DNA of 64,000 nucleotides from positions 23,213,012 to 23,277,011 of the forward strand of contig NC_058063.1 in assembly GCF_020085105.1 (NCBI RefSeq), written 5' to 3'. The position numbers and the translations under genes were made by a program. This DNA comes from Siniperca chuatsi (Eukaryota > Chordata > Actinopteri > Centrarchiformes > Sinipercidae). Below, one piece after another: positions 1-64,000 of this stretch; positions within the stretch are counted from its first letter, which is position 1; each line of letters opens with the position of its first letter. The notes beneath the pieces were generated by a model. The model saw only the letters and a list, made by a program, of their open reading frames with translations, did no database searches and was not told the origin of the DNA.

Positions 1-258
1 CTCTCTTCTTCGACCTCCATCTGGGTTTCTATCATTGTTCTCCGCCCTCATATGTCCACGCACAAGTCTGGCTTTTCTGTTCATTTCAGAGCTTTATTTT
101 CCATAAACTATAATCTACTATTCTTTATAGTGGCCGCAGTCTACCAGAGTGCCTTTGAGCCACAACCGGCATCGGTTCAATGAGTCAAATTATAAAACAC
201 AATCAGCTTAAAAGCAGTCAGAATGAAGTGCATATAATAAAAAGCAGCTCTTTCGCAC

Positions 259-554
259 CTGTAATGGATATTATGCTCGTGTTTCTGTTTGCAGGTGTAG
301 TCTCTGTGCACCAGACAAAAAGCATTATTAAAGATAATTAGTTTAAAATACCGTAAAGACATCACTACTGAGAGTTTACAGTTTTTATATAAAGTTCAAC
401 ACTAGAAGCTCAAACACGCTGTTAAAACACTTACATTATTATATTGTGTTTGTAAAACAAAGAGGTAAACTCCTGACCTGACATGGTCCAAACGCTGGCC
501 CCGGATCCACACCCAGAACGAGGACAGCAGAACCAGCCTGATCCGGGTCAGCAT
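259..554 (-). CDS. possible 5' end of a secreted protein gene (partial)
   Basis: Not recognised. On the minus strand an ATG at 554 opens a 77-base exon (554-478) coding a signal-peptide-like start: M-L-T-R-I-R-L-V-L-L-S-S-F-W-V-W-I-R-G-Q. It ends at a good donor (CAG|GTCAGG). A second candidate exon, 303-259 (45 bases), follows an AG acceptor, joins in phase and continues D-Y-T-C-K-Q-K-H before another GT donor. The remaining exons would lie left of the window. A CpG-rich stretch just upstream (about 590-1090) would suit its promoter. Both exons are short and no family was recognised, so this is an inference from splice signals, phase and the hydrophobic start only. Confidence 0.35.
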
Positions 555-589
555 CCTCCTCCACGAACAGAACCGGGACCCAGGTCAGT

Positions 590-1090
590 CCACTTGGCTA
601 AGCAGCTATAACACTCCGGCCCGGGAGTGTCCGGTCCGGTCCGGTCCGTCCCGGGAAAAAAACGAGCTAATATCTACTTTTGGAAACAGATTGGAAACAC
701 ATCCCAGCACAGCGACACGGGCCCGGTACAACGTTCAAAAAGTCGTTAAAATAAGGGGGAAACAGATCAGAAATAAGAAGAAACGGTACAAGAGGGTCGA
801 ACAATAGATCTGCGACGTTAAAAACTCGCGGTTGCTTAAATAAATTAGCTTTTGAGGCGCAAAAAGCCGTTAAATTCTCCTCTGTGCCTGAACTCGTTCG
901 GGTCGCGTGGCCGCACACGAGCCGAGCGTCGCGCGCGCACGAACGTTCCGAAGGTCGGAGGGGGGAGGAAGCGTGTCCTCGTGCACTCTGTGATTGGTAG
1001 TTAGAATTCGAACGGTTGGTGTCGCGTGCCGGTAGAACCCGACAAACCCCAGGGGGCGGGAGAGTCAGCGCGTGGGATTTAAACGACGAC
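590..1090. promoter_or_regulatory. CpG-rich stretch, presumed promoter region
   Basis: The stretch is richer in GC and CpG than its flanks, with CCGG/GTCC tandem units near 620-650 and a CGCGCGCG run near 930. It lies directly upstream of the possible minus-strand secreted protein exon. No TATA box or transcript start can be fixed by eye, so calling it a promoter is inference. Confidence 0.3.
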
Positions 1091-2815
1091 AGATTTTCTT
1101 TTTCATCTTCACACACACACACACACACTCTGTTGTGACGTAAACACAGATGGACCGTTGGCGCGCGCGCGTGTGTGTGTTCATTCATGTTGACTGTAAA
1201 CATCTCGAGCTCATTTGTCAGGAAATTAACCTACAAATGAAGCTGCTGACAACAAATAATCTGCCCGTCACTCCTGCTGCTTGGGTGGAGAAGTACTCCG
1301 AGCCTTTACTCCAACTAAAGTACCAATACAGTCAAAAAGGAGTCAATAAACTGCTGTTGTAAGTAGTAACCGGCAGTAGTGAGTAGTAGCAGTAACTGTA
1401 GTAGCACTAGTTGTACTAGCAATATAGTAGAAGTAGTAAAAGTATTAGTGGTAGCAGTAGTAGCATTAGTAACAGGAAGGCAAGGACAATTTAATTATAT
1501 AGCACATTTGCAAAGGGCTTTACAAAAAAAAGTAATAATTAAGAAGAGCTGTCATTGGAAATAACAGATGTAAAACATTTAAAATGAGTAACCGTGGATC
1601 TGGTTCGGGAACTCGAAAACACAGCCAGGAAATTAGGAACCATCTCCGTTTTAATCTAAGATGCAGGCAGAGCAAGATTATTCCCAAGACTGGGCAGAAA
1701 ACCGTCTTATTTAAACTGAGAGCAGTACATATCTAACGGTAAAACCACAGTGGAGACACGAGTTCACTTCATAAGCAACAGCGATCAAGTAGGCTTTGAG
1801 TTTAGATTTGGACATATTAAACCGATTTGGACAGTTTATACTGACCCTTACACCGGTGTCAGACCGAATGCACAGGAGCGAATAGTTTGCGCAAGATTTG
1901 TGTCGCAGAATGAAGAGCGTACAAAGGAGCTAACTGCTACGAGCTACACCGGAAATTAAACAACCACTATATTAATCTTCAGACCCGGTATCCTCGTCCT
2001 TCTCGGATGTCTTTCAGATTAACTTTAGGGAGCCCTGGGCCAAAAATCGGACTTCCCACGTTCCCATTAAGTCCAGTGCAACCAGTACTCATATGATGTA
2101 ACGATTTGTGTAGGGCTGCAACTAACCATTATTCTCAATATCGATTCATCTGCCGATTATTTGACGTTTGGTCTGTGAAATATCAGAAAACGGTGAGAAA
2201 TGTCCATCAGAGCCCACGGTGACGTCTTCGAGTGTCGCGTTTTGTCCGACCGAAAGTCCAGAAGCCAAAGAAAAACAGGAAGTGCCGACACTTGAGAAGC
2301 TGGAAGCAGGACGTTTTTGTCTTTCTACTTGTTGGTAACCAGGTGAGAGTTGGTTAAATGTACTTACACTTCTTTTGTTTGAACTTCAGCTGCTGCATTT
2401 TGTACAAGTTGTAGTTGACAAAGAGCTGCTTTGGGTTACTAGAGTCTAGATCAAGGTCTAGATTGGCGTTTTGAGAGATCCTGCTTGGACATGAGTCCTT
2501 TTTTTAGATGGTAAAAACTGACACTAACTGATTATGTATTAAAACGAGCACAGAGATCAGTGCAGTAACGGCCCTCACCACCAGAGGGCAGTGAGCACCA
2601 GCTTCAGCGTTGAACAGCAGGGTGGAAATGTCTGGATTCATCTCTCTCCAGTCTCTGCTGCCTCTCTCGACCCCTCCTCCTCCTCCTCCTCCTCCTGCTG
2701 CTCTACTCATCGCTGAGTCTGGATTCAACAGCTCAGAAGCTGCAGATGTCCGCAAACACCTGTCTGCCTGCCTGCCTACCTGTCTGACCCTTAAGCCTGT
2801 CTGCCCTTCAGCAGC
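1091..2815. other. non-coding stretch upstream of the guanylyl cyclase
   Basis: It holds a short CA run (1110-1129), a GT run near 1170 and an AGT-rich trinucleotide stretch (about 1364-1475). A (CCT)n run lies at 2673-2700, followed closely by the cyclase start codon. No exon with family similarity was seen; the open frames here are short and in low-complexity sequence. Confidence 0.5.
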
Positions 2816-5800
2816 ATGAAGAGGAGGCAAACATTTGGGTTTCTGCTCTGGGTAAGACTTCTCATCCAGCATCTACTTTCAACTCGTCTAAAAGTGTCAA
2901 TTCATTAATTAAAACTGGGATTTAATGGGATGTTAACTATTGGTTTTCTCCCATTAAATTCTTAATTATTATTCAGTGTTTGAATCCGGGGGGATTGATT
3001 AAAGAAAACAATCTAAACTACGGTAAATTGACGTTATATCAGTAAATGTAGCTGGAACGCTGATCCTGATGCTGCCATTTTATTTTAAAGGACTTGATTT
3101 CTGCTTGGTCTTTTCTTTAGCAAAATTATAAAAAGCAAATGCAGCAAAGCAGCTGGTGTGAATTTTGAGGAAGATTTTACATCTAATATTTATATATGCA
3201 GTGTATCTAATAATGAAATGTACAGGTTTTCTGAATTTAAAAACCTGGTCAGAATGACTTTTTATTAAATCTACATAAAACCAGATGTTTGTTTTCTTGA
3301 TAAAATGCTCTTTTTTTTTTACTCTGAATAGGATTTAAAATACTTTGAATGCATCTTTATTGGCTTAAATCATTATTTTTATTGGATATGTGTTATTTTG
3401 GACAAACCCTTCTCTTCCTCTCTTTTGTTATTTGATTTGTTTTTATATTATGTTGGTTTAAAGTCGGGTACACGTCATTTCATTATGTATCTTTGAACAC
3501 AGCAGCGGTGCTCGTGGTGGAGCTGGATTATAATGACTCATTAGTTCTTTGTTTCTGCTCGTCGATCGCTCAGGTGTGTTGTGTTGTTTCCAGGTGTGTG
3601 CTTGCTGTGTTGGTCCGACGTGCTGCTGGCACGACCTGGACAACAGCGAGTACGACTGCTGGCCTCTGGACAAACCCAACGAATACAACATGATCGACTG
3701 TGGAGGTGAGAATCCGTCTTGTTGTGCAGAGTTAACAGCTGGTCTGATGCTCAACAAGTGACTCTGGTGTGAGATTAAAGTCTGATGATAATCTATATTT
3801 TTATTCTCGTCAACAAACCTCACGTTCAGACTGAAACCAGCAGTGAACGTATCTGCTAACGAGTGTTGTGTGTGAATCACAGCCTGATGGATCTTCTTCC
3901 TCTGAGCCACTGAGCTCCACTGTTGTCCAGAAACTAGTACACCGTCCTGCTGCCCCAAACACTCACTACAGCACCGCATGTGGATTCATCCGCTGCTGGA
4001 AATAGTCCCCAACTGATGCTCTGTTTCCTCCTGTTAGTCTGATAAAAACTACAGCGAGCAGCTGTTTGAGGAAACTACTGAGCCTTTTTAAACATCAAAC
4101 TATATATTTAAAGATTTACGTCTTCAGCAGGAACCAATGGGCTCGCAGCTGAGAGCCGCAGACAGGAAGTCAGACAGTGTTGAGAGACGGACGTGTTGTT
4201 GGTTTGAGTCTGCATGTGGGATTTGTTGACAGATGCAAAAACACTGAATAACACTAACCCTTTAAGGTTGAAAACAGTTTGTATCATAGTCTGTAGAGCA
4301 CACAGCAGCTATAAATCGGGCCAGGTATCGTGTTTTATGTAAATGTCAGTTCCAGTACAATACCGACACCAAAACAATACTTTTTCCAATTGATGAATGC
4401 TTCTGTTTAAAGTAAGAACTTTGCCTAAATAAAATATAGTGTAAAGATAAAAAGGTTTCCAGTTTTAGATCAGAAAATACGTGAATAAGTTAGTCTGAGA
4501 ATGTGACCAAGCACTTGATGCTAACTGTCGGCACTTCACAGTTTTTGATACTTAATGCTACGGAGTCATTAAGGTTTTAACTCAACATGTATTGGAGTTT
4601 GATACCCAGCCCTAGCTTCTGACTCAGTCCCACTTACACCGTCCTGTTGCCCCAAATACTCACTTGTCTTACAAGACGAAAAGCCTTTAGGAGTATGTGA
4701 ACTGTACTGCAGGAAGGAAATTATTATTTTCTGTGTGTATAATGTGATTTTCATAAACCTATTTTCTTCTGACGATTTTGTAATCTTATGTGGTCTTTAT
4801 ATGACATAATTACGCCAGTGAACCAATAAGGAAACGCTGCTTTTACATAAGTAAATACTACAGAAATAAAGCTTTTCCTCAGTTCGAACCTCAGTTGTGC
4901 TCTCTGAGATATTCTACCTTCGATCATAACTGAATTAAACACTGGTTCTTCGTCTGATTGCCGGTTAATCTCTCTCTCTCTCTCTCTCTGATATTCTATG
5001 TCTCTCGCCCAGGTCTAGAGATGGCCTGGGTGGTCCGTCCTCCAGAGACGGTGAAGACCGGTGAGGTGTTCAGCGTCACATACTCGGTAACGGCCCAGGA
5101 CTCTTTCTACCAGTGGGCCATCGAAAACCACATCTTCACACACAGGTTCATACATGAGTTATACTGGCTTACAACTAGTTATACTAGATTTCACCCAGAC
5201 TGACTGACTTACACTTCTTTACACTAGTTTTAGACCAGACGAACTAAATTCTACTGGGATCCAAACTGGACTGGTCTGAACTGGTCTGGTGTGAATGTGT
5301 GTTTAGTTCCATAGTAAACGCCGAAGCAGCTCAGAAGTTTTGTGAACATCACGACTGTCCGGCCAACTGGAAAGACGCTGACGGAGAAAACTGCTGCATT
5401 CATCACGCTAACATCCACTCCTGTCCACTGGTACACATGGTATACATACTTTGATTTTAAATTTTTTAAATTTTCTTTATTTGTCTTCCTCACTCTTTGA
5501 AGCTGTAGCGACGTCTAAAACTTTGGGATATTTGCTAACAAACCACAGCTAGCTCCCACATATTAATGTTGGTAATGCTAATGTTGTGCTGATGGATAAA
5601 TAACAGATTCCAGTAAAAGCACAATATTAATTATTTCAATTACCAATCTTCACATGCCATCAGGGACCATTAAAACTATCAATCAAATCATTAAAATCAT
5701 TAGTAAATGCAATCAAGGATTCATAGGACTGAATCTGGTTTGCTCTGGAGAAGCCTTTTTCACTTACTTTAATTATTAGTAATTACAGCAACAGGCCTCC

Positions 5801-8800
5801 TCTAAAATACAACCGTTTAGTGAGCAAAACTGAGGGCATCTAACACTCAATAATAAAAACAGATAATATTCGAGATATCTCATCTTGAATGTAAAATCTG
5901 AATCAGTAACTGCATCTGTCAGATAAATGTCGTGGATTAAAAATACAAAAAAATATTTCCCTCCAAAATGTAGGAGGAGGAAATGTAGAAATACTCTAGT
6001 AAAGTACCAGAACCTCTAACCTGTATTGAAGCACAGTAATGGAGTAAAGGTACTTCAACCTCTGCATGTCAGCAGATATTTAGTTTTCATCGGCAGGTGT
6101 TTATTTAAAAGTGCCATAATGTGACTAAATTACATTTTAAAGACATCGAACTAATCAATATTAAATAAACCAACTTTCAGGCATCAGAGAGCATCTGTGG
6201 TCCCTGGATTCCTGACGATGGAAAGATCTTTACACACACCATCTCTACCTCCGGCAAGATGACCCAGACCAACTGGACTGCCAAGGTAACGCACTCACAT
6301 GTCAAGACCAGTTTATCTGTACAGCCCAATATCACAAAGTTTCTCAATAGGCTTTATAGGCTCAAAACACCAATGGTGTCCAACCTAGCCAAAGCTCTCT
6401 ACAAAAACTCCACAAAATTCTTAAAACATAAGGACTAAATGGAAGAAACCTCAGTAGGGGGAATTCAAAGAGAGATCCCCCCCTCCTCGTATGACTGGGT
6501 GTGCGACAGAAGCTACAGGTGGGAAATGGCAATTACAAGAAATAAACAGAGTTGTAACAGTTAGTAGAAATAAGTATGAAATAAGTCCAATCGTCCACAC
6601 AGTCCCACAGTCCAATCCCTTAGCTCTCAAATGAAATCTCAAATTGAAAATTGTCCAACATTGAGCATTAAAATAGTAGTCCTTTGTCCTTTTGTGCACA
6701 AGAAGCATCTAAGGAATGGTCATAGTACATCTGGAGAGCAGTGATGCGGGTTTGGCTGCCTAGTTAAAGTCTACAAATGGACGAACTTTATTAAGTCATT
6801 GCTACACTATACTAATCTTTCCTAAATGTACGTAAGAAGCCTGACATAAGTTTTATATCTGTATGCAGATGATACACTACTTTATTTCACTAGTGTTTAC
6901 TCCTTATTCTCCTAATTCTTTGTGGGTTTTTTGCTAATTTTCAAGGTACAGGATCAATCACCACACTCCCTACAGATTACCCAACTCCAGATTTTGTAGG
7001 GACAAACTCCTAAAGTCACATCTAATCAATTGGGTTCAGTTACTCTGATGTTAACTTCACAGCCTTGGCTGTTGTTCCTAAGTGACCTGTTAAACCCATT
7101 GCTCTGTCTTGCAGGTGGTTCTGGTCCATGCTGGCTTAACCTCACTCATCGCTCACATACGAGTTGGTCGCATGCAGGTTGCTCTTGAGGCCAAGAGCAC
7201 CGTGTATCCTGCTGTAGGTAGGTTATGTTGGTGTATGTCCCTCTCTACTTCCTAGCATGACTATAGAAACAAATACAACAAGGAGCTTCACATTTAGGCT
7301 CAGCTCCTCTTTACAGCCCAGTACAACACTCGCAGCACCAAGGACACCACACCAATCCACTTGTCGAACTCCAGCTCCATCTCACACTCACTCATTAACA
7401 AGGCCACCAATTTTTGGGACATTTTATGCCTATTAGATAGTCGACAGCAGAGAGATGACAGGAAATGAGGGGACAGACAGATGGGGAAGGACATGCAACA
7501 AAGGTCCCCAGCTGGATGTGAACCTGGGACATCGTGGCTTATGGTTGGCCACCTGGGCACCCCCTTGAACTCCAAACACTGAGGGGGCAATCTCTTGCTT
7601 ATGTATTATATAAAAACATTTAGGTAAACTGTAAGGTCAGGAATGGTTGTGTTTAGGTTTCAGAGACCAGTATCTTTGGGTATAATGTTACATGTTGATA
7701 ACTTTAGGGTTGGGTTTGGTGTGAAAAGGTGGGGGATAGTTAGCGACTGAGATCTTAGCTACCATCAACGAACATGTTACCCTCATCACATTGTTCCAGT
7801 AGTCTCTCTGCTCCAAACATGGTGTTGACATTAGTGAAAACATGAACAAGTAGCTATTTAATCTTCCTTTCTCCCCTCTAAGTGTGTGGTGATGGCGTCT
7901 GTGAGGAGGCGGAGCTTTGTTCCACCTGTTCAGCTGACTGTGGTGAATGCCCTATGACCCCGGCCACCAAGCTGGCCATCGGCCTGCCGCTCAGCCTGCT
8001 CTGCCTCTGCTTCGTACTGACTGCTGTGGTGAGAACTCACACAACACGTCAGAAACCCTGCAAAATACTCAAAATTAAAAAGAAAGCAAAAATTAAAACC
8101 CATAAATAAATCTGTCTCGTGTAGTGGCTGAGGTACCAGAAACAGAAGCTGTTGTGGGACGAGAGCTGGATCATAGACTTCACTACGATAAAACAAGGTA
8201 CTGTAACAATCCAGATCAGACCGGTTTAAACTGTTTGAAACTAGTTTAATCAGCTCTGAACTGCTCTGAAACTGGTGTAAACTGGCAAGGGACTCTAAAA
8301 TGGGCTGAAACAGGTCTGAACTGGTCTACACTGGTCTGGAACATGACAGGTCTGGCATCGGTCTGAACTGGTTTAAACAGGTCTGAAACTTGTCAGTACA
8401 GGTCTAAAGTTGGTCTAAAGACCGGTTGCTGTTAGAAACCCTTTATCTACATGGCAGCATTAAGTGTATCCCTCTCTCTCTTTCTTTCTCTCTATAGATC
8501 TGGAAGCTCGTATGACCATGGGCAGTATAATGAGTGTACCGGTGGGGAACAGCGACAGTAACACCAGCTGCGTGACTGCTCTCAGCTCCTATACAGGACA
8601 ACCAGGGACCCGAAAAACAATGTTCACCTGCACTGGGATATAGTACGCACACCTGTTTGACTACCTGTCTGTCTATTTAAACCTCATTCATGCTGTCAAC
8701 ACAGTAGTATGTTTTTTGCAGCTGCTAGTTACAGAGTTGTGACCAGGACTGTGTTTTATTTGAAATAGTTTGATACTATTGTAGATGCAATGCATAATTC

Positions 8801-11800
8801 TCGGTACCAACTGATACTGACTAAAACAGTACCTTACTTGTTTTTTTTTCTAACAAAAGAAGCCAAAGTTGATTTCAATCAGGAACTACCAGATCAAACA
8901 ATTAGTTACCAAGGTTATGAATCTCACCAGACATTCAAGGCCACCTTTCTGTACTTGACAGTTGCTTCCAAAAACTATTCAAGTTCAAAACCCAGCCCTT
9001 GTTGTGACCCAGTGTGTGGGTGCATGATAAGCATGCCTAGTTGCCAGCCATTTCGATTTGTGCCCTTGAAAATCAAATACAAAACTGAACTATACAACAC
9101 TATGAAATGAATTATGACAAACTGACTACTCTCTAACTGCTGGGGTGGTGAGACACTTGGAGCCTAATGGTGTATTCAGACAGGATGGATAGTGATACAA
9201 AGTCACATATATAAAGTCAGTGAAAAGACATGAGTAGGCATAACTGATGCAAATTCACTGCAAACTGAGGTGAAGATATTTTCAAGCGAGTTGAACATTT
9301 TGACGGAACTTGAGCAGAGAGGACAAAAGACAGAAACTGGAGGGGAGAACAGTTCTGTGATCAGTCAGAGTCTGAAGTGTCACACTTACAGTCTGTGTGT
9401 ACATTGCTAGCTATCTCAGTCAACGTCTGTACAGTAGGTACATTGTACTGTTTGGGGAGAATAAATACAGACTGCACTAAACAGTCCAGCAGCCTTAAAC
9501 TGGCCTTAAAAATGCTGTGGGGGCCAGAAAAGGTTGCAAAACATTGCAATAGAGACAAGAAGAAAGTCAGGCTAGGGAATATTATGTCTGTATAATTAGA
9601 GTCGACAGTAGAGAGACGACAGGAAATGAGGGGAGAAAGATTGAGAATGACGTGCAACAATGGTCCGTAAACTCCTAGGCCACAAGGAAGCCCCAGACTT
9701 TTCACTTTGACTGAGAACTTTAATAAATAGATCTACAGACACACATCAACACACTGGTTCTAGCTCAATGTTTCAAGCCTGGTTGGTAGAGATTAAGTCT
9801 CCAAAGTTCTTATATGATGGAGAGAAAGTTGGTGGGTAGACTGTTAGAAAACATCCTGGATTAATAATAATTTTCTTCTCCAGTGATGGCAGGACGGTGG
9901 CCATCAAGAGGATTCAAACAAAGGCTTTCTCTCTGTCCAAAACCATAAGACAGGAAGTCAAACAAGTCAGGTAACACACACACTCGTCATCCTTCCACAT
10001 CTAATGTGACCCTCGTATTTCAAATACGGTATTTTGACTTTCTCTCTTTCTTCGTCTCCAGGGAGCTCGATCACCCCAACCTGTGTAAGTTTATTGGCGG
10101 GTGTGTTGAGGTGCCCAATGTTGCCATAGTGACAGAGTACTGCCCAAAAGGAAGCATTAATGACGTTCTTCTTAATGACGAGATCCCGCTTAACTGGGGC
10201 TTCAGGTAGTGTGTTTTGTCACTGTAAAGGGGGTTTGGACTAATAATAAAGAAATTAAATACAATGAAACAGGTTAATTTGAGTAATAATCCCCAGTTTT
10301 ATACACTCTGCCAGGTTTTCCTTCGCTACAGACATCGCCAGAGGGATGTCGTACCTCCACCAACACAGGATCTGTCACGGCCGACTCAAGTCTCTAAACT
10401 GTGTCTTAGACGACCGCTGGGTCTGCAAAATAACAGGTAATATGAACGTGTGCCGTGGTATATATACCGATATGTTTAATCTACAAGGCTTGTTGTTTTT
10501 AATTTCCATTTTCAAATAGGAAATCTGGGAATTTAAATCTTTAAATCCAGGTAAAAAAAAAAATTACTTTTAAAATATTATTTTCATGGTTTACTTCATT
10601 TGACAGACTCCAGTGCAAAATCGGCAGCTAATTTGAATTGTCTCTCCAATTTGCTCTTTGTTTCTATCACTGACATCAGCATCAACAACAAAAAAGACAT
10701 TATTTACTGTAAACAGTGTCTTCATGCAGACAGAAACAGAATCTGGTGAAAAACTTTTCTAAAATCTACATATTCTTGGTAAAAATTACCACTAGCTAAT
10801 AAATGTATTGTCTAATGTTGCATTAAGTTTTACATCAGAGGTGTAAAAGCAAGGCTAAAGCAGTAAACCTTTACTGTTACAGGAGGCGGTGTTTCTCCCC
10901 AGCTTTTGAGTAGAGCTGCTACTGGATCCCATAGACGCCAATGAACTGACCCAAAATAAGATAATCTCACCATTTAGTCATACCTTCAAACTCCTCACAG
11001 AGGCAAGCATTGGCTTGTTAGCCCCCTAATCAGGAATATAAAATAGGTTTATACCATTATTAAAGTGTTTTTAAGGAAATGCAGAACAATGCTAATATTA
11101 GCTTATAAGTAAAAAATCCACAAACAAGAACCTCTTCCTTTACATCATCTGACTTTTTGAATTCTCTGGAACGCATCATAAATCCTGGACACTGATTGGA
11201 TAGTTTCATTTTCTGATTTTGATTGACACGTGGCCTGTCCTGTCAGATTACGGGCTGAGGATGTATCGCAGGGACGATGGGGCGGATCCTCTTTCCACCT
11301 ATCAGCAGAGACTCTTGGAGGTGTACATGCCGCCCGAGTTTCATAACTCCAACATGGAGCCGACGCTAGCTGGAGACGTGTTCAGGTATCAAACACATAA
11401 AGACTTGTTTTTGTAACTTAGGGGGACATTGCATTGACTTACATTAATTCCCTGGAGACTTAACCATAACTACAACTTGCCTACGGTTCGGGTTAAGCTA
11501 ATCAGCATTAGTTCATACGACATGTCAGACCACGTCAGAAATTAAAAGTGTTCATATTTGTTCTGAACGGCCAAACTGAAAGACGGGGTAAAAAGCCGGC
11601 CATCGTAGGGAGGAGGGAGACGCAATATCGTTTAAATATGAGGATAATGGAACATATTTTCAGACAGTCTCTTCAAACCCCGCCTACTTTCTTACCTCCA
11701 CACAGCTAGCCAATCACTGCATGAGGTGGGCATGAATGTTGGATTGTCGGTTTGGAAAAGTAACGGACAAGCAGTTCTGACGGAGTATACTGGCAGTTTA

Positions 11801-14800
11801 ACCCCAACCTTTACCCTAAGCTTAACCAAAAACCAAGTGCTAACCCTAAAACTTGGTGGTTTACCTTGTGGGGACCGGTCCCCAAATGGCACATTCACAC
11901 ACACACACGCACACACACACACACATTCACACACACGCACACACACATTCACACACAGTCATGTTGATAACTTTTCTATGTTTTCCCAGTTATTCCATCA
12001 TTCTGCTGGAGATTGCCACTCGCAGCGACCCCGTCCCAGTAAGTAACAATCTGATTGGTTGACTGTCCTGTCACTCCACTGTAACTCAGTGACTGTAATA
12101 GACTGACTGTAATAGAGAGCATAGACTGTATATGAGAAGTGGACGCAGCCACCGTGATGTCTCCCATTGGTTTGTGGACTAATGTTTTGAAGCCTCAGTT
12201 TGGCATTTTGGCGGTCGCCATCTTGGTTTTTTGGAGACAGGAGTGACCATATTTGGACGACAGAGAGTGGAGCTGGGGAGGGATCTGCATTGCTACGCCT
12301 CTACCCTAACTGACAGGTCGCCATGGTAGCGACTTGTCAATCACAAGGTAGCCACGCCCTAAAGCATACCCTGCTTTATTGTCTATTTTACTCTAAACGG
12401 GACCATTATTTCCAAAATGAACATCATACTGTATTAAAGAAAACTAGCAATTGAGACCATAAACTTATTAGGAAACCGTTTACGGAGGTAATAAATCAGG
12501 TGAGAAGTTGGGTCGTTTTCTCAAAGACTTCTATACAATCAGACATCTTTTTGCAACCAGTGGAGTCGCCCCCTGCTGGCCATTAGGAAGAATACAGGTT
12601 TCCACATTGGCTTCACTTTCCAGACCCGGAGGCTACGTCCACTTCTTTTATACAGTCTGTGGTGGAGAGGCAAAGTCCCCGCTGCATAATGTTTATCACC
12701 AGGTTGTTATGTGTGCTGCCTTCGTGGTCAGGTCACTGGTTAAATGAAGGACAAATAAATAAATAAATACTTTGCAGGCAGAGGAGTCCAATCTGGAGAG
12801 CGCCTGGTGTCCTCCTCTGCCAGAGCTGATCTCCAGTAAAGCCGACAGCACCTGCCCCTGTCCTGCTGACTACGTAGAGGTGTGTACACACTGTCTAGAT
12901 CTGCTTTTAACCTGCTTTTTATTGTCTTTAATCTGTTGTTTCACTCTTATAATTTCTATTTCTCGTGTCTCCAATTGTTTTAATGTTTACTTAATGAATT
13001 GCACTAACCTGTATGAAAGGTGCTATACAAATAAAGTTTGACTGACTGACTGATTACTTGATGGACAATACGATGATAGAAAAGTTCTAATTTGATCATT
13101 TTTGTTTGTTCGTATGCTGAGAAAGAAATCTCTCTTAACCTTTTCTGCCGTATTTTGTCCCGTGTGTCTTTCCGTAGCTGATCCGGCGATGTCGCTCTCG
13201 TAATCCCGCCCACCGACCCACCTTTGAACAAATCAAGAAGTTTGTTCATCGAATCAACCCGATCAAAGTCAGCCCGGTGGACATGATGATGAACCTGGTA
13301 ATAACATGCATCATACTCAGAGCAGACATCAGATTAAATGTAATATAGTATTTGGCTCAAATTTATAATTTACTTTCAAATACTTAAACTTCACATTGTA
13401 TCATATTGTATCCTGTCTTATATGATATATATTGTATCATGCTATATTATGGATGTGTACCGTATGTCACATCAAATTATACTGAATGCCACAGCATTTT
13501 GTCTTATTGTGACAAGCACTCAGTTGGCAGTTTATTAGGTACAGCTAGCTAAAACTAATGCAGTCCTGTAATAAATCCTGAGACGCGTTGATTCAACTGT
13601 ATGCTCGTTTTGGAGGATGTAGTTTAGGATGCTGTTGAACTGTATTTCATTATAAAGAGAGGTTTTTCTCCCCATTTATATCAATGGGCGTAGGCTATAT
13701 TACAGAAACACCTCTTTGTAACATTAGCATGTGTGAAATTTCTGCTGTTTACCATCAAGATGTACCGGACACTTGATGTATGCCAGATGTGTTATGTGCA
13801 GACTCCTGCAGTGTAAACAGGCAAAACTTCACTCATAACAAATTGTGTCAGTACAGGATTTAATCAGTATTATTTATCAGCCACACAGGACCATGAAAAG
13901 AGACTTTGCACACCTGTTTGATCATGTTTCTCTGAAATATTACCAGTGTAATAAAGTGATTTCCATCCAAAGCCATCAGTCTGCACCGATCACAGAGCCT
14001 GACAAATGTTTACAATATTAAATAGCAATAAACATGCTGTAACAGTGTGAGCTGTCTTACCTTAAAGCTAGTGTTTCTTTCTCACTGGTTTCTGCACAAA
14101 ACCATCCACCACCTTATTAAAATCCAGGGCTCTGACCAGATCACTGGGTGTTTATAGATGATTCTGCACTGCGAACTGAAGTTTCCTTCTAGGAATTTTT
14201 ATTTAAATCAGAATCAGAAATACTTCATTGAACCCCGAAGGGAAACTCTTTGTTACAGCAGCTCACCATTACGTCAGTGCACACAGGAGAAAGTACTAGC
14301 AAACAATATGATACAATACACTATAAAACAGGTCAGAAAATAAATTAAGTACCAGGTATAAGTATAAGATAAAATAAGTGTGAAGTGCCAAGTGGGTTTA
14401 CCGGTTGATGATGATAATACAGTATAATAATACAATGTAATAACATAAGTAATGAGTAGTAGTGCATGTACTGTCGAGTTGTGTGTAGCCACACGATTTA
14501 GTCACATGACGACTGTTTTGTATCATATCAAAACAAATCCCAACTCAGTGTAATATGAAGGTACAACTGTCTCTGTTTCAGATGGAGAAGTACAGTAAAC
14601 ATCTGGAGGTGTTGGTGGCCGAGCGGACTCAGGATCTGATGCATGAGAAACAGAGGACTGACAGGCTGCTATACAGTACGACTCACACATATACACACCT
14701 GTTCATCACGCCAGTTTAGTTACTGATGTCCAGCTGAAGTTTAAGCTGCAATACAAAATGTTACATGTTAATCATGTATACTTTCATTGTGTTAATAATA

Positions 14801-17496
14801 ATAATTTTCTGGTTTTGAGTTGCAGGTGCAGGTTTCTATTCTTATAAACAACATTGGAAGAAACCCAGAAAAGATGTATTTATATGCAGATGATACAGTT
14901 ATCTATACAGTTGCCCCGTTTAAACCAACCAATCTCCAAACTGCCTCCACAAACACCAGTTAACATTTTAACAATTAAAATCAACCCCGAATACACAAAA
15001 CAACAAATGTATAACTTTCTCCATCTCAACTTTCTGTACAAAAGGTAGATAACATTACTCGTATTGAAACGACAGGCGGGACTGAGTCTCTGAATGACAA
15101 ATTAACTTTCCACACAGAAACACAAACCCAAATAGTTTTTTTATTTCCCTTTTAAGAAATGCTTTCCCTTTGCAGCAAGAAAAAATATTACTCAGTCCAC
15201 ATTTTTATTTGTTCTGGATTATGGTGACATCCTGTGTACGCATGCGTCGGACTCACTACTAAAACGCTGCTTTCATATCAAGCATTCAAACTCCACATTC
15301 AAAAAAACGTTTCACGATGAACCCGTTTAAATAGTCGCGCTCTCTCCTTTACGGCTGTTCTCTTCGTGCGTTTCCATCCAGCTGGTTTTCCATCGTCTGA
15401 GCTTCGACTGGAGCTCTTTTTAATGACGTCATCTCGTTGCGTACTCTTTTTCTGCGATGGTTTAATGGCAGCGAGCTCATGTTCAAACAGCAGCAGTGGA
15501 TGGAAACAAGCAGCGAGTCACGTTTTCTTTGGATGATTTTCTGGAAATTCGCATTAAAATTTGCGCTTCATTTGGACTCGTGTGTTAACTACTCTACGCT
15601 GCCATTTGGCCAGTTCTCTCCTGTAAAAGAGATAATGTATCTGAAGAGACTTCCTGGTTAATTAAAATAAAAATATGTTTGTGTTGCAGGTATGCTTCCT
15701 AAACAGGTGGCTGATGACCTGCGGCAGGGGAAGCCGCTGCAGGCTCAGAGTTACGTCAGCGCCACCGTCTTCTTCAGGTAGCAGAGACAGGAACTGACTG
15801 TTTCACATGTGCAAGTCATAATCTGCCTTTTTAATTTCATTAATATCATCGTATATTAATTTGTTTTGACAATGAGCGAAACAGAAGAGTTAAATGATAC
15901 TATATAATTAATCCAAGCACTGTTAAAAATTATTTAACACTAAGAACATCAAAGATAAAAGTTTGTTAGAATAATAATGGCTACTTTTACTGTACTGAAT
16001 ATTTTGCTTGTCTGCATATTTGTGTTTATATACATTTTCGTCTTTATTGTTCTGTATTTGTCCATCACTGGGTGACAAGTGTCTACTTACTTTATTTCTG
16101 TTTCTTTTCTCTTTTTATGTGCAACTATGTCCATTTACCTCCTTGAGGGTCATCGTGGAACGAGAAGAAATCAAAGTATTAAGTCTAAAGTATGTGTGTG
16201 TGTGTGTGTGCAGCGATATCGTGGGCTTCACGCAGCTGTCCAGCAGCAGCACTCCTTACCAGGTCGTCGACCTCCTCAACAAACTCTACACGACGTTTGA
16301 CGACATCATCGACAACTACGACGTGTACAAGGTGGAAACCATCGGCGACGCCTGTGAGTGACAATATTTAGCTTATCCTCAAGATATAAATGGGGTGGAC
16401 AAAATAGAAACACCTCTTGGTATGGCTCAAACTACAGCATACATTATTATAATCTTGATGAGGGGAGGATTTATTGATCTCACTGTATCATCGTGTGGTC
16501 GTGTAGACATGGTGGTGTCTGGTGTTCCTCTGGAGAACGGGATCCTCCACGCCTCAGAGATCGCCAGCATGGCTCTGGACCTGGTGGGCGTCTGTCGCAC
16601 CTTCAGGATCCCCCACAAACCCAACACACAGCTGCAGATCCGAGCGGGGATACACTCCGGTACACACACGTTTCAAACAACATGTACTCCGGTGCACAGA
16701 AGTTGCTAAAAAAACAAATCAGAATCTGTCATTAAACCCATTTTCCCGCTCTTTTAACGTCTCTCTCTCTCTCTCTCTCAGGTCCGGTGGTGGCGGGGGT
16801 TGTAGGGACGAAGATGCCTCGTTACTGTCTGTTTGGAGATACAGTCAACACAGCATCCAGGATGGAGTCCACCAGTCTGGGTAACACTCAAAATCAATTG
16901 TTTCATCCATATTATATTCAGCGCACAGGCTGCTGGGCTACTGATCCCAGGTCTGCTGCTGTGGCTCTGTTATTAAGCACCCTGACCCCGTAGATCACGG
17001 AAAAGAACCGAAACCAACTGCAGTAACGTAGAATATGTAAACTGTATTTGTTTCTGGACTAAAACCAGAGCTAAAACCAGCGGCATGTTGCTTTATGAAC
17101 ATGCTAACGCTGCGTCGCTGCCTTTGCAGCCCTGAAGATCCAGTGCAGCTCCAGCGCGTTTTACCTGCTGGAGGAGATCGGCGGCTACGTGCTGGAGTGC
17201 AGAGGGACGCTGCAGGTCAAGGTGAGCCCGCTCCCACCACAGTCCAGTTCTGCCGGGCACTGGGAGCACTGGGAGCTCAGCCCAGTGACGCTGTCTGTCT
17301 CCAACAGGGGAAAGGTGACATGGTGACTTACTGGCTGGAGGGGAAGAAGACGTCTCTGGTCTCCAAGGACGTTAACCCCGACGCCAAGATGCCCAAACAC
17401 ATCGCCGTGGAGACGGAGGCAGAGGCGGAGAACGAGCGAGAGCTGTATTCCACCATACCGGGGATTCTGAACGACGATCTCCTGGATCCGGTCTGA
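2816..17496 (+). CDS. receptor-type guanylyl cyclase with short Cys-rich ectodomain
   Basis: Membrane enzyme predicted to turn GTP into cGMP when its ectodomain is engaged. Exons: 2816-2851, 3594-3705, 5013-5145, 5307-5430, 6181-6285, 7115-7217, 7883-8028, 8125-8197, 8498-8642, 9884-9970, 10062-10205, 10315-10436, 11247-11385, 11990-12038, 12778-12879, 13178-13297, 14582-14675, 15690-15777, 16214-16353, 16507-16659, 16782-16880, 17130-17221, 17308-17496. All phases agree, giving 2595 bases and 864 residues. A signal peptide (1 to about 19) precedes a ~215-residue ectodomain with many Cys, an N-W-T sequon (166-168) and a final C-G-D-G-V-C..D-C-G-E-C module (206-227). The membrane helix is 235-255. 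The kinase-homology domain keeps VAIK (331-334) but has HGRLKS (424-429) in place of HRD and DYG (444-446), as in pseudokinase domains. The dimerisation linker precedes the cyclase: SDIVGFT (641-647; metal-binding Asp 642), KVETIGDAY (680-688; Asp 686, Glu 682 for purine choice) and GDTVNTASR (757-765). Catalysis looks intact. The ectodomain does not resemble the natriuretic-peptide receptor fold; the ligand is unknown. Confidence 0.9.
7423..7580. repeat. dispersed SINE-like repeat, copy 1
   Basis: The core GACAGcAGAGAGATGACAGG leads into AAATGAGG, then GACATGCAACAAAGGTCC and a tRNA-B-box-like GTGAACCTGGGAC. Related copies are at 9600-9690 and 45220-45300. It sits in a guanylyl cyclase intron. 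Family assignment (tRNA-derived SINE) is inference; the shared sequence is seen directly. Confidence 0.6.
9600..9690. repeat. dispersed SINE-like repeat, copy 2
   Basis: It repeats the core of the copy at 7423 (GACAGTAGAGAGACGACAGG, then GACGTGCAACAATGGTCC) with scattered changes. It is intronic in the guanylyl cyclase gene. Confidence 0.55.
11893..11957. repeat. CA microsatellite
   Basis: (CA)n with ATTC and CG interruptions, directly upstream of the 11990 cyclase exon. Confidence 0.9.
12118..12660. mobile_element. non-autonomous DNA transposon with terminal inverted repeats
   Basis: The left end reads CATAGACTGTATATGAGAAG followed by TGGACG. The right end, read on the other strand, is ACAGACTGTATAAAAGAAGT followed by GGACG. 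These terminal inverted repeats bracket about 500 bases with no transposase frame. It lies in a guanylyl cyclase intron. Elements with this terminus are, to my knowledge, common in teleost introns; the superfamily is not assigned, and no clear target-site duplication was seen. Confidence 0.7.
12985..13045 (+). repeat. LINE/SINE 3'-tail-like fragment
   Basis: A tail of the form GGTGCTATACAAATAAAGTT followed by a TGAC microrepeat, typical of the 3' ends of fish non-LTR retroelements. It lies in a cyclase intron. Family assignment is from memory of similar tails. Confidence 0.45.
14196..14262 (-). repeat. dispersed motif with CCCC/GGGG stem and AATAAAG-like tail, copy 1
   Basis: On the minus strand: TGTAACAAAGAGTTTCCCTT then CGGGGTTCAATGAAGTATTT and CTGATTCTGATT. 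The same unit recurs at 22529 and 54196 on the plus strand. It is intronic here. Confidence 0.6.
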
Positions 17497-19544
17497 TCCC
17501 CGAGTTCACCGTTTGATGCGTTTCTTCAGTTGCGATCAGTGTTCGTTCACAGTCAGCCTGAAAAGTAAACATAACGTGTCGTTTGTTACGTGTATGTGGC
17601 TGTTTAATTATGTCATTAATCCACCGAACAACAAGATGCCTGCGGATTAAACACATTATCGTAACTGACAAAGCGTCAGGCAAAAATCTGGACAGGTGAA
17701 ATCACTATCGCTAGTTATTCTGTATAGCTGTCACTGTCAAACCTTCAGTTCTTTATTTGATTGTATCAAAAGGTGTTTTTTAAGTATATCTGATCATATT
17801 TTAGTAAGAGGTTTTCTGCACAGCTGCAAAACACCTCTTCTACATTAATTCAGAGACATTCGTGTTAATTATTTAAACTGTAGCGTGCGTACGGATACGC
17901 TGCAGTTCACAGCTGACACTGGAGCAAGAAATTAGTTAGTTAGCAGCTAAACTTACCTGCCAGGCTTTGACCGCTAACGATTAGGACTGGGTAAAGAAAA
18001 CAATGGATTTGCTGATATTTTGATGTTTGCGTGTTTAGCTTTCTCTGTGAATGTGTGTGCATCGTGCAGACTGTGGCTGACCTCAGCTTTAACAATAACG
18101 GACCGAACATATTAAAAACGTAAAACTGCCTCAGCCGGATTCTTCAGCTTGATGATTCAGATCTGTTTACGCTCAGACGTCTCTGCTGGCACGGCCGCGT
18201 CGTATGAATATTCATGTCGCATTGCTGAGCAGATGGACGGCTTGCAGAGACGGAGATGAAGGGATTTGTTTACCTGTTAGCGGCCAAGAAGGCCGACATG
18301 ACAACAGATGGGCAGACGGAGGAGGAGGAGGAGGAGGAAGAGACGAGTGGAGGAAAAGAAGCCAGATATCAAAGCAACATCTTTAATTTGTGATCCAGAT
18401 AATAAACTCTGGCCGTAGTTCAGTTATATTAAGCGCAGGTCCTTTACGAGCAGAATATCTCACCTGTTCTCACGATAATCTAAACATTTTGTTGTTAGTT
18501 GTGGAATCAGCGTCATCTTGTTACCTGGAGTTTTCTCACATGAAGCCTGATGTACGGAAGCTAAAACAGTAAGGATGCGAATTTTATAAGAAACTGAACT
18601 GCGACATTTTACCACCACTGAATGCTTAACGTTGACATTTAGATACTACTGAATTTAGAGCACTGAAATATTTTATTTTGAGAATCCAGCTAAGCTTGCG
18701 TCGCCTCTCGGAAACGTCCAGAAGGTATTTTTCGAGTTGTCCGTTTTCCAGCCGCTGGATCACGTGACACGAGAACGATCGATTCCTTTCGGGCCTGAAC
18801 TGAAACTGAAACAATCCAGCTTGATTTCTTTGACTTGAAAATGATCAATTAAACTTGAGCAACTTGAATTTTTTGGCCCTGATGGCGGCACGGCTGCCCG
18901 TCAGTCGGTCCGACCTCTTCGGTCCAGACTGAAACATCAGCAGCTGCTTCATCGTTCATGCTCCCCTCAGGATGAACTGTAATAACTCTGCTGATCCTCT
19001 GACTTTCCCTCTAGCGCCACCATCAGGTCGACACATTAATTTGGTTTCTGACCGAACACCTGCAGAGCTGCTGACGCTCCCATCAGCCTCAGCTGCACTC
19101 TGTGTCTACTGCTAATTAGCTAATGCTAGCATGCTAACACTCGTGCTAAACATCAGCACGATGGCATTGTCACTGTGAGCTTTGTAACTTAAAATAAAGT
19201 TTTTGAATCGTTGAAATGACCTCATTGGAATTTAAAAAGACAAGAATTCAAACCACATGAAGTCAGTCAGACGGTTAAAATCCTTCACAGTTATGAGTTC
19301 AGTTTAAACCTCAACATATTCACTTGTGGCTCCACATTTCAGGTTTCGCAGGAGCGCGAGTCCAGATCAGGAAGATAAAACATTTAGCTGCTCCGGGCGT
19401 CTTTAAATTAGAATATATTTTTACATTTGTACTCAGAGAGCTGCGCACTGCAGCACGAGTGTGTGTGTTTTATGGGCTCATCTGCATGAGTGGTTTGAAT
19501 ACGAGCACAGCTGCAAAAGGCAGCTCGCGTTTCCTTTTCATAAA

Positions 19545-19545
<1 letters not shown>

Positions 19546-19591
<46 letters not shown>
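19546..19591. repeat. CA microsatellite
   Basis: Nearly pure (CA)n of about 46 bases; a second one of about 30 bases follows at 19767-19796. Confidence 0.95.
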
Positions 19592-19594
<3 letters not shown>

Positions 19595-19764
19595 ACAAGC
19601 TATCCTTGTTAGGACATTGCATTGACTTCCATTCATTGCGGACAGCCTAACCCAAACCGTAACCTCAGAAATGTTTTGCCTCATTAGGACCGGGCTTTGG
19701 TCCCCATGAGGACTACTGGTCCCGACAAGGTCAGCGTTTGTACCGGAAAAGGTCCCCAATAGGT

Positions 19765-19798
<34 letters not shown>

Positions 19799-20540
19799 GA
19801 TCAGGTATAAAAACTAAACCAGCTGGTTTGTTCAGAAACATCCTCGTTAAATTTGAACATTTGTTCAACGTTGAATAAACAAATACGCAGCTCATTTCTC
19901 CTTCATCGCTGTTTATTTTGAGTTTTCAGCTACAAACTGGTTTTTACATTTTTTCCAGCTTTTTTTTTTATTATTATTATTGCACTTTGAATTAATGGGA
20001 AACTGAGCGTCCGAGTTAGAACAACTGACAAGTTGAGCTGAAATCAACAGAATCTACAGAAAGTTGGCCGGCAACTATCTTGATAATCGATTAAACATTT
20101 AAATGCAGGAATTTCCACATTTCTCTGTTTTATATTATTGTTTTGGTCACTTGTCCAAATATTCATAAACAAACAAAGGACACAGATTCAGACGGTAGCG
20201 TGTTATTTGGGGGGGGGGGTTGGGTAAATCCCCGTCGGACCGCTTATGAAGGAACTGCTCTCCGTCACGACACAAAAACACGATATTTAATGTCAGTAAG
20301 GTGTCCTCACCTGAAGCGAGCGTACGAGTGCAGGTATCAGCGTGAAGCTTGACGAGGGTTAAATTATTGATGGGAGGCAGCTTCTGTCCCCCAGTTTCTT
20401 TGATTATGTGTATATCGGATTTGTTTATCTGGAAGCGTGGCGAACAAAACAAGGCCCCGGGGCCCAAAACACAGCGAGGAGGGAAGAAGAAGAGCGGGGG
20501 GGGGGGGGGTAGCCTGGTGTTTAATTACAGATGAGAGCGA

Positions 20541-20543
<3 letters not shown>

Positions 20544-20575
<32 letters not shown>
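20544..20575. repeat. GT microsatellite
   Basis: Pure (TG)n run of about 32 bases; a (CA)n run of similar length lies at 20752-20783. Confidence 0.95.
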
Positions 20576-20577
<2 letters not shown>

Positions 20578-20746
20578 AAGTGGTTTTGTTAATAGGATGA
20601 GTACTCACCGAAAGAACCTCGCTCGCCCTCGCCGTTCATTTACATATCTGAGGACACACACATCAAAGAGAGCGTCTCATCGTTGTCAAACGAGACTGAG
20701 CGTGTGTGTGTGTGTGTCAGAGCTTTTAGTTACTGAATACATCAGA

Positions 20747-20785
<39 letters not shown>

Positions 20786-20872
20786 GAGCTGATTCCATTA
20801 GTATCGCCGGTTTGGTTTAAAATAAATCTGTGATTCGATCCTCCACGTTCACAGCCTGTAAAGAGTAATAAT

Positions 20873-20912
20873 AATTAATAATAATAATAATAATAATTAA
20901 TAATAATAATGA
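20873..20912. repeat. ATT/AAT trinucleotide microsatellite
   Basis: (AAT)n with a few interruptions. Similar runs lie at 42407-42451 and 56697-56732. Confidence 0.9.
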
Positions 20913-21406
20913 AATGAGGACATCGATCAGCTGGAAACAACAACTCTTTAATATCAAAGTGAACATGAATCTGGACAAATACATCGGCGCGAAGTACAAA
21001 TATTAAACAAATTAACTCACTTTTTCACTAAATGTGAAGCTGCAGCCGGCTAGCTTAGCTTAGCACAATGACTGGAAGCGGGGGGAAACAGCTAGCCTGG
21101 CTCTGAAGGTAAAGCGGCAGAGAACCTGTGAAACCGCTACAGGTGAAGGTGGATTTGTTACCTTTATTATCTTCTCAATTAAATTAATAAGATGAAAAAC
21201 GTCGAAACCCCCAAAATACTCAGTTTACGACAGGCCGAGGAACCAGCAAATCCTCACATTTAAGAGGCTGAAACCAGCGAAACCATTAACTGGATATCAA
21301 ATTAGCTGCCGATTCATTTTCTGATGATCGACTGATCGACTGATCGTTTCGGCTGCATTGAAACTATTGATCAGAGAGCTGTTGCACTGATGAAGAGCTG
21401 CTGCCA

Positions 21407-21512
21407 GCGTGTACCCACAACCCCCCCCGTTACCCACAACCCCCCCCGTTACCCACAACCCCGTTACCCACAACCCCGTTACCCACAAACCCCCCCGTTA
21501 CCCACAAACCCT
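21407..21512. repeat. minisatellite, C-rich unit
   Basis: About six head-to-tail copies of a unit of the form CGTTACCCACAACCCC, with C-run length varying between copies. It stands shortly before the second minisatellite at 21590. Confidence 0.85.
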
Positions 21513-21589
21513 TGTGTTTGGGGTCTTTTCCAACGTGTCAGTGCAGTTATTCTCGTTTCCATTCAGAAGCTTTCAGCGGCAGGTTCAGT

Positions 21590-21985
21590 CCACTCCTGAG
21601 TCTCTACAGGTCTGTCAGGTCTCTAGAGGTCTCTACAGGTCTGCCCGGTCTCTGCAGGTCTGTCAGGTCTCTAGAGGTCTCTACGGGTCTGTCAGGTCTC
21701 TACAGGTCTGTCAGGTCTCTACGGGTCTCTACGGGTCTGTCAGGTCTCTAGAGGTCTCTACGGGTCTGTCAGGTCTCTGCAGGTCTGTCAGGTCTCTAGA
21801 GGTCTCTACGGGTCTGTCAGGTCTCTACGGGTCTCTACGGGTCTGTCAGGTCTCTAGAGGTCTCTACAGGTCTGCCCGGTCTCTGCAGGTCTGTCAGGTC
21901 TCTAGAGGTCTCTACAGGTCTGCCCAGTCTCTACAGGTCTCTACGGGTCTGCCCGGTCTCTAGAGGTCTCTACAGGTCTGTCAGA
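21590..21985. repeat. minisatellite built on AGGTCTCTAGAGGTCT / AGGTCTGTC units
   Basis: About 400 bases of near-identical short units: CTACAGGTCTGTCAGGTCTC alternating with TAGAGGTCTCTACGGGTCTG. These form higher-order blocks, for example CAGGTCTCTAGAGGTCTCTA repeated many times. It happens to be open in more than one frame, but the peptides are pure repeat and no gene is inferred. Confidence 0.9.
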
Positions 21986-22528
21986 TCAAGCCTCTCAGCC
22001 CGTGAGACGGTCGAGCCCCAGGAGGGTTTAAACGGTCCATCTTCCTGAGAGAGAGAGAACAAATCACACTTACATCACGTGAACAAGAACAAACCGGGCC
22101 GTGTCTTTGAAAAGGGGTCAACGAAATGTGCGACACTGAGTTCAGGTCTGGGTCTTTCTTCACCGCCCCCCCTTTATTTACATTAACAAACGGTCGTGAT
22201 ACGGATCCGCTCACCAGCAGACAAACACCGATAAATCTGTGCAGAAACCAAAATATGTCGAAAGTAAAAGTCGGCAAATTTGTCGTAAAAACGCGATATT
22301 TCGATTATTTATAACAAACTCGTCCGTGCTGCTGTTGTTTTTACGTCGGCCGGACGTCCTGTCGTCATCAGCTGACTGTGGGACATCACTGTGACTCAGA
22401 CAAATCAATAACTGAAGAATCCAGCCGATGATGCTCTATATTGATTACATTCCTCGTTCTGAGCTGTACTGAACATTGAAGCATAATTACATAATCTTAT
22501 TTAATATTATCTGTACTTATATCTGTAA

Positions 22529-22565
22529 CGCCTGAATTTCCCCTCTGGGGATCAATAAAGGATTA
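22529..22565 (+). repeat. dispersed CCCC/GGGG stem motif, copy 2
   Basis: TGAATTTCCCCTCTGGGGAT followed by CAATAAAGG, matching the unit at 54196 and, inverted, 14196. It lies just beyond the SMIM27 coding region, on the opposite strand to that gene. Confidence 0.6.
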
Positions 22566-22916
22566 TAAACGATAATCAGTCTTTGTCATCAGTATAGTGT
22601 GAAAGAAAATCAATAACTGCTACAGCCGAAACGATTAGTCGAAAGAAAATTAACTATTCTGATGATCAGTTAGTCATTTTTTAAGGAAATGTGGCACAAA
22701 CGGGCCGTTTCCGGCTCCTCAGAGGAGAAAATTTGCTGGTTTTCTGTGACTTTTAAATAAAATCAACTTCAGGAAACTTTTTACAACTATTTTACATTTT
22801 AAAGACAAAACGATTAATCGATAATGAAAACATTGCTGTCCTAATAACGGGTATTTGAAAACAAACCAGACAGTTTGTGCACAAACGCTCACCTGTGTCG
22901 GCGGGCCAATGAGCCG

Positions 22917-24169
22917 TCAGCCTTGCTGGAGGAGGGCGGTCCTCTTCTCCAGCAGCCAATGAGCTGCGATCCTGCTGGCGTAGATCACGTAAGACCAGGA
23001 CAAGACCACAACAGCCAGCAAGACCTGAGAGACGCAAACAATAAGAGCCTCGGTTAACGACAAAGAGCCGTAAATTCAGATCGACTAGAAACTGAAAACA
23101 GCAGCGTGGCGACAAAGAAACGCCACCATGATTAAATTCAAGCCGTCAGACAAACTTGCGTCATTTTCACGTTCCCGGGTCTATCAGCGAGTTTCCGACG
23201 CGGTAACTCCCGCGTGACGTGACGGACAGAAGGCGTTTTCCATTCGCTAATCAAACAAACCGTCAATAAACAGATATATAAAGCAACATTTTTTCCAATA
23301 TATTCCCTGTCATGTGACCCAGTGACTCCAAACCAATGCCGAATTGTATCACTGCACTGGACAAATGAGACACACCTGTTGTTATTAGATTCTAGTGCTT
23401 CGTCTATTTTATATGAATATTTTGTAAGAAAAACGTTGAACAAAATTTATGAAGTTTCATAAAAATATCAATATAAAATAGAAGACGCACTAAAATCAGA
23501 TGGAACGAGGTGTGTCACGTTTGTCCAGTGTAGTAATAACATCCGGTATCGATTTGGAGTCCCTGGGTCACATGACATGGAAGCTGTTGGAAAAAATATT
23601 GATCTATAAATCTATTTATTGACGGTCCCTCAGTGAAGCCCCTGTGGCTAACAGCGGGCGCTTGGAGGTTCGCTAGCCGCCCTCTTGCTGCCAACACTGG
23701 GGGAACCTGAGTAAGAAGACGCCGCTGGACGCCGAGTGAACGTCTGTCAGATATCCAGCTAGTCTCACAGCGAGGAGGCCAAAAGCACCAGCGCTGTTTG
23801 CGTTATAACTGTCCAAAGTCACCATCTCAATGTAGCTAATATAACTTTTTAACACCAGCATGTAGCTAATCGCTCCCTCGTTAACTGACTGCCGCCACTC
23901 ATCACCCAGTAAAGAAATAATCCGTTTCATTTTAATTCGAGTTTCGTGCCACCGTGTTCATTTTAACTGTAAAACCTGCGAACCTTCGCCAAAACTAAAC
24001 AGGCTAGCTGGTTGCTAGCTAGCCGTTAGCTGGTTGCTAGCTAGCCGTTAGCTGCTAGCTTAACCAGGCACCTTCCCGGTGACTGAAAACAACGTTTAGC
24101 TGAGAGCGGGTGTGGTGACTGTACCACAGAGTAGATCCTGTCCAGAGCCCGTCTGCTGAAGGTCGCCAT
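22917..24169 (-). CDS. smim27: SMIM27, small integral membrane protein
   Basis: Two coding exons on the minus strand: 24169-24125 (15 codons, starting M-A-T-F-S-R-R-A-L-D-R-I-Y-S-V) and 23024-22917 (35 codons plus TGA). They join in phase 0 with GT and AG borders, giving 50 residues. One hydrophobic segment (about 15-31: V-V-L-L-A-V-V-V-L-S-W-S-Y-V-I-Y-A) is followed by a basic tail. From memory, human SMIM27 has the same S-R-R-x-L-D-x-I-Y-S-V-L-L-L-A start and a similar length. In human the gene (also called TOPORS-AS1) lies head-to-head with TOPORS, exactly as here. The cellular role is not well known. The C-terminal dozen residues differ from human, and a donor site at about 22893 suggests a further 3' UTR exon. 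Confidence 0.8.
23262..23625. mobile_element. long-palindrome MITE, copy 1
   Basis: Both ends read CCGTCAATAAA / TTTATTGACGG, and almost the whole 360 bases fold back on themselves: CATGTGACCCAGTGACTCCA on the left against GGAGTCCCTGGGTCACATGA on the right. Inside, TTCGTCTATTTTATATGAAT faces ATCAATATAAAATAGAAGAC. No transposase frame is present. It lies in the single SMIM27 coding intron. Superfamily not assigned. Confidence 0.75.
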
Positions 24170-25590
24170 CTTCTTATTTAACCCAGATTTAACCCGCCGA
24201 AACACCGAAAGTCACGGTTTGTTTACACCCGCGTCTTTCATCTTCTTCGTCCTGTTTTTAAACGGCGGTTGGTTCCAGCGTTGGAAGCGCGATGCCGCCA
24301 TCTTGTGCTTCGGAGTGTCGGTACCACAGATTCAGTCCCAGCTATTAATAAAACAAACTCTTCTTTCTCGTGTCTCCTCTCCTGTTTGTCTGCACCACAA
24401 CGAACGAGTCGAGGTGAAACGGACTGTTTAATGTGGCCGCTCTCTGCGCCCAGGTCGACGCTTCCTCCCCGGACCGTTAGGGGGCAGCGCCGAGAACACG
24501 GCCGCGAAACGAGACGTCTCACTCCGCCTCGTTTCAGGACACATAAACACAGCGGGGTCTGTTGTTGTTTACATCGAGTTGGGACAGAAAATAAGTCAGT
24601 GTTTAATGATTCATTAACGCAACCGCACAGTATTACACTAATCCTACCACACATCAGTAATAGCGATGCATTAATCCTCGTTCTGGGCTCTGAATGGACA
24701 CTGCGGTGGCTATTTGTCAAAAATCAATAACTATAGATTTATAGATCAACACTTTTTCCCCAATAGCTTCCCTGTCATGTGACCCAGTGACTCCAAACCA
24801 ATGCCGAATTGTATCACTGCACTGGACAAATGAGACACACCTGTTTTTATTAGATTCTAGTGCTTCGTCTATTTTATATGAATATTTTGTATGAAAAATG
24901 TTTAACAAAATTGATGAATTTTCATAAAAATATCAATATAAAATAGATGAAGCACTAAAATGAAACGAAAGGAAATGTGTCATATTAGTCATCAAACGCA
25001 AACTAATTTGAAATCCAAAGGTCTGCGATGCACCAAACGCAGACCCTCAGGTGTGTGCGGATCCTACACCTGCCAACTATTATAAACCGGAGGTGTCTGT
25101 AGTGTTGCCTAAATATTAAAAAAACAAAACAAAATAAGCACATTAAACTAAATAAATAAAAACCTAAAGTACCTCCTACCAATACAGGTTTATCTAGCTC
25201 TACTTTTTGGATCACGTAGTGTTGTTGTTTTATGTGGAAGCCAAGAAAAGAACAAAAGAATATGAAAGTTTAACGTGATAAAAATACTTGTTTTTTACTT
25301 ACTAAGTAAAAAAAATAATGAAATACTACTAATAAAAACGGGCACCCACAGTTTCAGGTGTTGTTGTGAGTGAGTCATCTTCCTTATTGACGATCTTTGG
25401 CACAACAAACAAACCGGATGTTCCATTTCCCAGCATCCACCGCGGCATGCTTCTCATTCCAGCTGTGTGTAGCTACGGTTCGGGCGACAACCCAACACCC
25501 GACACAAATGTCTCCGTTTTTAACGAGAGTTTCGGTTTAAACGGATCAGAGCCGCGGAGCCCGGTGGACCGATAACCTCGCTGACGGCGG
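24170..25590. promoter_or_regulatory. shared SMIM27-TOPORS intergenic promoter region
   Basis: The two start codons face away from each other across about 1.4 kb. CpG-rich sequence lies near the SMIM27 end (about 24170-24560) and again next to the TOPORS start (about 25430-25690). A MITE copy (24722-24990) sits in between. Promoter function is inferred from the head-to-head layout; transcript starts cannot be placed by eye. Confidence 0.4.
24722..24990. mobile_element. long-palindrome MITE, copy 2 (right end degenerate)
   Basis: It matches copy 1 over CCTGTCATGTGACCCAGTGA through AATATCAATATAAAATAGA in the same orientation, but its right arm is lost after about 24990. It lies between SMIM27 and TOPORS, so SMIM27 exon 1 is bracketed by two direct copies. 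Confidence 0.7.
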
Positions 25591-28500
25591 ATGCCTCTCA
25601 CGGGGAGGAATTCTGCCCGGAGGAGGAGAAAAAACCCGGATGATAAGCTCCCGGAGCGACCCGGGGAGTCTACTTCTTCTGCTGAGGTACGGGAAGCTAA
25701 CCGTGTTAGCATGCTAACAAGCTGACATCCACCTCTCTGTGTGTTGTGTTTGTGATCGAGCTGCATTACCTACCGCATCGTAGCGAGCACGTACTGCCGG
25801 TTATCGCTGTTTAAAGTTGCGGGATTAAAATACCGATAAACGTATTTGAAGCGAGCAGAGAAGAGCTGCCGGTTCGCTAGATGCTAGCAGAGTGTTAGCA
25901 TGCTAGCCTGGTAACAGCTAGTAATGTAATGTGGGGTCGTTCTCTCCTGCCGGTTGTGTGTTTGTGTTTTTTTTAGGGAAGCGCCAAAGCCACCCCCCCC
26001 CAAAGACTAAAATCAAAGTAGGAAACTGAAGTGCAGAGAATAAATACCTGAAGTTAGTTTAACATCTGATATTCGTCGGGTTTTGCGGCTGTTACCTTCA
26101 ATAGCTCCGGGTCAAAGCCGCGATTTCTCCCAGTTTTGGGATGTGTTGGAGAGCTAATTTAGGCAGACGTTTCACAGTTTTGATCAACTCAAAATCACCA
26201 AAGATGACAAGCGCAAGTAACTGAATGTCTGTCCAACTCTCCTGTTACTATGGGCGTAGTTAGGGGCCGTTGTAAAAGTGCAATGCGACCCGTTTCGATC
26301 TGTTTTTAAACACAGAAACCACAGCGGTTATCGAAAGCGACAGCTCATCGTGGTTATCAATGACCTACTTCCTCAATTATACACATTTCAATAAAACTAC
26401 ATACATATCTGTCCTATTTTCTGTGGATGTTCAGGTGATGGCGCCCACGCGGATGAAACTGCGCGTGCGTCGTCGTGACAACGCGGCCGGAGGTGCGGGT
26501 GCTGCAGCAGGAGGCGGTCAGCCAGAGGAAGAAGAGGAGAGGAGGCGAGAGAGCGGCGGCCGCAACAGCAGGAGGAAAAACGGCAACAACGCTTCGACCA
26601 CAGCTGCTGCTGCCACCTCCTCGTCGTCTCCTCCCTCCTCCTCCGCCTCGGCCTCGGCGCGGGCAGTGATGGCGGCAGAGGAGGCGTCACCTGACTCCAA
26701 GTGCCCGATCTGTCTGGACCGCTTCAACAACCTAGCGTACCTGGACCGCTGCCTGCACCGCTTCTGCTTCCCCTGCATCCAGGAGTGGTCGCACAACAAG
26801 GCCGAGTGCCCGCTCTGCAAGCAGCCCTTCGCCTCCATCCTGCACTCGGTCCGCGCCGAGGACGACTTCAAGGAGTACACGCTGCGGCCGGCACCTGCCA
26901 ACAGCAGCGTCGCCGCCACTGTTGCGATGGTGGCGGCGATGGCTTCGGCAGCGAGGAGCGACCACCAGATGAGGCTGATGCTGAGGAGGCACAGAGCAGC
27001 AGACGGCGGAGAGACGACCACGAGGAGGCGGAGGACGGAGAGGGGAGGAAGAGGCGGGGGCGGCAGGAGGGCGGGGGAGAGGACGGGGGTGTGGGAGTGG
27101 TACCTCGATTCTCCTCCTCTTGCTCTCCCTCCTCTTCCTCACCATCCTGCCGTCTCTCCCATTGTTGCAGAGGACAGTGAGGAGGGAGAAGACCAGCAGG
27201 AGCAGAGGAGGAGGGGAGGCGCTGATCTGGCGGAGCGTGGGGTGATATTTGAGGGATTGACGGGACTCGGGGGGGCGGTGGTGCCTGTGGCCCCCAACGA
27301 CCGGGCGTCACGGCGGCTGATGACTCGTTTGGTGGCGAGGCAGCGGCTGCAGCGAGAAGGTGGAACGGTGCGGCGGCTGAGGGAGAGAGAGACGGTGGCC
27401 TTCCGCCGCGCCCTCTACCGCAGCGGCATACAGGTCCGCGGTGTCGCCGGGTTCAGTAACCAGGGGCAGCAGCGTGACATCACAGCAGAGAGCTTCCGCC
27501 GGAACCCCACCCACCTGAACAGACTCCGCCCCTGGCTGCGGCGGGAGCTCACGGTGCTGTACGGTGCGCACGGCTCGCTAGTCGACATCGTCCAGCGCAT
27601 CATCATGGCACGGCTTGCCCGCCACGGCCTGGAGGACACGCCTACCATAGAAGAAGAGCTGCAACCATTCCTGTTGGCCCGCACCGACCACTTCCTGCAT
27701 GAACTGGTCAGCTTCGCCCGCTCGCCGCTCAGCCTGGAAAACTACGACCTGCAGGCGGTGTACGAGCCGCCGGCCACCGCCCTGGAGCTGGACGGGACGA
27801 TCAGCTCCACCGACAGCAGCTCCGTCATCGCCATTTCAGAGGGTGAGGAAGAGGAGAGGCGGGTGGGAGGAAGATCAGAGGAGAGGCTGCTGGGGAGGGC
27901 GGGGGGTGCTCACGACGACGTCATCCAAACAGGAAGCTGCCTCAGCCTGTCGGCCTGGGACGATGAGACTCCAGGCCCCTCCTACTCCACCGCCGAGCCT
28001 TCGTGTTCGCTCGCCTCGCTGTCGTTCAGCCCCGCCCAGGAGGCGGCCAATGAGGAGGGAGGAGATAAGCGGGAGGAGGAGGGGGAGGAGGAGTGTCTAA
28101 TTGTTGGATACAAGAAGCCAATAGCGGAGCGGACTCCTGAACTGGTGCAGCTCTCCTCTGACACAGAGGAAGAGGAGGAGAAGAAGAAGGAGGAGGAGGA
28201 GGAGAACACGGCAGAGAAGCTTCCTCCCCTCGCCTCCACCACTCCTCCCCTCTCTTACCTACCCACAATCCCTCCTTCTACGTCAGGCGCCTACAGAGAC
28301 GAGCAGGACGACAATCTGAAGGAGAAAGACGGCGAGGCGGGCGGGCGTCGCTCGTGGTCGGGCAGCTCGGGGAGAAGCAGGAACTCCGTGTGCACGCTCA
28401 GCCCGGCGACGCCTGGAGAGAGCGAGCGGCAGCGGGAGAGAGAGAGCTGGAGAGACAGGAAGCAGTCGGGCAGTGAGGCTGCGAGGGAGAAGAGGAGGAG

Positions 28501-31500
28501 GAGGAGGAAGAGGAGGAAGAGAGGGCGGGAGAGGAGCGGTGACCACCCGAGGAGGAGCGGCACCCTGTCTAACCCAAACCGCTCCATTTATCCCGCCATG
28601 ATGCGCCACCGCTCCCACTCACCGTATCACTCCAGCGTCGAGTCTGGCTCGGCGCTGCCGTCCAGCCCGCACGACTCCAGCTGGGAGTACCCCTGTTCCC
28701 AGGTTTCCCCTCTCACCTCCTCTGTCTCCTCACCCTCCTCCTCCTCATCCTCATCCTCCTCCTCCTCACCCCTCTGGTCCTCCCCACCGCTGTCTTCACA
28801 GACGCCGCCGACGCCCTCGCTCTCCCCCAGCGACCGCAGCAACACTCACCACGGAGAAAAACCCGGCGGGAAGAGGAAGTACAAGAGCCGCCACCTGGAC
28901 AGCGATGACAAGGACCCCACCTGGAGGCCGAGCAGCAGCCACGGCAGGGAGAAGAGGCGGAAGCTGGGGGAGAGGGAGAGGAGGAGGAGGGGGAGAGATG
29001 GAGGGAGGAGAAGAGAGAGGCAGAGGAGGGACGCTCACAGGGAGAGCGGCGGGGACAGGTGAGAGCAGACACTTCCTGTTTGACCGATATTAAATCAATA
29101 ACTGTGCTGCTCTGTAACTAATGGATGGAAATGTCCTCTGTTTCCTGCCTGTCCTCCAGCAGCAGCAGGAGGTGCAGAGAAGACCGGAGTCCCAGCGTGG
29201 AGATCATCTACGAGGGCACCATCATCTCGAACGCGACGCAACCCCGCGCCTGCAAACGCCGCAGGAAACGACACCGCAAGGCACAGCACAGCAGGTACAG
29301 CATGTCGCAGTCGCAAGGCTGGAAAAAAATAAACGTATGATGGAATTAAAGCGCCAACACACCACTTTATTCAAATCACTGTAACCGTAGGAGACACTAG
29401 AGCGGATTAAAACATGCGCGGCGTTACTTCAAAACATGAATGTAGTCAAAACTATTGAACAGTTGGTGATGACATAAGACCAGGATCAATCAAGAAGGTG
29501 GAACCAGAAAATGTTTGGTATTTTTTCTTTAAAAAATTACTTTTCTGTCGATCGACTAATCGATTAATTGACTAATTGTTGTAACAACCAACTGTTCTAA
29601 TAAACTATCAATTGTTATTGTTGTTGAAGTTATTCATTAAGCAAAAATACCAAAGACCGTCTGGTTGCAGCTTCTCCGACGTGAGGATTTGCTGTTTTTC
29701 ACTCTCTTATATCACAATTTTATAGACTAAAAGATTATTCCCTACTCTAACTATTGATTAATAGATAAGGGTTCAATAGCATTTTATCGAATCTTTACGT
29801 AAATAATACAAAAATAACGAGAGAGATCAGTATTTAAGCAGGGGCTTCCCCACTTTGTTGTGAGCAACATTTTGTAGTTTTGGTGGTCCGCCATGTTCAG
29901 TCAGTCTTGTTAACAACCGTGTCGTTATCACATGTTTGTAACTCTCTCAAAACTCAGAAAATAAGGCTGCGTAATTTTTCCCTGGACGGTATTAAACTTT
30001 ATTAAAACATCCCGTCTCTCTCTCTCGCAGTCCTCCGGTTATCATCACCCTCGACAGCGACAGCAGCCACGAGAACGTCAACAACAACAGAAGCAGCAGC
30101 AGCAGTCCGCTCAGCAGCCAGCAGACCGTTGACTTCTCAGACCTTCCTCCTCTCCCATTGGTGCATTCTGACAGCGTGGGCGGAGCCTTGAATGCAGAAA
30201 TCGGCGAGCTTCCTGTTGACATCCTGGACCAGGCATCTGATGGGTCGGAGACAGAGCCAGCCGTCCGGTCCGAGTCCGCAGGTCCCATCGCCATTGACAA
30301 CAGCGACCATGATGTGGACGTGGAAAACGTCGAAGAGCGCGGTTCACTGCTGGGATCGGATGATAATAAAGGACCAATGACAGAGGCTGATACAAAGGCA
30401 ACCGCTGCTGCAGCAGCAGGGACGGTGGACGGTGGCTCTCAGCCAACAGGGGAGAACGACGCCGCCCCCACAACAACGGATCTGGTTCACAAAAGAGCCT
30501 CCGAGGTCTCGACCTCTGACAGCCGTCTGCTAGCAGCCATCCTCAATGACCTGAAGGAAATCGCCGCACCCAAATGTGACCTTTCTTTGAACTTTCAGCC
30601 CAGTTGCTCACCGAACACCAGAAAAAAGCATTGTAGGGATCAGTGTGAGGTTAGTCAGGCTCATTCAAACCAGGAGGGCTGGCTGGCTGGGACGAGACAT
30701 CCCAACCCCAATTTGCCTGAGGAGCGACAGTATAACGATATCGGAGACCAAAATCATGGCTTTGACTTGCCGACGTTTCGTACCTCCATCCCCCCGCTAC
30801 CTCCTCTTGAGAGGCTGAAGGAGTGCCGGGCCAGAGAGGAGGGCAAGGATGTCCCTCCGCTCCTGAAACAGGCCAGACCCGTTAGGTCGTACAACAGAAA
30901 CATGCCGCCGCCATTAAAACACAAAGATGCTGGGAGTCCACACCTGTCACCAATCTCTCCCATTGACCTGCACTCACCTCAAGCCTCTGTGGACGCTGAC
31001 CCAGTTGGTGTAAATTCTCATGTTGACCTCAATTTAAATCCCACCATCTCCCCCATTGACTCTTGTTTGGGTGCTGAGCTGCCTAAAGATAACCAGGCCA
31101 TCCCTCCCATTTTAATGCTGAAGAGACATTTCACGAGCGCTTTGGCACTGAGAGGAGAGCTGGCCTCTACTAGCAGCATTTCAGCCATTGACGTGCATTC
31201 AGCTGCTCCTTCTAAAGTCGGAGCATTGACCATCGGCCTCCGTTCCATGAGTCACAAACCTCCCATTGATTTCCATTCTTCTTCTTGGTCTGAAAATAGT
31301 TCCTCAAGTGCTGATTGCTTACCACATCTGGACTTCAATTCTTTTCATTCTTCAAAGTTACATTCTGGCCATGATAGCACAAAGGAAATATCTTCTGGTC
31401 CTAGACCTATTGACTTGCATCCTGTGAATTCTTTATCTCCCATTGATTTCCATTCAGCCAAGACTGGCTGGTCCAAAGACAAGCCAGCTCACACTGACTC

Positions 31501-32440
31501 TACCTCCAGAGGTTGCAGGAATAAGACTCTAAGCCCAAATTCATGGCGGGTAGCACCCGTTGACCTCCATCCTTCCAGCAGTGTTTCGGCTGAAGGCACA
31601 CCGGCAGGTAGTGATGTTTTCTCAGGAGCCAACTACACATCACCTCCTGTTTTTGTTTCATCCATTGATTCTAGGACACAGAATCCCTCCTCACCCATTG
31701 ACTCCCACACTTCCAGTAAGAGAGAGAACCTGTCAGAAAGGCTTTCGCCCTCTAGAATTAGCTCAGTGCCAACAACAGCTCCCAGCGGTAGGTTGTCAAA
31801 CATTGACGTGCATCCTGGAAGTTCCAAATCTATGGTTGACCTCCACTCTTCCAGTGCAGCTTCAGAAGGACTGACAGACAACAAGGCATTGCCATTAGTC
31901 AATCATGAGGAAAGATTGCCTCATGGTTACCTGCCACCCATTGATTTGCATTATACAAGTCCTGTGTCACCTGCTAACATACATTCTTCTAGCTTCGTCA
32001 GCACCATGATTGACCAACACTTGAACCACACAGCCATATCCTCCTCTACCTTCCAAACATCACGTAGAAAGTGCATTTCTGAGTCCGAACCTTCCCTTGA
32101 ATCCCACTCAAAACTTCTCCACCCCACTGACATTGATTCAAACCCTCGCAACCACTTTGATCCCAGTTCCAACCCACAGTTCCTCATTGACACCTGTTCA
32201 AAACACAATCTCCCCGTTGACTCTCTGCGTGAATCTCAGCCACCCGTTGACTCTCAACCAAAAAGCTCTCTGAGAGACTTTCAGCTCCCCACGGACAATC
32301 ACATCACGCCTTCCTCCCAGTCTGTTGAGAACCAGTGGAACTCAAACTCCTCCATTGACGCCCATTCAGACTCTCAGTCGCCCGTTGACGAACGCTCAGC
32401 CAGCAGCGTCTGGACCGCACACACTCACTCTGCCACATAG
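25591..32440 (+). CDS. topors: TOPORS, RING-type E3 ubiquitin / SUMO ligase
   Basis: Nuclear ligase known in mammals for binding topoisomerase I and p53 and adding ubiquitin or SUMO. Coding exons: 25591-25686, 26435-29058, 29160-29294, 30031-32440. All phases agree, giving about 1754 residues against 1045 in human. Exon 1 (M-P-L-T-G-R-N-S-A-R-R-R-R) gives a basic start like the human one; if it is not used, translation could begin at M of 26438. The C3HC4 RING (about 122-160) starts C-P-I-C-L-D-R-F. The conserved mid block lies near 300-450 (F-E-G-L; A-H-G-S-L-V-D-I-V-Q). A SUMO-interaction-like C-L-I-V-G-Y with P-I-A-E-R-T-P-E-L-V follows near 585, then acidic and Arg/Ser-rich parts. E-K-P-G-G-K-R-K-Y-K (~840), S-V-E-I-I-Y-E-G (~920) and P-V-I-I-T-L-D-S-D-S (~955) match the human protein. 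The tail from about 1260 carries repeated I-D-x-H motifs. An AATAAA stands at 32498. Confidence 0.92.
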
Positions 32441-34751
32441 GACACACACGCCTGAAAATGAAAAGAGATTTAAATGTTTTGATTACTTAATGGGGAAAAT
32501 AAAAGTAAAGAACTGCTGATTTTTTACATCTGTTACTATTTTTGTTGAATTGTTTATAAGATAAATTGTGTTCATTTTAAAATGTAACCTCTTTCTGCCC
32601 ATTTCATCCCTGCGGCCAAGTTCATAACGCTGTTCGAAGCTGTGTGTAAGGAACGTAGCTATTTTCCAAATGTGACTTGTAGTTTGTTTCTGGGGCTGGG
32701 TCGATGAGAAACTTTGGACGAATCGATAAATTGGGTAATGATATCGTTTTTATTTTTGAATATTTATATTTTTAATTATCATTTGAATTGGCAAATAATC
32801 TGCCAATTTTTTTGTTGTTGTTTGCAACAGAGGGGAACGATAAAGCAAATCAAACTGTTAAAATTAGGTCACTTGAGTGTTTAGTAATGTGATTATCAAG
32901 TAGGGAATTTATTTAGGGATGAAACATTTAACTGCCAAGTTATTTTGTTTGTTGGTTTTATGGTCATAATGATAATTATTGATAAATTGATGAGTGGTCC
33001 CAGCCCTAGTTGTTGGACAAGACACAAAGTGTTTCAGCCCGCCCACTTCAGCAGGCCAAAACAAACATTAAAGTACTAGAGTGATGCCTTCTCCGATTCC
33101 TGCATTTTTTTAACATCTCTCAAACTTCAAGCCAAATGACTTGGTACCACTTTCTAATAAGACGCCCTTTATAAAGGCTTTATAAGTTGTAACTAATTTA
33201 CTAATACTTTATAAGCCATCATTAAGAATATGTTTTGGGTTCAGAGGTTTAGCTGGTGTTAATAACTCTCCACGCTTCATTTATATTTCTAGATAGCTCT
33301 TTAGGTTGAGGTTCTGTAATTGACCACTTCTAGAAAAACACGCAGAATATCTGGACCAAAATCCAAAATTAATCGATTAATTTGAAGGAAAAATACCAAA
33401 AAAAAAAGACTCGTTCCAGCTCCTCCGATGTGGATATTTTCTGGGTTGTATGTTAGTGAACCGAATATCTTTGGGTTTTGGACTGTTGGTCGGACAAAAC
33501 AAAACATTTGCAGACATTTTTCACTATTTTCTGGCGTTTTAAAAACCAAACGATTAATTTAGATAATAATCATTATTGCAGCCCTGATCCATTTATTAAC
33601 AACTTATTAACATTTATAACTATAGACTTTATGGTTTATTAAAAAGTGTGAAACCCACATTACGACTGGATTACCAACATTTATAACTGCATTATCACCA
33701 AATGGAAATGATAAACACCAGCCAGATAGATTCACAAGCTGCTAACCCAAACGTTGGTGTTACTCATGGTTTATAACTGATCTGTAAAGCATTAGTAAGT
33801 GATTTTTCAGCCATTAGTTTCAACTTATAGAGCCTTTATAAAGGAGCCGTTACTAGAAAGTCGTAACTTTACCGTGTGACCATTAAATATCTAAAATGTA
33901 GCACATTTCATGTATCCTGTTGCTTTCACATTTAGAGATCAGTTACTGTGTTATTTAGCGTAAAAAAAAAAAAACAGCAACGTTGTCTTTTCATAAACAA
34001 TGTCCCAGTAACTGGATAATCTGCAGTTTTCATATGGAAACACTTTATATCAAACACGGCGACTGTTGAGGAACTGGTTTACTGCAACGTTTAGCATTTA
34101 GGTTAGTTAGGTGCAGTTGGTGTTTCTCACCACCAGGTGGAGCCATCACTTGACTTTTACTCTTCTCCTCTTCGCTCCTTCCTCTCTCTTTGCTTCTACC
34201 TCCACGTCCTTCACTTTCTCCTCCTTCTTCCTCCCTGCTTCCTCCTCTTCCCTCGCCCTCAGAAGAAGGAAACTAAGAGGGATAATGAGCCTCGAGGGAG
34301 AGACCGAGACGAGAGCACGAGGCTCTCCCACACTAATTAAGACTATCAGGGTCTGATTAAATGGCTGTTAAACACACACTGTGGTGGATCAGCGCCAAGT
34401 CCCGACTCCGGTCAAAGAAAGTAAAAAGGACGAGGAAGGAGGTGGGAAACAGTGAGAAGCGTAAAAATAATGACAAAGGACAAAATCAGGAAAAGGGCAA
34501 CACTTGAACATAGAAAGGAAAGAAAACTGACCCCAGACATGAGACATCAGCGGCGTGGAAGCTCTACCGAAGCGTCCATCCACTCAGTCCGCGATGACTC
34601 TGACCTCTGTAACGGCAGCTGCCCTGTCAGAGACGACAAACTGTCTTCATCACGGTATACAGTAGGCATCATGAGAAGGCAACTGCATTTCCCCAACGAA
34701 GCCTGCTATGTCCACAGTGAAACTGGAGGTCTTGATTGACCGTTACAGAGA
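32441..34751. other. TOPORS 3' region and intergenic stretch
   Basis: The first part should be TOPORS 3' UTR, with an AATAAA about 60 bases past the stop. Beyond it the sequence is AT-rich with poly-A/T runs (for example 33961-33973) and a pyrimidine-rich stretch (34150-34262). No exon was recognised. Confidence 0.5.
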
Positions 34752-35057
34752 CACAGTGGTGTGAAAAAGTGTTCGCCCCCTTCCTGATTTCTTATTTTTT
34801 TGCATGTTTGTCACTTAAATGTTTCAGATCATCAAACAAATTTAAATATTAGTCAAAGATAACACAAGTAAACACAAAATGCAGTTTTTAAATGAAGGTT
34901 ATTATTATTATTATTAAGGGAAAACAAAATCCAAACCTACATGGCCCTGTGTGAAAAAGTGATTGCCCCCTAAACCTAATAACTGGTTGCTCCACCCTTA
35001 GCAGCAACAACTGCAATCAAGCGTTTGCGATAACTTGCAGTGAGTCTTTTACAGCGC
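34752..35057. mobile_element. Tc1/mariner-like remnant
   Basis: It begins CAGTGGTGTGAAAAAGTGTT followed by CGCCCCC, and a related phrase GTGTGAAAAAGTGATTGCCC recurs about 200 bases inside. The segment continues AACTGCAATCAAGCGTTTGC. This matches, from memory, a very common fish transposon-derived repeat whose CAGTG terminus is Tc1-like. No transposase is visible and the right end was not found. Confidence 0.45.
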
Positions 35058-36290
35058 TGTTTAAAAACTGCATTTTGTTTACTAGTTTACTAGTAGTTCA
35101 GTTCACAACATACAGTATGGACAGCAGGAGATTAGTGTAATCTGAACATCTGCCTGTGGAGATTTCATGTCAGTAAGAACGCCAGAGGAAAACTCACCGA
35201 CTTGTATGATGGGGATTGTGTCTGTCGGATTAAAAACGCTTAATGGATTAACCTCAAGAGTTCATTACACCCAACGATACAAGAGTGTCGATTTAAAGAT
35301 TTAAGGTTTGTCACTAGAAGAGCTCACCAAAATCCTGAGGCGTCATCCTCTGGGAGCACGATGGACTGGCTTCAGACAAAGTGTTGTCAAAGAGGCCCCC
35401 AAAACCTTTCGACGTGGGAAGCTGTCCGATAATTTTTGTACATTTCTGAAACAGATAACCCGACATTGACGCACACGTTACGCAGCGATTGGTCAGGAGT
35501 GAACAACCGAGTGCAACGCTGCGAACGTCTTCGAGGCGAGACGGAGTCTGAAAGTGTGCCGTTATCCACGCTTGTACGATTTACGCCGCCGATGCTAAAA
35601 AGCCAGAGTTGTTGGAGAGAGTTCGGGGAGGCAGCGAGGAGGATTTACACCCCGAAGCCCAGCGTGGACATTCAGATCAGACGGAAACACGACATTTTGT
35701 ACGAACTAGTTGACGGCAAGAAAAGTGAGGAACGGAGTTTGAGCTTATCATAAATTAATCAGATAAAGCTTTATTTATTTTGTTTTTTAGAAAGAACTGC
35801 TCCATTTACACCCAATATTCAAATCATTATTCATTTATCATTGGAAACTTTATTCTTCATATACGCTGAATTGCAAGTAGACAATAATTAATTCAAACTG
35901 TACCTATTCAACATTGTCTTTATTTTTCTAAGAATTATTATGATTAGTAATAATATAACATAATTGGTACCAAATTACATTTTGGAGGAAATTATTAAAA
36001 TAAAGCGTCACCATAAAGGATCCTATTCTTTCATCTCTGTGTCGTCTGTTTATTTGCAGATTTGTGGCACATTACGATAAACATCGATCATCCACGTCAC
36101 GGCAGAATTAATGGGGCTGAAACTCTGCCTTCTCTCGCTCTCTCTCTCAGGCCACGCCCACATTCTAGAACACTGGTGGTGGGCCATTGTTAGCGCTGTT
36201 GCCAGGCAACACGGCGCACCGTCGTCAGGGACAACCAGGCTCTCTGTCTTTCTCTCTTTCTCTCTGATAGCAACACCATTACTGAGATGA
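35058..36290. other. unexplained non-coding stretch
   Basis: It holds short open frames on both strands around 35390-35750 whose peptides match nothing I recognise, and AT-rich sequence after 35760. No splice-consistent gene could be built. Confidence 0.4.
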
Positions 36291-36299
36291 CAAGCCTCC

Positions 36300-36345
36300 C
36301 CCCCCCACACACACACACTCGCACACACACACTCGCACGCACACG

Positions 36346-36402
<57 letters not shown>

Positions 36403-36487
36403 GCAGACACACACAGCTTCCATCTTGTGGCAGAAAATTTTCACACAAACACAAAAACATATTGTTCGTTTTCGCACCTGCGCTCCC

Positions 36488-36531
<44 letters not shown>

Positions 36532-36605
36532 GGTGTTGTATGATGCAATCACCTGACATCCATATTCCTCCAATGTGTGTCCGCACACACACACACACAC
36601 ACACT
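36300..36605. repeat. cluster of CA microsatellites
   Basis: (CA)n tracts at 36304-36414 (with CTCG interruptions), 36490-36530 and 36583-36605, separated by unique sequence. Confidence 0.95.
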
Positions 36606-39600
36606 CGCAGATCATCTTTGAAATGCTTTATTATAATTCAGCACATGAGGAGGTCGCAGAGACAGAATACATGGGAAGGAGACACACAAAACAAACGTCT
36701 CCTTCCTCCCCCCCCCGTTAGCCTCACCCCACCCTGGGAAAAAGGAGACGTTTGGTTTTAGTTCCCACGAAGAGGCGGGGGGAACGTTTTCCTCACGACA
36801 CTCGCAAAAAAAAAAAAAATAAATAAAAGACAGAAAAATAAAATAAAATAATACTTCCAACACGTCTGTGACACTTTGACACGATGATGGCGCGAACCGA
36901 AAAGTCAGCGGATTGAAAATCCTTCAGTGGGTAAGATAATGGCGTTGGCGAGACGGCGGCGCTAGATGGGGAGCATCCAGAGGAGGAATCTCAACAACTT
37001 TTTTCTTCATAAATGTTACAATCTATAAATTTGTCATCCTGATTGTCATTTTATTATGTCGGTCTATTCTGTGCGCACGACATCTATTTCCTGTCTGTCC
37101 GTCCGGGGAGAGCGACCCCTCCTCTGCTGCTCTTCCTGAGCTTTCTGCCATTTCTTCTGTATCTGAATCGAGGGCCAGAGGGGGGTGCGGACTGTAAAGC
37201 CCCTTGAGGTGAATATGTGATTTGTGATATTGGGCTTTGTAAATAAAAATTTTCTTGACTACCAAAGACTTCATTGTATACTGAAAAGTGACCGGCTCTA
37301 GATGAAAAGTCAGGGGATCGGTAAAGTCAGAAGGATTCATCCTCTGGGGATCATGAATATCTGAACCAAATTTCCTGGACGTCCAATCCGAGAGTTTGCC
37401 AAGGTTTTGAGACACAACGGAGAATTTGCTACGTGCTGCTCCAAACACCGATGAGCTACATTCGAAAAACTAAATCAGCAACTTTCCAGAAACTGTGTCC
37501 TGGCTACGCTGGATAACCACAGACCTCACGCAGCAGTTTTCAGTGGGACTATTTCCAGTAAAAACTATTTACAACGAGGGCTGTGGACAGAGCAACAAAC
37601 ACTGCCCCCCCTAGTGGCAGCGAAATGTAAAGTTACAACTAAGGAATGGTTTAACTCCAAAAGCCTGTTTTGGAAGAAACTGCCTTTTCCAAACTGAACA
37701 TCACTGCATCCATCTTATCAAGCTAATGGAAATCTGGAGAAAGTCTTAGCAGAATAGTCTGAATAGCAAGATCTACTACCTACTGAAACAGCTGTGATGG
37801 CGACATACTAATTACTGTATGTCATTTAAAGGTGAGCTTGATTCTGTTGATCAAGTCTTCACAGGTCTGCAGCAAAAATCTCATTGTTTGTCCGAGCATG
37901 GCATACACTGACTGGCATTCTCGACCTTCTCCAGACGACCATGAGCCCGAACAAACAAGAGGTCTGTTGGCGCCATTTCACTCAACGTTTCATCAATTTA
38001 ATATTTCAAAACAAGACTTGTTAAGAACTGTGCTATGTTTTTACGAAAAAGGTCTCAAGAAAGTTGTGCGTTCATGCCGGCCGTCGCTGTGCGAGCGAAG
38101 AGTTTTTGTGTTTTCCAGAAATCAAATTTTAGACACGAATGTGTTTAAAAAGGTATCACAGAACATGTTGGCGTGTTGGAAATGACATGTTTGTGGTGTG
38201 GAATGATCTGATCTCTTTCAGTTCAGTTCGGTTCCTTTTAGTCCCAGGGTTCAGCTCAGAACGTACGAGCTTCCCAGAAGATCCAAAGGTTCCCCGCGAG
38301 ATCCCGCACTGCATTTAAAACTGCAGGTGGATTCTCCTGTTCGGTTTCCTGTTGGTCACCACGTGGTACAATCTGCATTGATACAAACACAGAGAAACTG
38401 GTTCTGAACTCTCTTTGAGGTCCTGGTGAGGGTTTGACCGATACAGACTTTAGAAACCTGAATGTTTGGGACTGGAGGTGCCAATTTAGAGCCAATATTC
38501 AAAGCGAAACTCCACCCAAAATGTCTTTTTTTTAATTATCAAACACTGTTCTTTGTACAGACAGACATTACAAACCTTCCACTGCCACCTTTTACGCAAA
38601 TACAAAAATACAACAAAGTTGCCAGTCTGCTTTAGTTCATATAAAACCAACTGGAAGTAAGACTGCGCCCTGAGAACTTTCCATTGAAATCCAGACAAAT
38701 AAAAAAAAAAATCAGATGTTTAACTGTTCATTCAGGCAGAGGAGTAAATTAGTAAATAAATAAATCTAAACGCCAGATTCCACGAGAAGCAGATCAGCTC
38801 TGGACCATCTAGAGAGTTAAGAAGCAGATCATGTCGTACCAGCATGAACACAGCCCAGTAAAAATCAATCAAGGTGCCTTTTAAGTTCTTGAGGAGGAGG
38901 TAGACAGAAGAGACGGATAACAGTGATGTGGTAATTGTAGTCCTACTGTGGTGAAGTTGTAGTCCTTAATAAGAGTCCTGGATCACTTCCTGCTGAGGTC
39001 AGTTTGTACTCCCTCTGTAGTAAAGTTTTTCCTTTGAGGTTAACTTGTCGTCCGGTTTTGGTCAAACTGTAATTGTTTCTGTGGTGACAGCAGTGGTCCA
39101 CTTGAGGCCTGAATCGTCCTGGTTTGGCTACGATGGGGTTTGTGGTTTGCTAGGAGGAGGAGGAGGAGGAAGGGGGGGACAGTTTGATCACAGATGGCGA
39201 AGGTAGAGGTGGAAAGATTCTTATGTTTACGACTTGCGAGCATTCACATCACTGGGCAACTCAAGACGGATGTATAATTACAGAGTAGGTCGTTGGAGGG
39301 TTAAAAATACTGCGCGTTGACGATATAACACTATATCCATTAAATTTGGATTTAATCAGCTTGACCGATGTGCTTTTGCTGACAGGAGAAGTCTGTTTTC
39401 GTTTGGTTTTCAGGCACTTCCGTTAAGCGCCAAGTTGGATAAATCTGAGCTTTCCGAAAAATCAGCTTCCCAGTCGTAATTCCAACTTGGGCGTTGACGT
39501 GAACGCTATTTACAAGTCACTTTAACCAGACATCAGACAAGTTTAATATCATCCTGTTATCAAGTTGCACACCAAATTAATGTTAATTGGCGACAGCTGA

Positions 39601-41146
39601 TATGACCCTCCCGCGTTTGTAATTTTAATCGTAGAAAGCGCGGAGAAAGAGTAAAGAAAGGACCGGATTTTAAACAGCTTTATTTTAGCCGATACCGATG
39701 TATTAAAATATTCCCGGATCAGCCACGATACTCATTCTTAGGATCAGCTCGGGACATCTCTAGTAATTACAGTATCTGATATGACATGAACACGGCATTA
39801 AGGGCTTCTGGTAAGGTGCTGATGTCCCGGCTGGGTGAAGTTTTCTGCCAATCATCAGTAAAAAAAAACAGCCAATCACATCAGAAACCCACTACCTGAC
39901 CATGGTTGTGTTTCCGTGCTTGCCAAACATAATAAAACTGGTTTGAAATTGAATGTTGTTTTAGCAAAGCTTCGGCACTGTTTCCCATCCTGTTGCTGAG
40001 TCTTATTTTTGACTTCTTTCAAAGAACAGTCGCAAGAAGATTCGAGAGAACTAGACAACTGGCGTGAATAAAACCTTTAATGTGCCCAAATGACTGGACT
40101 CTGTGAAATCTGGTAAACTTATAGATCTACCAAGGCTACATAAGCTACATCAGGCTGAGGTAAACTTCGTGTACCAATATACCCTGCTTTTGCTAGCACA
40201 GACCAGTCACATGACACTGAGCTTCTTTTCCAAAATCTGACATCTTCTGGTCACAAGCAGGTACAGAACTGTCCCCCTACTATTGGCTGATCTTTGGTAC
40301 CAGGTGAAGTGACCAGCAGTCTGTAAATATTGGCATCATCTGACAGCAAAGACCGGCCAACAGTAGAGGAACCGTTCAATACTCTGATATTCACAAATAG
40401 ATGTCAGGCTTCACGTAAATTCAGGGATGGGGGTTTGGTAGTCTTTAAGTCTTTCTACCCATGATGCATTTGTTTCCCAACTAGGTTAGTTCCAGTCAAG
40501 ATAGCAGAGAAGCAAACCTGAATAATTCCCAGTCCTCTTGTCTTAGATTACATCGACGAAATCTAAAGCTCATCGGTTAACTGTTGTTTGTTGCCATTTT
40601 TCTAACGCTACTTTTCACAATTTAGCTGGGTAGCTACCGAATCCCACCCATTCTCAATCCCGCCTGCTAAATTCTGATCGGCCAATCGATAATTGTAACC
40701 TGCTAACTGTAGCCTTCTGTTATGCTAACGTGCAAAAACAGACTGGTAGCCAAGTAGCTGCAGCTTGCTAGCATCGACACAACCTGTGCACATATATTTA
40801 AGAGCCGAGTTTTAAATTTACCTTCAAACAAGTTCTGGAAAACATGCAATTGTTGCATCATCATCACACCAAATTCTGATTGGCCAATTCCTGTTGCCTG
40901 TGACCAAACTGCCCCCTCTTCCTCTGTCCTCCTAGCTGGTTCCCTGTTCCAGCTGAGGTGGTATTTGTAGTCTTAAACTGTCATCCACACAGTGTGAAAT
41001 TGTAATCCTGTTTCAAAAGCACCTGGTTTAATTCCAGAAGTTGTAGTCCTTTTTCTTAAATTTATCCAAGCCTGATTTGTAGTCTGTATGTGATGGTGAC
41101 TTCCTGTTCGGCCTCTAGCTGCGCGACTCTGTTGGCAGGGGGGAGG
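36606..41146. other. long non-coding stretch, part presumably cxxc4 3' UTR
   Basis: Downstream of the last cxxc4-like coding exon on the minus strand. A poly-A run (36806-36819) and a retroelement tail (37190-37262) are present. I see no protein-family exon on either strand; how much belongs to the cxxc4 3' UTR cannot be told from sequence alone. Confidence 0.45.
37190..37262 (+). repeat. non-LTR retroelement 3'-tail-like fragment
   Basis: AGCCCCTTGAGGTGAATATG followed by TGATTTGTGATATTGGGCTT and TGTAAATAAAAATTTTCTTG has the form of a fish LINE/SINE tail (x-CCCTTTGAGG..TTGGGCTnTnTAAATAAA). Identified from memory of similar tails. Confidence 0.5.
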
Positions 41147-42566
41147 CTAGAAGAACCAACGAAATGCCTCGCCGGTCGGGACGGACGGCGGCCGCTAAAA
41201 ATAAGAGACAAAAATAAATAAATAAATAAAGAAGTGAGAAAGAGAAATGTATGTGTCTCTGTGTGTTTAAAAGTGTTTTTAGATGTCACATAACTTAGAA
41301 CAGGCTCATGAATGTACTCAGCAAAAGTGAATCAGAATCAAATCAATATTTCAGTGTGGTACAGGATCACCCAAATCAGTAGGGTTCATCCTCTGGGAGC
41401 CATGAATTCCCACAGCCATTACTTGCAGTATTTTGAGTATTGACCATTTGTCCTGAGGGTGGAGCTAGAGGACCGATTGTCTACAGCGCCACCTATAGAC
41501 AACCATTCTCACCTACAGGCAGTTTACAGTCTAAAATGGTAATGGTTCATCTTCTGGGGACAGTGAATGTGCTGAGTACATTTCAGGTTTCAGAAGGTAG
41601 TCTGTGTGAATGCGGAAGTTTATCAGTCTCACAGCTTTTGGGAAACCTCCGCCCTCCACAGCGTGGATGTGAAAGCTCTGCACTGAAACCCAGCTGGCAT
41701 CACTTCCTGTTACACTGTAAATCAGCAACCTCCACGAGGTTATTGGGTTACTTCACGCGGATCATTTGATGGGTGGAAGAAGTTTTACTAAAGCAAAAGT
41801 AGTAACACTGCAGTGTAGAAATATTCTGAAGTAAAAGTCCTGCACTCAAAATTTACTTTAAACAAAGTACAAAAGTTTTAGCATCAAAATATACTTTAAA
41901 TGTACTCATTATGCAGAATGGCCCATTTCAGAATAATGTATATGATATTATCGGATTATAATAACTGACACATTAATGTGTTCATCGCTTTAATGTTGCA
42001 GCTGGTGAAGGTGGAGCTCGTTAAACTACTTTATTTACTGCCGAGGAGCTTGTGAATTCCTCCAGGGCGGTTAATAAAGTCTTAACGTATAATACATACA
42101 TCAATATTGATTTGTTGATTATATTTTGTATCATTAATCTGAATCCGCAAAGTAACTATCGAATAAATGCAGTGAAAGTAAAACGTTTCCCTCCGAGTAC
42201 CTGAGTTAGCGGCCACTTTCCAGCACTGACTGGTTTTCGGGATGACGCGTCAATCTGGCGAGCGAATGTGAAGCTACAAACCTCTCTGAGCCAATATTTT
42301 ATAAATCAAATTTTGGTGGAGTGGTCCTTTAAACGCAAACCGAACCAGCCTGGATTGATTTGGATTTCAGTGGTCAGTTTGTTCTGGACTCAGCAGGACT
42401 AATATTATAATAACAACAACAATAATAACAATAATAATAATAATAATAAAAAAACACAAAAGCTCCGCTGTTCGTTTCACAAAGTAAACTTTCTGACTGA
42501 CTGAGAGTTTGGTCGACTTCAAAGTGAACAGAGGAGGGATGAGGCAAGAGTGTGAAACCACATGGT

Positions 42567-42606
<40 letters not shown>

Positions 42607-42722
42607 GCTGTCACTTGCCGCTAGCCTCCACAGGTCCAATTAGCGTGTAATTGAGGAAGATTACAGCTGCTAATTCACTGTTTCACTAACACACACACAC
42701 ACACACACACGCACACACACAC

Positions 42723-42763
<41 letters not shown>

Positions 42764-42864
42764 ACATGTTTTAATGTGTGTACTCACACCACATGTGTGT
42801 GTGTGTGTTGATGCTGAGGGAATAATTACCGATAGTTTGTGCAGATTCCCTCAGGGAGAGTGTG

Positions 42865-42905
<41 letters not shown>

Positions 42906-43080
42906 GAGAGAGATATATAGAGTCATCAGTGAGGTCGAACGCTGGTGTCAATTAATTATTGATCGGCATTAATTCTTATTGCACACACACACACACACAC
43001 AGTGGTAGATAACAAATATTCTCCTTTCGCTCTCTCCGGCTCGCTTTATCGCTGTGAATCAGCGGAGAGTTGGTGTGTGT

Positions 43081-43112
<32 letters not shown>

Positions 43113-43178
43113 TGGCAGCCTGCCAGACCTCAGCAGGGACCGAGCTCTCGCTTTTCACCACCCACCATCTGCACAGCG

Positions 43179-43210
<32 letters not shown>

Positions 43211-45656
43211 GCAGGGTGAGCGATGCCTTCCAGCTCTGGCAGTGATCTGGGTTAAGTGAGCCAGGACGGACACGCACACACACACACACACACAATCTTG
43301 TGTTTAAAGAAACGACGAAACACAACAAAAGTTGCTGAATAAACTCCACAGCGTGTGCGTCCTCACCTCCAGCGCCCCCCCTCCTCCCCCCGGCTTCTTC
43401 TTCAGCTCTTCGCACTTCCTGAACTTGCAGATCTGGTGACCCGTCTTCCTGTTGCGGCAGGACGAGCAGACGCCACAGTTGATCAGCCGCCTGCACGGCC
43501 CGCACACGCCGCACCGCTTCCTCTTTCTCTTGGCCACCGCCCCCGAAGACGACGACGACGACAAGGCCACGCCCCCTGCATTCACCCCCGATGACGAGGG
43601 CGAGGAGGAGGGGCAGGGGGAGGAGTTGGCGTGCTGCTGGCAGTCTGTTAGCGCCCGCTGGCCGCCTGTCATCTGGAAGGCGCTGCTGGCATCTGAGATC
43701 CCGCCCCTGCCGACCCCATCGCCATGACAATAACCCCGGGGGGTAATCCCAGCCCCCCCAGGAAGCTACCGCCCATCACCCCTCCCCCATTGCAGCTCCC
43801 GCCCTCCGATAGGCCCATCATGTCCGGGTGGGCGTGTCCCTGTTTGTTCATGACGCCGCAGTCCGCCCCGCCGCCGTAACCGGGGAGGAAGTTCCCGTTG
43901 CTAGGCGCCATGGGGTGATGGTGTGCTGTTCCCTGTGTGACAGGAAGTGAGGAGGCAGTGTGTCCGTGTTTTTCAGCTCCTCCCCCGTCACCGCTCCCTC
44001 CACCTCCTCCTCCGCCCCCTCCCGACCCCCCCTGGTGCATGCTGGTACTGTGGGGGTGTGGAGAGGTCATGTGCCCTGGCGTTGCCGAGGGGTGATGGTG
44101 GTGGTGGTGGTGATGCGTCGGGGCGGTCGCCACGGGTTTGGGCCGGCCCCAGAACATGGCAGCCGGGTGGTTCATGTTCACGTTCACGTTCATGTTGTCA
44201 TGGCAACCCCAGGGCGCTGTCGCCATGGCGCCCAGCCTGGCGGCGGCGGGGGGGAAGATGGGGGCGGCGGCCGCCAAACGAGCCGCCAGTTTGGCAGACT
44301 GGGGGAAGTTTGTGACGTTCATGTTGACGTTGGTCTTATAGAAGCTGGCGATGGATGAGCGGTAACGGTCCATCTCCGTGGTGTAGTCCAGCATCGGAGC
44401 CAGGCTCGACACCTGCAACACATACCGGTATCATTATCCACCGTAATCAATAAAAACACGCGGGATGTTATGTTACAGCTGCTTGACGTCATGGTTAAGA
44501 GGCGCCCTGGGGGTCTGTAGTGTTCGGCGGTGGCGGGCGCCGAAACACAGAGGACACTTCCCGTTTTCTTGCTAATAGAGCTTCACCTGCGAAACCCTGC
44601 CGGGCTGCGAAAGCCACTGTGAAATCCCGCCTTGCTGGCGGCTGTGTGTTTTTAAAACGAAATTACGGTGAGAAATCCCGGGAATCTAATAATTTTTTAA
44701 ATCACAGGAAAACCCCTCAATCCTACCTGCGACCGCCAGTGTGACGTCGTTAACTAACGTTCATCTCAGCGCGGACTTCTGGAGATGAGCAACAGCACGG
44801 GAAGGGACTTTTGTTCCCAAAGTTAAACCTTCAGACAACGCTTCTTCTCAGGCTTGGCGCCATGTCTGGGCAGAGGTACTGCCTTACAGGCTGAAGCCAG
44901 GGAACAAAAGCCCACAGGCTGTAACAGTGACAGGTATCTGTGGCTGTAAACGCCTCCTGCACAGATTAATGCAGAGCACCTTTTGCTTTGTTGAGGGGCT
45001 TACTGTGCACAGCGGTTTCCCGGAGGAAACCCTGAACAAAAAGTAAAACTACACCGAAAACATCTGTAATTTTCACCATGACGTAACACGCGTGCTACTG
45101 CCCCGTCCCTAATGTCAGGTTTGACAACTGGTTGCCTCTGCTGCCTCCAAAGGCAACATCGACTCCGTAAAATATATCTTTGTTGTTCAAGTCGACACAG
45201 CCTAGTTCTGTTTTCGTTAGATAGCGATGACAGAGAGATGACAGGAAACGACGGAGACAGATACGGGGAACAACACGCAACGAAGGTCAATTCACGGCCT
45301 TAACGTCCGACTCCACGCTGTTCTAGTTTAAAAATGGCCGAATGATCCTGCATTTTAATGCCGAGCCGAGGAACAGAAGAGTGTGGCAGTCAAGCAGTCG
45401 AGTTAGATTCAACAGTGACCCCACCTGAAGGCGAATTTCTGTGAGGTCATCAGAGTAAAGGGCTTCCTCTGATTTGCTGGCGACCCACCGGAGCCCTCAG
45501 CAGCGTCTCAAATGTTAAAAATGTCGAGCGACGACTCACCTGTCCCTGTCCGCCGTAGCCATGGTGATTCGGGTGGTGGTGGGAGGGGGCGGAGCTTCTC
45601 TGGAGCATCGAGGAGAGGTCGCTCTCCACACACACGCCGCTCGTCATGCCTGACAT
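41147..45656 (-). CDS. cxxc4: CXXC4 (Idax)-like zinc-finger Wnt regulator, with frameshift
   Basis: CXXC4 proteins bind CpG DNA and Dishevelled and dampen canonical Wnt signalling. Coding exons: 45656-45540 (39 codons, [11 protein letters not shown]), 44412-43367, and 41194-41147 ([15 protein letters not shown]-stop). The start resembles the long human CXXC4 form (V-C-V-E; D-Y-x-x-E-M-x-R-Y-R-S; S-F-Y-K-T). L-P-P-G-V-I-V-M precedes the finger. The zinc finger has its eight Cys (C-G-V-C-G-P-C..C-G-V-C-S-S-C..C-K-F-R-K-C) and the Dishevelled-binding K-T-x-x-x-I (K-T-G-H-Q-I). His and Gly runs expand the middle. Oddity: the middle exon is 1046 bases, one short of a phase-0 join. The frame breaks near 43698-43708 between V-M-A-M-G-S-A-G and S-D-A-S-S-A-F-Q, in a G-rich run. 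This is either an assembly error or a real lesion. It could be a divergent duplicate of cxxc4; CXXC5 fits less well. Confidence 0.82.
42571..42604. repeat. CA microsatellite
   Basis: (CA)n run in the last cxxc4 intron, one of several there (42690-42762, 42860-42900 as GT, 42982-43001, 43072-43112 as GT, 43178-43208, 43275-43293). Confidence 0.95.
42690..42900. repeat. CA then GT microsatellite pair in cxxc4 intron
   Basis: (CA)n with CG interruptions at 42690-42762 is followed about 95 bases later by (GT)n at 42860-42900, so the two could pair as an imperfect hairpin. Confidence 0.85.
45220..45300. repeat. dispersed SINE-like repeat, copy 3
   Basis: GACAGAGAGATGACAGGAAA then CACGCAACGAAGGTCAATTC, the same core as the copies at 7423 and 9600. 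It lies in the first cxxc4 coding intron. Confidence 0.55.
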
Positions 45657-46456
45657 GACCTCTCACACACACACACACACGCACGCACGCGCTCGCTCAC
45701 ACAGGAAGTCGGCGAGCAGTCAGTTCTGTGCCGTCGACACGTTTTGCTCTGTGAACGAAAACAAAAGGCGAGGATCAGGAAGACATTTCTCTTCAAGTCA
45801 ACATAAACTGCATCGCTGCTGTATCGTAAACTTCTTCAAACGTCGCAGAGATTTCCCATGATGCACCTGACACATCGCCCTCTTTTATTCCGTAGGTAAC
45901 AGGTTCATCTCTTCTTCTTCGGCGTCTTCGCATTTTAATTCACATCACAATCGAAGCAAATGCCACAATATCAACATCTACCTAAACGCCTCGAGTCCCG
46001 TAATTAACCCGCACTAACTTACGCTGATACAGGACCGTCCCAAGCCTTCGCCAATGAAATTAACAAACCGGACCGACGTCACAGACCACGCAACTTCCTG
46101 TCGAAACAACGAGTGAAACTTTACCCGCAAACGAAAAAGGAGAAAAGGAGGTCTTTTTGAAAAGCACCTCTTCTACTTTAATTTAAGTAAAGAGTCGATA
46201 TTTCTGTCGCTCCTGCTGAAGTGTCCCTGAGCGCTGGATCCCAACCAGTTTTTCAACTAAATTAAACTTTGACCCCAAACACGCCGACCTCAACAACGTG
46301 CGTCCGACGCGATTCAGGCATCAAGTTACGGCCGAGGAGAACGGAGCAGTTCAGTGCCTCTCCTCTGGGATCCTGCCCATCTAATTAATACAATCTAATT
46401 CATTCTTTCTGAACTCTGAACTACTCACTCGACAGGCTGACCTCTGACCTCTGCGT

Positions 46457-46457
<1 letters not shown>

Positions 46458-46493
<36 letters not shown>
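46458..46493. repeat. CA microsatellite
   Basis: (CA)n run about 0.8 kb upstream of the cxxc4 start codon. Confidence 0.9.
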
Positions 46494-46494
<1 letters not shown>

Positions 46495-46799
46495 GTCTGA
46501 AACATGCACTGCCTTTCGTGAATGTGTGTGTGTGTGGGCACAACAAACAGGCTGAAAAAGAGATGTGTGAATGAGTGTGAAATGTGTGTGCGGCTTCAAA
46601 AACAGACCATGAGTGTGTCTCTGCGATGTGTGCGCGCAGCCAGTGTGAAAATGTGTGTGTCTGCTCGCCCCCCCCCAACTCCCTCGAGGCGTAACTAATT
46701 ACCCTGTCTGGTCAACTGGGCCGGCGCGAGCTCCGACAGAAGGTCACGGTGGCCACCGGCCGCGAGGGGAAATCGGCTCTCCCACGCGACACATTCTCT

Positions 46800-47265
46800 C
46801 TCCCCCTCCTCCTCCTCCCCTCAGGCACAGTGCGAGGAAGGCGAGGAGGAGGAGGAGGGAGGGGGTGGGGAGGGATGTGAAGGGGTCAATCAAAAAAAAA
46901 AAAAAAAAAAAAAGCCAGACCCGATAACAACCGATAAATACCGTGAACACAGCATGCAGTCCGACAGGGAGAGGAGGAGAAAACGAGAAGATGGACGGCG
47001 TGCTGCTGCTACTTACCGGGCCCGCGAGGAGGAGGAGGGAGGCGGAGGAGGAGGAGGAGGAGGAGGAGGAGGAAGAGGGTGATGAGGAGAAGACAAGGAA
47101 GGAGGAGAAGAGGAGGAAGAAGAAGACCGTCTGGGAATTAGCCCGCCACGGATCATGGCTGGCGGGGAAGGAGACAGAGAGAGAGAGAGAGAGGAGGGGT
47201 GGGGGAGACAGGAGCACCGGGAGGGATTTGTCGGTACCGAGGAGAGAAGGAGGAGGAGGAGAGGA

Positions 47266-47296
<31 letters not shown>

Positions 47297-47400
47297 GGGG
47301 TAACGGATAACGGGGCGGATGGATAATCACCTGGGCTTGGCACGAGCGAGACCGAGGCGGGGGGGAGAGAGAGAGAGGGAGAGAGGGAGAGAGAGGCGTT
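46800..47400. repeat. GGA-rich purine tract upstream of cxxc4
   Basis: After a (CCT)n stretch (46805-46820) the plus strand becomes almost all purine: (GGA)n at about 46838-46860, 47027-47120 and 47245-47300, a 20-odd-base A run at 46891-46912, and (GA)n at 47175-47192. A further (GA)n lies at 47826-47851. It lies 1.2-1.8 kb upstream of the cxxc4 coding start. Long open frames here encode only Glu/Arg or Ser/Pro runs and are not genes. Confidence 0.85.
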
Positions 47401-47818
47401 AGATTAGCCGGGTCGAGGCGAGGAGGAAGCGGCTCTGTGGAGACCCTGCAGGGGCGGGACACAGCCGAGCTGGAGGAGACCGAAAAACACCACCATGGGA
47501 AGAAAGGAGAAAGAGCGGGGAGGAGGTGGGGGGAATAATGGCGGAGGTTATGAACGGATACGTGCGTCGTTCTCGCGACAGAGTGAAGGGGAGGGGAGGG
47601 TGATGGCGGGGGTACACGCACCGCTGATGTTCTGTAACGGAGAGGTGGGGGGGGGGGGTGTCGGCTCGTGCCCTCCGCCGTGGCTCCTGCTGTCGGCGGC
47701 GCCCGTGGCAGCGTGCCGTGCGCGTGGTGTGAAGGGTGTGATTGGCGTTGAGGCGAGGTGAGGGGGGAAACCAGAAGGCGCGAGCCCTCGCAGATGATTG
47801 GCTGCCTGCCTGCCGGTA

Positions 47819-47851
<33 letters not shown>

Positions 47852-50690
47852 CTACAGGGAGACATTAGTGTTTACGAGTGACAATGTGGCAGATTAATAT
47901 TTAACGTGTCTTATCACCGCGCTTGCGTGATTTTACCATTTTACCAACTGTTTCAATTAGCACCGTTTGAAGATCGATACTGCTGGGTGATTGGCAGCTT
48001 ACAGCGTTGCTCGTGCTGTAGCGTTACGCCTGTTCGCGTGGCGCTCATTGCACTGCAGCGACCGGCAGGCGTCCATCCAAACCTTAGCACGCATTTCCAG
48101 AAACTCGTGAAAATAAAAACCCGACCCGCTGCGTGGAGGCGAGCAGCTGGCGGGGCCGGTCCTCCAGCCGCTGCCGCTAAAGCGCCGCAGAAGAAGAAAA
48201 GGAAGAAGAAGAAGAAGAAGAGGACGCAGCGGGGCGACGTCACTAAAGGCTCAGACGACGGGAAACGTGACGTCGGCTTCAGGTGTTGACGCGAGGAAGG
48301 CTCCAGCCTCCTCTTCGCCCCACACACGTGCGTCAGCAGCTACTCACCACAGGAAACACTTCCGACTCTAATCTCACGTCTCTGTTGGCGGCACAAACAC
48401 CGCAAGGCTGCTGTAATTGATTTTAATTGATTCGTTACCATGGCGATGATGAAAGCGATGGAGGAGGAGGGGGTGAAATATTAAAATTAGATTTAGAAGT
48501 TAATTTGTCACAAATGCAGCTGAAATGAAAACATCTTGCAGCGTCACAACAGATCTGAGTCTGAGAAAAAAGGTCAACATCCGCAGAATAAAGTTAGATA
48601 AAATCCATTATTGGGGGGGAAGAAAGTCCCATTTTGAGTTATGAGATTAAACCAAAGTGTTTCAGAAAAAATAAACTGGTTTTGTGCTCGAAAACGAAGT
48701 AAAACAGCTGCTGTTGCTTCAGTCTGAGATCAGAAAGTCAGGGTTGGTCCAGCTGATGCTGAACCACGTGCTCAGACGTGCTGAAGCCGGTCCAACACAA
48801 GCACCTGCCGCCGCCGCCGCCTCTTAAAATGGCTGGTGGCGTTACGTTTGTCAGTTTTTAACCAAAACCATTCATGCATTGCTTTTTAAAACTACTTTAT
48901 TATTGCAGCTTGTTGCTCATCCATTCACTGTCTCGCCGCGTGTGAAGTCTTCTCCTCTGACTGCCAGCTACAGGTGAGCAGCAGAGCCCTCAGGTGACCA
49001 TGTCACCTGGGCGAGGCGTCTCTGACTCGGGTAAAGATAAGGAGAACGAAGAAAACCGGTATAACGGAAATAAAAGCCCGGTACTGAAGCTGGTGAGTCA
49101 CAGTCCAAACTGGGACCGTGGTATTGTGTATCATTATATCGTTGTGTTTGCGATGTCTGTCCTTACTTACCTGCTGGACCCGTTCACGTACAGTCTGTGC
49201 CTGAACCAGTCAGGACCAGCGCTGCAGCCAGGTGCCTGGACGCAGCATCGCCTCCTGCGCAGAGCCCGGGGTTACTTCCAGGAGCTGCAGGAGAAAAAAT
49301 GTGGAAACCAAAGACAACGGCTAACCTGCTTCGCCATGTTTCGTTAAGTTCCCGCTGTGCAAACAGCTACAGGGGCCCCACGGGGGGCCCACAGGGGGCC
49401 CACAGGGGGCATACACATAAAGCTATATGCAAGGAAAAGGTGCCGACTAGAGGAAGAAGCGTTCAGATCCTCTACTGTTCAAATAAAAACACATTAGTGT
49501 TATCAGCAAAATGTACTGGACAGTAAGAGTACTGCCTCTGCAGCTGAAAGACTCCCGGCTCTGTCACATTAATAAATATTATGCTATTTGATCATTAGCA
49601 CCGATGCATGTACGCAGTATTTTAATGCTGTCAGGTCAACAGGTAGCTAATCCTAACTTCATTTGTGACAATGCATTTTAGTTTATAAACTGTGAAAGCT
49701 TAACCTGCAAAGTACCAACAGCTGTCAGGTAAATGTAGTGCAGCTTGTTGTTGGGCGGATGTACTGAGTGTCCTGCATCAGTTTCTCCGCGGAAACAAAT
49801 AAAAAAGGTAAACCGGGATCCAGCAGGTTTACCTGCGACCTCTGCGGTGGTTGGGGCTTCACTGCTGAAGGACACAGAGGAGAAAGTGACATTAATACAT
49901 TGAATCCGTCCTGCACGGAGCTCGCCGCACTCGTCTCCACTGTGCAAACTGGTTCAAGCTCGTCACCTGGTGGGGGAAAGTGGGAAGTGCACGCGTGCTG
50001 TTGTGATCACCTGACTCGAGTCCATGTTTGCTTTCTGCCTCAAATGTGCAGCCCCGCCGTGTCTCACTCATGCTGCCGCTCTGCAGTCTTCCAGGCTGAA
50101 AACCAGCGGCTGCAGGTACGTCTGCTCCCCGGTTAGCCTCAGCTTCCCCCGCAGCTACAGCCAGCCTGGTGGGGGCTGCCGGCCAACACGCTGCCTCAGC
50201 GCCGGGCAACGGCTGCTGCTGATGGGGACAAACACTCCAGCCCCTATCGCTGCCGCGGCTCACAAGCTAACTAGCTAGCTTAGCTCGTGAGAGCCGTTGG
50301 TTTGAATTAGGTCCTAAAATAAATAATTATAATAATTTTAGGTTGTTTAGACAGTTGAACACAAACACACGACACGCACATGAGCTTGTTTTAGTAGCTA
50401 GCAGGCAGCTAGCAATGCCGTGTAATAAATGTTAAAGTCAGCTAACGTTAGCTAGCGCTCGGGGTTAGCCAGTTCAACTCTCGCGCTGGTTAGTGGGCGG
50501 TTTAAAGTTAACTAACCAGAACCGTTAACTGACACAACGGACCAGCAAAAGAGAGCACGGTCGTCTCATATCCCGTATGGCCATTTAGACCAGTAACGTT
50601 AGCCGCCATTAAACCATTTAAATACAATCCGGCTCTAATAACGTATAAAATTAACGTATAAATTGTTTACCGATATGACGGCAGTTTTGC
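47401..50690. other. intergenic stretch between cxxc4 and prelid1
   Basis: CpG-rich up to about 48330 (presumably the cxxc4 promoter side), with a GAA-rich tract at 48191-48222. From 48340 the sequence is unremarkable. GCTAGC-rich sequence near 50270-50460 may be the upstream promoter region of prelid1. No exon of a known family was recognised. Confidence 0.45.
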
Positions 50691-50693
50691 CGC

Positions 50694-51068
50694 TAAAACA
50701 AGATGGCGACCCTGCTGCTCCTACAGGCGTTGGTGGTATAGTGGTTAGCATAGCTGCCTTCCAAGCAGTTGACCCGGGTTCGATTCCCGGCCAACGCAGT
50801 TGCTTTTTTGGCACATTTAAGACACCAAAACTGCCTTTTACTGGTTTCTTATGTTGGTACAGAGTTATACACGGTGACGGGAGAAGTTATATTGCTTATT
50901 ACTTACGTTAAAGTAACAATAACTCAGTCCGTTAGGAGTAAACATCACAACTTAAAAGGTCATAAAAACCCCTGAGCATCATTTTTAGTTTGTTTTTAAA
51001 AAGTTAGATATGAACTTAGATGCAGAGGGAAGTATTAGAGCATCTATCTAAACAGCTGCAGCTACCAG
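50694..51068 (+). repeat. left arm of inverted repeat carrying tRNA-Gly
   Basis: TAAAACAAGATGGCGACCCT starts the arm; TTATACACGGTGACGGG lies inside; ACAGCTGCAGCTACCAG ends it. The same sequence appears inverted at 51684-51950, except that about 105 bases (50883-50987) are present only here. Confidence 0.85.
50727..50798 (+). tRNA. tRNA-Gly (anticodon UCC)
   Basis: 72 bases. The acceptor arm GCGTTGG pairs with CCAACGC, with A as discriminator base. The A box is TGGTATAGTGGTTAGCATA and the B box GGTTCGATTCC. The anticodon stem CTGCC/GGCAG-like arm holds loop C-T-T-C-C-A-A, anticodon TCC. There is no intron. It matches the vertebrate tRNA-Gly-TCC sequence from memory with at most a base or two of difference. 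No T-run terminator stands directly after the gene; TTTTTT occurs at 50803. Confidence 0.95.
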
Positions 51069-51416
51069 TCACGTCATTAATCATTATTAAGTTATTAATG
51101 AAGCATAAAATCGTTATCGTTGCTGATTTTCTCTGTTTAATATCACCGTGAACTGAATATTTTGACATTATACTGAACGTTGGACTCACTAAAATCTGTT
51201 CGCACTTGAATTTAAACGTCTTCTCGCGGTTGAAGTGGTGGGTGAGTTGTACTTACAGCGTACGCGACCCTGTGCTTTTATTCACACTACCTGGAATAAA
51301 CAAAACAATCGCTGGGAAACCAAATAAATGAACAGAAAATGCAAAACACTCACGAAACCGTTGCCTTTTCCCCGCAGCTCCCGATCGAGTCGGCCCTGAG
51401 CTGCCAGCGTGCAGAC

Positions 51417-52707
51417 ATGGGGAGGCATTTCCGCAGCGAGGTCGACATCAAGAGCCCGTGGCATCAGGTGCTGGCCGCCTTCTGGCAGCGCTACCCGAAC
51501 CCATACAGGTAACACACACACACACGTTTGTACTTCTGTACCTGTGAGGTCCCTCACTGACCCCCGATTGGAAGCTGGAAAACAATCATCCCCCTCCCCC
51601 GAGCGCACAAACCGAAATTATTATTAATTAATATTATTAATAATTATATCAAACATTAACGCGATGCAGCGTCCAGAAATGTCCTGGTAGCTGCAGCTGT
51701 TTAGACAGATGCTCTAATACTTCCCTCTGCATGCGAGTTCATATCTAACTTTAGAAACAAACCCGTCACCGTGTATAACTCTATACCAACATAAGAAACC
51801 AGTAAAAGGCAGTTTTGGTGTCTTAAATGTGGCAAAAACTGCAACTGCGTTGGCCGGGAATCGAACCCGGGTCAACTGCTTGGAAGGCAGCTATGCTAAC
51901 CACTATACCACCAACGCCTGTAGGAGCAGCAGGGTCGCCATCTTGTTTTACAGGTAATGATGTCATTATCAGCAAACTTCTCGTCCCCACTTTCCAAAAT
52001 GTCCTCAAGCTGTATTTATACTATAATGGGTCCTCACAAAGATAGACGTACGAGAGCACACACACACACACTGTGTCTCTATAAATGTGTGTTTTTGTGT
52101 GTCAGCGCTCACGTCCTCACCGAGGACGTCCTGTACCGCGAGGTCACCCCCAGTAACCACCTGTTGTCACGGCGACTGCTGACCAAGACCAACCGGCTGC
52201 CGGGCTGGGCGGAGCGCGTCTTCCCCGCTCACATGGCCCGGGCCGTCTACGTCCTGGAGGACTCCGTCGTCGACCCGCAGTCCCACACGCTCACCACCAA
52301 GACCTGGAACCTGAACCACAACGCGCTGATGGTGAGAGTTTCACCGACCTGCTGAGTGTGTGTGTGTGTGTGCGTGTGTGTGTGTGTGTGTCAGAACTGA
52401 TTCGTTTCTGCGAGGAACGCTGAGGAACGACGTCGCGTGTCTCCGTCTCCGTCTCTGTGTCTCAGACGGTGGTAGAGCAGTGTTCGTTTGAGGAGGACCG
52501 CAGTCGGCCATCTTGGACCAAACTGAGGAGGGAGGCCTGGATCCTTTCGGCTGTCTACGGCCTGGCCCGGCCCATACAGGTGCACGCACACACACACACA
52601 CACACACAGGTGTGCAGCCACACACACACACAGGTGTGCAGCCACACACACACACAGTAACACACACACACACAGTAACACACACACACAGTAACACACA
52701 CACACAC

Positions 52708-52746
<39 letters not shown>

Positions 52747-52837
52747 CACACACACCCACACACACACAGTAACACACACACACAGTAACACACACACACA
52801 CACACACAGTAACACACACAGTAACACACACACACAC

Positions 52838-52878
<41 letters not shown>

Positions 52879-52891
52879 CACACACACACAC

Positions 52892-52930
<39 letters not shown>

Positions 52931-54667
52931 CACACACACAGTAACACACACACAGTAACACACACACACACACACACAGTAACACAGTAACACACACACA
53001 CACACACAGGGTTAGATAATGACGTCTAAAACCTGATCCAGACGGGAATAACATCACATTATTATTATTGTCTGTAATTTAACTCGTCGTTCATGTTAAC
53101 CCCGGTGACAGGACGGGACCTGGTCTGTAACAGACGAGGACTGTCAGCAGGACAGGGACTGCAGCCTCCTCAGGGGGGCGCCGCAGAGCTGGAGAGAGGC
53201 AGAGACACTGCAGGAGGTGGATCTGAGTCAGAAACCTCCTCCTCCTCAGAGTCGTAGCTCCGTCAGGTCTGAACTCGCAGACGTGAAACTCACGTCGAGT
53301 CGTTCAGCGCGACTCGCGCGTCCAGAGGACGTCATCGTCTCTGACGTCCGTCCAGAATAAACCTCCAGAAACCAGCTGAGACGCCAGAGAAGGAAGCGGC
53401 TGCAGAACCTGCCTGAGAATCCTGCTGTTTCTAAGTTTCCTTCAGTCTCGCAGTGATCCAGAGACAGCTGTCTGTCCGTCCACGGGTCCACTGCAGACAG
53501 GAGCTGCTGACTGCTGGTTCGGCTGCTCTGATGGGACAGTTTGACCGCATGTGGACAAATACAGGCCAAAAACAGAGACACATAGAGAACAGAAGTACGG
53601 GCTTTAACCTTACTGTCGTCGTATTGGTTCCCGGTATGTTGGTGTTAGCATCTGTCAAGATTAGCAACAACACAATGGACTTCCTCCATTTTAACACAAA
53701 AGTCAAATTTCACATGTTCATCCAGAATAAACGCTTTCACAGTTTACCTGATTAGTGGTAATGAAGGATATCTCATCTTCAGTACAACGGGTCAAATCTA
53801 ATATTGGGTTCTTATATTTAATTAATGTATTTATTTAAGTCATAGTCCCACAGCATAATGTATAATTCTGTTGTACTGGTCTTGGCCCTCATACTCAGGT
53901 GTCTGACTGTTTCAGGGATCCACTTTAAAATACGAGTGCGTCGCTCCGGACGGGATTATCCGGACTCCCCCCAAAAAAGCGCCACAGGAAGTGATTCCTG
54001 CCTGTGGCCATCGAACTTTATTGATATTTATTAATACTCTCTGCTGTGGAATATCCTCCGTCTCATAATCTGGTTAATCTGCTGCACGTAACTCATTACT
54101 ACCTCTAAATCCACTTGTACTTAGTCTGTCTTGCCTGTGTTATATTCTGATTTGTTAGTGCTTCTCTTCCTGTGTGCGCTGACGTGACGGCGAGCTGCTG
54201 TAACGGCGGTTTCCCCCTCGGGGATCAATGAAGTGTTTCTGACTCTGATCAGCAGGCGACGCCCCCCTTTAGAGGCATAAACCCGGTCTGAACTCCTTCT
54301 GTGTCTCTGCCAGGAGTTCGGCCTCGCCCGGTTTAAAAGTAACCAAGCCAAAGCCGTGAAGGGGCTGGAGTACGCTCTGTCCAAGATACAGAGTAAGACG
54401 CACACACACACACACACACACACACTCTTACTATACCTGTGAGGACTCTCTCTGCATTACAAGCCCCTAAATGTTGGTCCTCACTAAGATGAAGAGCGCA
54501 CACACTGAGTAACAAGAGGTAAACGTGCTATCTGTTGTCGTTTATTAACTGCAGCGGAGGCCCCTCCTCATCTCCATGGCGACCAGGGAGAGTCGTCAGA
54601 GAAGCACAAGCCCCTCCCACCGCAAGCCACGCCCACCTCCACCCAGAAGCCCAAGCAGTTCGTCTGA
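51417..54667 (+). CDS. prelid1: PRELID1-like mitochondrial lipid transfer protein
   Basis: PRELI/MSF1-domain protein. In mammals PRELID1 works with TRIAP1 in the mitochondrial intermembrane space, moving phosphatidic acid to the inner membrane for cardiolipin synthesis. Coding exons: 51417-51508, 52106-52331, 52466-52579, 54314-54392, 54555-54667. Phases agree, giving 207 residues (human 219). The start M-G-R-H-F is followed by Q-V-L-A-A-F-W-Q-R-Y-P-N-P-Y, then H-V-L-T-E-D, L-L-S-R-R-L-L-T-K-T-N-R, W-A-E-R-V-F-P, V-Y-V-L-E-D-S, R-R-E-A-W and E-F-G-L-A-R-F-K-S-N, all family hallmarks. The C-terminus is Pro/Lys-rich and ends K-Q-F-V like human, but without the long Ala/Lys helix. A splice acceptor (CCCGCAG, ending 51377) lies just before the ATG, so an upstream non-coding exon is expected. 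Which of the fish prelid1 copies this is cannot be told. Confidence 0.92.
51684..51950 (-). repeat. right arm of inverted repeat carrying tRNA-Gly
   Basis: Reverse complement of 50694-51068 with about 105 bases missing. It lies in the first coding intron of prelid1, with the prelid1 ATG exon between the arms. Confidence 0.85.
51846..51917 (-). tRNA. tRNA-Gly (anticodon UCC), second copy
   Basis: Minus-strand copy of the 50727 gene, 72 bases, apparently identical by eye from GCGTTGG to CCAACGCA, with the same anticodon TCC. It lies inside a prelid1 intron, antisense to it. The two tRNA genes point toward each other across about 1.05 kb. Confidence 0.95.
52587..53010. repeat. CA satellite with regular GTAA interruptions
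   Basis: About 420 bases of (CA)n broken every 10-40 bases by CAGTAACA, beginning with two copies of CAGGTGTGCAGCCACACACA. It starts a few bases after the 52579 donor of prelid1. Confidence 0.95.
53235..53919 (+). repeat. ~0.7 kb dispersed repeat, copy A
   Basis: It shares near-identical sequence with the inverse of 62308-62990, including TGATCCAGAGACAGCTGTCT, ATGGGACAGTTTGACCGCAT and CTTGGCCCTCATACTCAGGT, ending at TGTTTCAGGGAT. Copy A lacks about 9 bases found in copy B near its middle. It is in the last long intron of prelid1, same strand as the gene. Open frames inside are conserved only as part of the repeat. Confidence 0.9.
54196..54252 (+). repeat. dispersed CCCC/GGGG stem motif, copy 3
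   Basis: TGTAACGGCGGTTTCCCCCT then CGGGGATCAATGAAGTGTTT and CTGACTCTGATC, the plus-strand counterpart of the motif at 14196. It is in the last long prelid1 intron. Confidence 0.6.
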
Positions 54668-57600
54668 GCGTCCTCTGACTGGCATCCATCGGATCGGGGT
54701 AGTCCTCGCGGAGGGGGCGGGGCTTCAAGTCAACCTCAGCCGTGATTGGCCGCTTTGTGAAGTCCTCAGAGATCAAGTGCGGCTTTTAAACGTTAGTTGG
54801 TCGTCGTCTTCTGAACTCCAGTCATTCCCGGGATTCAAGCCGTCGCAGCAAAAGTTCCTTTCGCGTGATTCATTTAGGTTTTGTTACTTAAGAAAAGGTC
54901 AAAGAAATCTTAAATTTAGATTTTAAATGAGAAGTTTTTCTTCTTCTTCAGGATTAAAGTTTTAAGTTTTTCTGACATTTTTAAGCCTCGAAGGCCACGG
55001 CGAGAATTTCTTCGACGACTACTTTTCCTCTCCTGTTCCTTCCTTTCAGCTTTGTTAACGGACTCCTCACCTTTACGATGCAAAGTCATCAGGTAGAAGA
55101 TGATCACACTTGTGTTTGTATAAACGAACGTCACTTCTACCAAAACCTGTTGCAGCATTTCAGTCGCCGTCTGTTGCTTCTCCTGACTCCAACAAACACA
55201 AACACAGCACGTTAGCTTTATTAATGTAGATTCAGCTGCACGTTAGCTCCTCTTCCTCAGTGAACCCCCTCTGTTTCACGATGAAGATTGGATAATGCCT
55301 GCCTGCCGAGCAGAAGCACTTACTGAGTCCAAAGCGAAGCTCGCCGACTGAACCGTTGCGAAACAGACGTTTAGGCTCTGAAACGCAAACAGATTCTCGC
55401 CGTGACCTTTAGCGGCTCCGTAAAGCTGTTTTCAGTTCCTCATTTTTATATATTTTTTTTTTTTTACTTTTTTAAAAAATTATTTTATTTTATAACATTT
55501 TGCAGACGTTTCGTTGGAGGGACGTCTCGCCCGCTGAATGAGTTTCGTCGGTTGCGTCAGATCAGCTGAGTGAGATTCTTGTACGGTTTCATTCTCCGAA
55601 CACTTCCTGCTGTTTTCCCTGCGTCGTCGCCCTCTGCTGGTCAAGCTCCCCCGGAAGTAAACTTGAAAGTTATAATCCTTAAGACCTGGTTGACCTGGCG
55701 ACGCGGTTACCGTGGTAACACCAAGTGCGGTTTAATACGGCGTCACGCAGCGGTCGAGCAGCTTGATCGTTACGATCCCTGGCGCTGCGTTGGGATGGAG
55801 AGATGTTGTATCAAACGCAGGTGAAGCTGATCGCAGGCGGCAGGTGTCAAGACGCGACACATTCCCACTTCCTGTGCAGACAGGAAGTTAAAAGGCAGAA
55901 TAAAGGCGTCGGAGCTCGGCCCTTGTTGCTAGGATGCATAAACAAAACACCTTTAAAAGGAGTCCGCCATGTGAAACACGAGTCGCTTCGCTGCTGCTTT
56001 AACTAACCTCACCTGTGCAGGTAACAGCGGAGGGGAAAGTATGTGGTGGTTTCCACTGGGGATTCTCAGGGAACACAACCTGAAGGGGGCGCTGGAGAGC
56101 TTACTGCTCATATTCACCTGTAGAGACTCACGTTCTTTCAAACAGCAACCAGCAGAGGGCGACGTCATACGAACCAAACCTGAACCAGGTAGCGGAGGGT
56201 GGAGTCTGGACCGGCTTCACGGTCGGCGGTGACTTACAGATTCATGTGTGGCGTGTTTTCAGGTTCCCTCTCCGGTCTGGAAAGTCCTTTAAAATGACTC
56301 TCCCTGCGAGGGGTCGCGGTCCTGTCGGATACTGAGAGTCAAAACTTTGTGAAACTGAATCCAGCGTGTCGGGTCTCAACAAATCCAGACCGACAGCTGC
56401 TGCGTTCCCTGTAATGCTTCTTCACAGGTATGCTAACAGCTCTTCAATTAACCAGTTAATTAAGCCGGATGAACCGACGGCGTTCAGTTTACGCAGACTT
56501 AAATTATGGAGGATATTTTTTTTACCCAGAATTTAAAAAAACACAGAAAATAAACTAATATTTTAGCACTCAGGATGAAACTGTCGTTTAACAATTTCCC
56601 CCGTTTTACATTTAATTATGGCCCGATTATCCAGATCCATACAGAATTCAGCTGATCAGTTTCATCTTGTGGATCATTTCTGACCACGTGTACCAACAAT
56701 AATAAATAATAATAATAATAATAATAATAATACCGCTGGCGTAATCGCAAGTAAACCAGATCAGACACAAACTTTTTACACTCGTCTTTAATTCTGTGAC
56801 AGCAGTTTAGTTCGTCATTCCTCTCTTTACAGCTTATGCATAAAACACAGGAACGAAATATAGTAGTGCAGTACATAAGGACATGAAGACAGATGAAGAC
56901 GAGCACAGAATCGGGGCAGCAGACTTCATAATGTGAGCACGACTTCATTCTTTCTAAAGCATTTTCGTTCAGACATTTAACAGCGACTGATGTTTCCAGG
57001 AGCAAACGCAGGAAAGACGTGACCCAGAAGGGTGCGAGGACGTCAATAAGACAAAAACACTGAACAGAAACACATTACCTCCTGTACACGTAACTCCGAC
57101 GGCACTCACACACGTTCACGTTCTTTAACTTTGGTTACCTGAAGGTTGTTTTTGTCTCCTTGAGTTATTATCAACCTACAAATGTCGCTGTATCCGCATC
57201 AAAAGCTGCAGATTCTTGGTTTCTTCTGTTAATTGTACAGCATTTTATTCAACACTGATGTTTCTGTACTTTGTTAAAAAGGAATAAAAAACAAGTCTGA
57301 AAGTATAAATATAAAATGTTTTTGCTGCTCATTGTTGTACGAAGCCTGCATAGTGTTTTTTTGCTATATTTCAGTGAGTGCAGACCATGTGGACGCACTG
57401 TAAAAGGTATAAACACTTTATTACGTCTCAGAACTACTGAGCTAACTCAGCAAGATACTAGCAGTGCCTCCAGCATGGAGGTCCACTTCAGAATTAGCTT
57501 TTAAAGCTTTTGTACAATCATCATACAGAGTGTTTCCAGCTCTGGTCTCTACACCAAAACACTGAGTTGGCAAGTAAACTATTCAAAAAGGCACCGGTGT

Positions 57601-59524
57601 AAATGGTATCACGCTAAACCCAGCCTCTACTAGCTACATTAGCGAGCGTGCTAATCCGATCTGAGCGCGAGTCTGAGATTCATCTGGTCAAACGTCATTC
57701 AGCAGCAGGTTGTAACTTCAGAGTCGCGGTTTGATTTCCCCCCCCCCCAGACGTTTGCCGGAGTAACGTCGTGCTGAGGTCAAATTCTGTTGAAACGGAC
57801 AGAAAAATGGCTGCCAGAGAAGGCGGACACACGTCACATCGGGACCTGGCTTGTGCCGAACTTAGTAGTAGTTTCAACATTGATTCACAGGTTTAACCTC
57901 AAGGAAGCGTCTCAACAGTTCAGTCTCAACAGTTCAGCATCTGGGCTCAAACATTTTGTCCTACGAGACAAAAATCAACCGGTGGGTTCCAGACACCGAA
58001 CTCTGCAAACCAAACACCACGTTTGTACAACGTGTCCCGAACTTTACAGGTTGTCGTCTCTTCAGGACACCGAACGTAGCGATCGACGGCAGTGCGATTG
58101 TCTTTACGCACATGTAGCCTCTGAACCCGTACAGTAAGTGCACAAACATTTAAAGGGCAAAGAATAAATCCTTCCTCTGCTACTGACCTTGAAACATGTA
58201 AAAAAACAGCTGAACTTTGGTTAATAAATGTAAACACACTGAAATGTAACACCATTAAAAGGCCTTCATGGTTAAACTGGAGCGAGGATACGAGCTGATC
58301 AACGAGGATAATAACGGAACGGTTAGAGCTGAAATGATTCGTTGATTCACTGTTTTAAGTCTGGGGCTGCAATTAAACACGAGTTTCAATTAATCTGCCA
58401 GTTTCTTAATTAGTCGTTTGGTTTTTAAAATGTCAGAAATAACCAACAACGGCATCAGTTTCCTGCAGAGTCGGCTTGTTAAAAAGGCTTCTGTTGTCCA
58501 ACTCAAAGTTTACCAGCAACATTTTTTTCCTTTTAATAAACAACTTGAACGATTAAATCGACAACTAATCAATCAATAGACTCTGTTGCTTCTAAGCCAC
58601 GCATTCCCTCCAGTATTTTCTGCTTCTCAGTTTTACGCGACTGTAAACTGAATCTCTTTGACAAAACACGACATCAGAAGACGCCACCTTGGAAAACTTG
58701 ACGACATCTTTAACTGTTTCCTGACGTCTCACAGACCAAATCAATCGGTTCATCGAGGAAACAAAAACGGCAGATGAAGCGGCAATGAAAATCATCGTTA
58801 GCCGCAGCCCCGTGCTACAAACAGTCCGTGATTACTAGAACATACAAACTAAATATTCACGTCTGAGGCGCCGTGCTTTGACAAGTTTGACAGCTCCTCT
58901 GTTGCCGTCGGTCGTCGTGTTTTGTCCATTCAGCGCCTCACTGGGAAGCGAGTCAAATTTGATCTGCGCACAGACTTCTTGTACTTCACGTGGTCGTTAT
59001 TTGGGTTGAAAACACTGCGCGATGAAGGTGCCGAGTTGTTGCGCTGATGGACGTTTGGCTCCGAGCAGAAACAGTAACTGAGGACGTTCAAAGCTTCACT
59101 CACCAGTTTTTCGGAGCTTTGTGCGATTCGGGAGACAAACGCGACGAAGTGATAAATATAATATGAGTTTGAGACGCAACACATTTAAAATGACTTAAAT
59201 ATTAATACTAAATTGGTAAATACTGCTACAAGTTAAAATTACAGATATAATATCAGAATAAACTGAAAGGCAACAGTCAAAAATTATTAAACACTAAGTT
59301 TGTTTTTTGGATTTCCCCTCCTTCAGATCTGTGGCCAATGCAGCCATTTTGGTTTCACACGCCACTTCAGGTGGACTCGGTCTGATCTCGCCATACAGGC
59401 CCCCCTTTACCGTAAATAAGCAACACTTACGAATGGACGTTTAAATACTGAGGAAGACGAGCAGATTAACGGAAACTCTCCTTAAATACCAGGAACACGA
59501 GAAAAGGACCTGAGTTAGAAACAT
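54668..59524. other. intergenic stretch between prelid1 and the lysozyme gene
   Basis: It should hold the convergent 3' UTRs of prelid1 (plus) and the lysozyme gene (minus). T runs (55446-55472), an ATT repeat (56697-56732) and a C run (57740-57750) are present. No protein-family exon was recognised on either strand. Confidence 0.5.
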
Positions 59525-62500
59525 TTAGAAGCCGTTGCGGGCGAACCACTTCGCTCTGGCGACCACGTCACTGGCGAAGTCCTTGTGCGGCGTCACGCTG
59601 TCCACCTCGTCATACTCCAAAGGGATGACTTTGTCCTCACCTGCGATGTAACAAGCCAGCGCACCTGAAACAGAGAGTGAAGCGGACGCTCAGGTACGTG
59701 AACACACGCAACACAAAGCTCTAACCAGAGAGGCTTCACTTGGACTTCCCTCAACATACCGCAGCAGGTGACCTGCCTTTATCAGTCCTACATTTCCCAG
59801 AACGCCTTTGGCCTACTCCAACAGACAGCGACTGCAGAACTTAAAGGAATAGTTCGACATTTTGGGAAAGACGCTTCACTTTCCTGCTGAGCGTCAGATG
59901 CCACTCTCGGTCCGTGAAGTATGAAGCTACAGCCGTACAGAGCTCTGCAGGCCGCTACGTACCGGACTATTTCCTGAACAAGTAACTTCCTGGCGTCTCA
60001 GCTGGTTGCCTGGCAACTGGTCTTTAAAGCACATCACCCGCTGTAAAACTTAAGTGTCGTCGTCACACTTGGATTTACGGTTTAAACAAGATACAGCATG
60101 TTAATCTGTGAGCTGTAGAGCTGCTGGTAGCTGGAGTTTGTTACCTTTGGACAGCTAGCCGTTTCCAGTCTTTATGCTAAGCTAAGCTAACCAGCTGCAG
60201 CGTCATATTTACTGTACAGACATGAGAGTGGCATCTGAACATCTAACTCTCACGGCCAACATTTGACAGCTTTGTGGACTCCATATGCCTAACTTTGTTT
60301 CCTCATGAATTTAGTTTTTTAAATTTGTCCTCAGCGGTAAACATTATTAATGTGAGCATATAAATTCACTGTCAAGTGTGTAAATTACTTTATTAAGGGT
60401 ACAAAATCAGTATGTTGAGCCACAGTTTAATAATTCACGATGTGATTTGTAATTTTTGTTTAAAAAAAAAAAAGGCTCGAATTACAAATTTGAAGGGATG
60501 AATTTATGAAAATAGTCCCCTGACCAGAAGTTACGTAGCTTTAAAGCGTCTTCAAACGTCTGCAGTGAAGCTGGTCAGTAAAGTGGCCACAAGTATGAAA
60601 GTAAGATCCAGGTTGTTAAAACAAAAAAAATTAATAATTTGTGAATCTAAACACAACTTTAATTATAAACAACAACAATTAGTGAAAAGAATTCTGTAAA
60701 ACTGTGACGTCCTGTTCGTGACGGCTCAAAGTGACGAGGAGCCACGTTCTTACCTTTCAGCTGCTGCTCTTTGGTCCAGTCCCGCTTCGTCCTCCTCATG
60801 GTCTTGACGAGCTGGATGAGGAAGGTGACTCCCTGGTCCACGTGGTCCTTGCTGAACGGGTCTCCTTTTATCGCGTGGTAATACTTACTGATCTGCACCA
60901 AAAGGGACACAAATCAACACCAAGTCCTCAGTGCAACGTGCTTTAGGTTTTTACGGCTGGAGGACGTAAACCGGACCAGTGGTTCCCGGACACCGTTTAA
61001 CCACGGCCCCCCTTCAGCGTACAAGGTCAGAACATACAGAAAAAGGAGCTTTGCAGCTTTTCAGGCTTCAGGGACCTGAAGTAGGTAATGAAATCCACCC
61101 AGATGCCAATTTTAAAAAGTTTCCCATCTAATGATGATGTGTTTTCACTGTTTAAAGTTTCTGTACCAATTCAACATGAACTGGTTGAAAGTCACATTTA
61201 AAGACATTATAAGTACACGGAGTGAAGATAACAAAGAAATAATTAATGTTTGTTTTTTAAATTTGTAATAATTGGCTCTGATTTAGTAAAGAGAGGGCGT
61301 GTTATCCCCACACAGCAAACTGCTCCACTTAGTTTGTGATTCATTTCATGTTCACACGCTAAGCAACATGTCCGTTAGGAAACATTAACACCAACAAGCC
61401 ATGAAATGGTGAAAACCTCTGTGTTCCCGTAGTTCAGCTGTGGTGTTTCACAGTGACGGATGTCGTGGTACTAGCCAACTAATCCAGTGGTATCGAAACT
61501 TCACTGCATTCGATCCTTTCTGCACCCACATCTAGAAAACCCCCCACAACTATTTGCACGGTTTTGCTGGCAGCCAATCACCGCAAGCGTTCCTCAACTT
61601 GTGCGACGTGTGACTGCACATACAGTCTGTAGTGGTGAAGTCGAGCGCTGCGTATTTGATGGATCAGTTCAGCGTGCCGAGGTGCCACCAAAATCGAATG
61701 AAGTTGTATCGGTATCACTGTGAGGGTGCTGGTGACGGACCAATCTGCTCTGTGATAGGACAGGGAGCAGGGACGAGTCCTTTCCACTAGTTAGTCTGTT
61801 GCCAAATGTGACTGAATATAACAATCAGTGCTGACCCTAAAAACCTGACTGAAGCACACACACACACACACACACACACCTGCATGAGGCCGAAGCAGTT
61901 CGGGTCGCTCTTTCCGTAGCCGTTGGCGCTCAGTTTGGTTCCAGCCTGAGACTGTCGGGAGATGATGCCGGCGATCAGGGCGGGGTGGACACAGAGTCTG
62001 CAGGAGACCACAGCGACTGTCAGCGTCCGTTATCAAAGATCAGCGTTCAACGTTAAACAGCAGAATTAGCATCTGCTGTGGCGGGAAGCTTTAGAGCCGA
62101 GTCAGACAGCTCCAGTGTCGACGAAATACTAAATCCTGAGAGTCAGTCGTTGATCTGGACGCACACTGTGGATGTTTAAAAACAAGTAAAACCCCAACAT
62201 TGCACCAGGTTTCTGTTAGTACATACGCTTCTCCCACGCTGACGAGGTTCTCTTTGTACTTCAGCATCTCCTTCAGGTCTCTCTCTGCCAGCTCGTTGGA
62301 GGCCACAATCCCTGAAACAGTCAGACACCTGAGTATGAGGGCCAAGACCAGTACAACAGGAGAATTATACATTATGGTGTGGGACTATGACTTAAATAAA
62401 TGCATTAATTAAATATAAGAACCCAATATTAGATTCGACCCGTTGTACTTTAGATGAGATATCCTTCATTACCACTAATCAGGTAAACTGTGAAAACGTT

Positions 62501-64000
62501 TATTCTGGATGGACATGTGAAATTTGACTTTTGTGTTAAAATGGAGGAAGTCCATTGTGTTGTTGCTAATCTTGACAGATGCTAACACCAACATACCGGC
62601 CTGTTTGGGAACCAATACGACGACAGTAAGGTTAAAGCCCGTACTTCTGTTCTCTGTGTGTCTCTGTTTTTGGCCTGTATTTGTCCACATGCGGTCAAAC
62701 TGTCCCATTAAAGCAGCCGAACCAGCAGTCAGCAGCTCCTGTCTGCAGTGGACCCGTGGACGGACAGACAGCTGTCTCTGGATCACTGCGAGACTGAAGG
62801 AGACTTAGAAACTGCAGGATTCTCAGGCAGGTTCTGCAGCATCTTTCTTCTCTGGCGTCTCAGGAGGTTTCTGGAGGTTTATTCTGGACAGACGTCAGAG
62901 ACGATGACGTCCTCTGGAAGTGCGAGTCGCGCTGAACGATTCGACGTGTGTTTCACGTCTGAGAGTTCAGATCGTAGACTGTAAGGAGGTGGAGCGTCTC
63001 CTCTTCCTCCCACTGTACAAAAGTGAAGCCAAAATATCCCGGATACGCGAGCTGCCATCTTGCGCTGGTGAAACCCCCTTTTTCTATAGCATCAAATAAC
63101 TAATAACGACCTAAACTGACAGAAACCATCTTTAGGGAAAATTTATGTGACGTGTACTTTGATTTATGTCCCAGTTAAGTTACAGACGAGCACAGTGAGG
63201 ATTTGATCCCCCACCTCCACCTGTCACGTTCATCCCGTCTGAATGGGGCTTTAGTGAACTGACCTCCGCTGAGCAGGTTGTTTGCTCTCGCTGTGTCATC
63301 AGAAGCTCCCTTTGTGTCCACCTTGGTGAAGTCTCCGTACTCTGAAACGCAGAAGACAGACACCGTCACACCTGTTCATCGCGGCCTCTGGGTAAAGTCT
63401 GACAGCTGTTTTAGCGTCCTGCGAGCTCTACTTTATGTAACCACAGGTGCGTCACTCTGTATTTCATCGCTAAGACTTTACTGAACTACTTTGCTCCCTG
63501 GTTTAAAAAGCAGCCTTTCTTTAAAGTTGCAGACTAAACAGCGCTCACCTGTGTATCTCTGACCTGCAAACAAACAGAAAACAGCCGTTTTAGTCGCCGT
63601 CTCAGTTTCTGCAGATGTTTCTGATCAGTCTTCAAGTTGAGGACTTACCTCCGAGCAGCAATTGTTCTGAGGAAACAACAGTCAGCACTTTAATCATCAT
63701 GATAATCATTTATCACATCTGTTAAAATATATGCATTTCATACAGGAACGTAAACTGTATGATAAAGTCATGAAGAAGTTCTGAATTATCGAAGCATTTG
63801 TTTGGAATTATTTAAATAATTTGACACTTAACACGTTAAAAAACACAGATCAGATTAAACTGTTGAACTCTAGTGAATAAGTAAGTAAACACGTACAGAA
63901 TTCATACAGCTCTTGAATATAAGAGTATAATGAATTACAAGCGTGGACTCGTTTCTTAGCACTTAGATAAAACACGTCTGACCTGGAACAACACCAGAAA
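59525..64000 (-). CDS. goose-type lysozyme-like protein, catalytic Glu replaced (5' partial)
   Basis: G-type lysozymes cleave bacterial peptidoglycan. Minus-strand exons: 64000-63983 (partial, least certain), 63666-63649 (18 bases), 63563-63549 (15 bases), 63341-63264, 62311-62227, 61997-61880, 60892-60754, 59664-59525 (stop 59527-59525). Phases agree from the first to the last. Family marks: [48 protein letters not shown] and the ending R-N-G-F. In goose lysozyme the catalytic Glu sits in S-R-E-S-H-A-G; here it is S-R-Q-S-Q-A-G. The conserved Asp after G-W-G and the one after F-G-L-M-Q are also not kept (G-Y-G-K; L-M-Q-I-S-K). Activity is therefore doubtful, as in mammalian LYG1. A signal peptide, if any, is outside the window. 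Confidence 0.85.
61857..61880. repeat. CA microsatellite at a splice donor
   Basis: (CA)n on plus, read as (GT)n on minus, starts directly at the donor of the 61997-61880 lysozyme exon, so the repeat forms the start of that intron. Confidence 0.9.
62308..62990 (-). repeat. ~0.7 kb dispersed repeat, copy B
   Basis: Reverse complement of 53235-53919 with small changes and about 9 extra bases (AAACAGGCC near 62605). Its end falls on the acceptor TGTTTCAG|GG of the 62311 lysozyme exon, overlapping the exon by about four bases. Confidence 0.9.

Follow-up and report, generated by a model that had tools for sequence, protein, structure and literature searches.

The gating of membrane guanylyl cyclases is understood mostly from the natriuretic receptors, with which we compare here a receptor-type cyclase encoded in a window of 64,000 nucleotides of Siniperca chuatsi DNA (NC_058063.1). 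The membrane helix, kinase homology domain, coiled coil and cyclase domain of NPR1/GC-A and NPR2/GC-B align with the window protein over residues 227-821 (E 3.9e-150). In contrast, the aligned part of the NPR1 chains is preceded by more than 430 residues, an ANF-receptor ectodomain, to which the ectodomain of the window protein does not align. GC-C resembles the window protein in its kinase homology and cyclase domains (E 2.8e-102), but the solved GC-C chain matches only from residue 329 onward. GC-D, GC-E, GC-F and GC-G share the same overall layout. Mammals have seven membrane guanylyl cyclases, four with an accepted extracellular agonist, two orphan and one queried, according to the table in PMC5023690.

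The window gene comprises 23 exons on the + strand (2816-17496) and encodes 867 amino acids. The initial annotation had assigned the receptor to 2816..8028, and both limits proved exact, the ATG lying at 2816 and the exon encoding the Cys module and membrane helix ending at 8028; the gene itself, however, continues to 17496. Likewise, the claim that the exons join in phase from the signal peptide to the membrane helix agrees with the intron phases after exons 1-7 (0/1/2/0/0/1/0) and with the splice sites, all introns having GT donors, AG acceptors and consistent phases. The 16 further exons (8-23) remain in phase to the stop codon at 17496. The predicted protein has, in order, a signal peptide (assigned by hydropathy and visual inspection), one transmembrane helix (residues ~234-260, by hydropathy), a kinase homology domain, a coiled coil and a class III cyclase domain.

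The intracellular part begins with a juxtamembrane region in exons 8-9 (8125-8197 and 8498-8642, + strand), followed by the kinase homology domain (residues ~320-564; PF07714, E 1.3e-39) and the start of the linker in exons 10-16 (9884..13297, +). Exons 17-18 (14582-14675 and 15690-15777, +) encode the dimerisation coiled coil and the start of the cyclase domain, with an HNOBA match at residues 583-625, while exons 19-23 (16214..17496, +) encode the guanylyl cyclase domain, which ends near residue 817 (PF00211, E 5.9e-66), the C-terminal tail and the stop codon. Two motif segments, of 17 and 19 residues, are identical to NPR1 in the alignment, and the catalytic and guanine-specifying motifs of an active homodimeric guanylyl cyclase are present as in NPR1. 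The window protein is almost certainly a membrane guanylyl cyclase that would produce cGMP. The kinase homology domain is predicted to be a pseudokinase, carrying HGRLKSLNC and DYG at the places of HRD and DFG in an active kinase, much as in NPR1. The WTAPELL segment, which the hormone response of NPR1 requires according to PMC5023690, is not kept in the window protein, so the gating step may differ from that of NPR1.

The extracellular part amounts to about 213 residues (24-236), close to the ~215 that had been claimed. Exon 1 (2816..2851, +) encodes the start codon and first half of the signal peptide, and exon 2 (3594..3705, +) the remainder together with the mature N terminus. The ectodomain core follows with a first beta-prone segment in exon 3 (5013..5145, +), the cysteines C106, C111, C123, C124 and C133 in exon 4 (5307..5439, +), C144 in exon 5 (6181..6285, +) and a second beta-prone segment in exon 6 (7115..7217, +). 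Exon 7 (7883..8028, +) encodes the six-Cys membrane-proximal module, CGDGVC..CSTC..DCGEC at residues ~208-232, and the transmembrane helix. The module against the membrane and the clustered cysteines in the middle of the ectodomain were thus recovered as first described, whereas the reported Cys-dense start consists mostly of signal peptide residues (C14, C16, C17, C22 and perhaps C23, as read by eye). A beta-prone pattern, obtained by a crude propensity count, suggests that the ectodomain may be a beta-sandwich.

No domain could be assigned to this region. In Pfam the ectodomain gave no match above the cut-off; the E value for PF18560 (Lectin_like) varied with the length submitted, between 0.0065 and 0.032, and this match was not accepted because it fell under the cut-off and appeared in only one of the two paralogues. 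Comparison with the PDB by sequence yielded only two unconvincing ectodomain matches, both to unrelated kinds of protein (E 0.12 and 0.67), while a two-sequence profile found none in the PDB at E 10 and NCBIfam none at E 1. The 12 and 9 ectodomain pattern matches in prokaryote and viral contigs, respectively, were not confirmed. Among the literature matches listed, drawn from a collection with few subscription papers and without older medaka work, none described this ectodomain in a receptor cyclase of a vertebrate, which is not proof of absence.

The ectodomain was found at two loci only in the 719-Mb genome of the one species searched, as was the module of exon 7. The second is a single paralogue of 23 exons on contig C6 at 15.37 Mb. 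It has the same ectodomain intron phases and a homologous first exon for the signal peptide, to which exon 2 connects in the same phase as in the window gene; exons 2 and 3 are both kept. The two ectodomains are 62.6% identical (117 of 187 aligned residues, with 3 gapped), and this identity, together with the common exon structure, rules out chance as an explanation of the ectodomain. Identity amounts to 17/26 in the module, 143/174 in the cyclase domain and 64.2% in the kinase homology domain, and a stretch of 12 residues in exon 5 is identical in both copies. Each cysteine from 23 to 230 is kept in the paralogue; C22 is not, and the residue opposite C17 is no true match because it lies before the acceptor of exon 2 on C6. 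With pN at 0.232 and pS at 0.641, the ectodomain is under purifying selection and not a decayed remnant. None of the window's open frames beyond 17600 matched a counterpart in 90 kb of C6, and in the absence of matching neighbours the pair could not be linked to a genome duplication. At the DNA level, matches between window and C6 are confined to the cyclase exons and some short repeat-like stretches; tblastx rows have joined E-values of little meaning.

The position of the pair was analysed in a tree of cyclase domains. Seventeen loci with cyclase exons were picked by eye, on intron pattern, from at least 131 exon matches, the remaining matches being taken as adenylyl cyclases (two of these were read). 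Fifteen of the 17 loci, with the window gene, entered the tree, in which three natriuretic-type rows are partial; two soluble-type gene fragments (L023 and L024) were left out. A separate receptor class had been proposed, with a cyclase-domain phylogeny as one check, and in this tree the window gene and its paralogue formed one clade (support 100/99) apart from 11 other receptor-type cyclases. The natriuretic-type clade (100/98) and the retinal-type clade (98/98) both exclude the pair. The deep fork adjoining the pair's clade is poorly supported (55/18). In AU tests, grouping of the pair with GC-C was rejected (p-AU 0.004), while grouping with the natriuretic-type genes (0.218), with a cyclase on contig C10 (0.195) or with GC-G (0.116) was not. 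GC-G and the pair were joined at 94/93 in a smaller tree, which is unrooted and has 8 rows, none of them natriuretic. A p value of 0.0006, obtained on placing the window gene with the natriuretic genes without its paralogue, rejects only the splitting of the pair and is not a test of nesting.

Intron positions likewise set the pair apart. The intron at 619/2 is absent in the pair, as is the intron at 683/0, whereas all eight genes of natriuretic, guanylin, retinal or GC-G type that cover the 619/2 site have it. Among the natriuretic-type genes alone, 619/2 was found in the one gene covering it and 683/0 in two of two. In the GC-D/E/F and GC-G types, labelled here by characteristic motifs, which form separate clades and differ from the pair in 619/2 and 683/0, the 3' introns at 742/1, 775/1 and 805/0 are held in common with it (within 2 residues). 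The C10 cyclase (0.76 Mb, same genome) lies outside the classical clades and, like the pair, has these three introns and lacks 619/2; it differs in its long branch and in retaining 683/0. The well-supported clade and the missing 619/2 intron argue for a separate receptor-cyclase lineage, very probably distinct from GC-A to GC-G, for which the AU tests leave the natriuretic-type genes, the C10 cyclase and GC-G as possible nearest kin. For the fuller proposal, that the pair represents an eighth vertebrate class which predates the split of GC-A to GC-G, binds a ligand yet to be discovered through a small, disulphide-rich ectodomain of its own, persists in fish as two duplicates and is absent from mammals, the chances appear about even. 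Loss in mammals would be compatible with the seven mammalian genes in PMC5023690.

The alignment of the membrane-to-cyclase part with NPR1 (residues 227-821) would also be expected of a classical receptor whose ANF-receptor ectodomain had been lost or been missed upstream. An in-frame stop codon precedes the ATG by 24 nt in the window gene and by 66 nt in its paralogue, and AG dinucleotides between stop and ATG, just before both start codons, make a further 5' exon formally possible. Nevertheless, this explanation is very improbable in view of the homologous signal-peptide exon and upstream stop in both copies, the purifying selection on the ectodomain and intron positions unlike those of classical genes. 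Pfam detected no ANF-receptor sequence match (PF01094) in the window protein, and none was found near the window locus (C22:23.2 Mb) or C6:15.37 Mb with 112 of 261 first-look candidates scored; the latter silence is weak evidence, since the same search gave a match on the correct side at only 5 of 11 other receptor loci and none at 6. A search of the genome for the NIT domain (PF08376), linked with the invertebrate receptor cyclase clades (insect, echinoderm, annelid), found nothing, but neither did its control, and the result is uninformative. That the gene is a pseudogene or an annotation artefact has a negligible probability, given intact splice sites, a reading frame that stays open and unbroken through 23 exons, and selection on the paralogue pair.

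Two other explanations concern the role of the ectodomain. The retinal GC-E and GC-F keep an ectodomain, yet they are orphan receptors whose activity is controlled intracellularly by calcium sensors, the GCAPs (PMC5023690), so that a conserved ectodomain is no proof of an extracellular ligand. The pair could be regulated similarly, by calcium sensors or other partners, its small ectodomain serving trafficking, dimer stability or localisation. We consider this unlikely, as the tree does not group the pair with the retinal-type genes and the ectodomain is about as constrained between the copies as the kinase homology domain. A small Cys-rich, apparently beta-prone ectodomain without a recognised ligand-binding domain would also suit a contact receptor whose partner sits on an adjacent cell or in the matrix and which couples contact to cGMP. 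That possibility is more doubtful still: no known adhesion domain was found by Pfam or PDB sequence comparison, and the ectodomain is one small unit and not an array of repeats.

The preferred reading is probable overall: the two copies encode dimeric, single-pass receptor guanylyl cyclases that form a lineage of their own and are gated by an extracellular cue. Gating by such a cue is in itself reasonably likely. Both the coiled coil and the ectodomain would hold two chains together; the cue would bind the beta-prone, disulphide-knit core and is most likely a secreted peptide or protein, and the six-Cys module at the membrane would transmit a twist through the helix, upon which the pseudokinase would release the cyclase and cGMP would rise. 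If this is true, cGMP in fish would respond to an as yet undiscovered signal through a different ectodomain of roughly half the size, and nature would offer a test of the ectodomain size that the shared kinase-cyclase unit requires for its gating. The pair could serve as orphan receptors in ligand searches. At their C-termini the two proteins end differently, and a PDZ-like reading of the window protein's final residues (LDPV) was dropped for this reason.

The receptor guanylyl cyclase gene with a short, Cys-rich ectodomain extends over positions 2816-17496 of the forward strand. The 23 exons, joined by hand, encode a complete protein of 867 residues (the numbering used below); all introns have GT donors and AG acceptors, the phases are consistent and there are no internal stops. 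The span 2816..8028 proposed in the initial annotation belongs to a real gene, of which it covers the 5' third alone. Pfam placed a kinase-like domain at residues 331-564 (PF07714, E 1.3e-39), an HNOBA match at residues 583-625, where the coiled coil lies, and a cyclase domain at residues 632-817 (PF00211, E 5.9e-66), and returned no match above cut-off for residues 1-236. The best relatives with solved structures were NPR1, matched over residues 227-821 (E 3.9e-150), and GC-C, matched over residues 329-832 (E 2.8e-102). When the protein is aligned with NPR1, two stretches, [25 protein letters not shown] and [20 protein letters not shown], are unchanged, and the window cyclase should therefore be active. 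The kinase homology domain, with HGRLKSLNC and DYG, is close to that of NPR1, with HGNLKSSNC and DYG.

A signal peptide of ∼23 residues is followed by an ectodomain of ∼213 residues. Cleavage probably occurs after C23, given the small residues at positions -1 and -3, and would leave 14 cysteines in the mature ectodomain (15 if the cut were before C23). The Cys-dense start described earlier (C14, 16, 17, 22 and 23) is present in the sequence, mostly within the signal peptide. Further cysteines occur in mid-ectodomain (C106, C111, C123, C124, C133 and C144), and six more, at 209-230, precede the membrane helix. A crude propensity count on two paralogues gives a weak indication of beta strands at either end of the ectodomain core.

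The second paralogue is located on contig C6; the window itself corresponds to C22:23213012-23277011. When the ectodomain was compared with the whole genome (718,788,923 bases, 65 contigs), 13 matches were obtained, six in the window gene, six in the C6 gene and one on C9, the last dismissed as noise (E 0.67). All four genome matches to the six-Cys module with its membrane helix were at these two loci and nowhere else. The C6 gene model also comprises 23 exons, 21 of them taken directly from a splice-aware aligner, exon 1 being placed by its ATG and splice sites and the last exon by a second aligner run. Ectodomain identity between the two proteins is 62.6% (117 of 187 aligned, 3 gapped), including two initial mismatched residues that precede the C6 exon 2 acceptor; the corresponding values are 17/26 for the six-Cys module, 156/243 for the kinase homology domain and 143/174 for the cyclase. 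Nei-Gojobori counts for the ectodomain gave pN 0.232 and pS 0.641, with a dN/dS of ∼0.19 that is rough because synonymous sites are near saturation. All window cysteines from 23 to 230 are conserved in C6. Since the paralogue keeps the ectodomain and its cysteines, with pN < pS, the window ectodomain is no accident.

A further exon 5' of exon 1 is formally possible in the window gene, whose ATG is preceded at 4 nt by a putative acceptor; an in-frame stop is found 24 nt 5' of this ATG and 66 nt 5' of that of C6. ANF-receptor (PF01094) matches were detected 5' of five of the 11 other receptor-type loci. Those on C14 and C7 are no more than 10 kb away; those on C17, C18 and C9, where a single gene is assumed, are at distances of ∼34, 55-60 and 98 kb. 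None occurred near C22:23.2 Mb (the window gene) or C6:15.37 Mb. This absence would speak against a hidden classical ectodomain as supporting evidence only, since the same search, with 112 of 261 candidates scored, was also blank at the other six loci.

For the cyclase tree, 17 loci with receptor- or soluble-type exons were picked by eye from at least 131 exon matches; its 16 rows comprise the window gene and 15 of these loci, C6 among them. The window and C6 genes (the pair) form a clade with support of 100/99. Outside it are three natriuretic-type, two GC-C-type, four retinal-type and one GC-G-type rows, labels that we assume from sequence motifs, and a gene on C10. Rooted on soluble cyclases, the tree places the pair beside the other receptor cyclases, with little support for the fork (55/18). 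Given the AU tests, a sister relation of the pair to the natriuretic genes (p 0.218), the C10 gene (p 0.195) or GC-G (p 0.116) would each be compatible with the data, and grouping with GC-C was rejected (p 0.004). In an eight-row unrooted tree of kinase plus cyclase, made without natriuretic rows, GC-G and the pair fell on one side (94/93), a split that may count against the deepest position for the pair, although, being unrooted, it is compatible with one. The C10 gene itself (L014, G000:C10:755000-764999, minus strand) is a receptor-type cyclase outside the classical clades, with a long branch; it has intron 683/0 and lacks 619/2.

Among the intracellular introns of the C6 model, 14 of 15 are at window-gene positions. 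Introns 742/1, 775/1 and 805/0 (within two residues) are common to receptor-type genes where the models reach; the models of the loci other than the window gene were guided by the window protein, and their less conserved introns are therefore unsure. Intron 619/2 was present in all eight classical-type genes covering the site (two GC-C, one GC-G, four retinal and one natriuretic type), and absent from the window, C6 and C10 genes; it seems to characterise the classical group and is missing from the pair. Intron 683/0 occurred in all nine classical-type genes covering the site, in C10 and in four of four soluble-type models, and is absent in the pair, a distribution that points to an ancestral intron since lost from these two genes. 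The nearest window-gene introns are 615/1, 644/2 and 691/1. The pattern supports a separate lineage for the pair and gives no date, because introns can also be lost.

The vertebrate receptor cyclase groups named in PMC1435932 are natriuretic, retinal, sensory-organ and enterotoxin/guanylin, and seven membrane guanylyl cyclase genes are given for mammals in PMC5023690. Among the papers listed in searches of part of the literature, no description of the window ectodomain was found; such genes are very probably listed already in automatic genome annotation under a generic receptor-cyclase name. The layout and catalytic motifs are seen directly in the window protein; its pairing, cue and gating we infer. 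Most likely it would act as a cell-surface dimer, whose disulphide-rich core would bind an extracellular cue; the six-Cys collar would relay the change to the membrane helix, whereupon the pseudokinase and coiled coil would free the cyclase and cGMP would rise. The main rival to such an extracellular cue is regulation from within the cell, like that of the retinal cyclases, which are still orphan receptors (PMC5023690).

Other features were observed in the window. The stretch 13517-13710, within intron 16 of the cyclase gene, has matches at two sites in the C6 region that was compared and is probably a dispersed repeat. A long open frame at 26276-29059 (forward strand) encodes a RING finger (PF00097) and resembles TOPORS; another, at 29996-32437 (forward), had no Pfam matches. 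The frame at 43307-43765 (reverse) has cysteines in a CXXC-type arrangement, [30 protein letters not shown], with the motif at 43388-43462, and is presumably like CXXC4/CXXC5; its neighbour at 43675-44430 had no Pfam matches. Open frames repeating a short Leu/Tyr/Arg/Ser peptide at ∼21390-22000 are probably a minisatellite. An inverted pair at 53268-53919 and 62308-62971 (664 bp, 94.7% identical) is probably a dispersed repeat, and a second, at 50694-50881 and 51762-51950 (189 bp, 97.9% identical), carries a tRNA-Gly(TCC) gene in each arm.
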